A stretch of DNA of 64,000 nt from Nocardioides sp. PD653-B2 (GTDB lineage: Bacteria > Actinomycetota > Actinomycetes > Propionibacteriales > Nocardioidaceae). Position 1 is the stretch's first letter. Each line of letters begins with the position of its first letter. The notes beneath the pieces are model-generated. The model searched no databases. It was not told where the DNA came from and worked only from the letters and a program-made list of their open reading frames with translations. The stretch spans positions 186,001 through 250,000 of the forward strand of contig NZ_BDJE01000004.1 of the NCBI RefSeq assembly GCF_002117935.1, in the 5' to 3' direction. The position numbers and the translations under genes were made by a program. Of this stretch, positions 1-64,000 are shown one piece after another.

Positions 1-1920
1 CACCCCGGCGATCGCCACCGCGGTCACCAGGTCCTCGCCACGGAACCCTGCCTGGTAAGCGACCGCCGCCGCCGTCTGAGCAGCGTTCGTGTTCCCGGGT
101 GTGGAGACGTTTTGGAGCAGGACCGTGCCGAGGTTTCCGAAGTCCGGGCACGGCGGGCATCCGGAGGACTCTTGCCCGGTCGGGGTGCTGGAGCCGGGGC
201 CGGCGTCGTTCATCGCCAGCGTGGTCAGCAAGGCGGGGTGGTCAGAACCCACGGCAGACGTGCTCAGCTCCCACGTCCGCTGCGCGGCCACTGGGGCCTT
301 GTAGAACTGGTAGATGACGCCGGAGTCCTTGGTCCAGTTGAACCCCGCTGCCTCCATCCGGGGCGCGGCGGCGTTGGGTCCGTCATCGGGGTGGGAGTTC
401 ATGTCGCCGCCGAGCAGGACCGGCCCGTAGGGGGCCAGGACGTTGGTCAGGTCGATCAGGTAGTCCATGCCGAGGCCGTACTGTTCGGGCCGGGTCATCG
501 GCGGGTTGCCCCACTGTCGGCGGACTCGGTAGGCGTTGGTCATCTGGTGGGTGGCGATCACCGAGACCACGGCGCCGTCGGTGTTCCGCTGGAATGATCC
601 CCAGGTCGCATAGCGGTCCCACTGGACGTTCTTGCCGTTGAAGACCGTCTGGTCCTTGTCGACGATCTTCACGCGGCCGCCGTCGAGCATCGTCCAGGCT
701 TCGGTGCGCCACATGATGGCGTTGTTGATCGACTGGCTGGTGTTGCCGTCGCCCGTCTTGGCCGGGTCCTTGTAGGCGCCGTATCCGGGCAGGATGCCCG
801 AGAGCTTCGCGGTGGGGTACGTCCAGATCTCATTGAGAGTGATGAAATCGGGGTGCGCAGCGCCGTTGATCGCGTGCAGGCCCTTCTCGGCTGCCCACTT
901 GAAGTTCGCGCTGGCGATGGTGATGCTGCCGGTGACAGGTCCACCAGGCGACGCTGCGATCTCCGTCGGCATCTGGCCGAGCACAGTCCCGCTGCCAGAC
1001 CGCCCCTGCTCGGCCGCGCCAGCGGTGCCGGGTTCGCCGTCGGTGGTGCCGGTGGCCAGTTGTGCGGTGGTGTGGACGAACGGGTGGTCGGTGTAGTCGT
1101 GTGCCCCGTCGTTGGTGCTCTGGTCCACGACCGTGCCGGAGAAGATGGCGGCGGGGCTGCCCATGATCCAGTCGATCTGCTGATCAGTGGGGTTGGCCGG
1201 CGACCAGCCCGAGGCCAGCGACAAGAACAGGCGCTTGAACCTGGTCTTGTCGTTCATGTCACCGGTCAGGAACAGCGGCATGCCCGGTTCGGAGGTCTGC
1301 AGGTGCTGAAGGGCTGTGGCCTCGGCGCGCACCGCGGCAGCGCGCATCGCCTTAGTGCCGCCGACGGCACCGGCGGGGTTGTGGGTGTTGAGCACCCAGA
1401 TAGACCCCAGACCCGTCCCCCCACCCGACGTGGAAGTGAACCGCACCAGTGGGATCTTGATCATGGGCCTGCCGTAGCGGATCGACACGTACCGCACCTC
1501 CACAACCGCCCAGACGCCCGGCTGATAGGCGATCGCGTTCGCCGTCGCCGGCTCGCCGCTGCCGTTCTTCCCCTTCACAATCGCCCACGCGCCGTCAGTG
1601 GCCTCCAGGAACGCCTTCGCCTGCTGCGGCTCGAACTCCTGAAACCCGATGATCGAGGCCCCCGACGCACCGATCTTGGCGACCATGTTCGGCACCCGCT
1701 CGGCGTAGGGCCGCTCCCCGGGGTGGGGGTTACTCGAGTAGTGCGACGCGCCGCGCCAGTTGAGCGTGCCGATCCCGAACGACCCACCAGTGCCTTGGCT
1801 CACCGCCGTGGCACAAGCCGCCCGGACGGCCTCTATGTTCGCGCTGCCCATGCCCAGCACAAGCAGGATCAGCGGACAGATCAACACCAAGGGCAGACCC
1901 AACAGGAACGACTTCTTCAC
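1..1920 (-). CDS. Secreted tandem EEP-domain protein with lysozyme-like C-terminus (3' end cut by window)
   Basis: The reading frame is open from a GTG at 1920 to the left edge, about 640 residues, so the C-terminus is missing. A GC-rich purine stretch precedes the start and an in-frame TGA lies just upstream near 1977. Residues 1-31 form a signal peptide or anchor (KKSFLLGLPLVLICPLILLV). Two endonuclease/exonuclease/phosphatase-like units follow. The first has GFQEFEP near residue 92, LTGDMNDK near 219 and a DHPF motif near 280. The second has TLNEIW near 363, ATHQMTNAYR near 460, GGDMNSHPDD near 507 and SDHPALL near 560. From about residue 610 the sequence (NAAQTAAAVAYQAGF) resembles the start of a transglycosylase/lysozyme-like domain. 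It is the last visible gene of the type IV secretion cluster. A role as a cell-wall-opening or DNA-processing factor is inferred. The frame is certain; the domain calls are by eye. Confidence 0.75.
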   Translation of the reverse strand, partial: MKKSFLLGLPLVLICPLILLVLGMGSANIEAVRAACATAVSQGTGGSFGIGTLNWRGASHYSSNPHPGERPYAERVPNMVAKIGASGASIIGFQEFEPQQAKAFLEATDGAWAIVKGKNGSGEPATANAIAYQPGVWAVVEVRYVSIRYGRPMIKIPLVRFTSTSGGGTGLGSIWVLNTHNPAGAVGGTKAMRAAAVRAEATALQHLQTSEPGMPLFLTGDMNDKTRFKRLFLSLASGWSPANPTDQQIDWIMGSPAAIFSGTVVDQSTNDGAHDYTDHPFVHTTAQLATGTTDGEPGTAGAAEQGRSGSGTVLGQMPTEIAASPGGPVTGSITIASANFKWAAEKGLHAINGAAHPDFITLNEIWTYPTAKLSGILPGYGAYKDPAKTGDGNTSQSINNAIMWRTEAWTMLDGGRVKIVDKDQTVFNGKNVQWDRYATWGSFQRNTDGAVVSVIATHQMTNAYRVRRQWGNPPMTRPEQYGLGMDYLIDLTNVLAPYGPVLLGGDMNSHPDDGPNAAAPRMEAAGFNWTKDSGVIYQFYKAPVAAQRTWELSTSAVGSDHPALLTTLAMNDAGPGSSTPTGQESSGCPPCPDFGNLGTVLLQNVSTPGNTNAAQTAAAVAYQAGFRGEDLVTAVAIAGV

Positions 1921-1993
1921 GACCCCGCACCCCGCCGGGGCCCGCCAAGGATGTTCACTCTCGCTGACGAACCGTCAGAAATGCGACGAACAT

Positions 1994-3553
1994 TCATAGG
2001 TTCGCGTCGATCGCGTCGTTGGTGTACGTCAGCCGACGTTCAAGCGGGGTGAGCAGCGTCTGCACCTTGTACCGCTGGTCGCCGACCATCCATAGGGCAC
2101 GGCCCTTCTCCTGCATCGCCCAGTTGGTGATGACGCCTTGTTGCATTTGTGAGAGCCCCATCAAGCGGCCGAGCTCGTCGGCGACCGACTCGTCTTGGCC
2201 CATCAGGATGCGGACGTCGGAGAGGCTGAGCAGGTCCTTGGCGATCTGGGCCGCCTGGCTGCCCTGGTCGCCGGCCGACAGCGGGTCCGACGGCTTGTGG
2301 TAAGTGACGATCTGGATGTCGCCCTCGGTGCGGGACAGCCGCAGGTTGGCGTCGAGTGCCTCGACCGCCTCGAGCGAGAGACGGGTCTGGAGCCACGCCT
2401 CATCACGCAGCACGATCCGACGGTCACCAGCCGCGGCGGCTTCGCGGATCCCCTGGCCCCACGAGTTGAGACACATCAAGGCGATGCCGACCGCCACCTT
2501 GTTGCCCGTCGCGTGCAGCGAGCGCAGCGACAACGTCTGGATCGGTGCTCGCCAGTCCGGCTGGAAGGTGGACTCGGCGTCGAACATGCCCTGAAGCGAG
2601 CCCTTGCAGAGGGCTCCAAGGGCGTCGCGGAGCGGCCGGGTCCCGTTGTAGAAGGCCTGGGGGTCTTCGTAGCGGTTGTTGCTAACCAGTTCCTTGGTGG
2701 GCGAGTGGAGCGCTGCCCATACCTGCGGGATCGTGACCGGACTGAGACGCGATGCGCCGACTGCCCAACCCGTCAGGTCCTGAAGGACCTCGTTGATCAC
2801 GGTCTCCTCTGTCGGGGTGAACGTCACCCCTTGGGAGCCGACCAGACCCCGGATCAGCATGAGCCAGCGATTGAAGATGATCGAGGCCCGCTTCTCCTGC
2901 TCTTCGGCGGTCTGCTTCTCCCAGTCCACCCCGAGGGCGCCGAGGTCTAGCGGGTTGATCCGTCCCGGCAGACCGGGGCCGATCCGGAAAGGGTCGACGC
3001 CGAGGAACTTCGAGAGGTCCTCGTACTCGTCCTTGACATCGCCGAGCACCAGGGATCGGTAGCCGTACCGGATCATCCGCAGCATGAACGCCTTGACGGT
3101 CGCCGACTTGCCACGGCCCGGCTTGCCGAAGATAAAGATGTTGGGATTGGTGACCGGGATCGAGTCGTCGAGCACCCAATTCATCGGGTCGCAGTAGAAC
3201 TTCCCACCCGACAGCACGTCGTAGCCCATCTCCGCCCCCCAGGGCGGGAGCCCGTCGCCGGAGATCAGGGGCCACATGACCGGGGTCTCCTCCGAGGTCA
3301 TCTGGTAGCCGGCCAGCGGCGGGATCGTCGGCGCCCACCCGTGCCCCGGACGCCTTACACCGTGGGCCTTGACCGAGTTCGGGAACAGCTTGTCCGCCGG
3401 CGGCGCCGACGGGGGCGCGAACTTGCGCGGCATCGTGGTCCCGAAGTCAGCCAGCAGATCGTCGATCGTCCGCGACCCCGGTCGGGCGTTGCCGCTGCGG
3501 CGGCGGGTCTGGGTGGCCATCCTGGTGGCAGCCCTCTTGGTGTTGGGTTTCAC
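1994..3553 (-). CDS. VirB4/TraC-like conjugation ATPase
   Basis: A 519-residue P-loop ATPase. Walker A is GKPGRGKS at about residues 143-150, and a Walker B-like strand (RRIVLRDEAW) lies near residue 390. A text such as SLVLGDVKDEYEDL after the P-loop is typical of the VirB4/HerA conjugation ATPases that power type IV secretion at the inner membrane. The N-terminal substrate domain of classical VirB4 is missing; the preceding gene (3728-5266) probably supplies it, as in other actinobacterial elements. Adjacent GTG codons at 3556 and 3553 are possible starts. I prefer 3553 because it overlaps the TGA of a 27-codon upstream ORF (GTGA). An ATG at 3520 is a further alternative. Confidence 0.8.
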   Translation of the reverse strand: MKPNTKRAATRMATQTRRRSGNARPGSRTIDDLLADFGTTMPRKFAPPSAPPADKLFPNSVKAHGVRRPGHGWAPTIPPLAGYQMTSEETPVMWPLISGDGLPPWGAEMGYDVLSGGKFYCDPMNWVLDDSIPVTNPNIFIFGKPGRGKSATVKAFMLRMIRYGYRSLVLGDVKDEYEDLSKFLGVDPFRIGPGLPGRINPLDLGALGVDWEKQTAEEQEKRASIIFNRWLMLIRGLVGSQGVTFTPTEETVINEVLQDLTGWAVGASRLSPVTIPQVWAALHSPTKELVSNNRYEDPQAFYNGTRPLRDALGALCKGSLQGMFDAESTFQPDWRAPIQTLSLRSLHATGNKVAVGIALMCLNSWGQGIREAAAAGDRRIVLRDEAWLQTRLSLEAVEALDANLRLSRTEGDIQIVTYHKPSDPLSAGDQGSQAAQIAKDLLSLSDVRILMGQDESVADELGRLMGLSQMQQGVITNWAMQEKGRALWMVGDQRYKVQTLLTPLERRLTYTNDAIDANL

Positions 3554-3633
3554 CACAACCCCGCCGTGTCGTCGGGTCGCTCCATCCCGCGTTCAATGCC
3601 CCGTCCGATGGCGCGCTTCATGCCGTTCGTCAT
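3550..3633 (-). CDS. Putative 27-residue small ORF coupled to the VirB4-like gene
   Basis: The ATG at 3633 opens a 27-codon frame (MTNGMKRAIGRGIERGMERP, then seven more residues) whose TGA at 3550-3552 overlaps the downstream GTG start as GTGA. One base separates the ATG from a 15-base sequence that also stands one base before the ATG of the gene at 9139. That shared placement argues for a real, nearly leaderless start. The peptide is basic and methionine-rich and has no recognised family. It could be a translated leader controlling the ATPase gene or a small accessory protein. It may also be incidental. Confidence 0.4.
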   Translation of the reverse strand: MTNGMKRAIGRGIERGMERPDDTAGLW

Positions 3634-3638
3634 ATCTG

Positions 3639-3671
3639 GGACAAGCAACGGCCCGGCCCTCAGATCGGACA
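3639..3671 (-). promoter_or_regulatory. Element-wide bipartite motif, copy 1
   Basis: On the minus strand this reads TGTCCG, 16 bases, GTTGCTTGTCC, and then CAGA before the ATG at 3633. The same pair of blocks with the same 16-base spacing occurs at 9145-9177 and 23460-23492. Copies 1 and 3 also share the longer block GATGTCCGATCTG (here 3661-3673). The TGTCCG block sits where a -35 element would be relative to the ATG. No normal TANNNT -10 box is present. This is either a promoter for a non-housekeeping sigma factor or an operator. Confidence 0.6.
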
Positions 3672-3686
3672 TCTGACGGCCGGGCT
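3650..3686 (-). terminator. Hairpin after the SCO6880-like gene
   Basis: Two 16-base arms (3650-3665 and 3671-3686) pair with two mismatches around a 5-base loop, a strong GC-rich hairpin 42 bases after the stop of the SCO6880-like gene. It overlaps copy 1 of the bipartite motif, so it may end the upstream transcript and serve as the control point for the next one. No U-tract follows, which is normal at this GC content. Confidence 0.55.
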
Positions 3687-3727
3687 GTTTGGCCAGCGGG
3701 GGCCGGGGGACGGTGTGCCTTGTCGGG

Positions 3728-5266
3728 TTAGCGACGCCGCTTCGGCAGGCCGACCCCCAGCGGGATCGCGGCGACGGCGAACGCAGCGTCATGCGCCCCG
3801 TCGAGTGGGAGCGGGGTGAACCCGCTGATTCGGATCGAGGCGTCGAGCCGGCGGCCGAAGTCCTGCACGTTCCATCCCGAGGGCACGGTGATCGAGACCG
3901 CGGAGGAGACCTTTACCAAGGACCGGCCCATCTCAAGCTTGTGATCACGCTCGGCCAGCGTGTCGACCGATTGGCGGTCCTTGGCGCGCTCGACCTTGCC
4001 GGCCTTCTCCCGCAGAGTCCCGGCCATCATCGCCGACATCTGCGCGCGGCCTGTGCCACGGTCGGCCGCCTGCTGGGAGACCGGCCGGTAGAACACCGTC
4101 AACGCCCGCCGCTCCCCGGGTTGCGAGGGCACCAGCACCCGGGCCAGTGCCCCCATCCGGGCGCCCTTGCGGGGCAGCAGGATCGTGGAGGACACCGACT
4201 CCCACTCACCGTGCCGGTAGGACCGCAACGCGGTCGAGGCGTTGGTCGGGCCAGCGGCTGCGACCGGCATGCCGGCCGCGATGGAGGGGTCGTCGCGATG
4301 GTGGATCGTCGCGTCGGCGAGTGCCGGCGCATCGCCCGGCTCGAAGCCGGTGCGGATCGCCACGGCCAGCTCAGCACTATCCAGCCAGTTCACCCGCGTG
4401 CAGCCGATCGTCCCGGTCAACCGGGCCTCAATCTCGCCCAGCAGCGAGTACAGGATGCGGGCCCGGCCGATCACCCCGCGACCGGCGCGCTTGGCGTCCT
4501 TGTTGATGACGTCCTCGCGGACCACTACGGTGACGAACGCTTCACGGCGCACCGCCGCACCAGCGGTCAACGCCTCGAGCTGGGCGTTGACCCGGGCTGA
4601 CACCTCGGGCTCGTCGGGCCGGGCGTTGTGACGCACCCACTCCGCGCGCTCGGTGCCGTCGTCGGGAATGGTGCGTACCTGCACAGCGATCAGGTCGATC
4701 TGGTTGCCTGCGGTCGCGGCCTCCATCATCTCCGTTAGCCCTGCACCCATCCGGAATCGGTCGGCGTCGTCGCTCATCCCGATGCCGGGATGGATGACTC
4801 GTGCTGTCGCGGCCCAGGTGCGGTTGGCGTGGTCTTGAATGATCGCCGGCCGCGCGGTCTGCCCGGTCATCGGTGGCCCGTCGTGGATCTGGACTCCGAC
4901 CAGAACCCCGGGCAGATCTGCGTCGTCCGCCTCACCGGCGTCCTCCACGTTCTCGTCGTCGCCCAAGTCGAGGTCACCGGCGGCAGCCTTGGACTGGAAC
5001 CGCGACCACCCGAACGCTGCGCCGGCCAGGTGCCGGACCAGCACGCCGACCCACTGGACTGCCGAGTGGCCACGGATCGGCAGGCAGACGAGAAGCCCGA
5101 CCATCATCCACAGCGGGAGCAGGACGAGCAGGGCGACCCACTGCCCGATGGCGATCGCCATCCAGGTGGGGAACCCGGCCGCCAGCACCATGAAGAACTG
5201 GGGGCCGGTGAGCCCGAACAGCCATGCCTGCCGGTCTCGGGTTGCTGATGCTCCGTACACGCTCAT
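3728..5266 (-). CDS. SCO6880-like type IV secretion protein
   Basis: A 512-residue protein resembling the SCO6880 family found in actinobacterial conjugative elements. Two hydrophobic segments lie at about residues 20-65 (FFMVLAAGFPTWMAIAIG and LLVLLPLWMMVGLLVCLPI), as in the PrgI/TraE-like membrane part. A long soluble region follows that probably corresponds to the N-terminal half of VirB4. It would hold the neighbouring ATPase at the membrane. The ATG overlaps the TGA of the upstream VirB6-like gene (ATGA), so the two are translationally coupled. A hairpin follows the stop codon. Confidence 0.75.
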   Translation of the reverse strand: MSVYGASATRDRQAWLFGLTGPQFFMVLAAGFPTWMAIAIGQWVALLVLLPLWMMVGLLVCLPIRGHSAVQWVGVLVRHLAGAAFGWSRFQSKAAAGDLDLGDDENVEDAGEADDADLPGVLVGVQIHDGPPMTGQTARPAIIQDHANRTWAATARVIHPGIGMSDDADRFRMGAGLTEMMEAATAGNQIDLIAVQVRTIPDDGTERAEWVRHNARPDEPEVSARVNAQLEALTAGAAVRREAFVTVVVREDVINKDAKRAGRGVIGRARILYSLLGEIEARLTGTIGCTRVNWLDSAELAVAIRTGFEPGDAPALADATIHHRDDPSIAAGMPVAAAGPTNASTALRSYRHGEWESVSSTILLPRKGARMGALARVLVPSQPGERRALTVFYRPVSQQAADRGTGRAQMSAMMAGTLREKAGKVERAKDRQSVDTLAERDHKLEMGRSLVKVSSAVSITVPSGWNVQDFGRRLDASIRISGFTPLPLDGAHDAAFAVAAIPLGVGLPKRRR

Positions 5267-6729
5267 GCCAACTCAGCTGCTTCGATTGCCTCGGGGGGAA
5301 TGTCGTTGGCGACACCGTCGCCGTTTGTGTCGTTGAACGGCCGCAGCTGCTGCCCCTCCTGGCCGTGCTGCCCCTGCTGGCCATGTCGTCTCTGCTTGGG
5401 TGTGTGTTCGACCGGGTAGTAGCCCTGGTTGCCGATCCCGGACTGGCCGAGCACGTCGACGCTCATCGCCGCACCCAGCTGAGCGACCCTCCCGGTCTTC
5501 TCCATCGCTCCGCTGATGGCCCCGCCGACCCTGCCACCAGCCCCACCACTGAGAGTGCCGCCGAGCCCCTTGACTCCCGAGGACTGGAACCGGTTCGCGG
5601 TCTGGGCCTCGGCTCCGTTCTCCGAGGTCGTACGCCCATCGGTCGCGGTCTCGCCCGCCGCACCAGACCCGGCAGCCTTCCCTGCTGCGCTCTTGCCATT
5701 CAGCAGGCCTGCGAGGTTCCCGTTGGCGTCCATCGTGGAACGAAGCGAGACACCCGAGGCGGTGCCCGGGTCGACGAAGGCCAGCATCCGGAACAGCACC
5801 AGCGGCATGAAGCAGGCCACCAGCATGATGATCGACCCGACCACCGAGACGCCGATGTTGCTCGTCGTCGAACCCAGTGCCCCTTCGCCCGCCTTGTTGT
5901 CTGGCATCCCGGCCCACGCGAACTGGGTTCCCATCCCGACCACCAGCGCGAGGAGTGGCTGCATCAGCACGCAGGCCAGGAACCAGCGGATCGACTTCCA
6001 CATCCACGACTTCGTGCCTTCGGAGAGTGCCCCAGCGGCCGCGATCGGCATCGTCGCCACCAAGATCAGCAGCGCGGCCGAGCGCACCATCATGATCACC
6101 ATGTGCCCGAAGGCGGCGGGGATCAGGATGAACAGTCCACAGATACCCAGCACGGCTGCCTGTGTCGTCCCCGAGACGGTGTCGACGAACCCGTCTCCGG
6201 CGGCGTAGCCGGAGAAGCTGTCGACCCCGAGCAGCGTATTCAAGATGCTCTTGGTCAGCCCGGAGGCCGCGGTGATCAGTCCGGCGCTGACGCCGACCCA
6301 ACAGGACAAGACCACGCCGTACTGCACGATCCCGGCGGCCAGGTTGCCGAACCCGCGACCGTCTTGTCGAAGAACCGCTAGGCCGATCTGGCCGAACCCG
6401 ACCACCAGCGCGATCACCAGCGCGATCCACAAGGTAACCGAGTACAGCTTGACCAGGTCGGGGTCATCGACGCTGGGGGTGAAGGAGTCGATGAGGCTGA
6501 AAGCGGTCTTGAGCAGCCACATGGCACCGGACCAGATCGCCATCATCATCGACGTGAACCCGTCGGCGAGCGTCTCCTTGGCCTTGTCGCCGAGCCAGCG
6601 CAGCGGGTTGAGGTCGATCATCGGGACGATTCGGGCGACGGCCTTCGTGTTCACGGCTGCGCCCATGCCTGTGCTCATGTCTGCGCTCATGTCTGCGCTC
6701 AGGCTTGTGCTCATGATGTTTGTGCTCAT
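5263..6729 (-). CDS. VirB6/TrbL-like polytopic membrane protein
   Basis: A 488-residue protein. It has an N-terminal cytoplasmic stretch, then about seven or eight hydrophobic segments, including VTLWIALVIALVVGFGQIGL and AAVLGICGLFILIPAAFG, and then a Gly/Ala/Ser-rich hydrophilic tail. This is the layout of VirB6/TrbL channel proteins of type IV secretion systems. The ATG at 6729 overlaps the TGA of the upstream VirB8-like gene (ATGA); longer upstream in-frame starts run through that gene and are rejected. The first 25 codons contain six methionine codons in MST/MSA repeats. The 3' end overlaps the SCO6880-like gene by an ATGA. Confidence 0.75.
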   Translation of the reverse strand: MSTNIMSTSLSADMSADMSTGMGAAVNTKAVARIVPMIDLNPLRWLGDKAKETLADGFTSMMMAIWSGAMWLLKTAFSLIDSFTPSVDDPDLVKLYSVTLWIALVIALVVGFGQIGLAVLRQDGRGFGNLAAGIVQYGVVLSCWVGVSAGLITAASGLTKSILNTLLGVDSFSGYAAGDGFVDTVSGTTQAAVLGICGLFILIPAAFGHMVIMMVRSAALLILVATMPIAAAGALSEGTKSWMWKSIRWFLACVLMQPLLALVVGMGTQFAWAGMPDNKAGEGALGSTTSNIGVSVVGSIIMLVACFMPLVLFRMLAFVDPGTASGVSLRSTMDANGNLAGLLNGKSAAGKAAGSGAAGETATDGRTTSENGAEAQTANRFQSSGVKGLGGTLSGGAGGRVGGAISGAMEKTGRVAQLGAAMSVDVLGQSGIGNQGYYPVEHTPKQRRHGQQGQHGQEGQQLRPFNDTNGDGVANDIPPEAIEAAELA

Positions 6730-7580
6730 GTTTGGGGCACCTCCAGCCATTGGTAGCCGGCATCGAAGGACGCCTGGGAGCCCGGCCACAGCGACGGAGC
6801 CGGCGCTGGCTCCTCTCCCGGCCCGATCACCCACCGTCCCCCGGTGGCGCCGTGCTGCCAGACCATGCGCTGACAGTCGGCGGCAGCGACCTGCGCAGGC
6901 TGGCCCGCCGTGCCAGAGGAGAGGGTGGTCGCCGTGATGATGAAGTCGATGCACGGGACCACGAAGTCATCGCCCACGGTGCCCTTGATGAAACCCATCT
7001 TCGGCTCGACGCTGATCGTTATCGCGTTCTGTGCCTCCGAGGCCATCCCGGCCGACTCCAGGAGCGCTGCCACCGCCTGCACCCCGGACCAGCTCTCGGT
7101 AGTGGGACCGCCCGGGACCGCCCAGGCCGCGATGACATCCTGAGCCACGCGCACCGACGCCGATGACAACGCCGTGGAGTCGATCGCTGCAAGCTGCGCC
7201 AACGCGCCTTCCGGTGTGCGTGGGAACCCGGTCGCTACCCCGACATCTCCCACCTCCACCGGCGGCGGGATCTGGAGGGTTCCGGTCTGGCCAGACGACA
7301 GACTGCCGGGCTGTGCGGCCTCCAACGGGGCCACAGGCAGCTGCCGGTCGGCCAGCCGGTCCTGTGCCGATTGCTGTGAACCGGACCCAGCATCCTCAGC
7401 GGACCGCGACCCGGTGAGCAGGCCGACCATCGACCACACGCCACCCGCCACAAGGGCGAACGCGACGCCCACCACGACCGCCAGCAGGATCTGCAGGCGT
7501 CGGCGGGTCCACTTGGTGTCAGGGTCGACCAGTCGGGTCTGGTAGACGTGTCGGGTCCAGTCGAACATGTCAGCAGCCAT
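6726..7580 (-). CDS. VirB8/TcpC-like single-pass membrane protein
   Basis: A 284-residue protein. A charged cytoplasmic N-terminus (about 1-28) is followed by one membrane helix (about 29-55, LQILLAVVVGVAFALVAGGVW), a Pro/Gln/Ser-rich linker, and an exported domain of about 170 residues. That topology matches VirB8/TcpC-type assembly proteins, whose exported NTF2-like domain lines the secretion channel. The family call rests on topology and position between the VirB6-like and pilin-like genes, not on a clear motif. It overlaps the upstream small gene by 11 bases and the downstream gene by an ATGA. Confidence 0.55.
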   Translation of the reverse strand: MAADMFDWTRHVYQTRLVDPDTKWTRRRLQILLAVVVGVAFALVAGGVWSMVGLLTGSRSAEDAGSGSQQSAQDRLADRQLPVAPLEAAQPGSLSSGQTGTLQIPPPVEVGDVGVATGFPRTPEGALAQLAAIDSTALSSASVRVAQDVIAAWAVPGGPTTESWSGVQAVAALLESAGMASEAQNAITISVEPKMGFIKGTVGDDFVVPCIDFIITATTLSSGTAGQPAQVAAADCQRMVWQHGATGGRWVIGPGEEPAPAPSLWPGSQASFDAGYQWLEVPQT

Positions 7581-7899
7581 CCCCGACGATGCCGTTGAGA
7601 ATCGCGTAGATCGTCACGAACGCGACCGCGCCGATCACGGTCCAGAACAAGCCGGAGGCACCGATCTGCGCGGCCCGACCCATCTGACCGAACTTGCCCA
7701 CGATCAGGGCTCCCGACGAGGCGAAGCCGGCGCCGATGATGATGGCGATGACGCCGTACTTGACCCAGCCCAGGATGTCGTTGACGTACGGCTTGACCCC
7801 GGTGGGTGCTTGGGCGCACACGTTGCCCACGCCCTCGGCCTTGATGCTTCCCGCGACCACGAGCTGGGTGGCGACCTCGGAGATGGCTTCAACCAACAT
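7570..7899 (-). CDS. Small membrane protein, VirB2/TrbC pilin-like candidate
   Basis: A 109-residue protein starting at the ATG at 7899, eight bases after a clear ribosome-binding site (AAGGAG). It has a short amphipathic N-terminus, then two hydrophobic helices, about residues 45-70 (YGVIAIIIGAGFASSGALIV) and 84-105 (LFWTVIGAVAFVTIYAIL). Size, two-helix layout and position just before the VirB8-like gene suggest a VirB2/TrbC-type subunit. The sequence alone does not prove this. A longer in-frame start at 8283 runs through the upstream gene and is rejected. Confidence 0.6.
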   Translation of the reverse strand: MLVEAISEVATQLVVAGSIKAEGVGNVCAQAPTGVKPYVNDILGWVKYGVIAIIIGAGFASSGALIVGKFGQMGRAAQIGASGLFWTVIGAVAFVTIYAILNGIVGDGC

Positions 7900-7919
7900 T
7901 GTTTCTCCTTCTTTCCTTC

Positions 7920-8891
7920 TCAGGTCCGGATTGCCGTGAGCGGTCCGGTGATGGTGGTAACCCGCTCCAGCAGGCGATGGGCTGGAGTCGTGAGCTGCTT
8001 GGGCAGCGGGTCCGGGCCCAGGCCCGGCAGGGCCTTGGCGGACAGCAGGGGTGCGAATAGGACGGCGTCCTTGTCTCGCAGAGTGCGCAGGTGCCGGCCG
8101 GCCATCGTGAAGTCGCGGTCCCTCCAACGGGAGGCGCCAACCACCACCACCACAACCCGGTCGACGACCACGAGGTCCTCCAGCTCTTCGAGGTCGGACA
8201 GCGCCGCCTCGGCCTGGCTCAGCGCCAGCCCGCCCGGTCGGGTCACCAGGACTTCGGCCCGCACCGGACTCGATGCGATCCATGCCTGAGGGTGGGCGGC
8301 GGCGAGCTCACGCGTCGACCAGCCCGCGTCGAGAACCGTCAGGTCGATCCCGTCGAGCGGTCGCGGGGCGGGCACCTCCGAGGGCACTGCGATGGGCTCC
8401 TCGACGCGGTCGATCACGACACCGGCGCCTCGACGCCCTCGGCGCCACCCGTCGGTTGCGCCCAACTCGGTGGCTGTGGCCCCGAGCAGACCCGACCAGC
8501 CAGGGGCGGCCGCGTCCAGCACGCGGATGCGGGCACCGGCCGCGTCAGCAGCGTCTGCCAGGGCGAGCGTGATCGTGGAGGCCCCGGCTCCGGCATTTGC
8601 CGCGCGCACCCGCACAAGCGGACCCGGCACCATCCACGTGCCCAACGCGGCAGCATCCGCCCCGGGGGCACCGCCGTTCGCCAGAGCGCCGGTCGAGACA
8701 CGAGGAACCGTGGCGGAGGAATCGGGTGGCGGGACGGCCACGTCGCGGGTCACCCCCGTGGGGCGCTCGGGTGCCAGGGTGGTGGCGAACCGGCCTGCGG
8801 CCAGTGCGGCGGCCGCGGCCTGGAGTTCGCGGGTGGAGTACCGAGGCGTGGTTCCGGTCGCCGTGGTTCCGGCAGCCGTGGTGGTGGTCAT
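7920..8891 (-). CDS. DUF6668-like protein with a degenerate ParA-type fold
   Basis: A 323-residue soluble protein with an Ala/Thr/Pro-rich N-terminus. The core (about 95-290) looks like a MinD/ParA-type P-loop domain: AGAGASTITLALADAAD stands where a P-loop would be but lacks the GK[ST] lysine. Later strands such as LTVLDAGWSTREL and VLVTRPGGLAL follow ParA-like spacing. I place it tentatively in DUF6668, a family seen in actinobacterial conjugation loci. The role is unknown; ATP binding is doubtful. Its ATG overlaps the previous stop (ATGA). Confidence 0.5.
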   Translation of the reverse strand: MTTTTAAGTTATGTTPRYSTRELQAAAAALAAGRFATTLAPERPTGVTRDVAVPPPDSSATVPRVSTGALANGGAPGADAAALGTWMVPGPLVRVRAANAGAGASTITLALADAADAAGARIRVLDAAAPGWSGLLGATATELGATDGWRRGRRGAGVVIDRVEEPIAVPSEVPAPRPLDGIDLTVLDAGWSTRELAAAHPQAWIASSPVRAEVLVTRPGGLALSQAEAALSDLEELEDLVVVDRVVVVVVGASRWRDRDFTMAGRHLRTLRDKDAVLFAPLLSAKALPGLGPDPLPKQLTTPAHRLLERVTTITGPLTAIRT

Positions 8892-9139
8892 CGGGCGGCC
8901 TCGGTCCGGGCAGCGGCCCGGAGTCGAAGAGCTTCGCGCAGCACTGCCGCGGGAATCGTGCGCAGCATGTCGCGCGCCTCGGCGGCTACCTCGGCGTCTG
9001 TTCGCAGGCGCGCGATCATCCGCTCGATGTCCGTCAGTGCGACTTCGACGCTGTTCTCGGCCACCATGTCCAACAGCCGCGCAACGACGTCGGGAGTCGG
9101 CTCGGTGACAGCGCCTACGGTGTGTGGCTGCTCGCTCAT
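8888..9139 (-). CDS. Small helical protein, first gene of the secretion operon
   Basis: An 83-residue, predominantly helical and charged protein (for example VARLLDMVAENSVEVALTDI) with no recognised family. The ATG at 9139 lies one base from a 15-base sequence shared with the small ORF at 3633. A TTG five codons upstream would lie inside that conserved sequence and is less likely. As first gene of a tightly overlapping operon running to 3728, it may be regulatory or an accessory of the secretion machine. The stop overlaps the next ATG. Confidence 0.6.
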   Translation of the reverse strand: MSEQPHTVGAVTEPTPDVVARLLDMVAENSVEVALTDIERMIARLRTDAEVAAEARDMLRTIPAAVLREALRLRAAARTEAAR

Positions 9140-9144
9140 GTCTG

Positions 9145-9177
9145 GGACAAGCAACTGCTTCCCGCCCGGAACGGACA
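9145..9177 (-). promoter_or_regulatory. Element-wide bipartite motif, copy 2
   Basis: On the minus strand TGTCCG (9172-9177), 16 bases, then GTTGCTTGTCC (9145-9155), followed by CAGAC and the ATG at 9139. It shares 15 identical bases (9141-9155) with copy 1 at 3635-3649. It is the only promoter-like sequence seen in front of the secretion operon. Confidence 0.6.
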
Positions 9178-9220
9178 GGGAGCGGCGAGGTTCTTGCGAA
9201 ACCGACTCGATCGCGATCGG

Positions 9221-10102
9221 CTACGCGGTCGCAGCCAAGTACCTCGGGATCGCGGCCCGCAACCGGGCCACAGTGGAGTCGCGTCGCCGCCGGACGGTCC
9301 GCATCGCCACACCGCGGCGTTCGCCGGCGATCCGCTGGGCCTCCTCACGCGGCAGCCCGCCGTTCTCGGCGGCCAAGAGCTCGACGAGCAGGTCAATGCC
9401 GTCAGCGTCGATCTCACCGACGTCCCTCGCCCAGGTCAGCAAGTCGACCAGGTCGGTGACCGGGTCCTCGACCGGGGGCGACGCGATCACAGCGTCACGG
9501 TCGGCCAGCGGCTCCCCCCAATCACCACGCCGCTGGCCGTCGACTCCCGTACCGCCGAGCCACTGCTCCAGCGACGTCGCTGGTACCCGGGCCACCATCC
9601 CGCCGCCCGGTCGGCTGAGCTGCTGTCGGGCGCGTTGCAGAAGGTACCGGGCAGCACACGGTCCCAGCTGGGGCTCGGCGGCCTTGACTGCCTCCCACAC
9701 CGCGGCACGCACATCGTCGACCTCGCACACGTCTCGCAGGCTCGTTGCCACTCGCTGCGCACCCGGGTCGAGCAACGCCGTCACAGCGAGGGCAGCGTCG
9801 TCGTCATCGCCACCGCGGCGCGAACCCAGCGCAGTCAGCCCCGCCACGACCAGATAGCAGCGTGCCTCGCGACGCCGCCACGCATCGTGCACGTCCTCGA
9901 GGCTGGCGAACCCCTCCAGGCGCGGGTCGATGCTCTGCCACCGCGCCCACCTCCCCGACGCCGTCAAGCTGCTGAGGACCGAGGAGGCGAAGGGGCTTGG
10001 AGAGCGCCGGCGACGACCACGCTGGCGATCGGCGCAGGCCCCCCGCGGGGTCCACAACGTGTCGTTGTCGGGGTCTGTCGAGATGGGAGTCCTGGCCGAC
10101 AT
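9221..10102 (-). CDS. Unknown helical protein with C-terminal sigma-region-4-like HTH
   Basis: A 293-residue protein with a good ribosome-binding site (GGAGGA) seven bases before the ATG at 10102. Most of it is helical and without a known motif. The last 50 residues (LPREEAQRIAGERRGVAMRT, then RRRRDSTVARLRAA) resemble the helix-turn-helix of sigma-70 region 4, in which a DNA-reading helix follows a GERRGV-type turn. It lies directly upstream of the secretion operon on the same strand. A role as a sigma-like or transcription factor for the element is an inference; no region 2 is evident. Confidence 0.5.
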   Translation of the reverse strand: MSARTPISTDPDNDTLWTPRGACADRQRGRRRRSPSPFASSVLSSLTASGRWARWQSIDPRLEGFASLEDVHDAWRRREARCYLVVAGLTALGSRRGGDDDDAALAVTALLDPGAQRVATSLRDVCEVDDVRAAVWEAVKAAEPQLGPCAARYLLQRARQQLSRPGGGMVARVPATSLEQWLGGTGVDGQRRGDWGEPLADRDAVIASPPVEDPVTDLVDLLTWARDVGEIDADGIDLLVELLAAENGGLPREEAQRIAGERRGVAMRTVRRRRDSTVARLRAAIPRYLAATA

Positions 10103-10210
10103 GGCGATCCTCCGGGGCGGTGGGCGAACTGGACGCGCCCACTGCAGGACCCACCCCCCACCACCTCGCTCACCACTGCGGCCACCAACGACCCAAGGCC
10201 CTCACAGGCC

Positions 10211-10234
10211 GCTCACCAGAACGCTCACCAGAAC
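10211..10234. repeat. Perfect 12-base tandem repeat
   Basis: GCTCACCAGAAC occurs twice back to back (10211-10222, 10223-10234) in the 300-base gap between the LysM-BTAD gene and the sigma-like gene. It lies 110-130 bases upstream of the latter's ATG and could be a regulator site. The rest of the gap holds the terminator listed separately and nothing else I can support. Confidence 0.6.
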
Positions 10235-10339
10235 GACAAACCCGCAGGTCAGCGTTGGTTCTGGCGCCTCGCGGGTGGATAGGCGAAAACGGTCCAAGGA
10301 ATGTTGGAAGACCCGGGGCTGAAGACCCCAAAGTGACGT

Positions 10340-10377
10340 GGCGGCCGCGTCTCACCATTGGGAAAGACGCGGCCGCC
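10340..10377 (-). terminator. Terminator after the LysM-BTAD gene
   Basis: A perfect 13-base stem (GGCGGCCGCGTCT at 10340-10352, its complement at 10365-10377) around a 12-base loop, 25 bases beyond the stop codon at 10402. It ends the Tad transcript. Confidence 0.75.
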
Positions 10378-10401
10378 GGTAGGTGTGGTAGAGCCGGATG
10401 A

Positions 10402-13400
10402 CTACCCGGTGGCCCACCACTCACGCTGTTCGATGACCGTCTCCGAGCGCGCGGGCAGATCCTCGTCGTAGCGGTCCACGACGTGCTCACGAACGAGCTC
10501 GCTGGCGGCGTCTCGACCCGCCTCAGCCTCGGTCGCCGCGGCCTGATCCAGCCACGAGATGTCTGCGTTCGGGTTCGCCCTCCGGGCCGTCTCGCAGGCC
10601 AGCCGGACCAGGTCGATGCGGCCCTCGGCGACGGCCCGCGTCGCCAAGGTATGGGCCACCTCGTGGATCGCCCCGGCCAAGATGTCGTCGGGGCGGCCCG
10701 TCTTCGTCAGCCACTTGAACCGGTGCTCGGTCGCGCCCTCGAACGGAGCGCCGGTGACCAGCGAGAGCGCCCTGACCAGGTCCTCCTGACAACCGGCGTC
10801 GCCGCGCCGCTGGGCACGGTGCCGCAACCGCACGAACAGGTCAGCGCTGTTGAGCACCCCACCGGGACCTTTCAGCAACTCATAGGTTGGGCTGGTGCCC
10901 CGCTGCGCGCCAGAGCTCATCGCCGCGTCCGGCAGCCAATCGCTGCCATCGGGCTGCTTACCCAGCAGGAAGCGTGCGTTGGTGCCGCGGTTCTGAACCG
11001 TCTTGACCGACGTCCACCCACACTCCGCGGCGGCCCGCTCCCCGGTGACGCCCTTCTCCAGCCAGGCCAGGTAGGCGATGAAGGAGACCGTTCCCTTGGC
11101 GTTGTCGATCGCGGCCGGGTCGCCCCCGTGCAGTGCGGTCACCTCGACGGGCCCCAACAGATGCACCTTCGGCCGTGGTGAGGTGTGGTCCAGCCAGTCG
11201 GCGAGATCCTGGTCCAGGGTCGGGTCGAGGTCGGCCAACTCCGCGCGGACCTCCTCGGGAACGCTCGGCGCAACCGCGGCCAAGTCCTCGGCCGTGGTTG
11301 CCGCGGTGGCCAGGTAGAGCTCGTCGGCCTCCGGCAGCATCGAGGAAGGATCACCCCCCTCTCGGCGCCGGGGCCCGGTGTACTCCTCGCGCAGCGAACC
11401 GTCAGCCTTGGCGTACTTGCCCAGCGGGCCGTCATCGGACCGCGTGGCCGGCACCGGCTCGTCCTTGAGGCTGCGAGTCGAGGCCAGCAGCTCCGCCATG
11501 ACCTGGGCCTGCGTGGCCGGCAGGCTGAAGGCCTTCACGCTGATGCCCCACATCGGCAAGAACGCCATCCCATCGGGAGCCAGCTCGACCGCCGGGACCT
11601 CCTCCCCCATACCCGACTCCCCTGCACCCGAGTTCCCTCCCGAGTCGCCGTACAAGATCACCACCCGGGACCGGTCGCGCTGCGCGATGTCGGCCAGGAA
11701 CTCGCCCCCCGGCGGCGACGAGACCACGACCACCACTGGGTTCGTGGAGTCCAACACCACCCCGTCGCGGCGGCGAGCCAACACCTCAACCCCTAGGTTC
11801 TGCTCGACCGCATCCATCTCTCCGGCCAGCACCGCCGCGCGCGTCAGTGCCTCCCTGCGCTGGACCTGGCGGAGTCGGGCGGGGTTGAGGCCGAGGCTCT
11901 CGGCACCGAACCGGTCGGCCAGCAGCACCTCGCTTCCCTCCGACCACGCGTTGACCGCCAGCTCGGCGACCATGAACCGCACCAGGTCAGCCACCTGCTG
12001 TGGCTCACCCCCGATGCCGCACATGCCCAGGGTCTCCAGATCCAGCAGCCAGGTACGACCGCCCTCGTCCAGCCCGATGCTCACCAGCGCCGGATATGGT
12101 GCGGGCTGGGCTTCCAGATCCTGTTCGAGGAAGGTCTCCCGCGGGAGCACCCAGGCGCGGGAGTCCTCGGTCGCCGACCATCCTTCCGGCACCTGTCCGG
12201 TGGCCGGGTGAGTGAACAGCAGCGTCAGGTCCTCGGCACCCAGCACCGCCGCGCCTAATTGCGGCAGCGGGCATGGCGAGACCTTGCAGGAGGCGCCCAC
12301 ATGCCGCAGGGCCCGATCCAAGAACACGACATCGTCTTGACCCTGTCTCCCGCTCTCGATGATCGTCTGCTCGACATCCACGAGCTTCTCGGGGATCGAG
12401 GCGATCGTGCGCCCGATGCGGCGGTGCCGGAACTGGCGGCGCCGGTTGGCAGCGACCAGGCCCAACGCGCCTACCGACAGGCACGCGGCAGTGGCCAGCA
12501 ATGCGTGCAGCGCACTGACGCCGCCCTCATCGCTGTCCTGGTTGGCGGCATGGGCGGCATCGGGCTGTTGGTCCGCAGCTGGCGTGTCCACAGCGTTTGG
12601 CGGTGCGACCTCGTGCGGTGCGACCTCTTGTGGGGCGTCCTGGTCATGAGCCGGTCCCTGGGGAATCTGGTGGGTCCTGACCTCCGGCGGCGGCTTGGGG
12701 TTGTTGACCTGGGGCGGAGTCTCGTTCTCAGCGGGCGCGGGTTGGCCGGGGATCTTGATCGTCCACCCGGGAAAGATCCGGTCGGGGTCGGTCAGGTGCA
12801 CCCCGCCGGGCTGAACGATGTCCTTGCTCGCCTCGAATAGCTCGGGGTAGGCCTGTGCGTCCCCGAGCTCCTCGAGCGCGATCTCGGAGAGGGTGTCGCC
12901 CTTCACCACGATCTCCTCGCGCTCGATGACCGCCTCGGCATGTCGGGCGCTGCCGCCAAGAGTGGGGATCAGCAGCACCCAGCCGGGGCGGATCGGGTTC
13001 GCTGCGTGGAACACAGTGCCGTCGTTCATGATGCGGCCTTCGTTGAGCGTGGCGATCTCTGGCCACCTGTCCCCCTCGCCAAGGTGACGCTCGGCGATCG
13101 ACCACAACGAGTCCAGCCGCATCACCGTCACTGTGGTGGTAAGCCCCTGCTGTCTCCCGGAGACCGTGTGGGTCCCGGTGTGGGGTCCCGCCTGGGCAAC
13201 CGGAGCCCGGGCGAGGCGCTGATCTGTCTGGTCCCCGGCGCGATGGTGCGCAGAGACGACCTGCAGGGAAGTCGTCGGTGCCGTCGGCGCGGGCTCCGGG
13301 CCGGGGGTCTGTCCAGGGGCCAGTACCGCGGGGCCTGCCCAGACCGGCGTGGCTACGAAGGCGACCACGACGGCCGTGACGAGCTGCCTGGCCAGATCCT

Positions 13401-13677
13401 GCTGGACGCCCAGGGTGAATGGGACTTTCAACGTGATCCTGTCATCGGTGAGGGCTGCGATCGCCTCGACCACGACGCACACGATCAGCTGCGCCCAGAG
13501 CACCCACACGACGACAGCCAGTAGCCCGATGATCGCGCCGTCGGTGATCGGCGCCGAGAGCGAGACACCCTCTGCTGGCCACGGGTTACCGATGTAGCCC
13601 AGCAGAGCCCAAGGCGGCCCGACCACCAACGCCGCCAGTGCGAGCGCAGCCACCAGGGCCTTCAACAGCCGCATCAT
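10402..13677 (-). CDS. LysM and BTAD domain membrane protein of the Tad cluster
   Basis: A 1091-residue protein. Two membrane helices lie at about 5-30 and 45-70. Two LysM units follow: the first has TVTVMRLDSLWSIAERHLGE ending in GWVLLIP; the second has EIVVKGDTLSEIALEELGD ending in GWTIKIP. A Pro/Gln-rich stretch and a third membrane helix (LLATAACLSVGALGLVAAN) come next. The long cytoplasmic part contains a region from HLLGPVEVTAL onward that resembles a bacterial transcriptional activator (BTAD) domain. Such LysM-BTAD proteins commonly sit next to actinobacterial Tad pilus genes. LysM suggests peptidoglycan binding and BTAD suggests signalling; the actual role is not established here. Confidence 0.75.
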   Translation of the reverse strand: MMRLLKALVAALALAALVVGPPWALLGYIGNPWPAEGVSLSAPITDGAIIGLLAVVVWVLWAQLIVCVVVEAIAALTDDRITLKVPFTLGVQQDLARQLVTAVVVAFVATPVWAGPAVLAPGQTPGPEPAPTAPTTSLQVVSAHHRAGDQTDQRLARAPVAQAGPHTGTHTVSGRQQGLTTTVTVMRLDSLWSIAERHLGEGDRWPEIATLNEGRIMNDGTVFHAANPIRPGWVLLIPTLGGSARHAEAVIEREEIVVKGDTLSEIALEELGDAQAYPELFEASKDIVQPGGVHLTDPDRIFPGWTIKIPGQPAPAENETPPQVNNPKPPPEVRTHQIPQGPAHDQDAPQEVAPHEVAPPNAVDTPAADQQPDAAHAANQDSDEGGVSALHALLATAACLSVGALGLVAANRRRQFRHRRIGRTIASIPEKLVDVEQTIIESGRQGQDDVVFLDRALRHVGASCKVSPCPLPQLGAAVLGAEDLTLLFTHPATGQVPEGWSATEDSRAWVLPRETFLEQDLEAQPAPYPALVSIGLDEGGRTWLLDLETLGMCGIGGEPQQVADLVRFMVAELAVNAWSEGSEVLLADRFGAESLGLNPARLRQVQRREALTRAAVLAGEMDAVEQNLGVEVLARRRDGVVLDSTNPVVVVVSSPPGGEFLADIAQRDRSRVVILYGDSGGNSGAGESGMGEEVPAVELAPDGMAFLPMWGISVKAFSLPATQAQVMAELLASTRSLKDEPVPATRSDDGPLGKYAKADGSLREEYTGPRRREGGDPSSMLPEADELYLATAATTAEDLAAVAPSVPEEVRAELADLDPTLDQDLADWLDHTSPRPKVHLLGPVEVTALHGGDPAAIDNAKGTVSFIAYLAWLEKGVTGERAAAECGWTSVKTVQNRGTNARFLLGKQPDGSDWLPDAAMSSGAQRGTSPTYELLKGPGGVLNSADLFVRLRHRAQRRGDAGCQEDLVRALSLVTGAPFEGATEHRFKWLTKTGRPDDILAGAIHEVAHTLATRAVAEGRIDLVRLACETARRANPNADISWLDQAAATEAEAGRDAASELVREHVVDRYDEDLPARSETVIEQREWWATG

Positions 13678-13742
13678 TCTTATCCGCTCCTCCGCACAGG
13701 CGTGTCCGCTCTCATCAGTCGTCTCTTATCGGCCGTCTCTCA

Positions 13743-14204
13743 TCAGTCGTCCTGGTCGATCGACAGGGCGGTTGCCGTTGCCTTAATCGGAATCGCGTTG
13801 ATCATGACCACCTTGAGCAGCGTGGTGTCCTGATGTCCAGTGACGGTGACGGTGACCTGTCCGCCGTGGACGCTGACGGTGCCGTTGGCGCCGACCGAGT
13901 TCAGATAGGCCTGCGCCGCGGTCACGGCTCGGCCGGAGTCGACCACGGTCTGCCCGTCACGTAGCGCACCGGTGTTGAGGGCATCGGCGCCGACCCGGGC
14001 CGCCTGCTCGGCGTCGTTCATCGCCTCACGCTTGGCACCCAGTGCGTACCCGCCGTCGATCACCAGGCCGGCGGTTGCGAAGAACACGAGGGAGAAGATG
14101 ATGGCGTAGGCGATGACGGCGTCGCCGCGCTCGTCCCGGGCGCCTTTGCGGTGGCCCGCGATCCAGGCGGTGGCCCGCAGTCGCAGCCGGGTCAGCAACG
14201 TCAT
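13743..14204 (-). CDS. TadG-like pilus assembly protein
   Basis: A 153-residue protein with the TadE/TadG signature: a basic N-terminus, then DERGDAVIAYAIIFSLVFFA as the single membrane helix (about 24-48), then a small exported domain. These minor-pilin-like proteins help assemble Flp pili at the cell surface. It follows the TadE-like gene on the same strand. The 65-base gap after it repeats CTCATCAGTCGTC, which is also found at the 3' end of this gene. Confidence 0.75.
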   Translation of the reverse strand: MTLLTRLRLRATAWIAGHRKGARDERGDAVIAYAIIFSLVFFATAGLVIDGGYALGAKREAMNDAEQAARVGADALNTGALRDGQTVVDSGRAVTAAQAYLNSVGANGTVSVHGGQVTVTVTGHQDTTLLKVVMINAIPIKATATALSIDQDD

Positions 14205-14252
14205 CGCGTCCTCCTCGACTTCGGTGGTCGGTTCAGCATTGGTGAACTCGCT

Positions 14253-14741
14253 CTACTCGCTGCGCCAGGTCTCGATAGGCACGACCGAGCGGGCGGTGAA
14301 GGTCTTGTGTCCGGGGAACCCGGCGAGGGCGACGTCGTCGAGCTTGGTCGTGCAGGAGACGGTCACGGTGATCCGTCCGCCGGGGTGGTAGCTGCTCACG
14401 TCCACATCGACGTCGAGGTCCTGGCAGGAGACGCCGGCAGAGCCGAGCGAGGCGCGTGCGGCGGTCTGCGCAGCGCTGGCTGACTGGCTGGTGTTCCGCT
14501 GGAGCGAAGCTGCACGGGCGGCGTCGGCGGCGACGGCCTCCACCTGTTGTCGAGCATGTGCCATCCGCCCGAGCCCGACCACGAACAGCACGAAGGCGAG
14601 TATCAGTGGTGTGATCAGGGTGATACTCAGGACGGCTGTGCCCCGCTCACCGTGGCTCCGGCGCCGATCTCGTCCTCGACGAAGCGTTGCCCGCACCATG
14701 GTCATAGCGCCAGTCATGGCTTCAGTCATGGCTTCAGTCAT
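14253..14741 (-). CDS. TadE-like pilus protein
   Basis: A 162-residue protein with GERGTAVLSITLITPLILAF and the following hydrophobic stretch as the TadE-type helix, followed by an exported domain with two cysteines. The start is ambiguous: three 12-base in-frame repeats (MTEA, MTEA, MTGA) and then MTMVR give several ATG codons. The first, at 14741, follows a GAGG-type ribosome-binding site, so I use it. It is probably first in a unit with the TadG-like gene. Confidence 0.7.
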   Translation of the reverse strand: MTEAMTEAMTGAMTMVRATLRRGRDRRRSHGERGTAVLSITLITPLILAFVLFVVGLGRMAHARQQVEAVAADAARAASLQRNTSQSASAAQTAARASLGSAGVSCQDLDVDVDVSSYHPGGRITVTVSCTTKLDDVALAGFPGHKTFTARSVVPIETWRSE

Positions 14742-14978
14742 GGCGTCGCCTCGGGAGGGTGTCCCTAATGCCGTGAGTTCGTGTGAGCCCGGGATCGCCG
14801 CTCCGGCCGTCGTCCCTGCTCATCGGGGGCATGCGGCAACCCCTCCCGCCCTTGAGATTCTTTCGGAATTCCTGGAGACGGAGCAGCCATCTCGAGGCGC
14901 TACTCGTATTCGTGAATCCCCGGAGTCCCCACGACGCTGCCGGCCGCCCGCCTCGTCCTCCCGCGGCAGGCGAGCCCC

Positions 14979-15020
14979 GCGACAACCTGGGTTGACCGCG
15001 ACAACCCAGCTTGTCAATGT
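14979..15020 (+). promoter_or_regulatory. Promoter and operator of the HTH gene
   Basis: An inverted repeat CTGGGTTG (14987-14994) / CAACCCAG (15002-15009) and a direct repeat GCGACAACC (14979-14987, 14998-15006) overlap a promoter-like sequence. That sequence is TTGACC at 14992-14997, a 17-base spacer, then CAATGT at 15015-15020. The -10 ends six bases before the ATG at 15027, so the transcript is probably leaderless and the repeats probably bind the encoded regulator. Confidence 0.55.
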
Positions 15021-15026
15021 GAAGAC

Positions 15027-15245
15027 ATGTCCAAGAAACCCAGCGTCGAAGACCATCGAGAGACCTTCCGACACCTTCAGGAAGTGGCCGCCCAAGCCCT
15101 TGAGCATTGGAAACTGGCGCGCCAGTTCCACCGCGAACGGCGCGACATCATCAGCGGACTCATCGACGCCGGCTTCTCCCAGGCAGACATCGCCCGCGAG
15201 CTTGGCGTGACCCGCCAAGCCATCCAGAAGCAGCTCAGCCTGTAG
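15027..15245 (+). CDS. Small helix-turn-helix regulator
   Basis: A 72-residue protein with a C-terminal helix-turn-helix (SQADIARELGVTRQAIQKQL, about 51-70) and a helical charged N-terminus that may dimerise. It is the only plus-strand gene inside the Tad cluster and sits between the two TadE-like genes. Inverted and direct repeats overlap its promoter, suggesting autorepression and perhaps control of the divergent TadE-like gene at 14741. There is no recognisable ribosome-binding site. Confidence 0.75.
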   Translation: MSKKPSVEDHRETFRHLQEVAAQALEHWKLARQFHRERRDIISGLIDAGFSQADIARELGVTRQAIQKQLSL

Positions 15246-15309
15246 TTGACCTACCACCTGAGTTCGCGAACTCAGGGTCGGAACCGCGCCGTATGCGAGG
15301 CTGAAGGCG

Positions 15310-15741
15310 TCAGTTCCCATCGCCAGACCCTTCAGAACTCGTGAACTCACGGGAGGGTGGAACGTAGCGTTCCACGGGCCCTTCAGCTGTCTCCGAGACA
15401 CTGAGGTGGACCCATGGCACGACCGAGATGACGGTGCCGGTCACAGTCGCCGAGGCGCTGGTGGCTCCGCGTTGCACGGTGACGTTGCGGTCCTTGAGGG
15501 TGGAGGGCCCGATCGCGGAAAGCAGGTCGAGAGCCTGAGCACGGCCCTCCTCGGCGGTTCCGTCGAACCGGCGCGCTGACGCGACGCCCTCCTGGGCGGC
15601 CTGCTCGGCCACCTGACGGGCATGGAAGGCGAGGCCGAACTGCACCACCAGCAGGCTCATCAGCATCAGGGTCGGCATGACGATGACGAGCTGAACCAGC
15701 GAGGCAGCGCCGCGCTCGTCGCGTCTGCTGTGTCGTGCCAT
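15310..15741 (-). CDS. TadE-like pilus protein
   Basis: A 143-residue protein with DERGAASLVQLVIVMPTLML and the following hydrophobic residues as the TadE-type N-terminal helix (about 7-34) and a small exported domain. The ATG at 15741 follows an AGGAG ribosome-binding site by eight bases; the GTG at 15750 is too close to that site. It lies directly after the pilin-like gene. Confidence 0.75.
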   Translation of the reverse strand: MARHSRRDERGAASLVQLVIVMPTLMLMSLLVVQFGLAFHARQVAEQAAQEGVASARRFDGTAEEGRAQALDLLSAIGPSTLKDRNVTVQRGATSASATVTGTVISVVPWVHLSVSETAEGPVERYVPPSREFTSSEGSGDGN

Positions 15742-15767
15742 GACAACCACTCCTGCCTGAGCGGGAA

Positions 15768-15971
15768 CTACTCAGTGGGGATGTTGTTGGCTTTGCTGGT
15801 GAGCTTGGCGACGATGATCGCGATGATCGCGATGGCGGCGACGGCGATCAGGCCCGTGATGATGACGATCGTGGTCAGTTCGACGGCGCCGCGCTCGTCC
15901 TTCTTGAGCTGCGCAAGTCGCATCCGCGCGACGATGATCAAGGTGGTGAGCATCCGTACTTCGGTGTTCAT
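15768..15971 (-). CDS. Flp-type pilin-like small protein
   Basis: A 67-residue protein. A basic segment ends in KKDERGAVELTTIVIITGLI, followed by a hydrophobic helix and a short polar tail (SKANNIPTE). The Gly-Ala-Val-Glu pattern with glutamate at position 5 of the predicted mature form matches class III/Flp pilins that are cut by a prepilin peptidase. An AAGGAAC ribosome-binding site precedes the ATG. No prepilin peptidase gene is visible in this cluster. Confidence 0.7.
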   Translation of the reverse strand: MNTEVRMLTTLIIVARMRLAQLKKDERGAVELTTIVIITGLIAVAAIAIIAIIVAKLTSKANNIPTE

Positions 15972-16113
15972 CGAATGTTCCTTTCCGTTGGCCTTTCAGG
16001 TGATCTGCGCTCGGCTAGGCCCTCCCGAGACGTCCGGCGGCCCCGCGCTCGGGGCGACTGCCGGTTGGCGCGGTTGGCGTCGGGCTGGTGATGTGACACG
16101 TGCCGTTCATCGC

Positions 16114-17013
16114 TCAGAACCCCATGACTGCGACCACGCCGGGGAAGCCAAGGAAGATCAAGAAGCCGAGGAACAGCACGATCTGTCCGAACTCCATGGT
16201 CTGGTTGGCCTTCTCTGCTCTTCCCTCGGCTTCGGCCAGCTGACGGCGCCGCGACGTGGCGGCGCGAGCGGTAAGCGACTGCCTGACCTTGGCGCCGTCG
16301 TCAGCGACCAGGTTCAACGCGCCGCCGAGGTCGACGAGCTCCTGCATCCCGGTCCGCTCGCCCAGATCGGCGAGCGCTGCCCACGGGGTCTCGCCGACCA
16401 GACGGGCCCGCTCGATGGTGGAGCGGATCAGCTCGAAGGCCCAGCCCTGCCCGATCCGGGCGGCCGTGGGGAGGGCCTCGGGGATACCTCGGCCGCCCGC
16501 CAGGCTCATCGAGACCAGGTCGAGATAGGTGGCCAGGGCGCGACGGAACTCGGTGCGGCGCCGCTCAGCGGCCTGGGTAACTGACAGGTCGGGAACCCAG
16601 AAGAAGATCCCTCCCATGACCAGCCCGGCGGCCAGGGGGACCGTCAGCGGTGGAGTGATGCCCGCCGCCATCACGGCGAGTGTTGCGATGCTCGGGGCGA
16701 TCAGTCCCAGCAGCCCGAAGGTCAGCTTCTTCACCAGGTGGGCCTCGAGGGTGTAGTCGGTGATCTCCAGGTCGGCGCGCAACTTGTTTAGGGTGATACC
16801 GCGTTGGGCGAGTTGGGTGGCCATCCATCGGCCGAGCCGTGCCTGGGTGCTGACCTCACCGGCATCAGGGGCCGCGGCAACGGCGACCCGGGTCCGCTGC
16901 CGCTCCCACCGGCTGACCACCGAGGACAGCGCGGGCCGGGGTGGCACGAGCGCGAAGATCAGTAGGCACACCGCAGCGCCGAGGCTGCAACCCAACAGGA
17001 GTCCAAGACTCAT
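16114..17013 (-). CDS. TadC-like type II secretion F family protein
   Basis: A 299-residue membrane protein with an N-terminal helix (MSLGLLLGCSLGAAVCLLIF), a central helix pair (APSIATLAVMAAGITPPLTV) and a C-terminal helix (GQIVLFLGFLIFLGFPGVV). The cytoplasmic part around SMSLAGGRGIPEALPTAARI is the GspF-type domain. It pairs with the TadB-like protein to form the pilus platform. The ATG at 17013 overlaps the TadB-like stop (ATGA); the longer frame from 17226 lies inside that gene. Confidence 0.8.
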   Translation of the reverse strand: MSLGLLLGCSLGAAVCLLIFALVPPRPALSSVVSRWERQRTRVAVAAAPDAGEVSTQARLGRWMATQLAQRGITLNKLRADLEITDYTLEAHLVKKLTFGLLGLIAPSIATLAVMAAGITPPLTVPLAAGLVMGGIFFWVPDLSVTQAAERRRTEFRRALATYLDLVSMSLAGGRGIPEALPTAARIGQGWAFELIRSTIERARLVGETPWAALADLGERTGMQELVDLGGALNLVADDGAKVRQSLTARAATSRRRQLAEAEGRAEKANQTMEFGQIVLFLGFLIFLGFPGVVAVMGF

Positions 17014-17903
17014 CGACTGGTACCTCCCGTCGCCGAGACCGCGGCATCGACCTGGTCGACGCCGACGAGGAACCGCTCGGGTGGGGTGATGTTCGCCGCT
17101 GCCCTGATCCACATCAGTCCGGCTCCCAGCGTGCACAGCACGATCGCGAGCATCATCTGGCCCAACGGCGAGTTGTAGGGCGCGACGTACTCGCGTGAGA
17201 ACAGTGTCAGCGTCCCGCCGAGGCACGCGGTGAAGACGACAATGATCGTGGCCGTGCGCCGCAGTACCTTGCGCTTCTCTTCCATGCGCCGCGCGCTGTC
17301 GATCTCCTCGCGCGCGGAGTCGGCAAGCGCCGTAAGCGTGGCGACCAGGCCAGGCCCCCGGAGCTTGGAGTTCAAGATCAGTGCAGCCACGACCTTGTCG
17401 GCCGCCGCGTCGGAGAACTCATCAGCGAACCCGGCCAGTGCGGCGGGAAGGAGGTTGCGGGAGCGGATCTGGCTCATCAGGCGCTGGAGGGGCGGCTGGA
17501 TGACACTTGGGGCGGCATGGATCGAGTGACCGATCGCCTCCTCGAGCCCGATCGACCCGGCGATAGAGTCGCGCAGAGACTCGGTCCACACCGCGAGCCC
17601 TTCGAGTCGCTCGATGTGCGAGGCGGCGTCCCGAGCGCCACCAAACATGGTGGGCCACAGGTAGATCACGGCGATGCTCGCACCCGCAGCAACGGGCCAG
17701 CGGGTCAGGACAGCGACCACCAACCCCACCGCCAGGGCGATCCCGAGCCGCCGGCGTGCCTGCGGCCCGAACAGTATCTCTGCGTGCCCAGTACGGCTGA
17801 GCCGTCGCGTCGGTCGCCACCCCCACAGAGCCGCGACCAGCAGCAGCAGGCTGCCACCCAGCGCCAGGCCGAGAAGGAGTCCGGTGAACATGGTCAGGGA
17901 CAT
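17010..17903 (-). CDS. TadB-like type II secretion F family protein
   Basis: A 297-residue protein starting MSLTMFTGLLLGLALGGSLL, seven bases after the ATPase stop codon. Hydrophobic segments lie at both ends and a GspF-type cytoplasmic domain in the middle (SIAGSIGLEEAIGHSIHAAP). With the TadC-like partner it would form the inner-membrane platform on which the TadA-like ATPase acts. An in-frame GTG/ATG at 17960 would overlap the ATPase gene and is less likely. Confidence 0.8.
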   Translation of the reverse strand: MSLTMFTGLLLGLALGGSLLLLVAALWGWRPTRRLSRTGHAEILFGPQARRRLGIALAVGLVVAVLTRWPVAAGASIAVIYLWPTMFGGARDAASHIERLEGLAVWTESLRDSIAGSIGLEEAIGHSIHAAPSVIQPPLQRLMSQIRSRNLLPAALAGFADEFSDAAADKVVAALILNSKLRGPGLVATLTALADSAREEIDSARRMEEKRKVLRRTATIIVVFTACLGGTLTLFSREYVAPYNSPLGQMMLAIVLCTLGAGLMWIRAAANITPPERFLVGVDQVDAAVSATGGTSR

Positions 17904-17910
17904 GGCCAGA

Positions 17911-19230
17911 TCACCAGCGTCCTGCTCCGGGCTGCACCCAGCCGGCCGCCGCCAGCTCATCTATGCGACCTGGGACGGTGCCCGTCCAGACCGCGGAGTG
18001 GCCCTTTGCGGGCGCGGCGAAAATCTCCGAGGACAACACCGACTTTTCGAAACCGTTGACCTCCAGGATGGAGTCCAGCCTCCGGTCGCCGGTGTGTGGG
18101 TCGCGGGAGATGAACACGACGAAGTCCAGGCCGCCCGCGATCAGCTGATAGCTGGCCTCGTGCGGCAGCCGCTCCTCGGATTGGATGGCGTAGGTGGCGA
18201 TCCTGTTGAACACGTCACGGGCCGATCGGGCGTGGATCGTGGACAACGAGCCGTCGTTGCCTTGGCCCATGGCGTTGAGCATGTCGATGACTTCCGGGCC
18301 GAGGACCTCCCCGACGATGACGCGGTCGGGGTTCTGCCGCAGTGTGCGCTGCACTAGGCGAGCCATCGGGACCGCCCCATGCCCCTCGCTGTTGGCCACC
18401 TTGGCCTCGAACTCCACGCAGTTCGGGTGGCGGTCGATGTCCTTGCGCAGCCCGAGCTCCAAGGCCTTCTCGATGGTGATGATGCGCTCCTCAGCCGGGA
18501 TCTCGCCGGCCATGGCCCGCAGCAACGTCGTCTTCCCGGCGTCGGTGGCCCCAGCGATCATCACGTTGGCTCGGGATTTGACGATGGCTGTCAAGAATGC
18601 GGCCGCCTCCTCGGTGACCGAGCCCAGGCCGACCAGGTCGGCCAGCGCGACCTTCTCGAACCTGTGCCGTCTGATCGAGATTGATGGTCGGACAGAGACA
18701 CCCATCACCGCCGAGAGGCGGGAGCCATCAGGTAACTGTAGGTCAAGCTCAGGGTTCGCTGAGTCCCACGGCCGGGAGTTCAACCCCGCGTAAGATGCCA
18801 GGGTCTGGACGAGCTCGATGAGCTCCTCGTCGGTGCTGGCGACCGGCTCGAACGGCTCGGGATGGGCTGAGCCGGCCCGGGTGATCCACACCTCGTCACA
18901 CCCGTTGATGTCGATGTTCTCGATCGACTCGTCGTTGAGCAGCACCTGGAGCCGCCCGGCGCCGAACATCCGCGCGTGAACGCCCTCGGCGAGAGCGAAC
19001 TCGGTTTCGTCGCCCAGAGTGGGCTTGCCGCGGGCGAGTAGTTGCTCAGCATGTCCACGGATAACGTCGGCGATGATCTTCCTCGCGAATTGCTGCTCGG
19101 CCATGCCGCTCAGCTCCGCCACCCTTTCCCCTCGCCGCTGGGCCGCCTCGCGCCGCTCCTTCTCGATGTGTAGGAGTTCCCCGGTTCGCCGATGGATGTG
19201 CTTGACCAGATCCTGGTCCACCTCGCTCAT
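17911..19230 (-). CDS. TadA/CpaF-like secretion ATPase
   Basis: A 439-residue ATPase with Walker A GATDAGKT at residues 227-234. Other family features are LNDESIENIDINGCDEVW near 97-115, the SIRRH stretch near 185, and VIVGEVLGPEVIDML as Walker B region. It is the hexameric motor that drives Flp pilus extension. Its ATG overlaps the upstream TadZ-like stop (ATGA at 19227-19230). Confidence 0.9.
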   Translation of the reverse strand: MSEVDQDLVKHIHRRTGELLHIEKERREAAQRRGERVAELSGMAEQQFARKIIADVIRGHAEQLLARGKPTLGDETEFALAEGVHARMFGAGRLQVLLNDESIENIDINGCDEVWITRAGSAHPEPFEPVASTDEELIELVQTLASYAGLNSRPWDSANPELDLQLPDGSRLSAVMGVSVRPSISIRRHRFEKVALADLVGLGSVTEEAAAFLTAIVKSRANVMIAGATDAGKTTLLRAMAGEIPAEERIITIEKALELGLRKDIDRHPNCVEFEAKVANSEGHGAVPMARLVQRTLRQNPDRVIVGEVLGPEVIDMLNAMGQGNDGSLSTIHARSARDVFNRIATYAIQSEERLPHEASYQLIAGGLDFVVFISRDPHTGDRRLDSILEVNGFEKSVLSSEIFAAPAKGHSAVWTGTVPGRIDELAAAGWVQPGAGRW

Positions 19231-20000
19231 GCCGACACACCTTCCTCGACCGGGACCATCTCGCCAGCCATTGCCTTCGCGGCCCTCAGCAGCAGCGTGC
19301 GGCCCAGCCGACCAGAGGCTCGCTCGCCCTGCTCGAGCCGAGCCAGTGCCCGGGGGTCGTGGGGCATCGATCGGGTGGCCAGGGTCGGGAGTCCCGCCTT
19401 TCCCAGCAGCTCGTCGAGATCAGCCCGGTCGCGTGCCGCGCGGGCATCGGGGCCAACCAACACCGGCATCACGCTCTCCGCACCATGCTGCGCCAAGGCA
19501 CCCATCAGGTCCTGGAGCCCATCGGTCAGGTGCATAACCGACTCCAACGAGGTCGAGAGCACCGGCAACAAGTACGTGCTCGCCTGCGCTAGCGGGAGAT
19601 GCGCACTCGCACGGTCCAGCCGACCCAGGTCGGCGATCACGTCGACCTCGGCCGCCGTGCACGCGGCAGCGATCGAGCTCCACAGACCGCTCAGCCCTCG
19701 GGCCTGGGCTGAAGAGGACACTCCCGGTACGAGGCTGGCCCCGCAGCCGAGCAGCTCGGCCTCCTCGAGGATAGGGTGCCCGTCTGGGACACCGCCCCGA
19801 ACAGCGGCGGCCAGTCGCAGCAAGCCCTTGGCCGCCGGGATCGGCCCCCCGGGGGCCGCCCGACACCGGTAAGCCAGGTCACCACCGGCCAGGTCGGCCT
19901 CGAGCAGCACCACAGGCCGCGGCCACACCGCAGCCAGTGCCAGGGCCGTCGACGTCACCCCCGGCGACCCCTTCATCGAGCAAAGGCCGATCACCGTCAC
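19227..20000 (-). CDS. TadZ/CpaE-like ParA-family protein
   Basis: A 257-residue protein starting VTVIGLCSMKGSPGVTSTAL; the deviant P-loop KGSPGVTST has the first lysine of ParA proteins. TadZ/CpaE proteins locate the pilus machine. GTG at 20000 follows a strong GGGGGAG ribosome-binding site that lies in the end of the upstream gene; an in-frame ATG at 20102 inside that gene is rejected. Confidence 0.8.
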   Translation of the reverse strand: MTVIGLCSMKGSPGVTSTALALAAVWPRPVVLLEADLAGGDLAYRCRAAPGGPIPAAKGLLRLAAAVRGGVPDGHPILEEAELLGCGASLVPGVSSSAQARGLSGLWSSIAAACTAAEVDVIADLGRLDRASAHLPLAQASTYLLPVLSTSLESVMHLTDGLQDLMGALAQHGAESVMPVLVGPDARAARDRADLDELLGKAGLPTLATRSMPHDPRALARLEQGERASGRLGRTLLLRAAKAMAGEMVPVEEGVSA

Positions 20001-20004
20001 CGGA

Positions 20005-20751
20005 TCACTCCCCCGCCTTCTGGGCGCCGGGCGGTGCGGTCTCCACGATGGCGATGCGGTTCTGGGTCGAGTAGGCCGAGATCCGCCCCGAATCGGAGGC
20101 ATCCACGATCAACGTCACGAGCACCTGCCCGCCGGACGCGGCTGCACCCTCGACGCTATAGACCTCCGCACCCTTAGCCAGGACCTCTGGGGTATCGAGT
20201 GCGGTCGGGTCGTTCTGGGCGGTGTCAGTGGCAGGGACTGCGATCACGTCAACGACGTCTCCCGGATCCAAACCAGCACCGGGCACGCGGGCCGGGTCGA
20301 GTGCGAGGCCGACAGTGGACTGTCCAGCGCCGGGGACCGGTGAGGCGGTGACCATGCCGGCGGTCAGGATCTGTCCATCGACCAGGTCGACCACCGCGGT
20401 CTTGCCGACCAGGGTGTCGATCTGCGCGACTGGAATCGCCCCATTCACCCCCGCGACTGAGGTGGACACCAGGTCCTCTCGGGCAATTACATGCCCCTTG
20501 GCGATCGGCTCACCGACAGCGAGAACTGACTCCCGCTGCCCGACGTGCAGGCCCCACGCCGCGACCGCGAGCCCGGCTCCAATCACCAGCAGCGCGGCAA
20601 GCGTCACCAGGCCCCAGGAACGGTGGCGCTGCCTACCGGGCGGGCCAGTGGCAGCCCGCCGGCTGCCGGACAAGAGACCTTCGACTGGTACGCGCAGGCT
20701 CCGCGCTGGCTGGCCCTTGGTAGTGCTGTCTCTTGCCATCGCGTTGCTCAC
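20005..20751 (-). CDS. CpaB/RcpC-like SAF domain protein
   Basis: A 248-residue protein with a basic N-terminus, one membrane helix at about 48-70 (WGLVTLAALLVIGAGLAVAA), and a SAF-type domain (GEPIAKGHVIAREDLVSTSV and following). The RcpC part includes GLDPGDVVDVIAV. It is thought to stabilise the Flp secretin or pilus channel in the envelope. An alternative ATG lies five codons in (MARDS). Confidence 0.8.
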   Translation of the reverse strand: MSNAMARDSTTKGQPARSLRVPVEGLLSGSRRAATGPPGRQRHRSWGLVTLAALLVIGAGLAVAAWGLHVGQRESVLAVGEPIAKGHVIAREDLVSTSVAGVNGAIPVAQIDTLVGKTAVVDLVDGQILTAGMVTASPVPGAGQSTVGLALDPARVPGAGLDPGDVVDVIAVPATDTAQNDPTALDTPEVLAKGAEVYSVEGAAASGGQVLVTLIVDASDSGRISAYSTQNRIAIVETAPPGAQKAGE

Positions 20752-20768
20752 CGGTCTCTTGCCCTTCC

Positions 20769-21722
20769 TCAGTCGATGACGACCGACTGACGCTCACCAA
20801 CGCGGGTCGCGGTCGGGTCGCTGACGAACCCTGGAACCTCGCCGAGCGTGCCGCCGCCGTCGATGCAGACCCCCGAGCAGGTCCAGTCGGCCTTGTAGGT
20901 GATCTGGGCGGTCACCGGGAACTCTCCCTCGGGCTGGAAGTCCGACACCTTCTGGAAGGCGTAGGAACAGTCCGTGGTCTCGCTCGAGCTCATGCCATTC
21001 ACCCAAGCCCGCCCGGCGGAGGTGCACTTCTTGGTGCCGTCAGTCAGATCCCACGTGACTCGAACCGGCCTGGCGACCACCGTGACGGTCGTGTTGCCGA
21101 CCGTGGCACTGCCGGTCACGTTGCTCCACTGGTCGGCGTTCATCCACAGCCAGGTCTCCAACCCGACATAGGTCATCAACGGCGGCTGGGGAGCCATGTG
21201 TACCGTTGGCTTCGCCAGCGGCATCGACTCAACGATGGACTCCGCTATCTGTCCCGGGTCAGGAGGAGCCTCGCCGCCGGGAACGAACCAAGTGTTATCC
21301 GGGATCGACATCGTGTAGTCACAGCTGTAGACGCTGCCCTCGCTCGGGTCGTGACCCTCCCACATCGGATCACCGGCTGGCGGCTGGGGGACGATCGCGA
21401 ACGAGTAGCACTGGTGCGACGGGTCCCATGTTCCGCCATAGCCATCAGTGCACGGCACCTCGGCCCCACTCGCGTCGTGGCAACCCGTAGAGCCAGGGCT
21501 GCCGCCCTCGTCACCGGGGTCGCCACCGCCCGGATCGCCCGGATCTCCGGGGATCGAGACTGGGATGCAGACCCATCCGGCGCCGGCCTGAGTGGGTACA
21601 GTCCCGGGCGGGCAGGCGGGCGGGTCATCGTCGCCGGCGGTGGCGGCCGGGACATACAACAGTGAGGAAACCAGCGCTGCCAGCGCCCCGCCCAGCGCCC
21701 GAGTCAGGAGTTGGGATCGCAT
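20769..21722 (-). CDS. Secreted protein of unknown function
   Basis: A 317-residue protein with a signal peptide (RALGGALAALVSSLLYVPAA, cut after about ATAG), a Gly/Asp/Pro-rich linker of PGDPG type, and an exported domain with several cysteines. No family is recognised. Its position at the head of the Tad cluster suggests an extracellular or pilus-associated role. The ATG overlaps the 3' end of the upstream lipoprotein gene by 19 bases. Confidence 0.65.
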   Translation of the reverse strand: MRSQLLTRALGGALAALVSSLLYVPAATAGDDDPPACPPGTVPTQAGAGWVCIPVSIPGDPGDPGGGDPGDEGGSPGSTGCHDASGAEVPCTDGYGGTWDPSHQCYSFAIVPQPPAGDPMWEGHDPSEGSVYSCDYTMSIPDNTWFVPGGEAPPDPGQIAESIVESMPLAKPTVHMAPQPPLMTYVGLETWLWMNADQWSNVTGSATVGNTTVTVVARPVRVTWDLTDGTKKCTSAGRAWVNGMSSSETTDCSYAFQKVSDFQPEGEFPVTAQITYKADWTCSGVCIDGGGTLGEVPGFVSDPTATRVGERQSVVID

Positions 21723-22336
21723 GGTTTGTCCTTCTTGCCTCCGGCGCCGGGGGTGTCGATGAGTGCGTAGATGAGCCAGTCGTATCCCTCGGGCTTGCTC
21801 AGGCTGATCTCACGGAGCACAGGAACCTGCCGCGAGGCGATGGGCTTCGTCGGCTTGTCGTGCTGAGTCGTCTTTACTTCTCTCCAGTCGACGCACTGCC
21901 GGATCGTCACTGAGCCGCCCGTGTCGCTGATCTTCGTGGCTCTCGACCAGTAGACCTTCGGGGTGCCGGTGATCTTGACCTCGTACTGCTCGTACGTCTT
22001 GAGCTCGTCGAATCGGACTCGCCATGCCGGACTTGGGAAGTAGTCACGGAAGAGCTGCTGTGCTGCCTTGGTCGCCTCCCCCTTCGCGTAGATCGGCTCG
22101 GAGCGGGATTCGTAGGACTCGAAGCGCTGGAGAGCGGCGTCGTACGCCTTGAGCTGCTCCGGAGTGAACCTGGCCCGCCATGCGTCAGGGTCTGCGGTCG
22201 GTGTCGGAGACGCCGTTGGCACACTGCTCGTCGGAGCGCTCGGGGTGGGCTTAGTCTTCGGCTCGTCGTCTCCCGCGCAGCCGGCAAGGGTCCCGGCGAG
22301 GGTGAGGGCGATCGCGGCAACGACGGTGCGTTTCAC
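21704..22336 (-). CDS. Lipoprotein of unknown function
   Basis: A 210-residue protein starting with the GTG at 22336 after an AGGAAGGA ribosome-binding site. The lipobox is LAGTLAGC, with the modified cysteine at about residue 20, followed by a Thr/Pro/Ser-rich linker. The exported domain has no recognised motif. The same frame is open to 22774 but that extension would bury the lipobox. It is the first gene of the Tad-linked minus-strand run. Confidence 0.7.
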   Translation of the reverse strand: MKRTVVAAIALTLAGTLAGCAGDDEPKTKPTPSAPTSSVPTASPTPTADPDAWRARFTPEQLKAYDAALQRFESYESRSEPIYAKGEATKAAQQLFRDYFPSPAWRVRFDELKTYEQYEVKITGTPKVYWSRATKISDTGGSVTIRQCVDWREVKTTQHDKPTKPIASRQVPVLREISLSKPEGYDWLIYALIDTPGAGGKKDKPCDPNS

Positions 22337-22885
22337 GGGGGTCCTTCCTGAGCCCGAGGTGCCCGGTCGACGAGCCTTGGGCACCAACATGAGCGAACGT
22401 GGTCGACAGGTGGCGCCCGTGTTCGCCTCCCTGTGCATTGGGTTCAAGTCGAAGTCCCCTTCCTCTATTGGCGCGCTACCTGGTGAGAGCAACTGGTCAC
22501 GGGCGGGATCGGACACCTCAGAGCCAGAAGTTCCGGAGGAATCTCTTGGCGGCTGGGCTGTCGAACTCGCGGTGGCGCCGGAGCCGGGGCGTGGGCAAGC
22601 GGTAGCCAGCGTCGACGAACTGATCGGAAGCTTCAGTCGAAACGGTCGGTTGCGCGCCTTAGGCGTCGATGAAGTGCTGACATCCATCGGGGTGAGGCGC
22701 GTGGCGGCGGCCGCACTCTCCCGCCCGAGAAGCTTAGTGCCCCTTGGGTACAGGTCTTGGTGTTTCCGAGCCATGCCGCGCCTGTGTCTTTCCGAAACTC
22801 CGGCCTCGCGGACGCCGGGAGAGGGTCATTGTCGAACGCGTTGTCAGCAAGGGAAAGGCGCCCTAACGGGGGGTTAACGCCCTTT
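22337..22885. other. Gene-free stretch between the lipoprotein and ArsR-like genes
   Basis: About 550 bases between divergent genes. Open frames on both strands lack recognisable protein features. It should contain the promoter of the Tad-linked run, but I could not identify a convincing one. Confidence 0.5.
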
Positions 22886-22900
22886 GTGTGCTAAGCACAC
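22886..22900. promoter_or_regulatory. Operator-like palindrome upstream of the ArsR-like gene
   Basis: GTGTGCT, one base, AGCACAC: 7-base arms around a single centre base, 40-54 bases before the GTG at 22940. AGCAC is repeated again at 22902-22906. This fits an autoregulatory site for the adjacent winged-helix protein. Confidence 0.5.
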
Positions 22901-22939
22901 TAGCACGAAGGGGGCCGACAAGTCTGGCACTATGCATCC

Positions 22940-23293
22940 GTGCCGCGCCTCTCGTCCCCCGCCTCGATGCCCCCTGACGTGGCCGCGATCATCGACACGC
23001 TCGGCAACAAGGCCCGCATCGAGATCCTCCACCAGCTTGCCGCGCGCGCCATGACCGCAGCTGAACTGGCTGACCTCGTCGACGCCGAACGAAGCTGGGT
23101 GTCACGCCACCTCACCGTCCTCGAGGACCTCGACTTAGTCACCGCCGATCGCCCTCGAGGGACGCGTGCCCGCCTGCCCGTTGTATGGCAGGCCAACCGA
23201 GAAGCCGTCACCGAAGCAACGATGCGATGGCTTGCCTACGCCACCGGGCGCAGCGCTGGCACCCTGATCAATCCTGCCGCCGACTCCGAGTGA
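22940..23293 (+). CDS. ArsR-type winged-helix regulator
   Basis: A 117-residue protein with an ArsR-like winged helix. IIDTLGNKARIEILHQL opens the domain, MTAAELADLVDAERSWVSRH is the helix-turn-helix, and LVTADRPRGTRARL the wing. No cysteine metal-binding motif is present, so metal sensing is unlikely. The GTG start has no ribosome-binding site, so a leaderless transcript is possible. It may control the element's functions; its target is not known. Confidence 0.7.
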   Translation: MPRLSSPASMPPDVAAIIDTLGNKARIEILHQLAARAMTAAELADLVDAERSWVSRHLTVLEDLDLVTADRPRGTRARLPVVWQANREAVTEATMRWLAYATGRSAGTLINPAADSE

Positions 23294-23459
23294 CGGCAGC
23301 TGAAGCCGGGATCCCGGAGATACTTCGGGTGGGACCACGCGCGTCGTCCACCGCAGCCGCCACCGGCATGGTTGCTACATCGCTGCGGGAGCCGGCCTAG
23401 TAGGCCCGTCGGGTGCGCTCCTTGACCTCGGCCAGGCGCCAAATAGCGCGGTCACGCGA

Positions 23460-23492
23460 TGTCCGATCTGTCGCGAGGCCGGTTGCTTGTCC
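23460..23492 (+). promoter_or_regulatory. Element-wide bipartite motif, copy 3
   Basis: TGTCCG (23460-23465), 16 bases, GTTGCTTGTCC (23482-23492). GATGTCCGATCTG at 23458-23470 is identical to the block at copy 1. It lies 38 bases before the ATG at 23530, leaving room for a leader with a ribosome-binding site. This is the only plus-strand copy. Confidence 0.6.
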
Positions 23493-23529
23493 TGCGTGGA
23501 AGGACGAAGCCACGAAGGGACCTCTGACC

Positions 23530-23745
23530 ATGACCATCATACCGAACATCGTCCCGGAGGATTGGGACGACAACGGCATCCTCCTCTTCGAGGAGTTCTG
23601 CGCCTTCATCCGTACTCCGCAGCGCACAGTCCGATCATGGCGGCAGGATGGACGCAGTGTCCCGCGCTGGTATCGCTTCAACGGAAACGGCCGACTCTAC
23701 ACGACCGTCGGAGACCTGCGCCGGTTCCTGGAGCGAGGTCAGTGA
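23530..23745 (+). CDS. Excisionase-like helix-turn-helix protein
   Basis: A 71-residue protein starting MTIIPNIVPEDWDDNGIL after a GAAGGGA ribosome-binding site. The middle (FCAFIRTPQRTVRSWRQDGR) and RLYTTVGDLRRFLERG fit the short MerR-like winged helix of excisionases and HTH_17 proteins. These bend DNA at attachment sites or act as small activators. It is adjacent to a second protein of the same type. No integrase is seen beside them. Confidence 0.65.
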   Translation: MTIIPNIVPEDWDDNGILLFEEFCAFIRTPQRTVRSWRQDGRSVPRWYRFNGNGRLYTTVGDLRRFLERGQ

Positions 23746-23746
23746 C

Positions 23747-23950
23747 ATGACCACCGCGAACCGCACCGGTCTCACACACCCCGACGAAAGCCCTTGGATG
23801 ACCCTACAGCAGGCCGCGGTCTACATTGCGACATCGGTCAAGACCGTGCGACGGCTCATCGCCGCCGGAGACCTACCGGCGTTCGTTTGTGGTAAGCGCG
23901 GCCTCCGAGTCAGGAGGGCCGACCTCGACGAGTTGATGCGCCCTGTCTGA
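23747..23950 (+). CDS. Excisionase-like helix-turn-helix protein
   Basis: A 67-residue protein whose ATG lies one base after the stop of the preceding gene. WMTLQQAAVYIATSVKTVRR and VRRADLDELMRPV are classic HTH_17/excisionase features. It probably acts with its neighbour in element excision or gene control; the site is unknown. Confidence 0.75.
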   Translation: MTTANRTGLTHPDESPWMTLQQAAVYIATSVKTVRRLIAAGDLPAFVCGKRGLRVRRADLDELMRPV

Positions 23951-24512
23951 GGTGAACCACGCCGAATGTCGGCTTGCTAAGTCCGCGACCGCGACCCGTA
24001 CTTTCAACATACCGCCCGCCTCCTTTGTGGTACGGGTTCATCTTTTCCCTAAGAACTCTGCGGCACCGCGATCACCACGGCGCCGGCTTCTCTAGGGGAC
24101 CAACGCTCGTCGGCAGTTGGGCGTTGAGAAGGTGGTCTGCGAAGCCCTCGATGTATCCGGTGACGCTGGCTGGGTCGGCGCCGCCCCGTTGCCCCAAACG
24201 TCGCTGCGCGACCTTCATGAGGTCCGGCGCGCTCTCGGAGGCAACCTCGCCCACGCACTGCCAGCCCGGTCCCGGCCCGGGCGCAGGCCCGAAGACCGGC
24301 TCGTCAGCACGCGGCCAGACCTATGCGTGGAACGTCATGGCTTGATTGTCTCAGGCCTTCGACGGGACGGAACCACCACGCAGCCCGGGCCACACCGGTC
24401 ACCGATGACAGAGGCCGCAACTGATCAACGAACCACGCATCCGCCCTCGCCGGAGTTGGCTAGAGTCCGAGCGGACGTGTGCAAAGCGGTCGGGGATGGA
24501 TGGGGAACTCAC
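23951..24512. other. Gene-poor stretch with a possible gene remnant
   Basis: On the minus strand, 24072-24254 encodes 60 residues (GEVASESAPDLMKVAQRRLG and onward) that read as the C-terminal end of an unknown protein. The frame continues upstream without a clear start, so it may be a remnant. On the plus strand TAGAGT at 24461-24466 could be the -10 of the following OLD nuclease gene. Nothing else is supported. Confidence 0.3.
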
Positions 24513-26591
24513 GTGGCGCTTCACATCAGCCGGCTTCGGATCTCGAACTTTCGCAACTTCGCTGAGTGCGAGATTGCCCCGTTTCCCGCGCCGGCAGTCA
24601 TCGTGGGCGAGAACGGTATCGGCAAGAGCAACATGCTGCACGCGCTCCGGCTCGTTCTGGATCCGGACCTGCCCGACTCGGCACGCCAGCTGAGGGCCGA
24701 GGACATCCATGAGGGGGCTACAGGGCCGTTCGGGCATGGCTTGGCGGGCGGCGCCGAAGTCGTCGTCGAGGTCGACTTCGAGGGATTCGACGACGAGGCG
24801 GACGCCCTCGCGATCTTGTCTGATGCGCTGACCAAGGTGACGCGGCCGCGTCGTGCCCGGCTCGTGTACCGGTTCGCGCCGAGGGCACCGCTCAACATCG
24901 ATGAGCCACCCGAACCCGGGGACGATCGCGTCGCGTACACGCCGTTGGACTACGACTTCCAGCTGACCCAGGGCACCGACGACGACGCCGACGGTTCACG
25001 GGTGCGGCGCTACATCAGCCTGCGCGTCCTGCCAGCCCTTCGCGACGCCGAGAGTGACCTTGCCCGATGGAACCGGAGCCCCCTGCGGACGCTGCTCGAG
25101 GAGATGCCCCTCGACCGGACCAAGCTAGAGGCGATTGCCGGCGACATCGATGCCGCCGCCGACCGACTGGCTCACGAACCAGAGGTCGACCGCCTCCAGA
25201 AGGACCTGGCGGCCAGGCTAAAGCGACTCGTCGGACCACAGCTTCCCGTCGACCCCCATGTAGGAATCGCCTCCAAGGATCCCGATTCCCTGCTGCGGGG
25301 TCTGCGCCTATTTGTGGACTCCTCTCGTACCAGGACCGTGGCCGACACAAGTCTCGGAGCGGCGAATGTTCTCTATCTTGGGATGCTCATGGAGGCCCTG
25401 GCGGTGCGGCGCGCCGCCAGCGCTTTCGTGACGACAATCCTGGGGGTCGAGGAGCCCGAGGCCCATCTGCATGTTGCGGTCCAGCGCCGCCTGTTCCGAC
25501 ACCTCCTGGCCACCGAGCCGGCGATGCTGCTGACCACACACAGCCCTCACATCGCCGCTGTCGCGCCCCTGGAGTCCTTGCTGCTGCTGCGGGCGAGCAC
25601 CTCAGGCACGATCGCAAACACCACCCTCGACGCGGGGCTGACTGACGGAGAGTCCCAGGACATCAGCCGCTATCTCGACGTCACTCGCGCAGAACTGCTG
25701 TTCGCGCGCTTCGTCATCCTGGTTGAGGGAGCGGCGGAAACCTACGTCGTTCCTGCCATCGCAAGGGCCGCCGGGTTCGATCTCGACGAGTACGGCGTCG
25801 TCGTCGTCAACGTCGCCGGCACCGACTTCGCGCCCTACGTCCAATTGCTCGGAACCCACGGCCTCCAGGTGCCCCACGTGGTCATCACCGACGGCGATCC
25901 CCTCCGTGGCTCTAAGAGATCCGAGCAAGGCCTGCAACGAGCTGCCCAGCTCGTCGAGGACGATGACCTCCGCGAGCAACTCGAAGCCGACATCGAAGAG
26001 CTGAGGCGGCTCGAGCAAGAGGGCGAGAACAGGGAAGCACTCAGTCTCAGGCGCACCCTGCAGGACACCTGCGCCGCCGAGGACATCTTCGTCGGCGACA
26101 GCACGCTCGAGCTCGACCTGCTGTCCTTGCTGGGCGACGAGCTGGCCGTGGCCTACTCCGAGCTCGCGAGCGAGGGCCGAGCGGAGGGCATGGCTCGCGA
26201 CATCCGCCTCATCCTCGACGCCGAGGGAACAGCAGACATGATAACGGCCCCCACGCAGGCTCTGGCCGATCGGGCGAGCGCAGAGAACTCAAGTCGCGCC
26301 ACGCACCAGCACCGCCTGGACCGAGTCCTCGCACGCGTGGAGGCTCGCGGCAAGGGACGCATCGCGCAGCGCTGGGCGCATCACATCGAGGATGTGGATC
26401 TGCGGAAGTGGCTGGCAGCGCTGCTTGAGTGTCTGGGTCCGCAGGTCGACAGTGACATCACCGACGGCAGCACGGAGGTCGACGCCGAGCTGATCGCGTC
26501 GAGCGGACCAGCCCGCGCATACTTGCGCGCCTTGGACCGCGTGAGCAGAGCTGTCCGAGGCACCGCTCTCCTGCCGCCGACGGAGTCGTGA
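24513..26591 (+). CDS. OLD-family ATPase-nuclease, Gabija GajA-like
   Basis: A 692-residue protein. The ATPase half has LRISNFRNF at the start, Walker A GENGIGKS at residues 32-39, an ABC-like SLGAANVLYLGML signature, and Walker B ILGVEEPEAHLH. The TOPRIM half has VILVEGAAETYVVPAIARAA from about 400 and VITDGDP near 457, followed by a helical insert and VGDSTLELDLL. This is the class 2 OLD architecture of Gabija GajA, a phage-defence DNA nickase, though it is about 110 residues longer. GTG at 24513 follows GGGGA; the upstream ATG at 24405 lies before a candidate -10 box and is less likely. The UvrD-like helicase gene follows after one base. Confidence 0.8.
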   Translation: MALHISRLRISNFRNFAECEIAPFPAPAVIVGENGIGKSNMLHALRLVLDPDLPDSARQLRAEDIHEGATGPFGHGLAGGAEVVVEVDFEGFDDEADALAILSDALTKVTRPRRARLVYRFAPRAPLNIDEPPEPGDDRVAYTPLDYDFQLTQGTDDDADGSRVRRYISLRVLPALRDAESDLARWNRSPLRTLLEEMPLDRTKLEAIAGDIDAAADRLAHEPEVDRLQKDLAARLKRLVGPQLPVDPHVGIASKDPDSLLRGLRLFVDSSRTRTVADTSLGAANVLYLGMLMEALAVRRAASAFVTTILGVEEPEAHLHVAVQRRLFRHLLATEPAMLLTTHSPHIAAVAPLESLLLLRASTSGTIANTTLDAGLTDGESQDISRYLDVTRAELLFARFVILVEGAAETYVVPAIARAAGFDLDEYGVVVVNVAGTDFAPYVQLLGTHGLQVPHVVITDGDPLRGSKRSEQGLQRAAQLVEDDDLREQLEADIEELRRLEQEGENREALSLRRTLQDTCAAEDIFVGDSTLELDLLSLLGDELAVAYSELASEGRAEGMARDIRLILDAEGTADMITAPTQALADRASAENSSRATHQHRLDRVLARVEARGKGRIAQRWAHHIEDVDLRKWLAALLECLGPQVDSDITDGSTEVDAELIASSGPARAYLRALDRVSRAVRGTALLPPTES

Positions 26592-26592
26592 C

Positions 26593-28434
26593 GTGGCCGT
26601 CTCCGTGAGAAGACCACGTGGCCTGCCGCGTCGCCTTGCCGAGGCGATCGAGGAACTCGACGCTGAGCAACGTTCGGCGCTGGCCGCACAGGGCAATCTG
26701 GTCATCACGGCGGGGCCAGGAAGCGGCAAGACCCGTACCGTAGTGGCCCGGGCCGGCTACCTCCTCTCGACCCAGATCCAGGCTCCGCGCGGGTTGGCGA
26801 CCATCACCTACACCAATCAAGCCGCATCCGAGCTTCGCGAGGGACTCGCTCAGCTGGGGGTGGAAGCTACGCAGCGCCTGTTCGCCGGCACAATGCACTC
26901 GTTCTGTCTCGCTCACGTCCTGCCGTACGCAACGCTGGTCGGAACCAACCTTCCGCCGCTGGACCGCCTGATGACGAGACCACAGATCAGAGACCTCGAG
27001 CAGGAGTGCGCAGACGCGATCGGGGTCAACGTGTGGGATCTGCAAGAAGACTTCCCCGGGCTGCGACGACGAGTGGCTGCGGGCGAGGATGTCTCCAGCG
27101 AAGCGCCGGCCTACGTGCGCGCGGTCGAGCACTACGAGAGGCTGTGCGAACGTCGCGGCATCTGGGACTTCGAGGGAATCGTCCTGAGTTCGGTGCGGCT
27201 CCTAGAGGATCACCCGGAGATAGCTGAGGTCATCCAGGCGAAGTTTCCCGTCGTGATGGTCGACGAATACCAGGATCTAGGTGCCGGTCTGCATCGACTG
27301 GTCGAGCTGCTCCTGGCCTCGGGGGTCGAGATCACCGCAGTCGGAGACGTCGACCAGAGCATCTTCGGGTTCAGCGGCGGCGATCCGGTCTATCTCGAAG
27401 AGCTGTGTCACCGCGATGACTTCACGGTGCGCCGGCTCGTGACGAACTATCGCTGTGGGTCGGCCGTGGTCGCGGCAGCCGAACTCACCCTCGATCAGGC
27501 GCGGGGCTACAGCGCAGACCCGCGGCGCACCGATCCAGGCGTGCTTGAGTTCAGGGTGGTCGAGGGCACCCCGGCTGAACAGGCTCGCAACGTCGTTGCT
27601 GCGGTGCGCCAGTTTCTCGACGCTGGGCTTGCCGCTGAGGAGGTGGCCGTCCTCGTGCGGAACCGGAAGCCGTTGGCGCCCCTGACCGAGCGAGGGCTCC
27701 GCGCCGCGGGGATACCGGTGCAGCACGGCGGGCTGGCAACGGGACCCGCAACCGAGCTGGGGCGGTGGCTCGAGGCAGCCGCGCTCTATGCGGTGCGCAT
27801 GTCGGACCAGTCTGTCGCGGACCTGCCGCCCCAGGTCGGCGCGAACCGCCTCCTGGATCGCCTGGAGTCGCTGCGCCGGGTCGCTGGCAACCCCAGGCCC
27901 AGCCAGCCCCGGCTCGCGCGAGTAGCTCAACTGCACGCCACGCTGCTGGGCGATACCTCGGCGCCAGACCTCACGGTGCGCGCCTGGTTGCGTCGGGTCG
28001 TGGAATCGCTGGACCTCGAGGAGCTTGCCCGGGACGTGGGTGACCCACGGTCGCACGATGAACTCAACGAGCTGCTCACGACCTCCGAACACGTTGCACT
28101 CGCCGACCTTGCCTCCGACTCCGCGGGAACTGGAAGGGTCGTGATCTCCACCTTCCACGGCGCAAAGGGGCGCACGTTCTCGGCCGTCGTGATTCCCGGG
28201 CTGAGCGAAGGGGTCATCCCGCCCTGGACGGGCCCGGTCAGGCGCCGCAGGCCGAAGACGGGTCGAGCTCTCCAGGAAGAGCGGCGTGGCTTCTACGTCG
28301 CCTTGACCCGCAGCCGCGGCAGCGTTCTGCTTCAGGTCTCGAGTACCGGCGTCGACCATCAGGGATACGACACCCGACGGGGCTATTCGAGCTTTGCTCG
28401 GCAGTTGGCTGATCGACTCGGCACGAACCTGTAG
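26593..28434 (+). CDS. UvrD-like superfamily 1 helicase, Gabija GajB-like
   Basis: A 613-residue helicase with all main SF1A motifs: GPGSGKT at 41-47 (I), YTNQAASELREGL (Ia), VDEYQDL (II), GDVDQSIFGF (III), NYRCGSAVV (IV), ISTFHGAKGRTFSAVVIPGL (V) and FYVALTRSRG (VI). One base separates its GTG from the stop of the OLD nuclease gene, so the two are one operon. An OLD nuclease followed by a UvrD helicase is the definition of Gabija; GajB is usually shorter (near 500 residues). Solo UvrD repair helicases are not normally paired with an OLD protein. Confidence 0.8.
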   Translation: MAVSVRRPRGLPRRLAEAIEELDAEQRSALAAQGNLVITAGPGSGKTRTVVARAGYLLSTQIQAPRGLATITYTNQAASELREGLAQLGVEATQRLFAGTMHSFCLAHVLPYATLVGTNLPPLDRLMTRPQIRDLEQECADAIGVNVWDLQEDFPGLRRRVAAGEDVSSEAPAYVRAVEHYERLCERRGIWDFEGIVLSSVRLLEDHPEIAEVIQAKFPVVMVDEYQDLGAGLHRLVELLLASGVEITAVGDVDQSIFGFSGGDPVYLEELCHRDDFTVRRLVTNYRCGSAVVAAAELTLDQARGYSADPRRTDPGVLEFRVVEGTPAEQARNVVAAVRQFLDAGLAAEEVAVLVRNRKPLAPLTERGLRAAGIPVQHGGLATGPATELGRWLEAAALYAVRMSDQSVADLPPQVGANRLLDRLESLRRVAGNPRPSQPRLARVAQLHATLLGDTSAPDLTVRAWLRRVVESLDLEELARDVGDPRSHDELNELLTTSEHVALADLASDSAGTGRVVISTFHGAKGRTFSAVVIPGLSEGVIPPWTGPVRRRRPKTGRALQEERRGFYVALTRSRGSVLLQVSSTGVDHQGYDTRRGYSSFARQLADRLGTNL

Positions 28435-28447
28435 AACCCGGTCGGGC

Positions 28448-28496
28448 TCCGGACGCGTCCGGACGGCGCTACGGAATCGGAGCGGTCACTGTGACC
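28448..28496. terminator. Two palindromes between the convergent defence operons
   Basis: TCCGGACGCGTCCGGA at 28448-28463 is a perfect palindrome, and GGTCAC-T-GTGACC lies at 28484-28496. They stand in the 143-base gap between the helicase stop and the Argonaute stop and probably end transcription from one or both sides. Confidence 0.5.
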
Positions 28497-28577
28497 ACTC
28501 GCGAACGCCGGCGGGGTTGAGTCGCCGAGGGTCCCGGCCTCCTACGCCCGATCCCAGCACGTCTCAAACCTCTTGAA

Positions 28578-30029
28578 TTACATGTAGTGGGCATAGCGTC
28601 CCGACACCGGCGCGTCGGATTCGTGGTGCCTGAGGATGATGCCGACGGTGCGCGCGGTGCGAAGCGTGATGGGGATCCGACCGTCAAGCCGGGTCTGGTT
28701 CCAGTTCATCTTCGTGAGTGCGAGGGTTTCGGCCGCCAGGGTCTCCGGGCTTGACTCCGCTTGGACGGTTCTGATCCCGAGTGGCTGAGGTACATAGTGC
28801 CCGGGGTAGGTCTTGTAGAACGGTACGGCGCCGGTTGTGTAGAGCAGGTGGCGTTTCTCGCCAATGCTGACGAAGGTGCCGCGCAGCGGTGGCTGCTGAC
28901 CCTTTCGGTACAGGCGGAGTTGGTCGGAGCTCGTGAGCCACAACAGTTCCAGGACATCGAGGCGTTCGGTGTTCGCAGCCTGGTTGAACCCGGCCGTCTC
29001 GGCGGCGGTGTAGTTGCTGGCTTTGTGTAGGACGACCCGGGCGGGGGCGGTTCGGTGCTCGGTGCGGTAGCGCTGGAGTGCTGTTTCGAGCAGGTCGCGC
29101 GCGTCGTCCTCGGACAGGTGCGGTTGCCGGTCTTCCTTGGACACGGTGGCCGGGCCGCCGCGCACGATGACGCCGTCGCCGCGCTGGTTGTAGATCTGGG
29201 CGACAGAGGTGTGCAGGTTTGTGTCCGCGGTCTTGTGGAAGGCGATGCCGATGTAGCACGACGCTAGGTCGGAGGCTTCGCGTGGTAGGCGCCAGGGAAC
29301 GCCGCCGTTCTTGTAGTACAAGGCCGTGTGGAGGTTCCATGCTCTGGTTGCCTCGTCCTGGTTCGCGCCGGCACGTCCGGTGTGCGGGTCCTTGAAGGTC
29401 GCGTCCCAGGTGTTGCGGCGGACGATCTGGATGGGCTGCTTGTACCGCAGTGACCGTGCCTTGAGTAGTGCGTGGAAGTCCGCGACGAAGACGTCGCGGC
29501 CATCCTTGGATGATCCGTCGACCTCGAGCACGTCTGGGCTCTTCGGTGCCTTCGACATTGCGGCGTCGTTCAGGTTGTCGGGACGGCACACGATGACGAC
29601 GTCGCAGGACGGCTCGTCGTGAAGCGCGGCAAGTTCAGTGTCGTAGATGTCGACCGCGGCCGCGACCGCCTTCTTGGGGTGCAGTCCGTTCAGGGCATCG
29701 AGTTGCCGCTTGGGGATGGCTCGGGTGAGTCGCGGGGTGAAGTTGATGATGGATCGGAACCCGTGGGTGACGTCGAAGCCGGGGAACGGGACGTACAGAC
29801 GGGTGAGGTGGGTGTCGGTCATGGCGCCGATTCCGAGCCGGCAGCGATCGAGCCAGGCCTGCAGTCCGTCGATTGATTCTTGGGGTCCGATGATGGCTGC
29901 CCTGACGATACGTGGCGTGGGGTCTTTGATGTCTGCGGGCCCGTAGTCCCAGATGCCGTGTCGCGGATCGATGTGCCGTCCGCCGCCGGCGAACTCGAGC
30001 AGTGGCTCCTCGATGAATGTGGCCCTCAC
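28578..30029 (-). CDS. Short prokaryotic Argonaute (MID-PIWI), catalytically inactive
   Basis: A 483-residue protein with only MID and PIWI domains. Landmarks are RYKQPIQIVRRNTWD (about 195-209, MID/PIWI), YYKNGGVPWRLP (238-249), SCYIGIAFHKT (257-267), ARVVLHKASNY (330-340), TTGAVPFYKTYPGHYVPQPL (398-417), TLALTKMNWNQTRLDGRIPI (435-454) and a C-terminal YAHYM. The strand that carries the first catalytic aspartate in active Argonautes reads YIGIAF, and the second reads VVLHKAS, so the cutting tetrad is missing, as in all short pAgos. It would act as a guide-directed sensor. The GTG at 30029 overlaps the TGA of the DUF4365-APAZ gene (GTGA). The longer frame from 30266 is inside that gene. Confidence 0.9.
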   Translation of the reverse strand: MRATFIEEPLLEFAGGGRHIDPRHGIWDYGPADIKDPTPRIVRAAIIGPQESIDGLQAWLDRCRLGIGAMTDTHLTRLYVPFPGFDVTHGFRSIINFTPRLTRAIPKRQLDALNGLHPKKAVAAAVDIYDTELAALHDEPSCDVVIVCRPDNLNDAAMSKAPKSPDVLEVDGSSKDGRDVFVADFHALLKARSLRYKQPIQIVRRNTWDATFKDPHTGRAGANQDEATRAWNLHTALYYKNGGVPWRLPREASDLASCYIGIAFHKTADTNLHTSVAQIYNQRGDGVIVRGGPATVSKEDRQPHLSEDDARDLLETALQRYRTEHRTAPARVVLHKASNYTAAETAGFNQAANTERLDVLELLWLTSSDQLRLYRKGQQPPLRGTFVSIGEKRHLLYTTGAVPFYKTYPGHYVPQPLGIRTVQAESSPETLAAETLALTKMNWNQTRLDGRIPITLRTARTVGIILRHHESDAPVSGRYAHYM

Positions 30030-31411
30030 CGCCCGGCCTCCTCGAGCTCGTCGAGGGCGTCGAGCAGGTCGTCGTCTTCGGCCACCGTGAATGGAGAGAC
30101 CTCGTCCGTGGGCTCGACGCCTGTGTCGGCGTCGGGGGCGAGCCAATGCTTGTCGGTGATGCCGCGGTTGAGGTCGAATCGGATGGGCGCCCCGAAGTCC
30201 AGGATCCGGGGAGGCGGTTCGTAGAAGAGGTCTGGTGTCGTCTCCCCGATCAAGAGACTGACCCACATCAGCGTTTCGCTCAGGCGTGCCTGGTTCTTCT
30301 CGATGCGCTTCATCTTGGCCAAGTTCTTGTCTGCGAACTTGAACTCCACGTAGCCGTCATCGGTGAAGTAGTAGTCCGGAACGAGCTCGCAGAACCACTC
30401 GTCGTCGACTTGCAAGAAGTACGTCCGGAGGGCCGCGTGCCGGTAGAACTGTGGTCGTGTCGGGTCGTCGACCCGCTGGTAGTAACCCTTGAAGACGAGT
30501 CGCTGCTTGCCTGACATCGACGTAATGCGCCGCTCGGTCAGGTCGTCAGTCGCCCTGAAGTGCAGGAACTTCCGGTCGTTGTTCCAGCGAAGGTCGTCCT
30601 GTAGATCGTCCTTCAGTGCTGCGTTCAGCAGCCAGACCGCCAGGCGCTGCTCGTCCGCATCGCCACCAGCGAGCTCACCGAATGCCATAGCCGTAACCGG
30701 GCCGGTGACGACGTCCTGGAGCGATGTGCCCTCGGCCGGTGACCACATGTAGATGCGACCCTTCGTCAGGACGAAGTCTGATCTGTAGACCAGCCCGGAG
30801 TCTCGCTGCGAGTCATATACCGACTTCAGTCCTCTGTGCTTGGTCTTTGCGACGTACACGACGTCAGGCACCGCGACCGGCAAGAGGTTCGAGACAAGCC
30901 GCTCGTGCTTCTTCTCCGCCGCCGGCGTGTGCGCCACACCGTGGGGATCTGCGATAGCGAACAGCTTGCCGGTGAAGTCGCCCTCGAAGGCCTGGGTCGC
31001 CTTGTTGAAGTCGATGCGACGCGACGCCCTGTTGGCCGGCACCTCGAACCACGGCTGGACATGGGCCCACCATGCCTTCCGGTCCTTGGGGTGGGAGCAG
31101 ATGAGGATGACTGGGGTGTCCTGTGACTTCATCCAATACTCGATGTCCTCCTCATCGCACAGATACCAGAATCCGTCGTCTGTCTCGCCCGAGAACTTGT
31201 CGTCCGAGGCCTTCGACTGCACCATCACGTGCTGGTTGGACATCAGGCCGGTCGAAGGGTCACGCAGTTCGATGCTGCCGTCGATACCGACATCCACGAC
31301 GCGGTCATGCCACTCGTGCCCCATCTCGGAAATGAGCATGTGGATCAGACCGATGCCGGCATGACCCTTGTGCTGGCTTTCGGTGAACTTCTTCGGTCCG
31401 CTTCGCCCCAT
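30026..31411 (-). CDS. DUF4365 (DREN-like) nuclease fused to APAZ, partner of the short Argonaute
   Basis: A 461-residue protein. The N-terminal DUF4365 region has ESQHKGHAGIGLIHML, DVGIDGSIEL at 40-49 and VMVQSKAS at 63-69, giving the D, E and QxK residues of a PD-(D/E)xK-type nuclease. The C-terminal half (about 290-400) has features of APAZ: YYQRVDDPTRPQFYRHAALR, EWFCELVPDYYFTDDGYVEF. This domain pairing with a short pAgo is the SPARDA layout, in which guide-target recognition unleashes DNA and RNA degradation. The ATG follows a GAGGG ribosome-binding site. Its stop overlaps the Argonaute start, so both are made from one message. Confidence 0.85.
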   Translation of the reverse strand: MGRSGPKKFTESQHKGHAGIGLIHMLISEMGHEWHDRVVDVGIDGSIELRDPSTGLMSNQHVMVQSKASDDKFSGETDDGFWYLCDEEDIEYWMKSQDTPVILICSHPKDRKAWWAHVQPWFEVPANRASRRIDFNKATQAFEGDFTGKLFAIADPHGVAHTPAAEKKHERLVSNLLPVAVPDVVYVAKTKHRGLKSVYDSQRDSGLVYRSDFVLTKGRIYMWSPAEGTSLQDVVTGPVTAMAFGELAGGDADEQRLAVWLLNAALKDDLQDDLRWNNDRKFLHFRATDDLTERRITSMSGKQRLVFKGYYQRVDDPTRPQFYRHAALRTYFLQVDDEWFCELVPDYYFTDDGYVEFKFADKNLAKMKRIEKNQARLSETLMWVSLLIGETTPDLFYEPPPRILDFGAPIRFDLNRGITDKHWLAPDADTGVEPTDEVSPFTVAEDDDLLDALDELEEAGR

Positions 31412-31428
31412 CGACCCTCATCTCGGAC

Positions 31429-31455
31429 TGGTCCCTACACGCAGGTTAGGGACCA
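31429..31455 (-). promoter_or_regulatory. Inverted repeat before the Argonaute operon
   Basis: TGGTCCCTA (31429-31437) and TAGGGACCA (31447-31455) are perfect 9-base arms around 9 bases, 18-44 bases upstream of the ATG at 31411. It is either an operator near the promoter or a hairpin in the leader. No regulator gene is adjacent. Confidence 0.5.
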
Positions 31456-31974
31456 GCGCCGACACTTCGCGGCCAAGCGCGTCTTTCCACGCTCGCTCAG
31501 CGCACCGATTCACGTTCACCCCCGACCATTGGCGAGACCCGGGACTAGCCAGTCGACAGCCAGATGGCACCCGCCTCATTCCGAAATTGACTCACCGCGT
31601 TGATCTGGATATGCCGCTATCCGGCAGGTGCGACAGCGGTCGTGCGTGGCGAGGCGCCACGACCGCCGCGCCACGATCCCAATGGGTCGCTCGCCGGAGG
31701 TTGACGGCGCGTACGCCGTGCGGGCCTTCGCGCGCCGGGCGAAACCCTGAGCTGGGATGTGCCCAAATGGACACGCGCGCGCTACTGTGGTGATACACCC
31801 CCAGATGCTTCGGCTACTGGTTAGAAGGCCCCGCTTCGGCGGGATCTTCGGAATTTCGGGCCCACTTCGTAGGGCGACGCACTGGGCCGTGAGCGTCGGG
31901 GACCTCGTCGGGAAGCTGGCAAGCTGCAATATCCGCGACGGTGATCTGACTGTGCCACAGCGGTTGAGTTTGCT

Positions 31975-32112
31975 TCAACTCGTTGCTCGCGCGCTTCGGT
32001 TGCAGGGGCGAGAGTAGTCCCACCTGGCGAGCGCGACGTCGGACCCCTTCTCCTCGGTCTTCCTGACGGTGACCACGTGCGGCGACCCCGTCGGGCTCCC
32101 ATCGACGGTATG
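31975..32112 (-). pseudogene. Possible remnant of an NYN/PIN-like nuclease gene
   Basis: A 45-codon open stretch between two stops contains PHVVTVRKTEEKGSDVALAR. KTEEKGSDV followed by a small residue is the hallmark of NYN-domain proteins, where the aspartate lies in the metal site. There is no start codon and both flanks are missing, so this is a fragment if real. Confidence 0.35.
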
Positions 32113-32226
32113 TCACCGTCCGACGGATTCCCATGATGCGCCGTCGATCGGTACACGACCTTTCGCGGCCACGGACACGGCCAGCGCGGCCTCTCGAAGC
32201 ACCTCGCTCGCCAGTTCGCTGTCTGA

Positions 32227-32247
32227 TCTGGCACCACTCTGGCACCA
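32227..32247. repeat. 10-base direct repeats near the element end
   Basis: TCTGGCACCA occurs at 32227-32236 and 32238-32247, spaced 11 bases, one helical turn. The position some 220 bases inside the element end suits arm-type binding sites of a tyrosine integrase. Confidence 0.45.
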
Positions 32248-32327
32248 GGGGCTCATTGACCGCCTGACGGCTGGCCGTCGGAGCCCGTCGGGCAAGGCCG
32301 TTCTCGCTCCACCCGTGAAACGACGTC

Positions 32328-32360
32328 AGGGGCCATCTCCGCGCTGCGGAGATGGCCCCT
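32328..32360 (-). terminator. Terminator of the element tRNA-Ala
   Basis: A perfect 15-base stem (32328-32342 with 32346-32360) and a 3-base loop, starting 15 bases after the tRNA 3' end on the minus strand. It ends transcription of the tRNA before it enters the element. Confidence 0.8.
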
Positions 32361-32374
32361 GAACTGGGAAAACG

Positions 32375-32447
32375 TGGAGACTAGGGGACTCGAACCCCTG
32401 ACATCTGCCTTGCAAAGGCAGCGCTCTACCAGCTGAGCTAAGTCCCC
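32375..32447 (-). tRNA. tRNA-Ala (anticodon UGC), complete, element-borne
   Basis: A 73-base cloverleaf: acceptor GGGGACT with AGTCTCC, including the G3-U70 pair that marks alanine tRNAs; D-arm GCTC/GAGC; anticodon stem CTGCC/GGCAG with loop TTTGCAA; T-arm with TTCGAGT. CCA is not encoded. It differs clearly from the chromosomal tRNA-Ala start next to it (GGGGCCTTGGCGC), so it is not a duplication of that gene. It probably supplies the function lost when the element split the host gene. Confidence 0.9.
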
Positions 32448-32468
32448 TTGTTCAGTTAGCTGGCCCAC
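32448..32468. other. Inner edge of the attachment junction
   Basis: Twenty-one bases between the truncated chromosomal tRNA-Ala and the complete element tRNA-Ala. The tRNA T-arm that should follow position 43 is absent here, which places the element boundary at or inside the anticodon stem-loop next door. Confidence 0.55.
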
Positions 32469-32511
32469 CCTGCTTGCAAAGCAGGTGCGCTACCAATTGC
32501 GCCAAGGCCCC
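32469..32511 (-). pseudogene. 5' part of the chromosomal tRNA-Ala, split at the attachment site
   Basis: Bases 1-43 of a tRNA-Ala(UGC): acceptor GGGGCCT, D-arm GCGC/GCGC, and the full anticodon hairpin CCTGC-TTTGCAA-GCAGG. Then the sequence stops matching a tRNA; variable loop, T-arm and acceptor 3' half are missing. It directly follows DLW-39, where actinobacteria have their tRNA-Ala. The perfect anticodon hairpin is the likely crossover core. The missing 3' half should be at the far end of the element. Confidence 0.8.
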
Positions 32512-32524
32512 CGGTGGCGCTGCG

Positions 32525-32650
32525 TCAGGCGCGGTCCACGGTGTCCGTGGCCTCGGCCCAGAGCGCCTGCTCCTTCTTGCCTTCGTCGATCTTCTTCTTC
32601 GCGAAGACGGCGCCGCCGACGGCGATCAGGACGAGGAGGATCTTCTTCAT
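32525..32650 (-). CDS. DLW-39 family small membrane protein
   Basis: A 41-residue protein, [20 protein letters not shown] followed by a charged tail with [13 protein letters not shown]. It has a single membrane helix. Members of this family lie between tRNA-Ile and tRNA-Ala next to gyrA in many actinobacteria, exactly as here. The function is unknown. The usual DLW motif reads ALW. GGAG lies about eight bases before the ATG. Confidence 0.85.
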
Positions 32651-32687
32651 GGTGGCTCCCAGATGACGGGGTGACGTGCCGGGATGG

Positions 32688-32761
32688 TGGGCCTAAGAGG
32701 ACTTGAACCTCTGACCTCTTCCTTATCAGGGAAGCGCTCTAACCGTCTGAGCTATAGGCCC
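32688..32761 (-). tRNA. tRNA-Ile (anticodon GAU)
   Basis: A 74-base cloverleaf with acceptor GGGCCTA/TAGGCCC, anticodon stem CTTCC/GGAAG with loop CTGATAA, and T-loop TTCAAGT. CCA follows at 32685-32687. It lies between the DUF3566 gene and DLW-39. Confidence 0.95.
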
Positions 32762-32877
32762 GGAACTGAGCCGGGAGACCGACCAGTGCCAGAAGGCCGC
32801 CCGAGGGCGACCGAGGGGAGACATTACCCCACCCCGGAACGGCCCGACAAAACGCCGGGGCACTCCGGGGATCCGGG

Positions 32878-33392
32878 TCAGCGCTCGTCCTCCGCCAGGG
32901 TGAGTTCCACGCCGCCGAGCAGGGCTGCCGACATGTTGTAGAGGAACGCGCCGAGCGTCGCGATCGCGGTGATCAAGATGACGTCGACGACGGCCACCAG
33001 CATGGTGAAGCCCATGACGCGGGAGATCCCGACGTACTTCTCGACGTCCCAGCTGCCGGCGTCCTCACCGCCGACGACGTCTTGGACCGTGTTGTTGATG
33101 GAGTCCCACACACCGGCGGCGGACAGCACCGACCAGATGATGAAGACCGACACGACCGTCACGACGCCGAAGGCGATCGCCAGCAGGAACGACGTCTTCA
33201 TGACCGACCACGGGTCGATCCGGGTGAGCCGCAGACGGGCCCGGCGCGGAGGGCGACGCCCGCCGACGGCCTGCTTGGCGGCACGCGGCGACTCGGGCTG
33301 GGCGTTCGCCTTGTGCTCGTCGGCGGCCTTGTTCAGCTTCGCCGAGATCCGCTCACCCAGGGGCGCACGTACGGCGGTGTCCTGGCGGTCGG

Positions 33393-33396
<4 letters not shown>
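32878..33396 (-). CDS. DUF3566 transmembrane protein
   Basis: A 172-residue protein with a basic, disordered N-terminus (about 1-65), a first membrane segment at about 66-90 ([20 protein letters not shown]) and a second at about 130-155 ([20 protein letters not shown]). DUF3566 proteins follow gyrA in actinobacteria and are linked to cell-envelope or division functions. Its ATG overlaps the gyrA stop (ATGA). Confidence 0.9.
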
Positions 33397-36152
<2,756 letters not shown>

Positions 36153-36206
36153 GTGTCTTGTTCTCTCTCATCGGATCTACTCGAATCTAGGAAAAGTGCT
36201 AGAGCC

Positions 36207-38330
36207 CTAGATATCGAGGAATCGGACGTCCTTGGCGTTGCGCTGGATGAAGGACCGGCGCTGCTCGACGTCCTCGCCCATCAGGGTCGAGAAGATCTCG
36301 TCGGCCTGGGCCGCGTCGTCCAGCGTCACCTGGAGCATCAGCCGGGCGTCGGGGTTCATCGTGGTGTCCCACAGCTCCTCGGCGTTCATCTCGCCGAGAC
36401 CCTTGTAGCGCTGGACCGGGTTCTCCTTGGGCAGCTTCTTGCCCTGCTCCAGGCCGTCGCGCATCAGGGTGTCGCGCTCCACGTCGGAGTAGACGAACTC
36501 GTGCTCGGCCGGCTTGTTCCAGCGGATCCGGTAGAGCGGCGGCTGGGCCATGTAGACGTAGCCGTGCTCGATCAACGGCTTCATGAAGCGGAACAGCAGC
36601 GTCAGCAGCAGGGTGTTGATGTGGTGGCCGTCGACGTCGGCGTCGGCCATCAGCACGACCTTGTGGTAGCGCAGCTTCTCCAGGTTGAACTCCTCCTGGA
36701 TGCCGGTGCCGAGCGCCGAGATGATCGCCTGGACCTCGGTGTTGGCCAGCACCTTGTCGATGCGGGCCTTCTCGACGTTGAGGATCTTGCCGCGGATGGG
36801 CAGGATCGCCTGGACCCGCGGGTCGCGGCCCTGGCGCGCGGAGCCGCCGGCGGAGTCGCCCTCGACGATGAAGACCTCGCACTCGGCCGGGTTCGTCGAC
36901 TGGCAGTCGGACAGCTTGCCGGGCAGGCCGCCGCCACCGAGCAGGCCCTTGCGGCCGCGGGCCAGGTCGCGCGCCTTGCGCGCGGCGATCCGCGCCTGCT
37001 GCGCGGCCTGTGCCTTGCGGACGATCTCCTTGCCCTCGGCCGGGTTCTGCTCCAGCCAGGCGCCGAGCTGGTCGTTCATCAGGCGCTGGACGAAGCCCTT
37101 CGCCTCGGTGTTGCCGAGCTTGGTCTTGGTCTGGCCCTCGAACTGGGGCTCGCCCATCTTGATCGAGATGATCGCGGTGAGGCCCTCGCGGATGTCGTCA
37201 CCCGAGACGCGGTCCTCGGGCTTCTTCATCAGGCCCCACTCGAAGCCCCACGTGTTGACCAAGCCGGTCAGCGCCGCACGGAAGCCCTCCTCGTGGGTGC
37301 CGCCCTCGTGGGTGTTGATGGTGTTGGCGAACGTGTGGACCGACTCGGCGAACGAGGTGTTCCACTGCATCGCGACCTCGAGGCTCATGTGGTTCTCGAC
37401 GCTGTCGGGCGTCTCGGCCTCGAAGGAGATGACGGTCGGGTTGGCCTTGAGCTTGCTGCGGTTGAGGTACTCGACGTAGTCGACCAGGCCGCGGTCGTAC
37501 TTGAAGACCTGCTCGAGCCCGCCGCCCTCGGCGGCGCGCACCGCGTCGGCTCCGCGCTGGTCGACGTCGTTGCTGACGGTGTCGTCCTGGAGCGCTTCCA
37601 CGACCTCGCTCGCCGCGGGCCGCTCGTCGCGCAGCACGATCTGCAGGCCCTTGTTGAGGAAGGCCATCTCACGCAGGCGTGCGGTGATCGTCTCGAGGGA
37701 GTACGTCGTGGTCTCGAACGTGTCGGGCGACGCCCAGTAGGTGACCGTCGTGCCGGTCTGCTCGCCGGGCTCCATCGGGCGGACCTGCTCGAGGTCGCCG
37801 TCGGGCACGCCGTGCGTGAACGACTGGCGCCACAGGTGGCCGCGGTTCTTGACGTCGACGATGAGGTGGGAGGAGAGCGCGTTGACGACCGAGACGCCCA
37901 CGCCGTGCAGACCGCCGGAGACCTTGTAGCCGCCGCCTCCGAACTTGCCGCCGGCGTGGAGCATGGTGAGCGCCATCGTCACCGCGGGCATCTCCTGGCC
38001 GGGCGCGGTGTCGGTCGGGATGCCGCGACCGTTGTCCTCGACCCGGACGGCGCCGTCGGCGGTGAGCGTGACGACGATCCGGTCGGCGTAGCCGGCCAGC
38101 GACTCGTCGACCGCGTTGTCGACGATCTCCCAGATCAGGTGGTGCAGGCCGCGTTCGCCGGTGGAGCCGATGTACATGCCGGGACGCTTGCGGACCGCCT
38201 CGAGGCCCTCGAGGACCTGGATCGCGGACGCGTCGTAGTCGACGCCGTTGGGGCGGAGGTCGGTCGGCTCCGCGGGGGCCGCGGGGACCACTTCGTTGTC
38301 CGGAGTCTCGATCGGGGTCTCGTCCGACAC
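36207..38330 (-). CDS. gyrB: DNA gyrase subunit B
   Basis: A 707-residue ATPase subunit. The GHKL ATPase domain includes [10 protein letters not shown] and [13 protein letters not shown], followed by the transducer and the TOPRIM domain with [15 protein letters not shown] and [12 protein letters not shown] at 38330 is chosen because AGAGG lies five bases upstream and the protein then begins [11 protein letters not shown]. The in-frame upstream extension to 38456 is rejected. The long plus-strand open frame opposite gyrA and gyrB is a shadow. Confidence 0.97.
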
Positions 38331-38617
38331 ACACACCTCTTCACGACGGGCCTCCCGGCCACCGGCCGGGGAGCGCTGACATGCCTGCTGACATGGAGCG
38401 GGCCGCAGCACAGCGCCGGCGGCCCGATCTCCATGGTACCCGTCAGAAGGCCGCATTCCACGTCACGACCCCCGCGCTGGGGACGACCGGCGTGGAAAAT
38501 GGTGTCTGAGGGGCTCGTGAGCGGCGACGGGAGCGCCGAACGGGGGTGCGGACAGGTCCCGGTACGTCGGCGGGTCCGCGAGATCGTCTCTGTGCGGCTC
38601 TCGACGCCGCACCCGCC
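38331..38617. other. Gap between gyrB and dciA
   Basis: About 290 bases that should hold the gyrB promoter and leader. I see no gene and no clear regulatory motif other than the gyrB ribosome-binding site at 38336-38340. Confidence 0.5.
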
Positions 38618-39172
38618 TCAGCCGTAGGTGTCCCGCGGTCCGCGACCGTCGCGGGCCGAGCGGGGGCCCTTCTTCCACGTCGGTCCGTGCGGGCCGAGGA
38701 CCTCGATCAGCGCCACCGTGCCGTGCCCGAGCTCCTCGTTGAGTCGGCGGACCACGGTCGGCGCGAGCAGCCGCAGCTGGGTCGCCCACGCGGTCGAGTC
38801 GGTGCGCACGACCAGGCGCCCGTCGGCGAACGTCTCCGGCGTGCAGTGCTGGGCGACCTCGGCGCCGACCAGCTCGGCCCAGCGGCCGAAGACGCCGTGC
38901 ATCCGCAGGTCGAGCCCCCAGCCGTGGTCGTCGACGAGGCGGCCCAGCGTGCTGTCGAGGAGCTGGGGGTCACGGTCGTCGGGGTGTGACCCGGTGACCC
39001 GGCCGCGCGCCGGGCGCTGGTCCTTCTTCCGCTGCCGCGACCTCGCCGCCGGGGTCGACTTGGCCGTCGCCCGGGTCAGCGCCTTGGCCAGGTCGAGCCC
39101 GTCGTCGCGGCGATCCGGCTGCTCCGGCGGCCCCGCGACCTCCGGCTTCTCGGGCTTCTCGTCAGAGCTCAC
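38618..39172 (-). CDS. dciA: DciA/DUF721 replicative helicase loader
   Basis: A 184-residue protein with an acidic and basic N-terminal tail and the DUF721 core from about residue 85 ([20 protein letters not shown] through [17 protein letters not shown]). DciA is the ancestral loader of the DnaB helicase. It lies between recF and gyrB as in most actinobacteria. Its start overlaps the end of recF by 11 bases. Confidence 0.9.
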
Positions 39173-40316
39173 GGACGACCTCGCCGTTGCCGACCGCGAA
39201 GCGAGCCCCGGCCAACGCCGCCGGCACGTCCGCCGCGACCGCGGCCGTCACCAGGACCTGCTCGGCACCGGCGACCAGGTCGGCGAGCTGGGCCCGCCGC
39301 TCGGTGTCGAGCTCGGCGAAGACGTCGTCGAGGATCAAGATCGGGTCGTCGCCGTCGGCCCGCAGCAGGTCGTAGGACGCCAGCCGCAGCGCGAGCGCGA
39401 ACGACCAGGACTCCCCGTGCGACGCGTAGCCCTTCACCGGCAACCGGTTGTCACCGGGCCCGTGCCCCAACGACAGCGCCAGCTCGTCGCGGTGCGGACC
39501 CACCAGCGAGATGCCGCGGTCGAGCTCGTCGTTGCGGCGTCGCTCGACCTCGGCGAGCAGGGCGTCGGTGAGACCGGCGCGGTCGGTGAGACCGCCGAGC
39601 TCGAAGGACGGCCGGTAGTCGATCTCCGCGTCGTCGCGGGTGGCGCCGCGCGCCACGGTCTCGTAGGCCTTGCCGACGTAGGGCCGCAGCGCCTCGACGA
39701 GCGCGAGCCGCTCGGCGAGCAGCTCCGCGCCGGTGCGGGCGAGGTGCGCGTCCCAGACCCCGAGGGTCGAGAGCGCGGACTCCTGCGACGAGCTGCCGCG
39801 GCGCGCGGCTCCGGCGGTCTTCAGGAGCGAGTTGCGCTGCCGAAGGACCCGGTCGTAGTCGGCGCGGACGCTCGCGATGCGGGGCGCCCGGAGCACGAGC
39901 AGGTCGTCGAGGAAGCGTCGCCGGTCCGACGGGTCGCCCTTCACCAGGGTCAGGTCCTCGGGGGAGAAGACGACGGTCCGCACCAGGCCGACCAGGTCGC
40001 GGGGGCGGGGGAGCGGCGACCGGTTCACCCGGGCCCGGTTCGACTTGCCCGGGTTGAGCTCGACCTCGAGGACCGCCGTCCGCCCGTCGCGGACCACGGC
40101 GGCACGCACGACCGCCTGCTGCGCACCGGCCCTGACCAGCGGCGCGTCGCTGGCGACCCGGTGCGACGCGAGCCGCGACAGGTAGTCGATCGCCTCGACC
40201 AGGTTGGTCTTGCCCTGTCCGTTGCGGCCGATGAACGCGGTGACGCCCGGCTCGAGCTCGACCTCCGCGGAGGCGTACGAGCGGAAGTCGTGGAGGGACA
40301 GGTGGGCGACGTACAC
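39162..40316 (-). CDS. recF: DNA replication and repair protein RecF
   Basis: A 384-residue SMC-like ATPase with Walker A GRNGQGKT at 30-37, the [10 protein letters not shown] region, and Walker [13 protein letters not shown]. It loads RecA at gapped DNA. The GTG at 40316 gives [14 protein letters not shown], the standard RecF beginning; longer in-frame starts cross into gnd. Its ribosome-binding site is weak. Confidence 0.95.
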
Positions 40317-40330
40317 GGCAGGGTCGGGGT

Positions 40331-41236
40331 CTACCCGGGGTTCGCGTCGCCGCCGACGGGCGGCTCGGTGTGCACGGCGTGTCCGCCGAACTGGTTGCGC
40401 ATCGCGGCGATCGCCTTCATCGCAGGGCTGTCGTCCTGGCGCGAGGCGAAGCGCGCGAAGAGCGAGGCGGCGATGACGTTCATGGGGACGGCGTTGTCGA
40501 TCGCGGCCTCGACGGTCCACCGGCCCTCGCCGGAGTCCTCGGCGTAGCCGGCGATCTTGTCGAGGTGCGGGTCCTCCTCGACGGCCGCGACCAGCAGGTC
40601 GAGCAGCCACGAGCGGATCACGGTGCCGGAGCGCCAGGAGTCGAAGACCTCGGTGACGTTCTCGACGAGGTCGACCTTCTCGAGCAGCTCCCAGCCCTCG
40701 GCGTAGCTCTGCATCATGGCGTACTCGATGCCGTTGTGGACCATCTTGGCGAAGTGGCCGGCGCCGGGCTTCTTGCCGGCGTGGACGAAGCCGCCCTCCT
40801 CGGGCTTGAGCGCGTCGAGCGCCGGCTGCACCTTGGCGACGTCCTCGTCGGTGCCACCGCACATCAGCGCGTAGCCGTTCTTCAGGCCCCACACGCCACC
40901 CGAGACACCGCAGTCGACGAACCCGATGCCCGACTTCCCGAGCATCTCGGCGTTGACCTGGTCGTCGGTCCACTTGGAGTTGCCGCCGTCGACGACGAGG
41001 TCGCCCTCGCCGAGCAGCTCGCCGAGCGCGTGCACGGTCTCGCGGGTCGGGTCGCCGGCGGGCACCATCACCCAGACCACCTTGGGGGAGGGCAGCTGCT
41101 CGACCATCGCGGCGAGGCTGTCGACGTCGGCGACGTCGGGGTTGCGGTCGTAGCCGACCACGGTGTGCCCGGCGTCGCGCAGACGGGTGCGCATGTTGCC
41201 ACCCATCTTGCCGAGCCCGACCAGTCCGATGTCCAT
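40331..41236 (-). CDS. gnd: 6-phosphogluconate dehydrogenase, short decarboxylating type
   Basis: A 301-residue protein with the NAD(P) fold [12 protein letters not shown] at 4-15, the [10 protein letters not shown] motif, [18 protein letters not shown] substrate loop, and the catalytic [13 protein letters not shown]. It makes ribulose 5-phosphate and NAD(P)H in the pentose phosphate pathway. The short form (about 300 residues) lacks the C-terminal tail of the enteric type. GGGAGGAA precedes the ATG. Position between dnaN and recF is common in actinobacteria. Confidence 0.95.
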
Positions 41237-41293
41237 CGAGTTCCTCCCGTGCTGTGGTGCGGTCGTCCTCAGCCTAGGCCCGTGCTGCGTGGG

Positions 41294-42433
41294 TCAGGAG
41301 AGCAGGCGGCGCGGCATCAGCAGGTAGCGGAACGACGTGTCCCGCTCGCCGTCCGCGACCGAGCCGCTGAGCACGACGGGCTTGGAGGCCTGGGTGAAGG
41401 CCAGCTCGACCACGGGCTGGTCGATCGCCGACAGTCCGTCGAGCAGGAACTGGGGGTTGAACCCCGTGGTGATGTCCTCGCCGGTGACGGTGGCCTCGAT
41501 CGACTCCGATGCCTGCGCCTCGTCGCCGGACCCGGCGTCGAGGGTCAGCACGCCGTCGCTGAACGCGAGCTGCACCGCGGTGTTGCGCTCGGCGACCAGC
41601 GCCACGCGCTTGACCGACTCGATCAGCGCCGCCTTGTCGACCAGGGCGGTGGTCTGGTGCTCGGCCGGGAAGAGGCTGCGGACCTTGGGGAACTCGCCGT
41701 CGAGCAACCGGGTGGTCGTACGACGGGTGCCCCCGGGGGCCTGGCCCTCGAAGCCGATGATGCCCTCGCCCGATCCGGTGGTCGCGAGGGCGATGGTCAC
41801 CTCGCCGCCGGCGGTCAGGGACTTGGCGGTGTCCCCGAGCACCCGGGCCGGCACCAGGGCGGCCGCGGACTCGTCGGGGCTGCGGGGGCTCCAGTCGAGC
41901 TCGCGGTGCGAGAGCCGGAAGCGGTCGGTGGCGAGCAGCGAGATGGTCGAACCGTCGATCTCGATCCGGACGCCGGTCAGCACCGGGAGCATGTCGTCGC
42001 GACCCGCCGCCGTGACGGCCTGGGCGACGGCGTGCGCGAAGACGTCGCTCGCGACGGTGCCGGTCGCCGCGGGCATGTCGGGCAGCGACGGGTAGTCCTC
42101 GACCGGCATGGTCTGGAGGCTGAAGCGGGCCGAGCCACACGTCAGCGAGACGCGCGAGCCGTCGAGGACCATCTCGACGGGCTTGTTCGGGAGGCTGCGG
42201 CAGATGTCGGCGAGCAGCCGGCCGCTGACCAGGGCGCGGCCCTCGTCGCTGACCTGTGCGGTGAGCGTCGCGCGCGCCGAGGTCTCGTAGTCGAACGTGG
42301 ACAGCACCAGCCCCTCGTCGCTCGCATCGATGAGGAGTCCGGCCAGGACGGGCACGCTCGGGCGGACCGGGAGGCTGCGGGCAGCCCAGGCGACGGCATC
42401 GGCGAGCACGTCGCGTTCGACGCGGAACTTCAC
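41294..42433 (-). CDS. dnaN: DNA polymerase III beta clamp
   Basis: A 379-residue protein with the three clamp repeats, starting VKFRVERDVLADAVAWAARS and ending YLLMPRRLLS. The clamp tethers polymerase III to DNA and serves repair partners. GTG at 42433 follows GAAGGAAC; the in-frame ATG at 42490 lies in the origin region and is rejected. Confidence 0.95.
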   Translation of the reverse strand: MKFRVERDVLADAVAWAARSLPVRPSVPVLAGLLIDASDEGLVLSTFDYETSARATLTAQVSDEGRALVSGRLLADICRSLPNKPVEMVLDGSRVSLTCGSARFSLQTMPVEDYPSLPDMPAATGTVASDVFAHAVAQAVTAAGRDDMLPVLTGVRIEIDGSTISLLATDRFRLSHRELDWSPRSPDESAAALVPARVLGDTAKSLTAGGEVTIALATTGSGEGIIGFEGQAPGGTRRTTTRLLDGEFPKVRSLFPAEHQTTALVDKAALIESVKRVALVAERNTAVQLAFSDGVLTLDAGSGDEAQASESIEATVTGEDITTGFNPQFLLDGLSAIDQPVVELAFTQASKPVVLSGSVADGERDTSFRYLLMPRRLLS

Positions 42434-42860
42434 AGTGGTTCCTTCGGGTCGGACGGACAGGGGTGGGTGCTGGGATGCGAATCCTGCCATGCAGGCACCC
42501 GCAGCGGGAGGTTCGGTGTGGTTTCCGCACCGGCCCGGAGGACGACAGGAGTCCCGGATCGAGGGGTTGTCCCCAGGCAGGGGCCCAGATGGATGTTCAC
42601 GGATGATCGATCTGTCTGGAGGTACGTCGTAGTCATAGCAACGGTGGAAACTGTGGACAACTCGGATCCGTGCAGGTCAGCGCGGCGATTCCTCGTGCAC
42701 AGGGGCTGTGGAACCAGCGGGCCCCGCTCGGGGGTGGGTGTGCACGGCGACCCGGGTCTCGTGGTGGCGGCGTCGCGCGTCCACAGGCGATGGCCGTGGA
42801 TGTCATTTCGACCCACACCTCGTCCACAGGCTGGCGACGGCGCACGGACGAACGACAAGG
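42434..42860. other. Origin of replication region oriC (dnaA-dnaN gap)
   Basis: A 427-base gap between dnaA and dnaN, where actinobacterial origins lie. DnaA boxes: TGTGGACAA at 42652-42660 (perfect), TTGTCCCCA at 42567-42575, TGTGGAACC at 42708-42716, CGTCCACAG at 42778-42786 and at 42821-42829. Only one is a perfect box, so initiation may also use the boxes upstream of dnaA. Confidence 0.8.
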
Positions 42861-44306
42861 TCAGGACTGGCGGGCCTGCAGCTTGACGCGGTTGGTGAGC
42901 TCGCTGACCTGGTTGAACACGGCCCGGCGCTCGGCGAGCAGCTGGTTGATCTTGCGGTCGGCGTACATGACCGTGGTGTGGTCGCGGTTGCCGAACTGGG
43001 CGCCGATCTTCGGCAGCGAGAGGTCGGTGAGCTCGCGACACAGGTACATGGCGATCTGGCGCGCCATGACCAGGTGCCGGCCGCGGCTCGGGCCGGTCAG
43101 CTCCTCGATGGAGAGCCCGAAGTACGCCGCGGTCTGGGCGATGATCAGCGCGGCGGTGATCTCCGGTTCGCCGCCCTCGGGGATCAGGTCCTTGAGCACG
43201 ATCTCGGCCAGGGTCATGTCGACCTCCTGGCGGTTGAGGTTCGCGAACGCCGTGACCCGGATCAGGGCACCCTCGAGCTCACGGATGTTGGTCTGGATCT
43301 TGGAGGCGATGAACTCGAGCACGTCCGGGGGAGCGGTGAGCCGGTCCATCGCAGCCTTCTTGCGCAGGATCGCGATCCGGGTCTCGAGGTCGGGCGGCTG
43401 CACGTCGGTGATGAGGCCCCACTCGAACCGGTTGCGGAGCCGGTCCTCGAGCGCCTCGAGCCGCTTCGGCGCCCGGTCGGAGGTGAGCACGATCTGCTTG
43501 TTGGCGTTGTGGAGGGTGTTGAACGTGTGGAAGAACTCTTCCTGCGTCTGGGTCTTGCCCTCGAGGAACTGGATGTCGTCGATCAGCAGCACGTCGACGT
43601 CGCGGTAGCGCCGCTTGAACCGGTCCTGCCGGTCGTCACGGATCGCGTTGATGAACTCGTTCGTGAACTCCTCGCTCGACACGTAGCGCACCTTGGCGCC
43701 CGTGTAGAGGGAGCGCACGTAGTGGCCGATGGCGTGGAGGAGGTGGGTCTTGCCGAGCCCCGAGTCGCCGTAGACCAGGAGCGGGTTGTAGGCCTTGCCC
43801 GGCGCCTCGGCCACGGCCACCGCGGCGGCGTGGGGAAAGCGGTTCGAGGAGCCGATGACGAACGTCTCGAAGGTGTACTTCGGGTTGAGGCGAGTCTCCA
43901 GCGAGGTGACCGGGCGGGGGCCCGCGTCGAGCGGCTCGGCGGGGGGCGGTGGCAGCGGAGCCGGAGTGTCAATCTGTCGGTTTGTCGACAAGTCGCTTTC
44001 AGGACGGGCCACCTGCTCGAGCGGTTCGTGCGGCGCGTCGGCGATCGCGACGTCCTCGAGCTGCGGGTTCACGGTGACGGCGATCCTGATCTCGCGCCCG
44101 AAGCGCACCGTGAGGGCGTCCTCCAGCTGGGCGCGCAGCCGGCCCTCGAGCTGGTTGCGGGTGAAGTCGTTGGGGACGGCGACGATGGCCGTGCTCTCGT
44201 GGAGGGTCACCGGCTCGCTGGCGCGCAGCCAGGCCCGCTGGTTGGGCTGCAGGTCGTCGACGACGCCGCGCCACGCGACACTGAGGTCCGAGGTGTTGTG
44301 CTCCAC
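42861..44306 (-). CDS. dnaA: Chromosomal replication initiator DnaA
   Basis: A 481-residue AAA+ protein: N-terminal domain I (about 1-85), a linker rich in Pro, Walker A GDSGLGKT at 180-187, Walker [13 protein letters not shown], and domain IV with [14 protein letters not shown] and the DNA-reading [15 protein letters not shown]. It melts oriC. The start is GTG at 44306. DnaA boxes lie both upstream and downstream, so it probably regulates itself. Confidence 0.97.
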
Positions 44307-44799
44307 GGGTTCCCGCTTTCCTGATCGTCCTGCTCGTGGGTTGTCGCCGTGAGTCCACAGCTTTGTCCACAGGTTGTGAACCCGACTCCCTTCTTGTGGA
44401 GAGAGCCCTTCCGAGACGCGCCCCGCGTCGTTCCGAATCTCTGTTTCCGCAGGTCACAGGCCCAAAATCGGAAATGTGGCGGGCGTCACACGGGAAGCAG
44501 ATCCAGGTGGCGACGAGGGCGGCGGGGAACCTCGGTCCCCGGGAACGTAACAAGCGGTGGACGCCCGCGGCAACCCGTCATCCACAGGCTGTCGCGGGGA
44601 GCCTCGATGCCGGTTTGACCCTGTGGAACGCGAGCGCGTACCGTTGTTCGGTCACCCGGTGTCGACCGGTGCCGCATGTCCACGAAGAGCAGCCGACCCG
44701 TTGGGTCACGTCGTGGGTGGGCGGTGCCAGCCGAAAGGCTTCTCTGCACTGCCGTCCCGGCCCGGCGTGGCTGCCCTGACCCACCATGGAGAGAATGTC
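44307..44799. promoter_or_regulatory. dnaA-rpmH divergent region with DnaA boxes
   Basis: About 490 bases between divergent genes. It has TTGTCCACA at 44363-44371 (perfect), AGTCCACAG just before it near 44353, TTGTGGAGA near 44394 and a CATCCACAG near 44580. It should hold the dnaA promoter and the rpmH promoter; no clear hexamers were identified. The boxes may serve dnaA autoregulation or be a second part of the origin. Confidence 0.6.
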
Positions 44800-44937
44800 G
44801 TGAGCAAGCGTACGTACCAGCCGAACAACCGCCGCCGTCACAAGGTGCACGGGTTCCGCCTGCGCATGCGCACCCGCGCCGGCCGGTCGATCCTGTCCTC
44901 CCGTCGCCGCAAGGGTCGCAAGAGCCTGGCCGTCTGA
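44800..44937 (+). CDS. rpmH: Large ribosomal subunit protein bL34
   Basis: A 45-residue basic protein, [20 protein letters not shown] through [11 protein letters not shown], the full bL34 family length. GTG at 44800 follows GGAGAG by eight bases. Longer upstream starts in the same frame do not look like bL34 and are rejected. Confidence 0.97.
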
Positions 44938-44969
44938 CGGCCGACCCAGGCCCGGACCAGGTCAGCCTC

Positions 44970-45326
44970 GTGCTGCCCTCCCCTCACCGCCTCACCGACG
45001 GATCGTCGTTCCACCAGGCGGTCCGCGTGGGCCGGCGGGCGGGAAGTCGCACCCTCGTCGTCCACCTGGCCGCCGACGGCGCCACACCCGCCGACCGGCC
45101 ACCCCGGATCGGGTTCGTGGTGAGCAAGGCCGTCGGGAACGCCGTCGTTCGCAACCGTGTGAAGCGTCGACTCCGCCATCTCGCCCGGGAGCACGTCTCG
45201 TCGCTCCCGGGCTCTGCTGTGCTCGTCGTCCGCGCGCTGCCGGCGGCAGCTGACGCGACCGGCGCGGAACTCGCGGCCGACCTCAGGCGTTGCCTCGATC
45301 GGGTGGCCCCGGAGGTGAGCAGGTGA
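44970..45326 (+). CDS. rnpA: Ribonuclease P protein component
   Basis: A 118-residue basic protein with the RNase P signature [20 protein letters not shown]. It binds the catalytic RNA and helps tRNA 5' processing. GTG at 44970 gives [19 protein letters not shown], a normal start for the family. It lies 32 bases after rpmH and its TGA overlaps the yidD GTG. Confidence 0.95.
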
Positions 45327-45616
45327 AGTACGACCCGGTGCGCTACCTGCTCATCGGCTTCCTGCGCGCCTACCGGCTGCTCATCAGCCCGCTCTACGGC
45401 CAGGTCTGCCGCTACCACCCGTCGTGCTCGGCGTACGCGCTCGATGCGGTCCGGCAGCACGGGAGCCTCCGCGGCGGGTGGCTGGCGGTGCGCCGGCTGG
45501 TCCGCTGTCACCCCTGGGCCGCCGGCGGGTACGACCCGGTGCCTCCCCGCATGAACCCTGCCCCGTCTTCCCGCGTCCGAGCGGGCTCAACTCCCTCTCC
45601 CCAGCAAGGAGCCTGA
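45323..45616 (+). CDS. yidD: Membrane protein insertion efficiency factor YidD
   Basis: A 97-residue protein with [20 protein letters not shown] and [18 protein letters not shown], the conserved cysteine-histidine signature of YidD. It lies between rnpA and yidC as usual. The start GTG at 45323 overlaps the rnpA stop (GTGA). Confidence 0.95.
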
Positions 45617-45619
45617 CCC

Positions 45620-46618
45620 GTGGAATTCCTCGGCTCTATCGGCCACTTCATCATGACGCCGCTGTACTACGGGATCTCCGGCGTGCTCGTGGCCTGGCAC
45701 TGGCTCTTCAGCGAGGTGCTGCGGATGGACCCCGATGGCGGCGGCACCTGGGTGCTGTCGATCATCGGCCTGACGCTGACGGTGCGGGCGCTGCTGATCC
45801 CGCTGTTCGTCAAGCAGATCAAGTCCAGCCGGAACATGCAGCTCATCCAGCCCAAGGTCAAGGAGCTGCAGAAGAAGTACGGCCACGACCGCGAGCGTCT
45901 CGCCCAGGAGACGATGAAGCTCTACAAGGAGAGCGGGACGAACCCGTTCGCCTCCTGCCTGCCGATCATCATCCAGATGCCGATCTTCCTGGCGCTGTTC
46001 CGGCTCCTCGACCACCACGCCGCCAAGGGCGACGGGGTGGCCTTCTTGACCAAGGCGCTCGCGGAGAGCTTCGGCAACGCCGAGCTGTTCGGCGTCGTGC
46101 CGCTGAAGGCGACGTTCCTGCGCGCGGACGGCGAGCTGTCGGTGCAGATCCTGGCCGCGCTCCTGGTGGTCGCGATGACCGCCACCACCTTCACCACCCA
46201 GCGCCAGCTGATGAGCAAGAACATGCCGGCCGACGCGCTGTCCGGTCCCTACGCGCAGCAGCAGAAGCTGCTCCTCTACGTCCTCCCGGTCGTCTTCGCC
46301 GTCGGCGGTATCGCGTTCCCGGTGGGCGTCCTCTTCTACTGGACCACGTCGAACCTGTGGACGATGGGCCAGCAGTTCTACGTGATCCGCAACAACCCCG
46401 CTCCTGGCACCGCGGCCGCGACCGCGAAGGCCGAGCGGGACCGGGCCAAGGCCGCCAAGCACGGCGTGCCGGTCGCTGCCGAGCCGGAGCCGGAGCCGGA
46501 GGTCGACCGCAGGCCGACCCAGCGCCAGCAGCCGAAGAAGCAGACCCGTGAGCAGCGCAAGAAGTCCAGCGGGCCGCGGCCTGCGGGCAATCCGAATCCC
46601 GAGGGAGAACAGCAGTGA
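45620..46618 (+). CDS. yidC: Membrane protein insertase YidC
   Basis: A 332-residue YidC/Oxa1 protein. The insertase core has five membrane segments, including WVLSIIGLTLTVRALLIPLF, PIIIQMPIFLALFRLLDHHA and PVVFAVGGIAFPVGVLFYWT, with the conserved positive residue R near 60 in the groove. The C-terminal tail is basic and Gln/Pro-rich, helping ribosome contact. The GTG start lies three bases after yidD. Its stop overlaps jag. Confidence 0.95.
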   Translation: MEFLGSIGHFIMTPLYYGISGVLVAWHWLFSEVLRMDPDGGGTWVLSIIGLTLTVRALLIPLFVKQIKSSRNMQLIQPKVKELQKKYGHDRERLAQETMKLYKESGTNPFASCLPIIIQMPIFLALFRLLDHHAAKGDGVAFLTKALAESFGNAELFGVVPLKATFLRADGELSVQILAALLVVAMTATTFTTQRQLMSKNMPADALSGPYAQQQKLLLYVLPVVFAVGGIAFPVGVLFYWTTSNLWTMGQQFYVIRNNPAPGTAAATAKAERDRAKAAKHGVPVAAEPEPEPEVDRRPTQRQQPKKQTREQRKKSSGPRPAGNPNPEGEQQ

Positions 46619-47232
46619 GTGACGAGGCAGTGGGCCCCGAGGTCGAGAACGAGCCGACCCAGCAGGAGATCGACCAGGACACCGACCAGGACGCCGGTCA
46701 CGACTCGACCGACGCTACCGACGCTACCGACGCGGCTGACCCGGACGCAGCCGAGGAGGCCGGCGGGCCGTCGCGCCTGGAGCAGCTGGAGCAGGAGGGC
46801 GACATCGCTGCGGACTACCTCGAGGAGCTCCTCGACATCGCCGACCTCGATGGTGACCTGGACATGGACGTCGAAGGTGACCGCGCCGCGGTGTCCATCG
46901 TCGGCGCCGACCTGTCCCAGCTGGTCGGGGCGCGCGGCGAGGTCCTCGATGCCCTCCAGGAGCTGACTCGCCTGGCGGTCTACCGCGAGACCGGTGAGCG
47001 GTCGCGGCTGATGTTGGACATCTCGGGCTACCGCGCCCAGAAGCGCGAGGAGCTCATCGCGCTCGCGGAGAAGACCGTCGCCCAGGTGAGAGAGAGCGGG
47101 GAGAGCGCGTCGCTCGACCCGATGTCGCCCTTCGAGCGCAAGGTCGTCCACGACGCGGTGGCAGCGGCCGGCCTGTCCTCGGAGTCCGAGGGCGTCGAGC
47201 CGCGTCGCTTCGTGGTGGTCCTGCCGGCGTGA
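46615..47232 (+). CDS. jag: Jag/KhpB-like single-stranded nucleic acid-binding protein
   Basis: A 205-residue protein with an acidic N-terminal tail (about 1-55), a KH domain (VSIVGADLSQLVGARGEVLD) and an R3H domain (SPFERKVVHDAVAAAGLSSE). KhpB-type proteins bind RNA and affect cell division. The N-terminal Jag domain is absent, as is usual in actinobacteria. GTG overlaps the yidC stop. Confidence 0.9.
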   Translation: MSDEAVGPEVENEPTQQEIDQDTDQDAGHDSTDATDATDAADPDAAEEAGGPSRLEQLEQEGDIAADYLEELLDIADLDGDLDMDVEGDRAAVSIVGADLSQLVGARGEVLDALQELTRLAVYRETGERSRLMLDISGYRAQKREELIALAEKTVAQVRESGESASLDPMSPFERKVVHDAVAAAGLSSESEGVEPRRFVVVLPA

Positions 47233-47235
47233 CCC

Positions 47236-47988
47236 ATGGGTGACGATGTTTCACGTGAAACGCCCTCCGTGCCCGAGGTGGCCCGGGGGGTGTTCTCGCC
47301 TGAGCGGCTCCCGCTGGCCGAGCGCTACGCGGAGCTGCTCGCGACCGATGGCGTGGTGCGGGGTCTGATCGGTCCCCGCGAGGCTCCCCGGCTGTGGGAG
47401 CGGCACCTGGTCAACTGCGCGTTGCTCGCGGAGCTGATGCCGGCCGACGCCACGGTCTGCGATCTGGGCTCGGGCGCCGGGCTCCCCGGCCTGGTGCTGG
47501 CCATCGCCCGTCCCGACCTGACGGTCACCCTGGTGGAGCCGCTGCTGCGCCGGACGACGTTCCTGGACGAGGTCGTCGAGGCGCTGGGACTCACCTCCGT
47601 CGAGGTGGTCCGCGGCCGCGCCGAGGCGCTGCACGGGCAGCGCACGTTCGACGTGGTGACGTCGCGCGCGCTCGCGCCACTGGGCCGGCTGCTGGGGTGG
47701 TCGATGCCGCTGGTGGCCCCCACCGGAGCCCTCGTGGCGATGAAGGGGTCCTCGGTCGACGAGGAGATCGAGGCGGCCCGGGCGGACCTGGCCCGGTGGG
47801 AGTGCGCGGAGCCGGAGGTGCACGTGCTGGGTGCCGGACGGACGGAGTCCCCCACGCTGGCTCTGCGGGTGGCCTGGGCGGATCCCGGGCGGGTATCTTG
47901 GCCCCTTGCGACCTCGCCGGACCGCGGCACAGCTCACCAACGCTCGGGTCGTAGGCGGGGCAATTCGAATCGGAGGCGTGGCGCGTGA
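47236..47988 (+). CDS. rsmG: 16S rRNA (guanine-527 N7) methyltransferase
   Basis: A 250-residue SAM-dependent methyltransferase with VCDLGSGAGLPGLVLAIARP as the SAM-binding loop and the RsmG-specific SRALAPLGRL. Its codons 4-9 overlap a parS site, giving DVSRETP at the N-terminus. The C-terminal 25 residues are basic and low-complexity. The stop overlaps the parA GTG start. Confidence 0.95.
   Translation: MGDDVSRETPSVPEVARGVFSPERLPLAERYAELLATDGVVRGLIGPREAPRLWERHLVNCALLAELMPADATVCDLGSGAGLPGLVLAIARPDLTVTLVEPLLRRTTFLDEVVEALGLTSVEVVRGRAEALHGQRTFDVVTSRALAPLGRLLGWSMPLVAPTGALVAMKGSSVDEEIEAARADLARWECAEPEVHVLGAGRTESPTLALRVAWADPGRVSWPLATSPDRGTAHQRSGRRRGNSNRRRGA
47247..47262. promoter_or_regulatory. 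parS site 1
   Basis: TGTTTCACGTGAAACG, one base from the parS consensus palindrome. It lies inside the first codons of rsmG. Confidence 0.9.
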
Positions 47989-49109
47989 CCGAGTTTTCCA
48001 CCGGTGGCGAGCCGTCGGCTGAGCGTAGTTATCCACAGGACGGGCCGATTCCTCCACAGACGGGGTCGGATTTTGTTTCACGTGAAACGAGCGGGCCCAC
48101 AGACCCGGCACCCGATGTTTCACGTGAAACCGAGGACGGCGGCGCTACCAAGCCGGGCGGCTTCCAGGTACGTACCGCGGGAGACGTCGCGGTCGCCGCG
48201 CCCGTCTTCGACAACGACCACGCCACGCCGCTGGCGCGCGCGGCCGAGCACACGGTGCTGGCCCGCCACGGCGCACGGCTACGCCCGCCGCTGCCTCGGC
48301 CGGACGCCACGAGGATCTTCGTGGTCGCCAATCAGAAGGGCGGCGTCGGGAAGACCACGTCGACCGTGAACGTCGCGGCGGCGTTGGCCCAGCTCGGGCA
48401 GCGGGTCCTGGTGGTCGATCTCGACCCGCAGGGCAACGCCTCGACCGCGCTCGGGGTCGAGCACCGCCGCGGGGTGGCGTCGACGTACGACACCCTCGTC
48501 GACGGGGTGCCGATCATCGATGTCGTGAGCGTCAGCCCGGAGGCCGACCAGCTGTTCGTGGTCCCCGCCACCATCGACCTGGCCGGCGCGGAGATCGAGC
48601 TGGTCTCGGTGGTCGCCCGCGAGGGCCGGCTGCGCAAGGCGATCCACGGGCACCCCCACGTCGGGACCGCCGCCGATCTCGGCGACGAGCGTCTCGACTA
48701 CGTCTTCATCGACTGCCCGCCGTCGCTGGGCCTGCTGACCCTCAACGCCCTGGTCGCGGGCAACGAGATGATGATCCCGATCCAGGCGGAGTACTACGCG
48801 CTGGAAGGCCTCGGCCAGCTGCTCGAGACCGTCGAGATGGTCAAGGCGCACCTCAACCCCGGCCTGGACGTCTCCACCATCCTGGTGACGATGTACGACG
48901 CCCGCACCCGGCTCGCGGCCGGCGTCGCGGAGGAGGTGCGCGAGCACTTCGGCGACCAGGTCCTCAAGACCACGATCCCGCGGTCCGTGCGGGTCTCGGA
49001 GGCGCCGTCGTACGGCCAGACCGTGATGACCTACGATCCCGGCTCGCCGGGCGCGCTGTGCTACCTCGAGGCCGCCCGCGAGATCGCCACCAAGGGAGCC
49101 AGAGCATGA
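47985..49109 (+). CDS. parA: Chromosome partitioning ATPase ParA
   Basis: A 374-residue Walker ATPase with the deviant P-loop KGGVGKTT at 118-125 and [23 protein letters not shown]. The first about 105 residues are an extra tail whose reading frame crosses two parS sites (FVSRET, DVSRET). It drives ParB-parS complexes to the cell pole. The GTG at 47985 overlaps the rsmG stop. Confidence 0.95.
48074..48089. promoter_or_regulatory. parS site 2
   Basis: TGTTTCACGTGAAACG, within the parA coding sequence (codons near 30-35). Confidence 0.9.
48116..48131. promoter_or_regulatory. parS site 3
   Basis: TGTTTCACGTGAAACC, within parA, 42 bases (four helical turns) from site 2. Confidence 0.9.
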
Positions 49110-50062
49110 ATGCCGCCAACCGCCCGCCCCAACGACGGGGGCTCGGACGCGGCCTGGGCTCGCTGATCCCCACGGGTCCGCCCGCCGACGAGGGCGACCA
49201 GCACGCCGAGCAGGGCCCCGGCCCGGACCGGGGCGGGTTGCAGACGGTCGACGGCGCCTACTTCGCGGAGCTCCCGGTCGGCCAGATCCAGCCGAACCGC
49301 GTCCAGCCGCGCCAGGTCTTCGACGAGGACGCGATGGCCGAGCTGGTGCACTCGATCCGGGAGATCGGCGTGCTCCAGCCGATCGTCGTGCGCAAGCACG
49401 GCCCGGAGGAGTACGAGCTGGTCATGGGCGAGCGCCGCTGGCGGGCGACCCAGGAGGCCGGCCTGGCGGTGGTGCCGGCGATCGTCCGCGAGACCGACGA
49501 CGTCGACATGCTGCGCGACGCGCTGCTGGAGAACCTGCACCGCTCGCAGCTCAACCCGCTGGAGGAGGCGGCGGCGTACTCGCAGATGCTCGAGGACTTC
49601 GGCTGCACCCACGAGGAGCTGGCCAGCCGGATCGGGCGCTCCCGGCCGCAGATCAGCAACACCCTGCGGCTGCTGAAGCTGACCCCGGCCGTCCAGCGCC
49701 GGGTCGCGGCGGGCGTGCTGTCCGCAGGCCACGCCCGGGCCCTGCTGGCGATCGAGGATGCGGACCTGCAGGATCGCCTCGCGCAGCGGGTGATCGCCGA
49801 GGGCATCAGCGTGCGCGGCCTCGAGGAGATCGTCGCCGTGCGCGACCAGGACTCGCGGGCACCGCGAGCGGCCCGGAGCAAGCCCTACGCGCCCGGGCTT
49901 GCGGATCTGGCCGAGCGACTCTCGGATCGGCTCGAGACCCGGGTGAAGGTCGACCTGGGCCGGGCCAAGGGCAAGATCACCGTCGAGTTCGCGACCATGG
50001 AGGACCTCCAGCGGATCGTCGACGTGATGGACCCGCGGAACCGCAGCGACAGACCGATCTAG
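49106..50062 (+). CDS. parB: Chromosome partitioning protein ParB
   Basis: A 318-residue CTP-dependent DNA clamp. The N-terminal ParA-binding part has [13 protein letters not shown], the CTPase motifs include [14 protein letters not shown] with GERRWRA, the helix-turn-helix is [20 protein letters not shown], and the C-terminal dimer domain ends the protein. The ATG overlaps the parA stop (ATGA). A hairpin follows the stop. Confidence 0.95.
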
Positions 50063-50094
50063 CGATTGGCGGACTGATCGACAGGGCGATCTAC

Positions 50095-50120
50095 CGATAA
50101 GTCGCTATGTCGACTTATCG
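50095..50120. terminator. Bidirectional terminator of parB and the acyltransferase gene
   Basis: CGATAAGTCG (50095-50104) and its perfect complement (50111-50120) around 6 bases. It lies between convergent genes; the right arm and loop include the last codons and stop of the acyltransferase gene. Confidence 0.7.
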
Positions 50121-50884
50121 TGATCGGCGGACCTCTGGGCCCGGCGCTGCGCCCGGAGCTGCTTCTCCTCGGCGTCGAGCGCGGCCGCCTGCTCGAGCGT
50201 GGGTGCCGAGCCGCCGTGGGAGGCCGGCAGCCACCAGGAGCCGGGCGGCTGCTCGGCCGGCGGGTAGGCCCGGATCGTCTCGTCGAGCATCGCCGACATC
50301 ACCGCGCGCAGCTCGGCGGTCTCGGCGACCGGGTCCGCGCCCGTGGGATGCAGCGCCTCGCCCACCCGGATGGCGATCGTCTTGCCGCGCGAGAAGTCGC
50401 GCGGGTGGTCCTTGGTCATCATCCGCTGGGTGCCCCACACGATCACCGGGACCAGCGGCACGCCGGCCTCGGCCGCGATCCGGACCGCACCGGTCTTGAA
50501 CTCCTTGAGCTCCATCGCCCGCGAGATCGTCGCCTCCGGGAAGATGCCGACGGCCTCGCCGTCCTGGAGAAGCCGTACGGCGGTGTCGTACGACGCCGTG
50601 CCGGCGCCGCGGTCGACCTCGACGTGGCGGCAGGCCCGCATCAGCGGTCCCGACACCCGGTGGTCGAAGAGCTCCCGCTTGGCCATGAACCGCACCAGCC
50701 GCTTCGACGGGTTGGCCGCGAGCCCGCCGTACACGAAGTCGACGTAGCCGATGTGGTTGTAGGCGAGCAGCACGCCGCCCGAGCGCGGGACGTGGTCGGT
50801 GCCGGTCATGTCGAAGCGCTGGCCGAGCACCTTGAAGCCGGTCTTGGCGGTGGCGACGATCGCGCGGTAGGTCAGGTCGGGCAT
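50105..50884 (-). CDS. PlsC-type lysophospholipid acyltransferase
   Basis: A 259-residue protein with the acyltransferase motifs NHIGYVD near 43 (NHxxxxD), FPEAT near 115 (FPEG-type) and VPVIVWGT. It most likely adds the second fatty acid to lysophosphatidate or related lipid at the membrane. Genes of this kind often have relaxed specificity, so the substrate is not certain. The N-terminus lacks a clear membrane helix. Confidence 0.85.
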   Translation of the reverse strand: MPDLTYRAIVATAKTGFKVLGQRFDMTGTDHVPRSGGVLLAYNHIGYVDFVYGGLAANPSKRLVRFMAKRELFDHRVSGPLMRACRHVEVDRGAGTASYDTAVRLLQDGEAVGIFPEATISRAMELKEFKTGAVRIAAEAGVPLVPVIVWGTQRMMTKDHPRDFSRGKTIAIRVGEALHPTGADPVAETAELRAVMSAMLDETIRAYPPAEQPPGSWWLPASHGGSAPTLEQAAALDAEEKQLRAQRRAQRSADHDKST

Positions 50885-50929
50885 GACCGGAGCCTAGGGG
50901 GCTCCTGGGCAGCGCGGCGTGGCGGTGGG

Positions 50930-52147
50930 TCAGCGGCGGCGTACGGCGAGGAAGTCGGCGATCCGCCCGATCGCCTCCTCGAGCACGGTCACGTCCGGGA
51001 GGGTGACCAGCCGGAAGTGGTCGTGGGCCGGCCAGTTGAAGCCGGTGCCGTGCGTGACCAGCAGCTTCTTCGCGCGCAGCAGCTCGATCACGAACGCCTC
51101 GTCGTTCTCGATCGGGTAGACCTCCGGGTCCAGCCGCGGGAAGCAGTAGAGGGCGCCCTTCGGCTTCACGTTGCTGACGCCGGGGATCTCGTTGAGGAGC
51201 CGGTGCGCGAGCATGCTCTGCTCGTAGAAGCGGCCGCCGGGGGCGACCAGCTCCTGGACGGACTGGTAGCCGCCGAGGGCCGTCTGGATGGCGTGCTGGG
51301 CCGGCACGTTGGCGCACATGCGCATGTTGGAGATCAAGGTGAGGCCCTCGATGAAGTCCGTGGCCATCTCCCGGGGGCCGGAGATCATCACCCAGCCGGT
51401 CCGGTAGCCGCAGACCCGGTAGGCCTTGGACAGGCCGCTGAAGGTCAGGCAGAGCACGTCGCTGCCGGTGTACGCCGCCGCGTGGTGGTGCACGGCGTCC
51501 TCGAACAGGATCTTCTCGTAGATCTCGTCGGCCATCACGACCAGGTCGTGGCGCCGGGCGATGTCGACCAGGCCCTTGACGACGTCCTCGCTGTAGACCG
51601 CGCCGGTCGGGTTGTTCGGGTTGATGATCACCAGGGCGTGGGTGTTCTCGGTGATCTTGGCCTCGACGTCGGCGAGGTCGGGGTTCCAGTCGTTGTCCTC
51701 GTCGCAGCGGTAGTGCACGGCGGTGCCGCCGGCGAGCGTGACGGCGCCCGTCCACAGCGGGTAGTCGGGGGCCGGCACCAGGATCTCGTTGCCGTCGTCG
51801 ACGAAGGCCTGGAGGACCATGGAGATCAGCTCGGAGACGCCGTTGCCGATGAAGACGTCCTCGACGCTCACGTCGCGCAACCCGCGGGACTGGTAGTAGT
51901 TCATGACCGCGGTGCGGGCCTCGTAGATGCCGCGCGAGTCGGCGTAGCCCTGGGACTCCGGGAGGTGGTGGATCATGTCGGCCACGATCGCCTCGGGCGC
52001 CTCGAAGCCGAACGGCGCGGTGTTGCCGATGTTCAGCTTGAGGATGCGGTGCCCCTCGCTCTCGAGGCGCTGGGCCTCGACGAGGATGGGCCCGCGCACG
52101 TCGTAGCGGACTCCTCGGAGTTTTCTGCTCTGCCGGATCTCTCGCAC
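50930..52147 (-). CDS. alaA: AlaA-type pyridoxal-phosphate aminotransferase
   Basis: A 405-residue class I aminotransferase. Signs are KLNIGNTAPFGFEAP near the N-terminus, PAPDYPLWTG, INPNNPTGAVYS, ADEIYEKILF, and the cofactor lysine in TFSGLSKAYRVCGYRTGW. This set matches the glutamate-pyruvate transaminase AlaA, which makes alanine. The start ATG gives MREIRQSRKLRGVRYDVRGP. Confidence 0.85.
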   Translation of the reverse strand: MREIRQSRKLRGVRYDVRGPILVEAQRLESEGHRILKLNIGNTAPFGFEAPEAIVADMIHHLPESQGYADSRGIYEARTAVMNYYQSRGLRDVSVEDVFIGNGVSELISMVLQAFVDDGNEILVPAPDYPLWTGAVTLAGGTAVHYRCDEDNDWNPDLADVEAKITENTHALVIINPNNPTGAVYSEDVVKGLVDIARRHDLVVMADEIYEKILFEDAVHHHAAAYTGSDVLCLTFSGLSKAYRVCGYRTGWVMISGPREMATDFIEGLTLISNMRMCANVPAQHAIQTALGGYQSVQELVAPGGRFYEQSMLAHRLLNEIPGVSNVKPKGALYCFPRLDPEVYPIENDEAFVIELLRAKKLLVTHGTGFNWPAHDHFRLVTLPDVTVLEEAIGRIADFLAVRRR

Positions 52148-52172
52148 CCCACCATCCTCGCAGGCGCGGACC

Positions 52173-52178
52173 TACGAT
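52173..52178 (+). promoter_or_regulatory. Candidate -10 of the GNAT gene
   Basis: TACGAT fits the actinobacterial TANNNT -10 box, 24 bases before the ATG, with a strong GGGGAGGAGG ribosome-binding site between. No clear -35 is seen. Confidence 0.45.
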
Positions 52179-52202
52179 GAGGGGAAGGGGAGGAGGCGCG
52201 AG

Positions 52203-52835
52203 ATGTCCCGCAAGATCGTCCGGCTCACGCTGGACCACCTGGACACGATCACGGCCCCCTGCCGCTCCTGCCTCTTCTGGGAGCTCGACCCGGTTCGGCG
52301 CGAGCGCGTCGAGGACCCCTGCGCCGAGAAGGACGCCTGGGTCTCGGAGGTGCTGCGCGAGTGGGGGTCGTGCGGCCGGGTGGCGCTCGTCGACGACGCG
52401 GTCGTCGGCTACCTCGTCTACGCGCCCGAGGCGTTCGTGCCCGGCGCCGCCGGCTTCCCGACCGCCCCGGTGTCGCCGGACGCCGTGCTGATGACGATGG
52501 CGTACGTCGATCCCGCGCTGCGGGGCGGCGGGATCGGCCGGATGCTCGTCCAGGGCATGGCCCGCGACCTGATCCGGCGCGGCGGGATCACCGCGGTCGA
52601 GGCGTTCGGCGACACCACCGGTCGCGGCGGGCGGTGCGTGGTGCCGGTGGACTTCCTCGGCGGCGTCGGGTTCAAGACCCACCGCCCGCACATGACGACG
52701 CCGCGGATGCGGATGGACCTGCGGACCGCGATCAGCTGGAAGAGCGAGGTCGAGGCCGCGATCGAGCGGCTGGTCGGGGCGATGCGGCCGGCGCCCAAGT
52801 CGGCCGGGAAATCAGCACGAGGCCCGACGTCGTGA
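52203..52835 (+). CDS. GNAT-family N-acetyltransferase
   Basis: A 210-residue protein with an acetyl-CoA loop of the GNAT type: MTMAYVDPALRGGGIGRMLV (about 98-117). Strands before and after fit the fold. The N-terminus has a CRSCLFWELDP motif with two cysteines that is seen in a subset of actinobacterial GNATs. The substrate is unknown. A hairpin terminator overlaps its stop. Confidence 0.8.
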   Translation: MSRKIVRLTLDHLDTITAPCRSCLFWELDPVRRERVEDPCAEKDAWVSEVLREWGSCGRVALVDDAVVGYLVYAPEAFVPGAAGFPTAPVSPDAVLMTMAYVDPALRGGGIGRMLVQGMARDLIRRGGITAVEAFGDTTGRGGRCVVPVDFLGGVGFKTHRPHMTTPRMRMDLRTAISWKSEVEAAIERLVGAMRPAPKSAGKSARGPTS

Positions 52836-52852
52836 ACGACGCGGGCCTCGTG
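52816..52852 (+). terminator. Terminator overlapping the GNAT stop codon
   Basis: CACGAGGCCCG (52816-52826) pairs with its full complement (52842-52852), with a further inner CGTCGT/ACGACG pairing; a single base bulges. The stop codon lies in the hairpin. Confidence 0.7.
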
Positions 52853-52889
52853 GGTGGAGCAGAACTAGACCTGTGCGGATAGGTCGACG

Positions 52890-52946
52890 GGTCTCGACAC
52901 GCCGGACGCGACTTCGTTCCTCAGTCGCGCGGCTCGCTCGACCACC
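52890..52946. repeat. REP-like imperfect palindrome downstream of trxA
   Basis: GGTCTCGA ... TCGACCACC as outer arms and CGCGACT/AGTCGCG as an inner 7-base stem with a 9-base loop. It is like the interspersed GGTCTCGACACG / CGCTCGACC palindromes of nocardioides-type genomes. It may also end trxA transcription. Confidence 0.45.
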
Positions 52947-52972
52947 ATCGACCGGTCCGCTACGCGTCCCGG

Positions 52973-53299
52973 TCAGGCGATGAAGTCGGCGAGCTCGTTG
53001 AGCAGCGTCGCCTTCGGGCGGGCACCGACGATGGTTTTCACGACCTCGCCGCCCTGGTAGACGTTGATCGTCGGGATGCCGGTGACGCGGTACGACGAGG
53101 GGGTGACCGGGTTCTCGTCGACGTTCATCTTCAAGAAGGTGATCTTGTCACCGTGCGCGGTGGCGATCTCGTCGAGGATCGGAGCGACCTGGCGGCACGG
53201 ACCGCACCACTCGGCCCAGAAGTCCACGAGGACCGGCTTGTCGGACTTGAGGACCTGCGCCTCGAACTCGGCGTCGGTCACGGCGGAGATGTTGCCCAC
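52973..53299 (-). CDS. trxA: Thioredoxin
   Basis: A 108-residue thioredoxin with the active site WCGPC near 32-36 and the cis-proline region TGIPTINVY. The GTG at 53299 follows GAAGGAACC. It lies 87 bases after trxB; both reduce protein disulfides with NADPH. Confidence 0.95.
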   Translation of the reverse strand: MGNISAVTDAEFEAQVLKSDKPVLVDFWAEWCGPCRQVAPILDEIATAHGDKITFLKMNVDENPVTPSSYRVTGIPTINVYQGGEVVKTIVGARPKATLLNELADFIA

Positions 53300-53386
53300 G
53301 GTGGTTCCTTCCTTCTGTGGTGGCGTCGAACGCCTGTTGTCAGAGAACACCACGGCGGGGACGGATGTTCCCCGACATGAGTGCGG

Positions 53387-54397
53387 TCAGGCGCCGGCGG
53401 CCTGGACGGTCTCGGTCATCAGCTCGGCGTCGGAACGCGCCTGGGCGTCGGCCGGGCCGGAGGCCGCGTGGTCGAGCTCGGCGAGGTAGCGCTCGGCGTC
53501 GAGGGCGGCCGCGCAGCCGGTGCCGGCGGCGGTGATCGCCTGACGGTAGTGGTGGTCCACCAGGTCTCCGGCCGCGAAGACACCCGGCAGGTTGGTGCCG
53601 GTGGACGGGTGGCTGGCGATGACGTAGCCGTTCGCGTCGAGGTCGACCTGGCCCCGGAGCAGCTCGGAGCGCGGGTCGTGGCCGATCGCGATGAAGAGCC
53701 CGGTCGCGGGCAGGTTGCTGAGGTCCCCGGTCACGGTGTCGCGCAGGGTCACCGACTCGAGCCGGTCGGCGCCGTTGATCTCCTCGATCGCGGAGTTCCA
53801 GATGATCTCGAGCTTCGGGTCGGCGAACGCGCGTTCCTGCATGATCTTGGAGGCGCGCAGCTCGTCGCGGCGCACGATCAAGGAGACCTTGGACCCGAAG
53901 CGGGTCAAGAAGGTGGCCTCCTCGATCGCGGAGTCGCCGCCGCCGACGACGGCGATGTGCTGGTCGCGGAAGAAGAAGCCGTCGCACGTCGCGCACCACG
54001 AGACGCCGCGACCCGACAGGGCCTCCTCGCGGGGCAGGCCGAGCTTGCGGTAGCCCGAGCCGGTCGCCAGGATCACGGCGCGCGCGGTGAAGGTGTCGGT
54101 CGCGGTCTTCACGACCTTGGTGTCGCCGGTCAGGTCGACCTCGATGACGTCGTCGGGGACCAGCTCGGCGCCGAAGCGCTCGGCCTGGCCACGCATCTCG
54201 TCCATCAGGGCCGGGCCCATGATGCCGTCGCGGAAGCCGGGGAAGTTCTCCACCTCGGTGGTGTTCATCAGCGCACCGCCGGCGGTCACCGACCCCTCGA
54301 AGACGAGCGGTGCCAGGTTGGCGCGGGCGGCGTACACGGCGGCCGTGTAGCCGGACGGGCCGGAGCCGATGATGATGACGTTGCGGGTGTCGGACAT
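53387..54397 (-). CDS. trxB: Thioredoxin reductase
   Basis: A 336-residue flavoprotein with the FAD motif [18 protein letters not shown], the redox-active CATCDG, the NADPH motif [12 protein letters not shown] and the FAD tail [15 protein letters not shown]. It reduces thioredoxin. The C-terminal tail of about 25 residues is longer than in E. coli. Upstream lies a SigR-type promoter. Confidence 0.95.
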
Positions 54398-54460
54398 GGA
54401 GCGCGACTCTCCTCGAGGCTGGTGATGGGGACCGGGCGTGCGGGTCCCTGCGATCAGTAG

Positions 54461-54487
54461 AACCGATCGTAGGTGAGGAATCTTCCC
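54461..54487 (-). promoter_or_regulatory. SigR/SigH-type promoter before trxB
   Basis: On the minus strand GGGAAG, 18 bases, GTT, one base from the GGGAAT-N18-GTT consensus of the disulfide-stress sigma factor that controls thioredoxin genes in actinobacteria. It lies 64-90 bases before the trxB ATG. TACGAT within the spacer could be a housekeeping -10. Confidence 0.6.
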
Positions 54488-54514
54488 CGGTCCTGGGGCA
54501 CCCGGCGGCTGCGG

Positions 54515-55267
54515 CTACGGCGCGGGCAGCGTGATCGACCGCTCGGTGTGGTCCGAGCCGCACAGGAAGAGGTCGACGATCTGGGTGTCACCCCGGACCG
54601 GTCGGAGGACCAGGACGCCGGGCCGGCCGTCGTATCGGACCGGCACGGCCCGGCCGCGGCCCCAGCCCGTCGTCGGGCAGGTGTCCTCGTAGGCGTCGTG
54701 GCGGTCGCTCAGCGCGTCGGGGAGGGGGCTCTCGGCAGAGGCGGAGCCGGACAGCGCGCCGGCGGTCCCGGTCACCCGGGCGAACTCGGTGTCCCGGAGC
54801 CGGCTGACCTGGGCGCCGAAACGGTCCGGGTCGAGGCGGACCGGTGCGCCCGAGGGCATGCTGCTGTAGTCCTGCGTAGCACCCGACGACGCCGGGGCGT
54901 CCTCGGGCCCGGACTGCAGCTGGTTGCCAGCGGCCGCAGGCCCGGCGTCGGCGCTGCTCCCGCTGTCGTCCGCGGAGACGTCCAGGTGGGTGACCTGGTT
55001 GATGCCGATGCCCACCACGACCACGGCCGCCGCGGCGACCAGCCAGGACCGGACGTTGCGCCGCCGACGACGCGCTGCGGCGAGGTCGGCCGGCTGCTGG
55101 ACGACGGTGACCGGGACCGGGTCGGAGGGGTCCTCGTCGCGCAGGTCGGCGAGCACCGCGTCGAGCCGGGCGGCGACGTCGTCGGGCAGCGGCTCGGTGT
55201 GGCGGGCGTCGGCGAGCAGGCGGCGTACCTGCTCCTCGTCGGGGGTCAGGTCCTCGGGCTCGGACAC
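54515..55267 (-). CDS. Membrane-bound anti-sigma-like protein, partner of the SigM-like factor
   Basis: A 250-residue protein with a cytoplasmic N-terminus (about 1-70, including EEQVRRLLADARHTEPLPDD), one membrane helix (WLVAAAAVVVVGIGINQV) and an exported domain with two cysteines. This is the topology of anti-sigma factors. It follows the ECF sigma gene by 45 bases on the same strand. There is no zinc-binding HxxxCxxC, so it is a non-ZAS type if it is an anti-sigma factor. Confidence 0.65.
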   Translation of the reverse strand: MSEPEDLTPDEEQVRRLLADARHTEPLPDDVAARLDAVLADLRDEDPSDPVPVTVVQQPADLAAARRRRRNVRSWLVAAAAVVVVGIGINQVTHLDVSADDSGSSADAGPAAAGNQLQSGPEDAPASSGATQDYSSMPSGAPVRLDPDRFGAQVSRLRDTEFARVTGTAGALSGSASAESPLPDALSDRHDAYEDTCPTTGWGRGRAVPVRYDGRPGVLVLRPVRGDTQIVDLFLCGSDHTERSITLPAP

Positions 55268-55312
55268 GGGTGGTTCACCTCCTCGCGAGGCTCGTTGGCG
55301 GGGGTCAGGGCG

Positions 55313-56014
55313 TCAGGCTCCGGCCGGCGGGCCGCGCGGAGCATCCGTTGATCCGACGGATCCGGACGCTGGCGGGTTCCCCGGGGTGGCGTGTCCCGGG
55401 TCACCGTGGCGCTCCTCGCGCAGCGGCGCGAGCAGCTCCGCGAGCCGGGCCCGGCCGCGCGAGCAGCGCGACTTCACGGTGCCGACGGCGCACTCGAGCA
55501 TCTCGGCCACCTCGTTGACCGGGTAGCCCTCCATGTCGACGAGGACCAGGGCGGCACGCTGCTCGGGCGGCAGGGTGGCCAGCGCGTCGAGCACGGCCCG
55601 GCGGCGCTCCTCACGCACCGAGCGGTCGGCGGGGTCCTCCGTGCCGGGCGCGGCCGTGGCGGCGGAGCCGCGGTCGCGGTACTCCTCGAGGTCGTCGGGC
55701 AGCGACTCGGTCCGCCGTACCTTGGCCGCGCGGAGCCGGTCGAGGCAGGCGTTGACGACCACGCGGTGCAGCCAGGTGGTGACGGCGGCGTCCCCGCGGA
55801 AGGTGTCGGCGCGGCGGTAGGCCGCGACCATGCCGTCCTGGAGCCCGTCGGCGGCGTCCTCGCGGTTGCCCATGGTGCGCACGGCGACCGCCCACAGGCG
55901 GTCGCGGTGCCGGTGGAAGAGCGTCCCGAAGGCCTCGGGGTCGCCGGCCACGTGGGCGCGCAGGAGGTCGTGGTCGCTGACGAGCGCGTCGGGCCCGTCG
56001 TCCGGGTCGCTCAT
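55313..56014 (-). CDS. sigM: ECF RNA polymerase sigma factor, SigM-like
   Basis: A 233-residue ECF sigma factor with region 2 (DPEAFGTLFHRHRDRLWAVA, DAADGLQDGMVAAYRRADTF) and region 4 (LPPEQRAALVLVDMEGYPVN, EVAEMLECAVGTVKSRCSRG). The C-terminal tail of about 30 residues is low-complexity. Location between a pseudokinase/MurJ pair and the trx genes matches mycobacterial SigM. The ATG overlaps the pseudokinase stop (ATGA). Confidence 0.85.
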   Translation of the reverse strand: MSDPDDGPDALVSDHDLLRAHVAGDPEAFGTLFHRHRDRLWAVAVRTMGNREDAADGLQDGMVAAYRRADTFRGDAAVTTWLHRVVVNACLDRLRAAKVRRTESLPDDLEEYRDRGSAATAAPGTEDPADRSVREERRRAVLDALATLPPEQRAALVLVDMEGYPVNEVAEMLECAVGTVKSRCSRGRARLAELLAPLREERHGDPGHATPGNPPASGSVGSTDAPRGPPAGA

Positions 56015-57858
56015 CCGCGGACCGTCACCTCGGCGACCTCACCGCGGAAACCGCCCTCGACGGCCGGGAGCGAGGTGAGCCACACGGTGAGGTAACGCCC
56101 GCTCGCCGCGGTGTCGAGGGTGACCCGCGCGCGTTGCTGCTCGGCGGTGCCGCTCGCCACCGGGGTGAGCCCCTTGACGCCGGTCGGTGCCTGGTCGGTG
56201 ACGTAGAGGGAGTACGCCGTCGGTGTGCCCACGAAGGAGAGGTCCACGGAGGACACGTCCCGGGGCTCGCCGAGGTCGAGGACCAGACCGACACCGGTCT
56301 TGAGACCCCCGGGGCCGAAGTTCTGGAGGTAGGTGAGGGTCCGCCACGCGGTGGCCGGGGCGCCGTCGACAGCCAGCCCGGCCGTCTCCGGGTTCTCGGC
56401 GAGGTCGCCCTGCGGGTCGAAGTCGGTCGCCGTCACGCCGGTGATCACCTGCGCAGGCGGGGCGGACGACGTGGTGGCGCTGGGTCTCGGGCCGTCGTCG
56501 CCGGGCAGCGCACCCAGCGGCGTGCGGCCGCGCCCGAGGTTGTAGGCCACCACGATGGCGACGAGCAGGAGCAGGCAGGCCGCGATGGCCCCGGCCAGCC
56601 GGAGCCAGCTGCGCCCCGGCACGGGTTCGGCCTCGTCGTCGACCGTCGGCGTCATGCCGGTGCCGGTGCCGGTGTCCGGACCGGTGTCCCACGGCCAGTA
56701 GCCCGCGCCGCCCCGGGCGACGGTGGCCTGGGGCGCCGCGCCGGGACGCGGGGTGCGCGAGGTGCCGCCCGGGCTGGGCTCGGGCGCGAAGAGCGGCCGC
56801 TCCGGCGGGTCCTCGAACGGCGGCGGGGGCGGCACCGGCTCGCTGCGGGCCGCGAGCCAGGAGACGTCGTCGTGCTCGTCGTCGAAGATCGGCAGGCCCG
56901 CCTGGGTCGGCAGCTCCGTCGACGCGGGGGGATCGAGCGTGGGCTCGGGGGTGGGTTCCGGTTCCGGCTCGGGTACGGCGGGCGCCTCGTCGCGGGCCGG
57001 AGGGTCGGGCAGCGCCGGCAGCGAGATCGTCTCGGTGTCGCGGTGGCCGGCTGCCGCCTCGGCCTCGGCCAGCCCGGTCGGGTCGCCGACGAAGGCGCAC
57101 AGGTAGTCGGCGATGCCCTCGGCGGTCGCCACGTCGTGCGTCTCGCGGAGCCGGGCGCCCCACTGCCCGCCGTACGGGTTGATGACCTCGTCGCAGAGCG
57201 CGTCGAGCGGCCGCGGGATGCCGGCGCGCACCTGCCGGGGACGCAGCACCCGGCCCTGCTCGACCGGGGCGGGCGGGACGTCGGATCTCGAGGTGCCCGG
57301 CCACTTGCCGGTCAGCGCGCTGTAGAGCAGGCCGCCGAGGTCGGCGACGTCGGTGGAGACCCGGCCCGGGGGGAGGCCGTACATCGCGGCGTCGACGGCG
57401 AAGCCGATCAGCCGCACCGCGCCGCCGTGGTCGATCAGGACGTTCTCGGGCACCAGCCGGCCGTGGGCGACGCCGGCCTCGTGGCCGACCGCGATCGACG
57501 CCGCCACCTCGGAGACCAGCCAGGCCGCGCGCCGCGGACCGAGCGGGCCCTCGGTGGCGAGCATGATGTCGAGCGAGTCGCCGGTGCCCCACTCGTTGAC
57601 GACGTAGCAGAGGCCCCCCGCCCGGTCGGCGTCGAGGACCCGCAGCAGCCGGCGGTCGTGGACGGTCGCCGACCGGCGCGCCGCCTCGAGGAGCGCGTCG
57701 GCACGCTCGTCGTCCTCGGCGATGACGTGGAGGGCGACGTGCCGCTCGAGCACGCGGTCGTGGGCGCGCCAGAACCGGCCGCCCTTGCTCTCGGTGAGCA
57801 GGTCGACCAGGCGGTAGCGGTCGGCGAGTACGTCGCCGGGCCGGATCGAGCTCGGCAC
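56011..57858 (-). CDS. Pseudokinase with extracellular discoidin-like domain, next to MurJ
   Basis: A 615-residue protein. The kinase-like N-terminus (about 1-270) keeps the fold but has VAHGRLVPENVLID in place of HRDLKPEN and LIGFAV in place of DFG, so it is not an active kinase. A Pro/Glu-rich linker follows, then one membrane helix (LRLAGAIAACLLLLVAIVVA, about 435-458), then an exported F5/8- or NPCBM-like region (TDFDPQGDLAENPETAGLAV to the end). In mycobacteria a pseudokinase domain attached to MurJ recruits FhaA; here it is a separate gene right after murJ. Confidence 0.75.
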   Translation of the reverse strand: MPSSIRPGDVLADRYRLVDLLTESKGGRFWRAHDRVLERHVALHVIAEDDERADALLEAARRSATVHDRRLLRVLDADRAGGLCYVVNEWGTGDSLDIMLATEGPLGPRRAAWLVSEVAASIAVGHEAGVAHGRLVPENVLIDHGGAVRLIGFAVDAAMYGLPPGRVSTDVADLGGLLYSALTGKWPGTSRSDVPPAPVEQGRVLRPRQVRAGIPRPLDALCDEVINPYGGQWGARLRETHDVATAEGIADYLCAFVGDPTGLAEAEAAAGHRDTETISLPALPDPPARDEAPAVPEPEPEPTPEPTLDPPASTELPTQAGLPIFDDEHDDVSWLAARSEPVPPPPPFEDPPERPLFAPEPSPGGTSRTPRPGAAPQATVARGGAGYWPWDTGPDTGTGTGMTPTVDDEAEPVPGRSWLRLAGAIAACLLLLVAIVVAYNLGRGRTPLGALPGDDGPRPSATTSSAPPAQVITGVTATDFDPQGDLAENPETAGLAVDGAPATAWRTLTYLQNFGPGGLKTGVGLVLDLGEPRDVSSVDLSFVGTPTAYSLYVTDQAPTGVKGLTPVASGTAEQQRARVTLDTAASGRYLTVWLTSLPAVEGGFRGEVAEVTVRG

Positions 57859-57918
57859 TCAGCTCCCCTCGTCGCTTCCCGTGCAGGACTGGTGGCCCAG
57901 GGCCATCGTAGGGCGGAC

Positions 57919-59607
57919 TCAGCCTCGCCGCGGGAGGGGGAGACGGCGGGTGATCGTGTCGACCACGGCGCTCACCTCGAGGACCCGCAGCACGCGGGCG
58001 AGCAGCACGAAGACGATCAGGTCGACGGCGCCCACGACCAGCAGCGTCGCCGCGGCCACCAGCCGGCCGGGGTCGCCGTCGATCTGCTGGGCGAGGTACG
58101 CCGCGCCCGCCGCGACCGCGGCCGCGCCCAGGCCCGCGATCAGCACCCGGACGAGGAAGCGGACGAGCGTCGGTGTGCGAAGCCCGCCCAGCACCCGCCG
58201 CAGGACGGCGTAGGAGACCACGGAGCCGACGAGGTAGGACGCGCTGTAGGCGAGCACCAGGGCCGGCGAGGTGTGCCGTGCGTCGGTCGCGCCGACGAGG
58301 ACGACGGCGACGGCGATGTTGGTGGCCGCGACGGCGCACTGGATCCAGAAGACGGTGCGGTTGCGCTCGAGCGCGTAGAAGCCCCGCAGCATCAGGTAGT
58401 GGATCGTGAAGAAGACCAGCCCGATCCCGAACAGGGCCAGCGACGGCGCGAACGCCGCGAAGTTGTCCGCGGCCGCGCCGTACCCCCAGATCACGTGGGA
58501 GACGTTGGTCGACACGAGCGGCAGCACGAGGGCGAACGGGATGACCACCGCGAGTGCGCTGCGCAGCGTCTCGCTCAGCGACCGGGCCACGCCGCGCAGG
58601 TCGTCGTCGGCCGCGCGCGCGGCGAGTCGAGGAAGGATCGCGGTCGCCAGGGAGACCGTGATGATCGAGTGCGGGACCATCATGATCAGGAACGTCTGCG
58701 AGTAGACGGTGTAGCCCGTGCCGTCGGTGCTCCCCCCCGAGCAGGATGCGGTGCCACTGGACGACAGCCGGACGACGACCGTGTACGCGATCTGGTTGAC
58801 GATGACGAAGAGCACCGTCCACATGCCGAGCCGGAAGGTGTGCCCGAGGCCGGTGCCGCGGAAGTCGAATCGCGGCCGGTAGCGGAACCCGGCCGAGCGG
58901 AGGTACGGCACCAGGATCACGAACTGCGCCGCGATCCCGAGGGTCGACCCGAGGCCCAGCAGGAGCTCCTGGTGCGGGGAGAAGGCGCCGAACACCTCGG
59001 CACCCCGGGCGGGGCCGAAGACGAACAGGTAGACGACCAGCACCGCGATCGAGATGACGTTGTTGGCGATCGGGGCCCACATCATCGGCCCGAAGCGGCC
59101 GCGGGAGTTGAGGATCTGCCCGACCAGCACGAACATCCCGTAGAAGAAGATCTGGGGCAGGCAGAAGCGCGCGAACGCGATGACGGAGTCGCGCTGGGCC
59201 GCCATGCTCGGGTCCCGGTAGCAGGACGACAGGAAGACCGACATCACCCACGGCGCCGCGACCACCAGGAGCGCGGTGACCGCCCCGAGGAAGAGCGCGG
59301 CCAGGGTGATGATCCGGTTGGTGTACGCCTCGCCGCCGTCCGCGTCGTGCCGCATCGCCCGCACCAGCTGCGGCACCAGCACGGCGTTGACGACGCCGCC
59401 CGCGAGCAGGATGTAGAGCATGTTCGGGATCGTGTTGGCGATGTTGAAGATGTCGGCGTGCAGGTAGGCGCCGAGCGCCGCCGCGAGCAGCCCGGCTCGG
59501 ACGAAGCCGCTCATCCGCGACACGACCGTGCCGGCCGCCATCACGGCGCTGTTGGCGAGGACGCGTTCGCGCTCGTCGTCGGGGCGCTCGCCGTCGAAGG
59601 CGGTCAT
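57919..59607 (-). CDS. murJ: Lipid II flippase MurJ
   Basis: A 562-residue membrane protein of the MurJ/MviN family with about 14 membrane segments and conserved arginines in the N-terminal lobe (TVVSRMSGFVR, PQLVRAMRHDADGG). It moves lipid II across the membrane for peptidoglycan synthesis. The ATG overlaps the stop of the DUF6049-like gene (ATGA). The pseudokinase gene follows after 60 bases. Confidence 0.93.
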   Translation of the reverse strand: MTAFDGERPDDERERVLANSAVMAAGTVVSRMSGFVRAGLLAAALGAYLHADIFNIANTIPNMLYILLAGGVVNAVLVPQLVRAMRHDADGGEAYTNRIITLAALFLGAVTALLVVAAPWVMSVFLSSCYRDPSMAAQRDSVIAFARFCLPQIFFYGMFVLVGQILNSRGRFGPMMWAPIANNVISIAVLVVYLFVFGPARGAEVFGAFSPHQELLLGLGSTLGIAAQFVILVPYLRSAGFRYRPRFDFRGTGLGHTFRLGMWTVLFVIVNQIAYTVVVRLSSSGTASCSGGSTDGTGYTVYSQTFLIMMVPHSIITVSLATAILPRLAARAADDDLRGVARSLSETLRSALAVVIPFALVLPLVSTNVSHVIWGYGAAADNFAAFAPSLALFGIGLVFFTIHYLMLRGFYALERNRTVFWIQCAVAATNIAVAVVLVGATDARHTSPALVLAYSASYLVGSVVSYAVLRRVLGGLRTPTLVRFLVRVLIAGLGAAAVAAGAAYLAQQIDGDPGRLVAAATLLVVGAVDLIVFVLLARVLRVLEVSAVVDTITRRLPLPRRG

Positions 59608-61736
59608 GCCGACCCGGCCGCCGCGCGGAGCCGCCGGAACAGCCGGACGACGATCGCGCCGAAGAGCAGGGCGACCCCGGTGCCGAGGATCAGCCAGATC
59701 ACGTTGCTGACCCGGTTGGAGCGGATCGGCAGGTCGTCGGAGGACCCGAGCGGTGCGTCCTTGACGTCGGTCAGCGCCAGCGTCACGTTGCGGATGCCGA
59801 GCGCCGACGAGGAGGCGTTGAGGAGCACGGTCGTCCCTCGCCCCGCCCCGATGTCGACGCTCTCGGCCGGGACGGCGACCTTGAGGGGCGGTTCCGTCAG
59901 CGCGGTGATCTTCACCGTGACGGGCTGATCGAGCCCGTTGGTGATCGTGGCCGCGAACCGCCCGCTTCCGCCGGAGAGGATGACGGCCTTGGGGGCGTCG
60001 ATGCGCACCGACCGGAGCCGGTTGTCGATCCAGGTGCGCGAGGAGTCGGCGGAGGCCCGCGCAGCCCCCGGCCGGAGCCGGTTGGAGTACGACGTGTCCG
60101 AGAACGCCTCGTCGCGCACCTCGGTGCCGACCTCGTCGTTCTGGGTCAGCAGGTTCTGCAGCGTGTCGCCGGCCCGGACCAGGTTGTCGGCGGCGGCGAA
60201 GTTCGCGGCGTCCAGCTCGAGCCCGACCTGGCGGGCGGGGTAGTCGAGGTCCTCCAAGGACACCGCACTGCCCTCGCGCTGCATCGCGTCGGTGAGGGTC
60301 GTCAGGTGCAGCCAGTCGAGGTCGAGGCCCTCGAAGAAGCCGGTCGTCGAGTCGGGCGACCAGGTCGTCGGGAACGTCACGATCAGCGGCTTGCGACCCG
60401 GCGTCATCAGGCGGACGGCGGCCTCGCTGACGATGCGCTGGCGTAGGGCGACCGGGGCCATCGGGTTGTCCGGGCCCGGGCCGCCGCTGGCGGCGCCCGA
60501 CGAGGAGACCGCCAGGGTGTGTCCGTCCGCCCGCGCGACCGCGGGGGCGTGCGGACCGAACATCCGGTCGGTCACGAGCACCGGGGTGCCGGTCTCGGTC
60601 GCCTCGATGCCGGCCTGGTCGATGAAGCCGCTCGGCGACGACACGACGGGGGAGGTCGGGAGACCCCAGGGCGCCAGGTCGCCGTTCGAGCGCCTGCGCG
60701 CCTGCTGGTAGACCTCGGGGTCGTACGCGGCGGCGGCGGCGACGTCGACGTCGCCGTACGGCAGCGTGAGGATCTGGCTGCCCTCGAGGGCCTCGTGCAG
60801 GCGCTGCAGCCAGGAGGTGCCCGCCTCGGCGGCCGCGGCGACCTCGGGATCCTTCGGAGCGTCGGCCTCGTCGTCGCCGTCCGCGGAGGGCTGGACCGAG
60901 GGAGAGGGCGACTCCGACGCGTCGCCGGTGTCGCCGTCGGTGTCGTCGTCGGAGACGGTCGGCTCCAGCGACCGGGGCGGGTTGCCCGCGACGAGGCGGG
61001 CGACCGCGTCGGGGACGGCCGGGTCGACCAGCCAGGTGATCGGCCGGGAGCCGGCGGCCGCCCCGAAGTCGACCATCGAGCGCATCCGGCCGCCCGGGGA
61101 GAGGGTCCGGGTCCAGGTCGGGACCTTGGCGAGGCTGCCGTCGGCGGTGTGGAGGATCTCGCGGCGGACGGGGAGGACCAGGGCGGTGTCGACGGACTTC
61201 CGGGTCCTCGCCACGAGCGGGAGGAAGGTGCGGGCCCGGCCGTCGGCGCCCGAGATCCGTCCGTCGTCGCTGGTGCCCAGGGCGTGGACGCCGAACCAGT
61301 AGACGCCCGCCTCGTCGACGCCGATCTCCGAGCGCGGCACCCGGAGCGTGTACGGGTGAGTCTCCCCGGGGGCGAGCTCGTCGACGGTGTCGAACGTGTC
61401 GGTGATCCGCTCGCCGACGTCCGCGTCGGCGTCGGTCTGGGCGGCGTCGGCGAGCTCGTCGGCGGTCGTCATCGGCGTGTCAGAGACGAACGCGAAGACC
61501 TGGATCGAGGTCCAGGCCTCGGTGTCGTTGTTGGTGACCGACCCGCTCACCCGGATCGGGCCCTTCTGGGGGATCGTCGACGGGCTGAGGCTGTCGATGG
61601 TGACCGCGAGCGGCGCCTGGTCGGCGCGCGCCTTCGGGGCCGTGCCGGCGCTCGCCGGCGCCATCGGGGCGACCACCACGGCAGCCAGGGTCGCGACCGC
61701 CGCGAGGGCAGGCAACAGCGACACCGGGCGAAGCAC
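59604..61736 (-). CDS. DUF6049-like surface-anchored protein
   Basis: A 710-residue protein with a signal peptide (about 1-30, LLPALAAVATLAAVVVAPMA), a long exported part starting PLAVTIDSLSPSTIPQKGPI (an Ig-like fold) and a C-terminal membrane helix (VIWLILGTGVALLFGAIVVR) with a basic tail. This layout matches the DUF6049 family encoded upstream of murJ in actinobacteria. The function is unknown; a role in envelope growth is inferred. GTG at 61736 is the start, 70 bases from the divergent CCA enzyme gene. Confidence 0.75.
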   Translation of the reverse strand: MLRPVSLLPALAAVATLAAVVVAPMAPASAGTAPKARADQAPLAVTIDSLSPSTIPQKGPIRVSGSVTNNDTEAWTSIQVFAFVSDTPMTTADELADAAQTDADADVGERITDTFDTVDELAPGETHPYTLRVPRSEIGVDEAGVYWFGVHALGTSDDGRISGADGRARTFLPLVARTRKSVDTALVLPVRREILHTADGSLAKVPTWTRTLSPGGRMRSMVDFGAAAGSRPITWLVDPAVPDAVARLVAGNPPRSLEPTVSDDDTDGDTGDASESPSPSVQPSADGDDEADAPKDPEVAAAAEAGTSWLQRLHEALEGSQILTLPYGDVDVAAAAAYDPEVYQQARRRSNGDLAPWGLPTSPVVSSPSGFIDQAGIEATETGTPVLVTDRMFGPHAPAVARADGHTLAVSSSGAASGGPGPDNPMAPVALRQRIVSEAAVRLMTPGRKPLIVTFPTTWSPDSTTGFFEGLDLDWLHLTTLTDAMQREGSAVSLEDLDYPARQVGLELDAANFAAADNLVRAGDTLQNLLTQNDEVGTEVRDEAFSDTSYSNRLRPGAARASADSSRTWIDNRLRSVRIDAPKAVILSGGSGRFAATITNGLDQPVTVKITALTEPPLKVAVPAESVDIGAGRGTTVLLNASSSALGIRNVTLALTDVKDAPLGSSDDLPIRSNRVSNVIWLILGTGVALLFGAIVVRLFRRLRAAAGSA

Positions 61737-61791
61737 CCGCCGACTGTATCGGGGTCACCTGTGCGAATCGGACCCCCGCGCCCCCAGGACC

Positions 61792-61797
61792 TAGACT
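61792..61797 (+). promoter_or_regulatory. -10 box of the CCA-adding enzyme gene
   Basis: TAGACT fits TANNNT and ends 8 bases before the GTG at 61806. No ribosome-binding site is seen, so the message is probably leaderless. Confidence 0.6.
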
Positions 61798-61805
61798 CGG
61801 CTCCC

Positions 61806-63260
61806 GTGCCCGACGCCCTGCCGCCTCCCCTCCAGATCGTCGAGGTCCAGCGTGCCGTCGCGGAGGAGCTGGACCGGATCGCGCCGGTGATCGACGACCT
61901 GGGCGAGCGGTTCCGCGCGGCCGGCCACGAGCTGGCCCTGGTCGGGGGCCCGGTCCGGGACGCGATGCTCGGCCGCCGCCACAACGACCTCGACTTCACG
62001 ACGTCGGCGCGGCCCGAGCAGACCGAGAAGCTGCTCCAGGGCTGGGCCGACGCGATCTGGGACATGGGCCGCGCGTTCGGCACGATCGGCTGCCGCAAGG
62101 GCGACTGGCAGGTCGAGATCACGACGTACCGCTCCGAGGCCTACGACCCGTCCTCGCGCAACCCGTCCGTCGACTTCGGGGACGACCTCGCCGGTGACCT
62201 GGGTCGCCGCGACTTCACCGTCAACGCGATGGCGGTGCGGCTGCCCGGCCGCGAGGTCGAGGACCCGTACGGCGGCATCGTCGACCTGGCGCACCGCGTG
62301 CTCCGGACGCCGGGCCGGCCCGAGGACTCCTTCTCCGACGACCCGCTGCGGATGATGCGGGCTGCGCGGTTCGCCGCCCAGCTCGGCTTCACGGTCGACC
62401 CGTCGGTGGTCGCCGCGATGACCGCGATGGCGGGGCGGATCGAGATCATCTCGGCCGAACGGGTCCGCGACGAGTTGGTGAAGCTGGTCTGCGCGCCGTA
62501 CCCGATCCTCGGCCTGCGGCTCCTCGTCGACACCGGCCTGGCGGCCCTCGTGCTGCCCGAGCTGCCGGCGCTGGCGCTGGAGCGCGACGAGCACCACCGG
62601 CACAAGGACGTCTACGAGCACACGCTCACCGTGCTCGAGCAGGCCATCGACCTCGAGCCGCGGTTGCCCGGCGGCGGCCCGGACTTCGTGGCCCGCTTCG
62701 CGGCGCTGATGCACGACGTCGGCAAGCCGCGCACCCGGCGCTTCGTCGACGACGGCACGGTGACCTTCCACCACCACGACGTCGTCGGCGCCAAGATGAC
62801 CCGCAAGCGGATGAAGGCGCTGCGCTTCTCCAACGACGACATCGACGCGGTCGGCCTCCTGGTGGAGCTGCACCTGCGGTTCCACGGCTACGGGTCGGGG
62901 GAGTGGACCGACTCCGCCGTACGACGCTACGTGCGCGACGCCGGCGACCAGATCGAGCGCCTGCACGTGCTGACCCGCGCCGACTGCACGACGCGCAACC
63001 GGCGCAAGGCCGACCGGCTCCGCCGCACCTACGACGAGCTCGAGGAGCGGATCGCGGTCCTGTCGGAGGAGGAGGAGCTGGCGTCGATCCGGCCCGACCT
63101 CGACGGCAACCAGATCATGGAGATCCTCGGCATCGGTCCGGGCCGGGAGGTCGGGATGGCCTACCGGTTCCTCCTGGAGCTCCGGCTCGACGGGGGGCCG
63201 CTCGAGCCCGAGGCCGCGAAGGCCGCGCTGCTCGCCTGGTGGGACGCGCGCCGGCAGTAG
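61806..63260 (+). CDS. CCA-adding tRNA nucleotidyltransferase
   Basis: A 484-residue enzyme. The nucleotidyltransferase head has LVGGPVRDAMLGRRHNDLDF with the catalytic aspartates and GRRDFTVNAM. RRTYDELEERIAV and others lie in the helical part, and an HD domain (FAALMHDVGKPRT) is inserted in the second half. It adds or repairs the CCA end of tRNAs; neither element nor some host tRNAs here encode CCA. The GTG at 61806 gives VPDALPPPLQIVEV; longer upstream frames run through the DUF6049 gene. Confidence 0.92.
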   Translation: MPDALPPPLQIVEVQRAVAEELDRIAPVIDDLGERFRAAGHELALVGGPVRDAMLGRRHNDLDFTTSARPEQTEKLLQGWADAIWDMGRAFGTIGCRKGDWQVEITTYRSEAYDPSSRNPSVDFGDDLAGDLGRRDFTVNAMAVRLPGREVEDPYGGIVDLAHRVLRTPGRPEDSFSDDPLRMMRAARFAAQLGFTVDPSVVAAMTAMAGRIEIISAERVRDELVKLVCAPYPILGLRLLVDTGLAALVLPELPALALERDEHHRHKDVYEHTLTVLEQAIDLEPRLPGGGPDFVARFAALMHDVGKPRTRRFVDDGTVTFHHHDVVGAKMTRKRMKALRFSNDDIDAVGLLVELHLRFHGYGSGEWTDSAVRRYVRDAGDQIERLHVLTRADCTTRNRRKADRLRRTYDELEERIAVLSEEEELASIRPDLDGNQIMEILGIGPGREVGMAYRFLLELRLDGGPLEPEAAKAALLAWWDARRQ

Positions 63261-63297
63261 CGGTCCGCTCAGGCGGCGCGTCGGCGGCGGTCCTACG

Positions 63298-63369
63298 GTG
63301 CGGGTTTCACCGGTCGACCGGTGAAACCCGCACGACACGCCGAGTGGCACCGGCGTGTCGTGCGGGTTT
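63298..63369. terminator. Two overlapping, mutually exclusive hairpins
   Basis: 63298-63333 is a perfect 36-base palindrome. Positions 63324-63341 pair perfectly over 18 bases with 63352-63369, with a 10-base loop. They share 63324-63333, so only one hairpin can form at a time. It lies between convergent genes and probably works as a bidirectional terminator. Confidence 0.75.
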
Positions 63370-63380
63370 GGGCCGACAAG

Positions 63381-64000
63381 TCAGGCGCGGAAGCTCTCGA
63401 GGAACGCCCGGCCCTTCGTGACCGCCACCGTCACCGTGTGCTTGCCGGCACCGAGGCCGGAGAGCTTGCGGTGGAAGGTGATCGACGGGCGCTTGCCCTT
63501 GCCGTGGAACTTCAGCATGCCGACCTTGTGCCCGTCGACGATCAGCGCGGCGGCGCCGCCCTTCGCGCCCTTGCCGAACATCACGTCGAGCCTCGGCCCG
63601 CGGAAGGAGAACGTCATCGTGTCCTTGCCGGTGCCCTTGCCCAGGTTGTCGCAGTAGCTGCCGCGGGGAGCCTGCTTCGACTTCACGTTGCGCCAGCTGC
63701 CGGTCTTCTTCACCTTCGACGCCCCACACGGGACGGTCTTCGCCTGGTGACCCGGGCCGGTCGGCTTGCCGGCCACCGTCACCTGGACGGCGTCGGTGTC
63801 CGTGGCACCGGAGGGGTCGGTGACGAGCAGCGTGACGTCGTAGGTCCCCGGCTGGTTGAAGGCGTGGTGCGCCGTCGGGCCCGCGGCGTCCTTGGTCGAG
63901 CCGCCGTTGCCGAAGTCCCAGCTGTAGTCGAGGTCGTTCGGTGTCTCCGCGTCGGTGCTGCCGGCGCCGCTGAACGTGACGCTCTCACCGGTGGTGGCGG
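63381..64000 (-). CDS. PKD-domain secreted protein (5' end cut by window)
   Basis: The frame is open from the stop at 63381 to the right edge, about 206 residues. The first visible part is a PKD-type Ig fold: VTFSGAGSTDAETPNDLDYS, WDFGNGGST, GTYDVTLLVTDPSGATD. A C-terminal basic domain follows (MTFSFRGPRLDVMFGKGAKG, then a KHTVTVAV-like strand) of unknown family. PKD domains are found in surface proteins and secreted enzymes; the N-terminal part is needed to say more. Confidence 0.75.
   Translation of the reverse strand, partial: ATTGESVTFSGAGSTDAETPNDLDYSWDFGNGGSTKDAAGPTAHHAFNQPGTYDVTLLVTDPSGATDTDAVQVTVAGKPTGPGHQAKTVPCGASKVKKTGSWRNVKSKQAPRGSYCDNLGKGTGKDTMTFSFRGPRLDVMFGKGAKGGAAALIVDGHKVGMLKFHGKGKRPSITFHRKLSGLGAGKHTVTVAVTKGRAFLESFRA

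What the first reader, a model, noticed from the sequence alone, without database searches (positions are those of the whole stretch)
28578..31455. SPARDA-like short Argonaute operon on a mobile element
A short, catalytically inactive MID-PIWI Argonaute is coupled by a GTGA overlap to a DUF4365-type nuclease fused to an APAZ-like domain. The nuclease motif (D40, D44, E48, QxK65-67) is intact while the PIWI tetrad is replaced (YIGIAF, VVLHKAS). Few systems of this DUF4365/DREN-APAZ class are described, and an actinobacterial one beside an attachment site would extend the family. Established: short pAgos work with APAZ partners, and SPARDA uses a DREN-APAZ nuclease. Inferred: this pair acts the same way.
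Basis: partly seen in the sequence, partly recalled or inferred. Interest (0 to 1): 0.85.

Follow-up and report, generated by a model that had tools for sequence, protein, structure and literature searches.

The report
SPARDA short-Argonaute operon on mobile element
An actinobacterium carries, on a large transferable DNA element, a two-gene RNA-guided suicide-nuclease defence of an already described kind; it looks like an intact member rather than a new sort of system.

Summary
The finding is real and correctly read. Window 28578-30029 (-) is a 483-aa MID-PIWI short Argonaute. Window 30026-31411 (-) is a 461-aa DUF4365(DREN)-APAZ nuclease. They overlap by GTGA. Both match solved SPARDA subunits over nearly their full length and in predicted fold. 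D44/Q65/K67 of the nuclease are intact; the two PIWI Asp positions placed are Ala. Both genes are under strong purifying selection. It is not new in kind: an actinobacterial relative, TmuRE-Ago, is characterised (PMC10810196), 57% identical in the Argonaute and in the same 27-row clade; one genome collection held 243 matching stretches. 'Mobile element' is confirmed: the operon lies about 1 kb inside one end of a ~140-kb conjugative-type element (integrase, TrwC relaxase, coupling protein) that splits the chromosomal tRNA-Ala(UGC) near oriC. Likely action: RNA-guided recognition of invader DNA switches on indiscriminate DNA cleavage. A Thermocrispum-like guide pocket suggests a 5'-U guide (inference).

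The parts
28578..30029 (-). short prokaryotic Argonaute (MID-PIWI, inactive PIWI), 483 aa, GTG start
30026..31411 (-). DREN (DUF4365 PD-(D/E)XK nuclease, about residues 7-145) fused to APAZ (about residues 146-425), 461 aa, with a low-confidence C-terminal tail (426-461)
30026..30029 (-). GTGA stop/start overlap coupling the two genes; a 4-bp overlap is seen in 47 of 78 related loci (starts taken from tblastn matches)
24513..26591 (+). GajA of a Gabija system (AAA ATPase + OLD-type TOPRIM); GTG at 24513 is my guess for the start, the longest ORF begins at 24117
26593..28434 (+). GajB (UvrD-like helicase) of the Gabija system, convergent with the Argonaute gene, 143 bp apart
32374..32447 (-). 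complete tRNA-Ala(UGC) gene carried by the element, just inside its right end
32468..32485 (.). right 18-bp attachment core CCCTGCTTGCAAAGCAGG (anticodon stem-loop of the chromosomal tRNA-Ala); the other copy is at contig C4:78090, outside the window
32468..32511 (-). stranded 5' half of the chromosomal tRNA-Ala(UGC) gene; its 3' half is 140 kb away at about C4:78060-78107
32685..32761 (-). chromosomal tRNA-Ile(GAU), first gene outside the element, followed by DUF3566 (32878-33396) and gyrA (33393-36152)
1994..22774 (-). element genes of a conjugation/secretion type: TraG-like P-loop (1994-3556, below cut-off), TrbL/VirB6 (5263-6954, just at cut-off), Tad/TadE (13743-14741), T2SSE ATPase (17911-19230), SAF/CpaB (20005-20751), with unassigned ORFs between

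Best explanation
This is a SPARDA system of the Thermocrispum (TmuRE-Ago) branch, carried as cargo by an integrative conjugative-type element in a Nocardioides. Shown by sequence and model: a MID-PIWI Argonaute without Asp at the two PIWI positions placed, an intact DREN nuclease fused to APAZ, overlapping genes, and selection that keeps both proteins. Inferred from TmuRE-Ago and NbaSPARDA: the two proteins form a heterodimer; a short RNA guide is held by the MID pocket; pairing with complementary single-stranded invader DNA (plasmid, phage or rival element) makes complexes assemble through the PIWI faces; this brings DREN domains into tetramers that cut DNA indiscriminately and kill or stall the cell before the invader spreads. 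Further inferred from pocket residues: the guide starts with U, as in Thermocrispum, rather than A-U as in NbaSPARDA.
For: PADLOC and Pfam matches; full-length matches to SPARDA chains in the PDB for Ago (9qbl_B E 4e-89, 9jsb_A E 1.6e-77) and for DREN-APAZ (9jsb_D E 3.8e-43); AlphaFold models (pLDDT 85.7 and 86.6) whose best PDB matches are SPARDA chains. Catalytic D44/Q65/K67, aligned to Nba D41/Q60/K62, kept in 73, 74 and 72 of 74 rows. Nuclease and APAZ parts found upstream of the Argonaute in 76 and 77 of 80 genome loci; three of the four loci without the nuclease end at a contig edge. dN/dS against the Phycicoccus homologue 0.046 (Ago) and 0.089 (DREN-APAZ). Same well-supported 27-row clade as TmuAgo (support 100/99); pocket residue 204 is R in 26 and K in 1 of these 27 rows, TmuAgo being R. 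The activity of TmuRE-Ago and NbaSPARDA is from PMC10810196 and PMC12205087.
Against: No function was measured and no complex was modelled. Contacts of NbaSPARDA are only partly kept. PIWI-PIWI filament contacts E253, R285, K324, E360 are E251, R283, R322, D358, but R287 is D285 and F256 is L255; position 251 varies widely among relatives. The MID-PIWI, MID-MID and Ago-Ago dimer residues mapped are changed or lack a counterpart. Of the seven DREN tetramer residues, read by eye from the alignment, only R33 and E45 are kept (R37, E48); E13, N17, R20, Q29 and D31 are H17, G21, H24, E33 and H35. R183 (5'-phosphate contact) is H186 and R221 has no counterpart. So guide chemistry and oligomer geometry may differ from NbaSPARDA. 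No sigma-70-type promoter consensus was found in 28400-32400, which says little in an actinobacterium. The U-guide inference rests on residues shared with one tested homologue.
Confidence: 0.93

Rival explanations
1. The operon is a SPARDA in descent but no longer works (decaying cargo of an old element).
For: It sits on a mobile element, where cargo often decays; some relatives look broken (Nocardioides alcanivorans L126 has interrupted frames in both genes, possibly an assembly error; Kutzneria L097 has an orphan Argonaute with an integrase-like ORF where the partner should be).
Against: Both frames are open and full length, catalytic residues are intact, and dN/dS is 0.046 and 0.089 against Phycicoccus.
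Confidence: 0.05
2. (Not exclusive of the best explanation.) The system works like SPARDA in its chemistry but its main job is to protect the conjugative element against rival plasmids and elements, rather than the host against phages.
For: It is carried about 1 kb from the end of a conjugative-type element; 23 plasmid records hold a relative of the DREN-APAZ over at least 80% of the query, and 19 of all 29 matched records are typed conjugative (the weakest six are partial, SMEK- or unnamed-type), while 50,697 phage records hold no match to the Argonaute and a viral-contig scan confirmed only one. NbaSPARDA interferes with plasmids (PMC12205087).
Against: NbaSPARDA also defends against phage T5 (same paper). 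Gabija, an anti-phage system, lies next door, as in a general defence cluster.
Confidence: 0.4
3. SPARDA and Gabija here act as one combined system, the convergent pair being a functional unit.
For: They are adjacent and convergent, 143 bp apart. The Phycicoccus homologue keeps 3.2 kb of this arrangement including a 49-residue remnant of this GajB, followed by another GajA/GajB-like pair.
Against: Matches to the window's GajA or GajB (tblastn E up to 1e-4) were found in only 5 of 81 related loci, to both genes in only 1 (L066) (other types of Gabija were looked for by profile in L063 alone). In Phycicoccus the original Gabija is reduced to a remnant while SPARDA is intact. Each system is known to work alone (recalled).
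Confidence: 0.04

Closest known systems
TmuRE-Ago (Thermocrispum municipale DUF4365-APAZ / short pAgo, PMC10810196)
   Same: Actinobacterial; same domains and gene order; same clade (100/99); Ago 57% identical over 474 aligned columns; its active-site residues Q62/K64 (mutated in the paper) presumably correspond to Q65/K67 here; pocket residues D184, F185, K190, R204, Q224, N232, K240 shared.
   Different: H186 instead of R, M158 instead of A; DREN 53% and APAZ 41% identical. Guide preference not measured here.
NbaSPARDA (Novosphingopyxis baekryungensis, PMC12205087; PDB 9jsb, 9jsz, 9jt2)
   Same: Full-length homology of both subunits; D41/Q60/K62 match D44/Q65/K67; same predicted fold.
   Different: The 5'-A pocket (W159, N181, W201) is M158, D184, R204 here; R183 is H186; most dimer, MID filament and DREN tetramer contacts are not kept.
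XauSPARDA and Enhydrobacter aerosaccus SPARDA (PDB 9qbq, 9qcc, 9qbl; 9qbp)
   Same: Best PDB matches of the Argonaute by sequence (9qbl_B, 9qbp_B) and among the best by fold for both models.
   Different: From other bacteria; seen only as PDB rows, no paper read.
Phycicoccus endophyticus homologue (L063, NZ_JAANCN010000008.1)
   Same: Ago 96% and DREN-APAZ 89% identical; 3.2 kb shared at 87% DNA identity.
   Different: Different family (Intrasporangiaceae); the neighbouring Gabija of the window is only a 49-residue GajB remnant there, followed by another GajA/GajB-like pair.

Membership tests
SPARDA | short pAgo with MID and PIWI only | tested here: met
   483 aa; PDB SPARDA Ago matches over residues 3-482; model TM 0.91 to 9vx1_A
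SPARDA | PIWI catalytic residues lost | tested here: met
   A263 and A337 where active Argonautes have D (canonical motif positions recalled); no D at either in 84 rows. The other tetrad positions were not placed.
SPARDA | partner with DUF4365/DREN nuclease fused to APAZ | tested here: met
   Pfam DUF4365 9.4e-23; PADLOC REase-APAZ type 6.8e-138; fold match of the whole chain and of the APAZ part
SPARDA | intact PD-(D/E)XK active site (Nba D41, Q60, K62) | tested here: met
   D44, Q65, K67
SPARDA | the two genes form one operon | tested here: met
   4-bp overlap here; a 4-bp overlap in 47 of 78 related loci. Co-transcription was not tested.
SPARDA | RNA-guided, DNA-target-triggered collateral nuclease activity | not testable with these tools
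   needs purified complex
SPARDA | activation by filament formation and DREN tetramerisation | tested here: inconclusive
   4 of 6 PIWI-PIWI side-chain contacts kept or conservative, MID and dimer contacts changed, 2 of 7 DREN tetramer residues kept (read by eye); no complex model was run
SPARDA | protection against plasmids or phages | not testable with these tools
   needs a host assay
Gabija (neighbour) | GajA (ATPase + TOPRIM) followed by GajB (UvrD-like helicase) | tested here: met
   PADLOC GajA 6.2e-171, GajB 5.1e-140; Pfam domains
Integrative conjugative element | integrase next to one of two att repeats flanking the element | tested here: met
   tyrosine integrase C4:78155-79528, PF00589 3.7e-16; 18-bp core at C4:78090 and C4:218468
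Integrative conjugative element | relaxase and coupling protein / T4SS | tested here: met
   TrwC relaxase 2.9e-85, TraG-D_C 3.2e-23; TrbL/VirB6 just at cut-off. A complete T4SS set was not demonstrated.
Integrative conjugative element | excision and transfer | not testable with these tools
   needs PCR and mating

The most novel reading that the evidence does not exclude
The element holds its host hostage: it breaks the chromosomal tRNA-Ala(UGC) without rebuilding the 3' half, unlike what is seen in genomes with a related integrase, and supplies its own complete tRNA-Ala about 1 kb from a SPARDA-Gabija defence pair, so that loss of this arm without precise excision would be lethal and the defence cargo is locked to an essential gene beside oriC. 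The SPARDA itself would serve mainly to keep out rival elements and would use 5'-U guides like its Thermocrispum relative.
Probability: 0.25. Interest if true: 0.5.

Novelty: new member of a known kind. Interest (0 to 1): 0.27.

Why it matters
It adds a well-preserved SPARDA of the actinobacterial branch with full genetic context. It gives a clean test pair for guide choice: MID pocket residues R204/D184/M158 against NbaSPARDA's W201/N181/W159. It also shows a SPARDA as cargo of a conjugative-type element, consistent with the 23 plasmid records that hold a relative over most of its length. None of this changes the understanding of how SPARDA works.

Tried and rejected
Considered and rejected: a SPARTA, SPARSA or SPARHA membership (the nuclease partner is DUF4365, and TIR, SIR2 and HNH complexes rank below SPARDA). 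A strict H186/R183 split between the Thermocrispum and Nba branches was my first idea for guide choice; it failed, because position 186 is H in 13 and R in 14 of the 27 clade rows, so only positions 204, 184 and 158 are used; of these 158 varies within the clade too. Gabija-SPARDA coupling as a general rule failed (window-type Gabija matches in 5 of 81 loci, both genes in 1). Finding ppiA directly behind the tRNA in relatives failed in the four 7-kb pieces read; other left-flank genes (about C4:71.4-76.0 kb) were found there in 2 of the 4. Viral contigs with the nuclease protein alone gave nothing, with the Argonaute alignment one distant locus; phage records gave nothing. The promoter scan gave nothing. 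An earlier count said 47 of 77 loci for the overlap; the answer adds up to 78, used here.
Full report
What is there. Two minus-strand genes, 30026-31411 (461 aa) and 28578-30029 (483 aa, GTG start), overlap by the four bases GTGA. The first is a DUF4365 nuclease (Pfam 9.4e-23, residues 18-142) with an APAZ-type C-terminal part (PADLOC Aga_REase-PNTD1-PNTD2 6.8e-138). The second is a class I short pAgo (PADLOC 8.2e-168) with only a sub-threshold Pfam Piwi match (7.1e-5). NCBIfam has no useful match for either.

Comparison with solved structures. By sequence the Argonaute matches SPARDA Argonautes over residues 3-482 (9qbl_B 4e-89, 9qbp_B 8e-89, 9jsb_A 1.6e-77), ahead of one SPARHA (9om4_B 2.9e-69) and SPARTA chains. 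The partner matches only four distinct sequences, all SPARDA DREN-APAZ/DUF4365 chains (9jsb_D 3.8e-43, 9qbq_A, 9qbp_A, 9qbl_A). AlphaFold models from alignments of 55 and 53 rows have pLDDT 86.6 and 85.7. Foldseek ranks SPARDA chains first for both: Ago TM up to 0.91 (9vx1_A, rmsd 2.6). The DREN-APAZ model aligns whole to 9qcc_A (E 5.5e-35) with a low whole-chain TM (0.50/0.56, rmsd 16.5), which I read as a different placing of the two domains (its own pTM is 0.62); in rows where mainly the APAZ part aligns (about 240-280 columns) TMt is 0.76-0.86.

Active sites. Nba D41, Q60 and K62 (PMC12205087, Results parts 1-2 of 3 read) align with D44, Q65 and K67. They are conserved in 73, 74 and 72 of 74 rows. 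PIWI positions 263 and 337 are A here and S/A/T/N in all 84 rows, never D; the canonical positions are from general knowledge. The MID residues that hold the guide in NbaSPARDA are partly kept: K187, K240, Q224, N232, L233 and F182 correspond to K190, K240, Q224, N232, L233 and F185, while W159, N181, W201 and R183 are M158, D184, R204 and H186, and R221 has no counterpart. TmuAgo (L077) has the same D184, F185, K190, R204, Q224, N232 and K240 but R186 and A158. W at 204 is found in 3 of 84 rows. TmuRE-Ago needs a 5'-U RNA guide and works better with 5'-OH (PMC10810196, abstract and Results parts 1-2 of 3 read). I infer, at moderate confidence, the same kind of guide here.

Oligomer contacts. 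Of the NbaSPARDA contacts, four of six PIWI-PIWI side chains are kept or conservative; the mapped MID-PIWI, MID-MID and Ago-Ago dimer residues are not; of seven DREN tetramer residues two are kept (R37, E48; read by eye). Filament activation is therefore inferred from the family and not supported residue by residue.

Relatives and distribution. A scan of the genome collection (84,980 species by the tool's description) found 243 stretches that encode a relative of the Argonaute, of which the best 80 were fetched. The nuclease part is found upstream in 76 of 80 and the APAZ part in 77 of 80; L090, L105 and L135 are cut by contig ends and L097 (Kutzneria) has an orphan Argonaute. A 4-bp overlap recurs in 47 of 78 loci, one of them viral (starts taken from tblastn matches, so approximate). 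The tree of 84 Argonautes puts the window with Phycicoccus endophyticus (100/98) inside a 27-row actinobacterial clade that holds TmuAgo (100/99). The program warned that L062 and L143 are long branches that meet, so the root region is unsure. The Phycicoccus copy is 96% (Ago) and 89% (DREN-APAZ) identical with dN/dS 0.046 and 0.089 by a script of my own (Nei-Gojobori counts), so both genes are under strong constraint. The genus of the window is Nocardioides by inference: same-genus genome G006 has a 4,488-bp contig with the same match coordinates as NZ_FOLB01000029.1, N. terrae. Within this genus 10 of 215 genomes, own included, have a strong match to the Argonaute alignment (E below 1e-150) and four more only a weak partial one. 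Among 394 genomes drawn from the class, 2 (own included) have a full-length partner match and 3 only a nuclease-like part. Among 58 relatives, 2 including the own. In plasmid records 29 have a match to the partner, 23 over at least 80% of the query; 19 of the 29 are typed conjugative.

The mobile element. The window is C4:186001-250000 of its assembly. An 18-bp core, the anticodon stem-loop of tRNA-Ala(UGC), lies at C4:78090 and C4:218468 (= window 32468), 140.4 kb apart. The 5' half of the chromosomal tRNA gene lies at the right end and the 3' half at the left. Joining the flanks gives a complete tRNA-Ala 3' of tRNA-Ile. The tRNA-Ile query matched all 34 relatives searched; loci were returned for 29, and in 26 of these 29 the alignment runs unbroken through the junction to the tRNA's end; L045, L047 and L050 show no tRNA-Ala in the piece held. 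An unbroken tRNA there can also be one rebuilt by another element. In 2 of 4 relatives read further, genes of our left flank follow the tRNA (L056, L057; not L055, L058). Next to the left core is a tyrosine integrase (PF00589 3.7e-16). The element also has a 2020-aa TrwC relaxase/helicase/primase-like protein (2.9e-85) and a TraG/TrwB-type coupling protein (3.2e-23). The window part has TrbL/VirB6, T2SSE and Tad-like genes. In 4-kb bins the element has 0.64-0.71 GC, its near flanks (C4:58-78 kb and 222-246 kb) 0.70-0.74; a further low-GC stretch lies at C4:46-58 kb and was not examined. The right flank is the origin region (DUF3566, gyrA and dnaN by Pfam; other genes there were assigned only by order, from general knowledge).

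The tRNA. The integrase has relatives (E up to 1e-80) in 20 other genomes of the 245 searched of the family, and 19 of the 20 best matches lie beside a tRNA-Ala 3' half (a whole tRNA-Ala in L151, nothing in L146). In 19 of these 20 genomes the 5' half beside tRNA-Ile is continued by a proper 3' half, so the gene is whole there (L194 showed no tRNA-Ala in the piece); I did not settle whether the element rebuilt it or sits elsewhere. In the window it is not whole: the 5' half runs into element DNA, and a separate complete tRNA-Ala(UGC) lies 20 bp inside (32374-32447). Pattern searches of the genome found no other tRNA-Ala(UGC) (exact patterns, so a divergent copy could be missed; ARAGORN's call at C4:78060 is the chimeric left junction).

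Neighbour. A Gabija system, GajA (6.2e-171) and GajB (5.1e-140), lies at 24513-28434. The Phycicoccus locus keeps the last 49 residues of this GajB next to its SPARDA, then a different GajA/GajB-like pair. This shows the two systems travelled together at least once; it does not show that they act together.

Literature. Searches. For PMC6299218 and PMC11706625 I read passages only; for PMC12205087 also passages of the introduction. Prostova et al. 2024 (Nat. Microbiol.) was seen only as a reference entry. None of the papers listed by these searches was seen to describe this Nocardioides system, but most were seen only as listings; the library holds open-licence PMC papers, so subscription papers and preprints were not searchable.

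Verdict. An ordinary, well-preserved member of a known and structurally solved family, in an informative setting. Novelty: new member of a known kind.

Noticed in passing
   Followed up: yes
window 32374-32511 and contig C4:78060-78107 (outside the window): A ~140-kb element splits the chromosomal tRNA-Ala(UGC) at the anticodon loop and carries a whole substitute tRNA-Ala; in 19 of 20 genomes with a related integrase the 5' half is continued by a proper 3' half instead.
   Followed up: partly
L097 (Kutzneria buriramensis) 4705-7452: Argonaute of this branch without its DREN-APAZ partner; an integrase-like ORF (judged by eye) lies on the other strand where the partner should be.
   Followed up: no
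L063 (Phycicoccus endophyticus) 7598-11693: 49-residue remnant of the window-type GajB followed by a different GajA/GajB-like pair: a trace of defence-gene turnover beside a conserved SPARDA.
   Followed up: partly
Argonaute position 285 (Nba R287): Position 285 is D or E in 83 of 84 rows, whereas NbaAgo has R287 there, so the Nba R287-E253 filament salt bridge cannot be general.
   Followed up: partly
contig C4:78155-218467 (window 1-32467): Much of the element outside the window looks like metabolic and regulatory cargo (ORFs judged by eye from their first residues only); not annotated.
   Followed up: no
contig C4:46001-58000 (outside the window): A second low-GC stretch (0.63-0.67) left of the pknA/pknB-like genes, possibly another island.
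   Followed up: no
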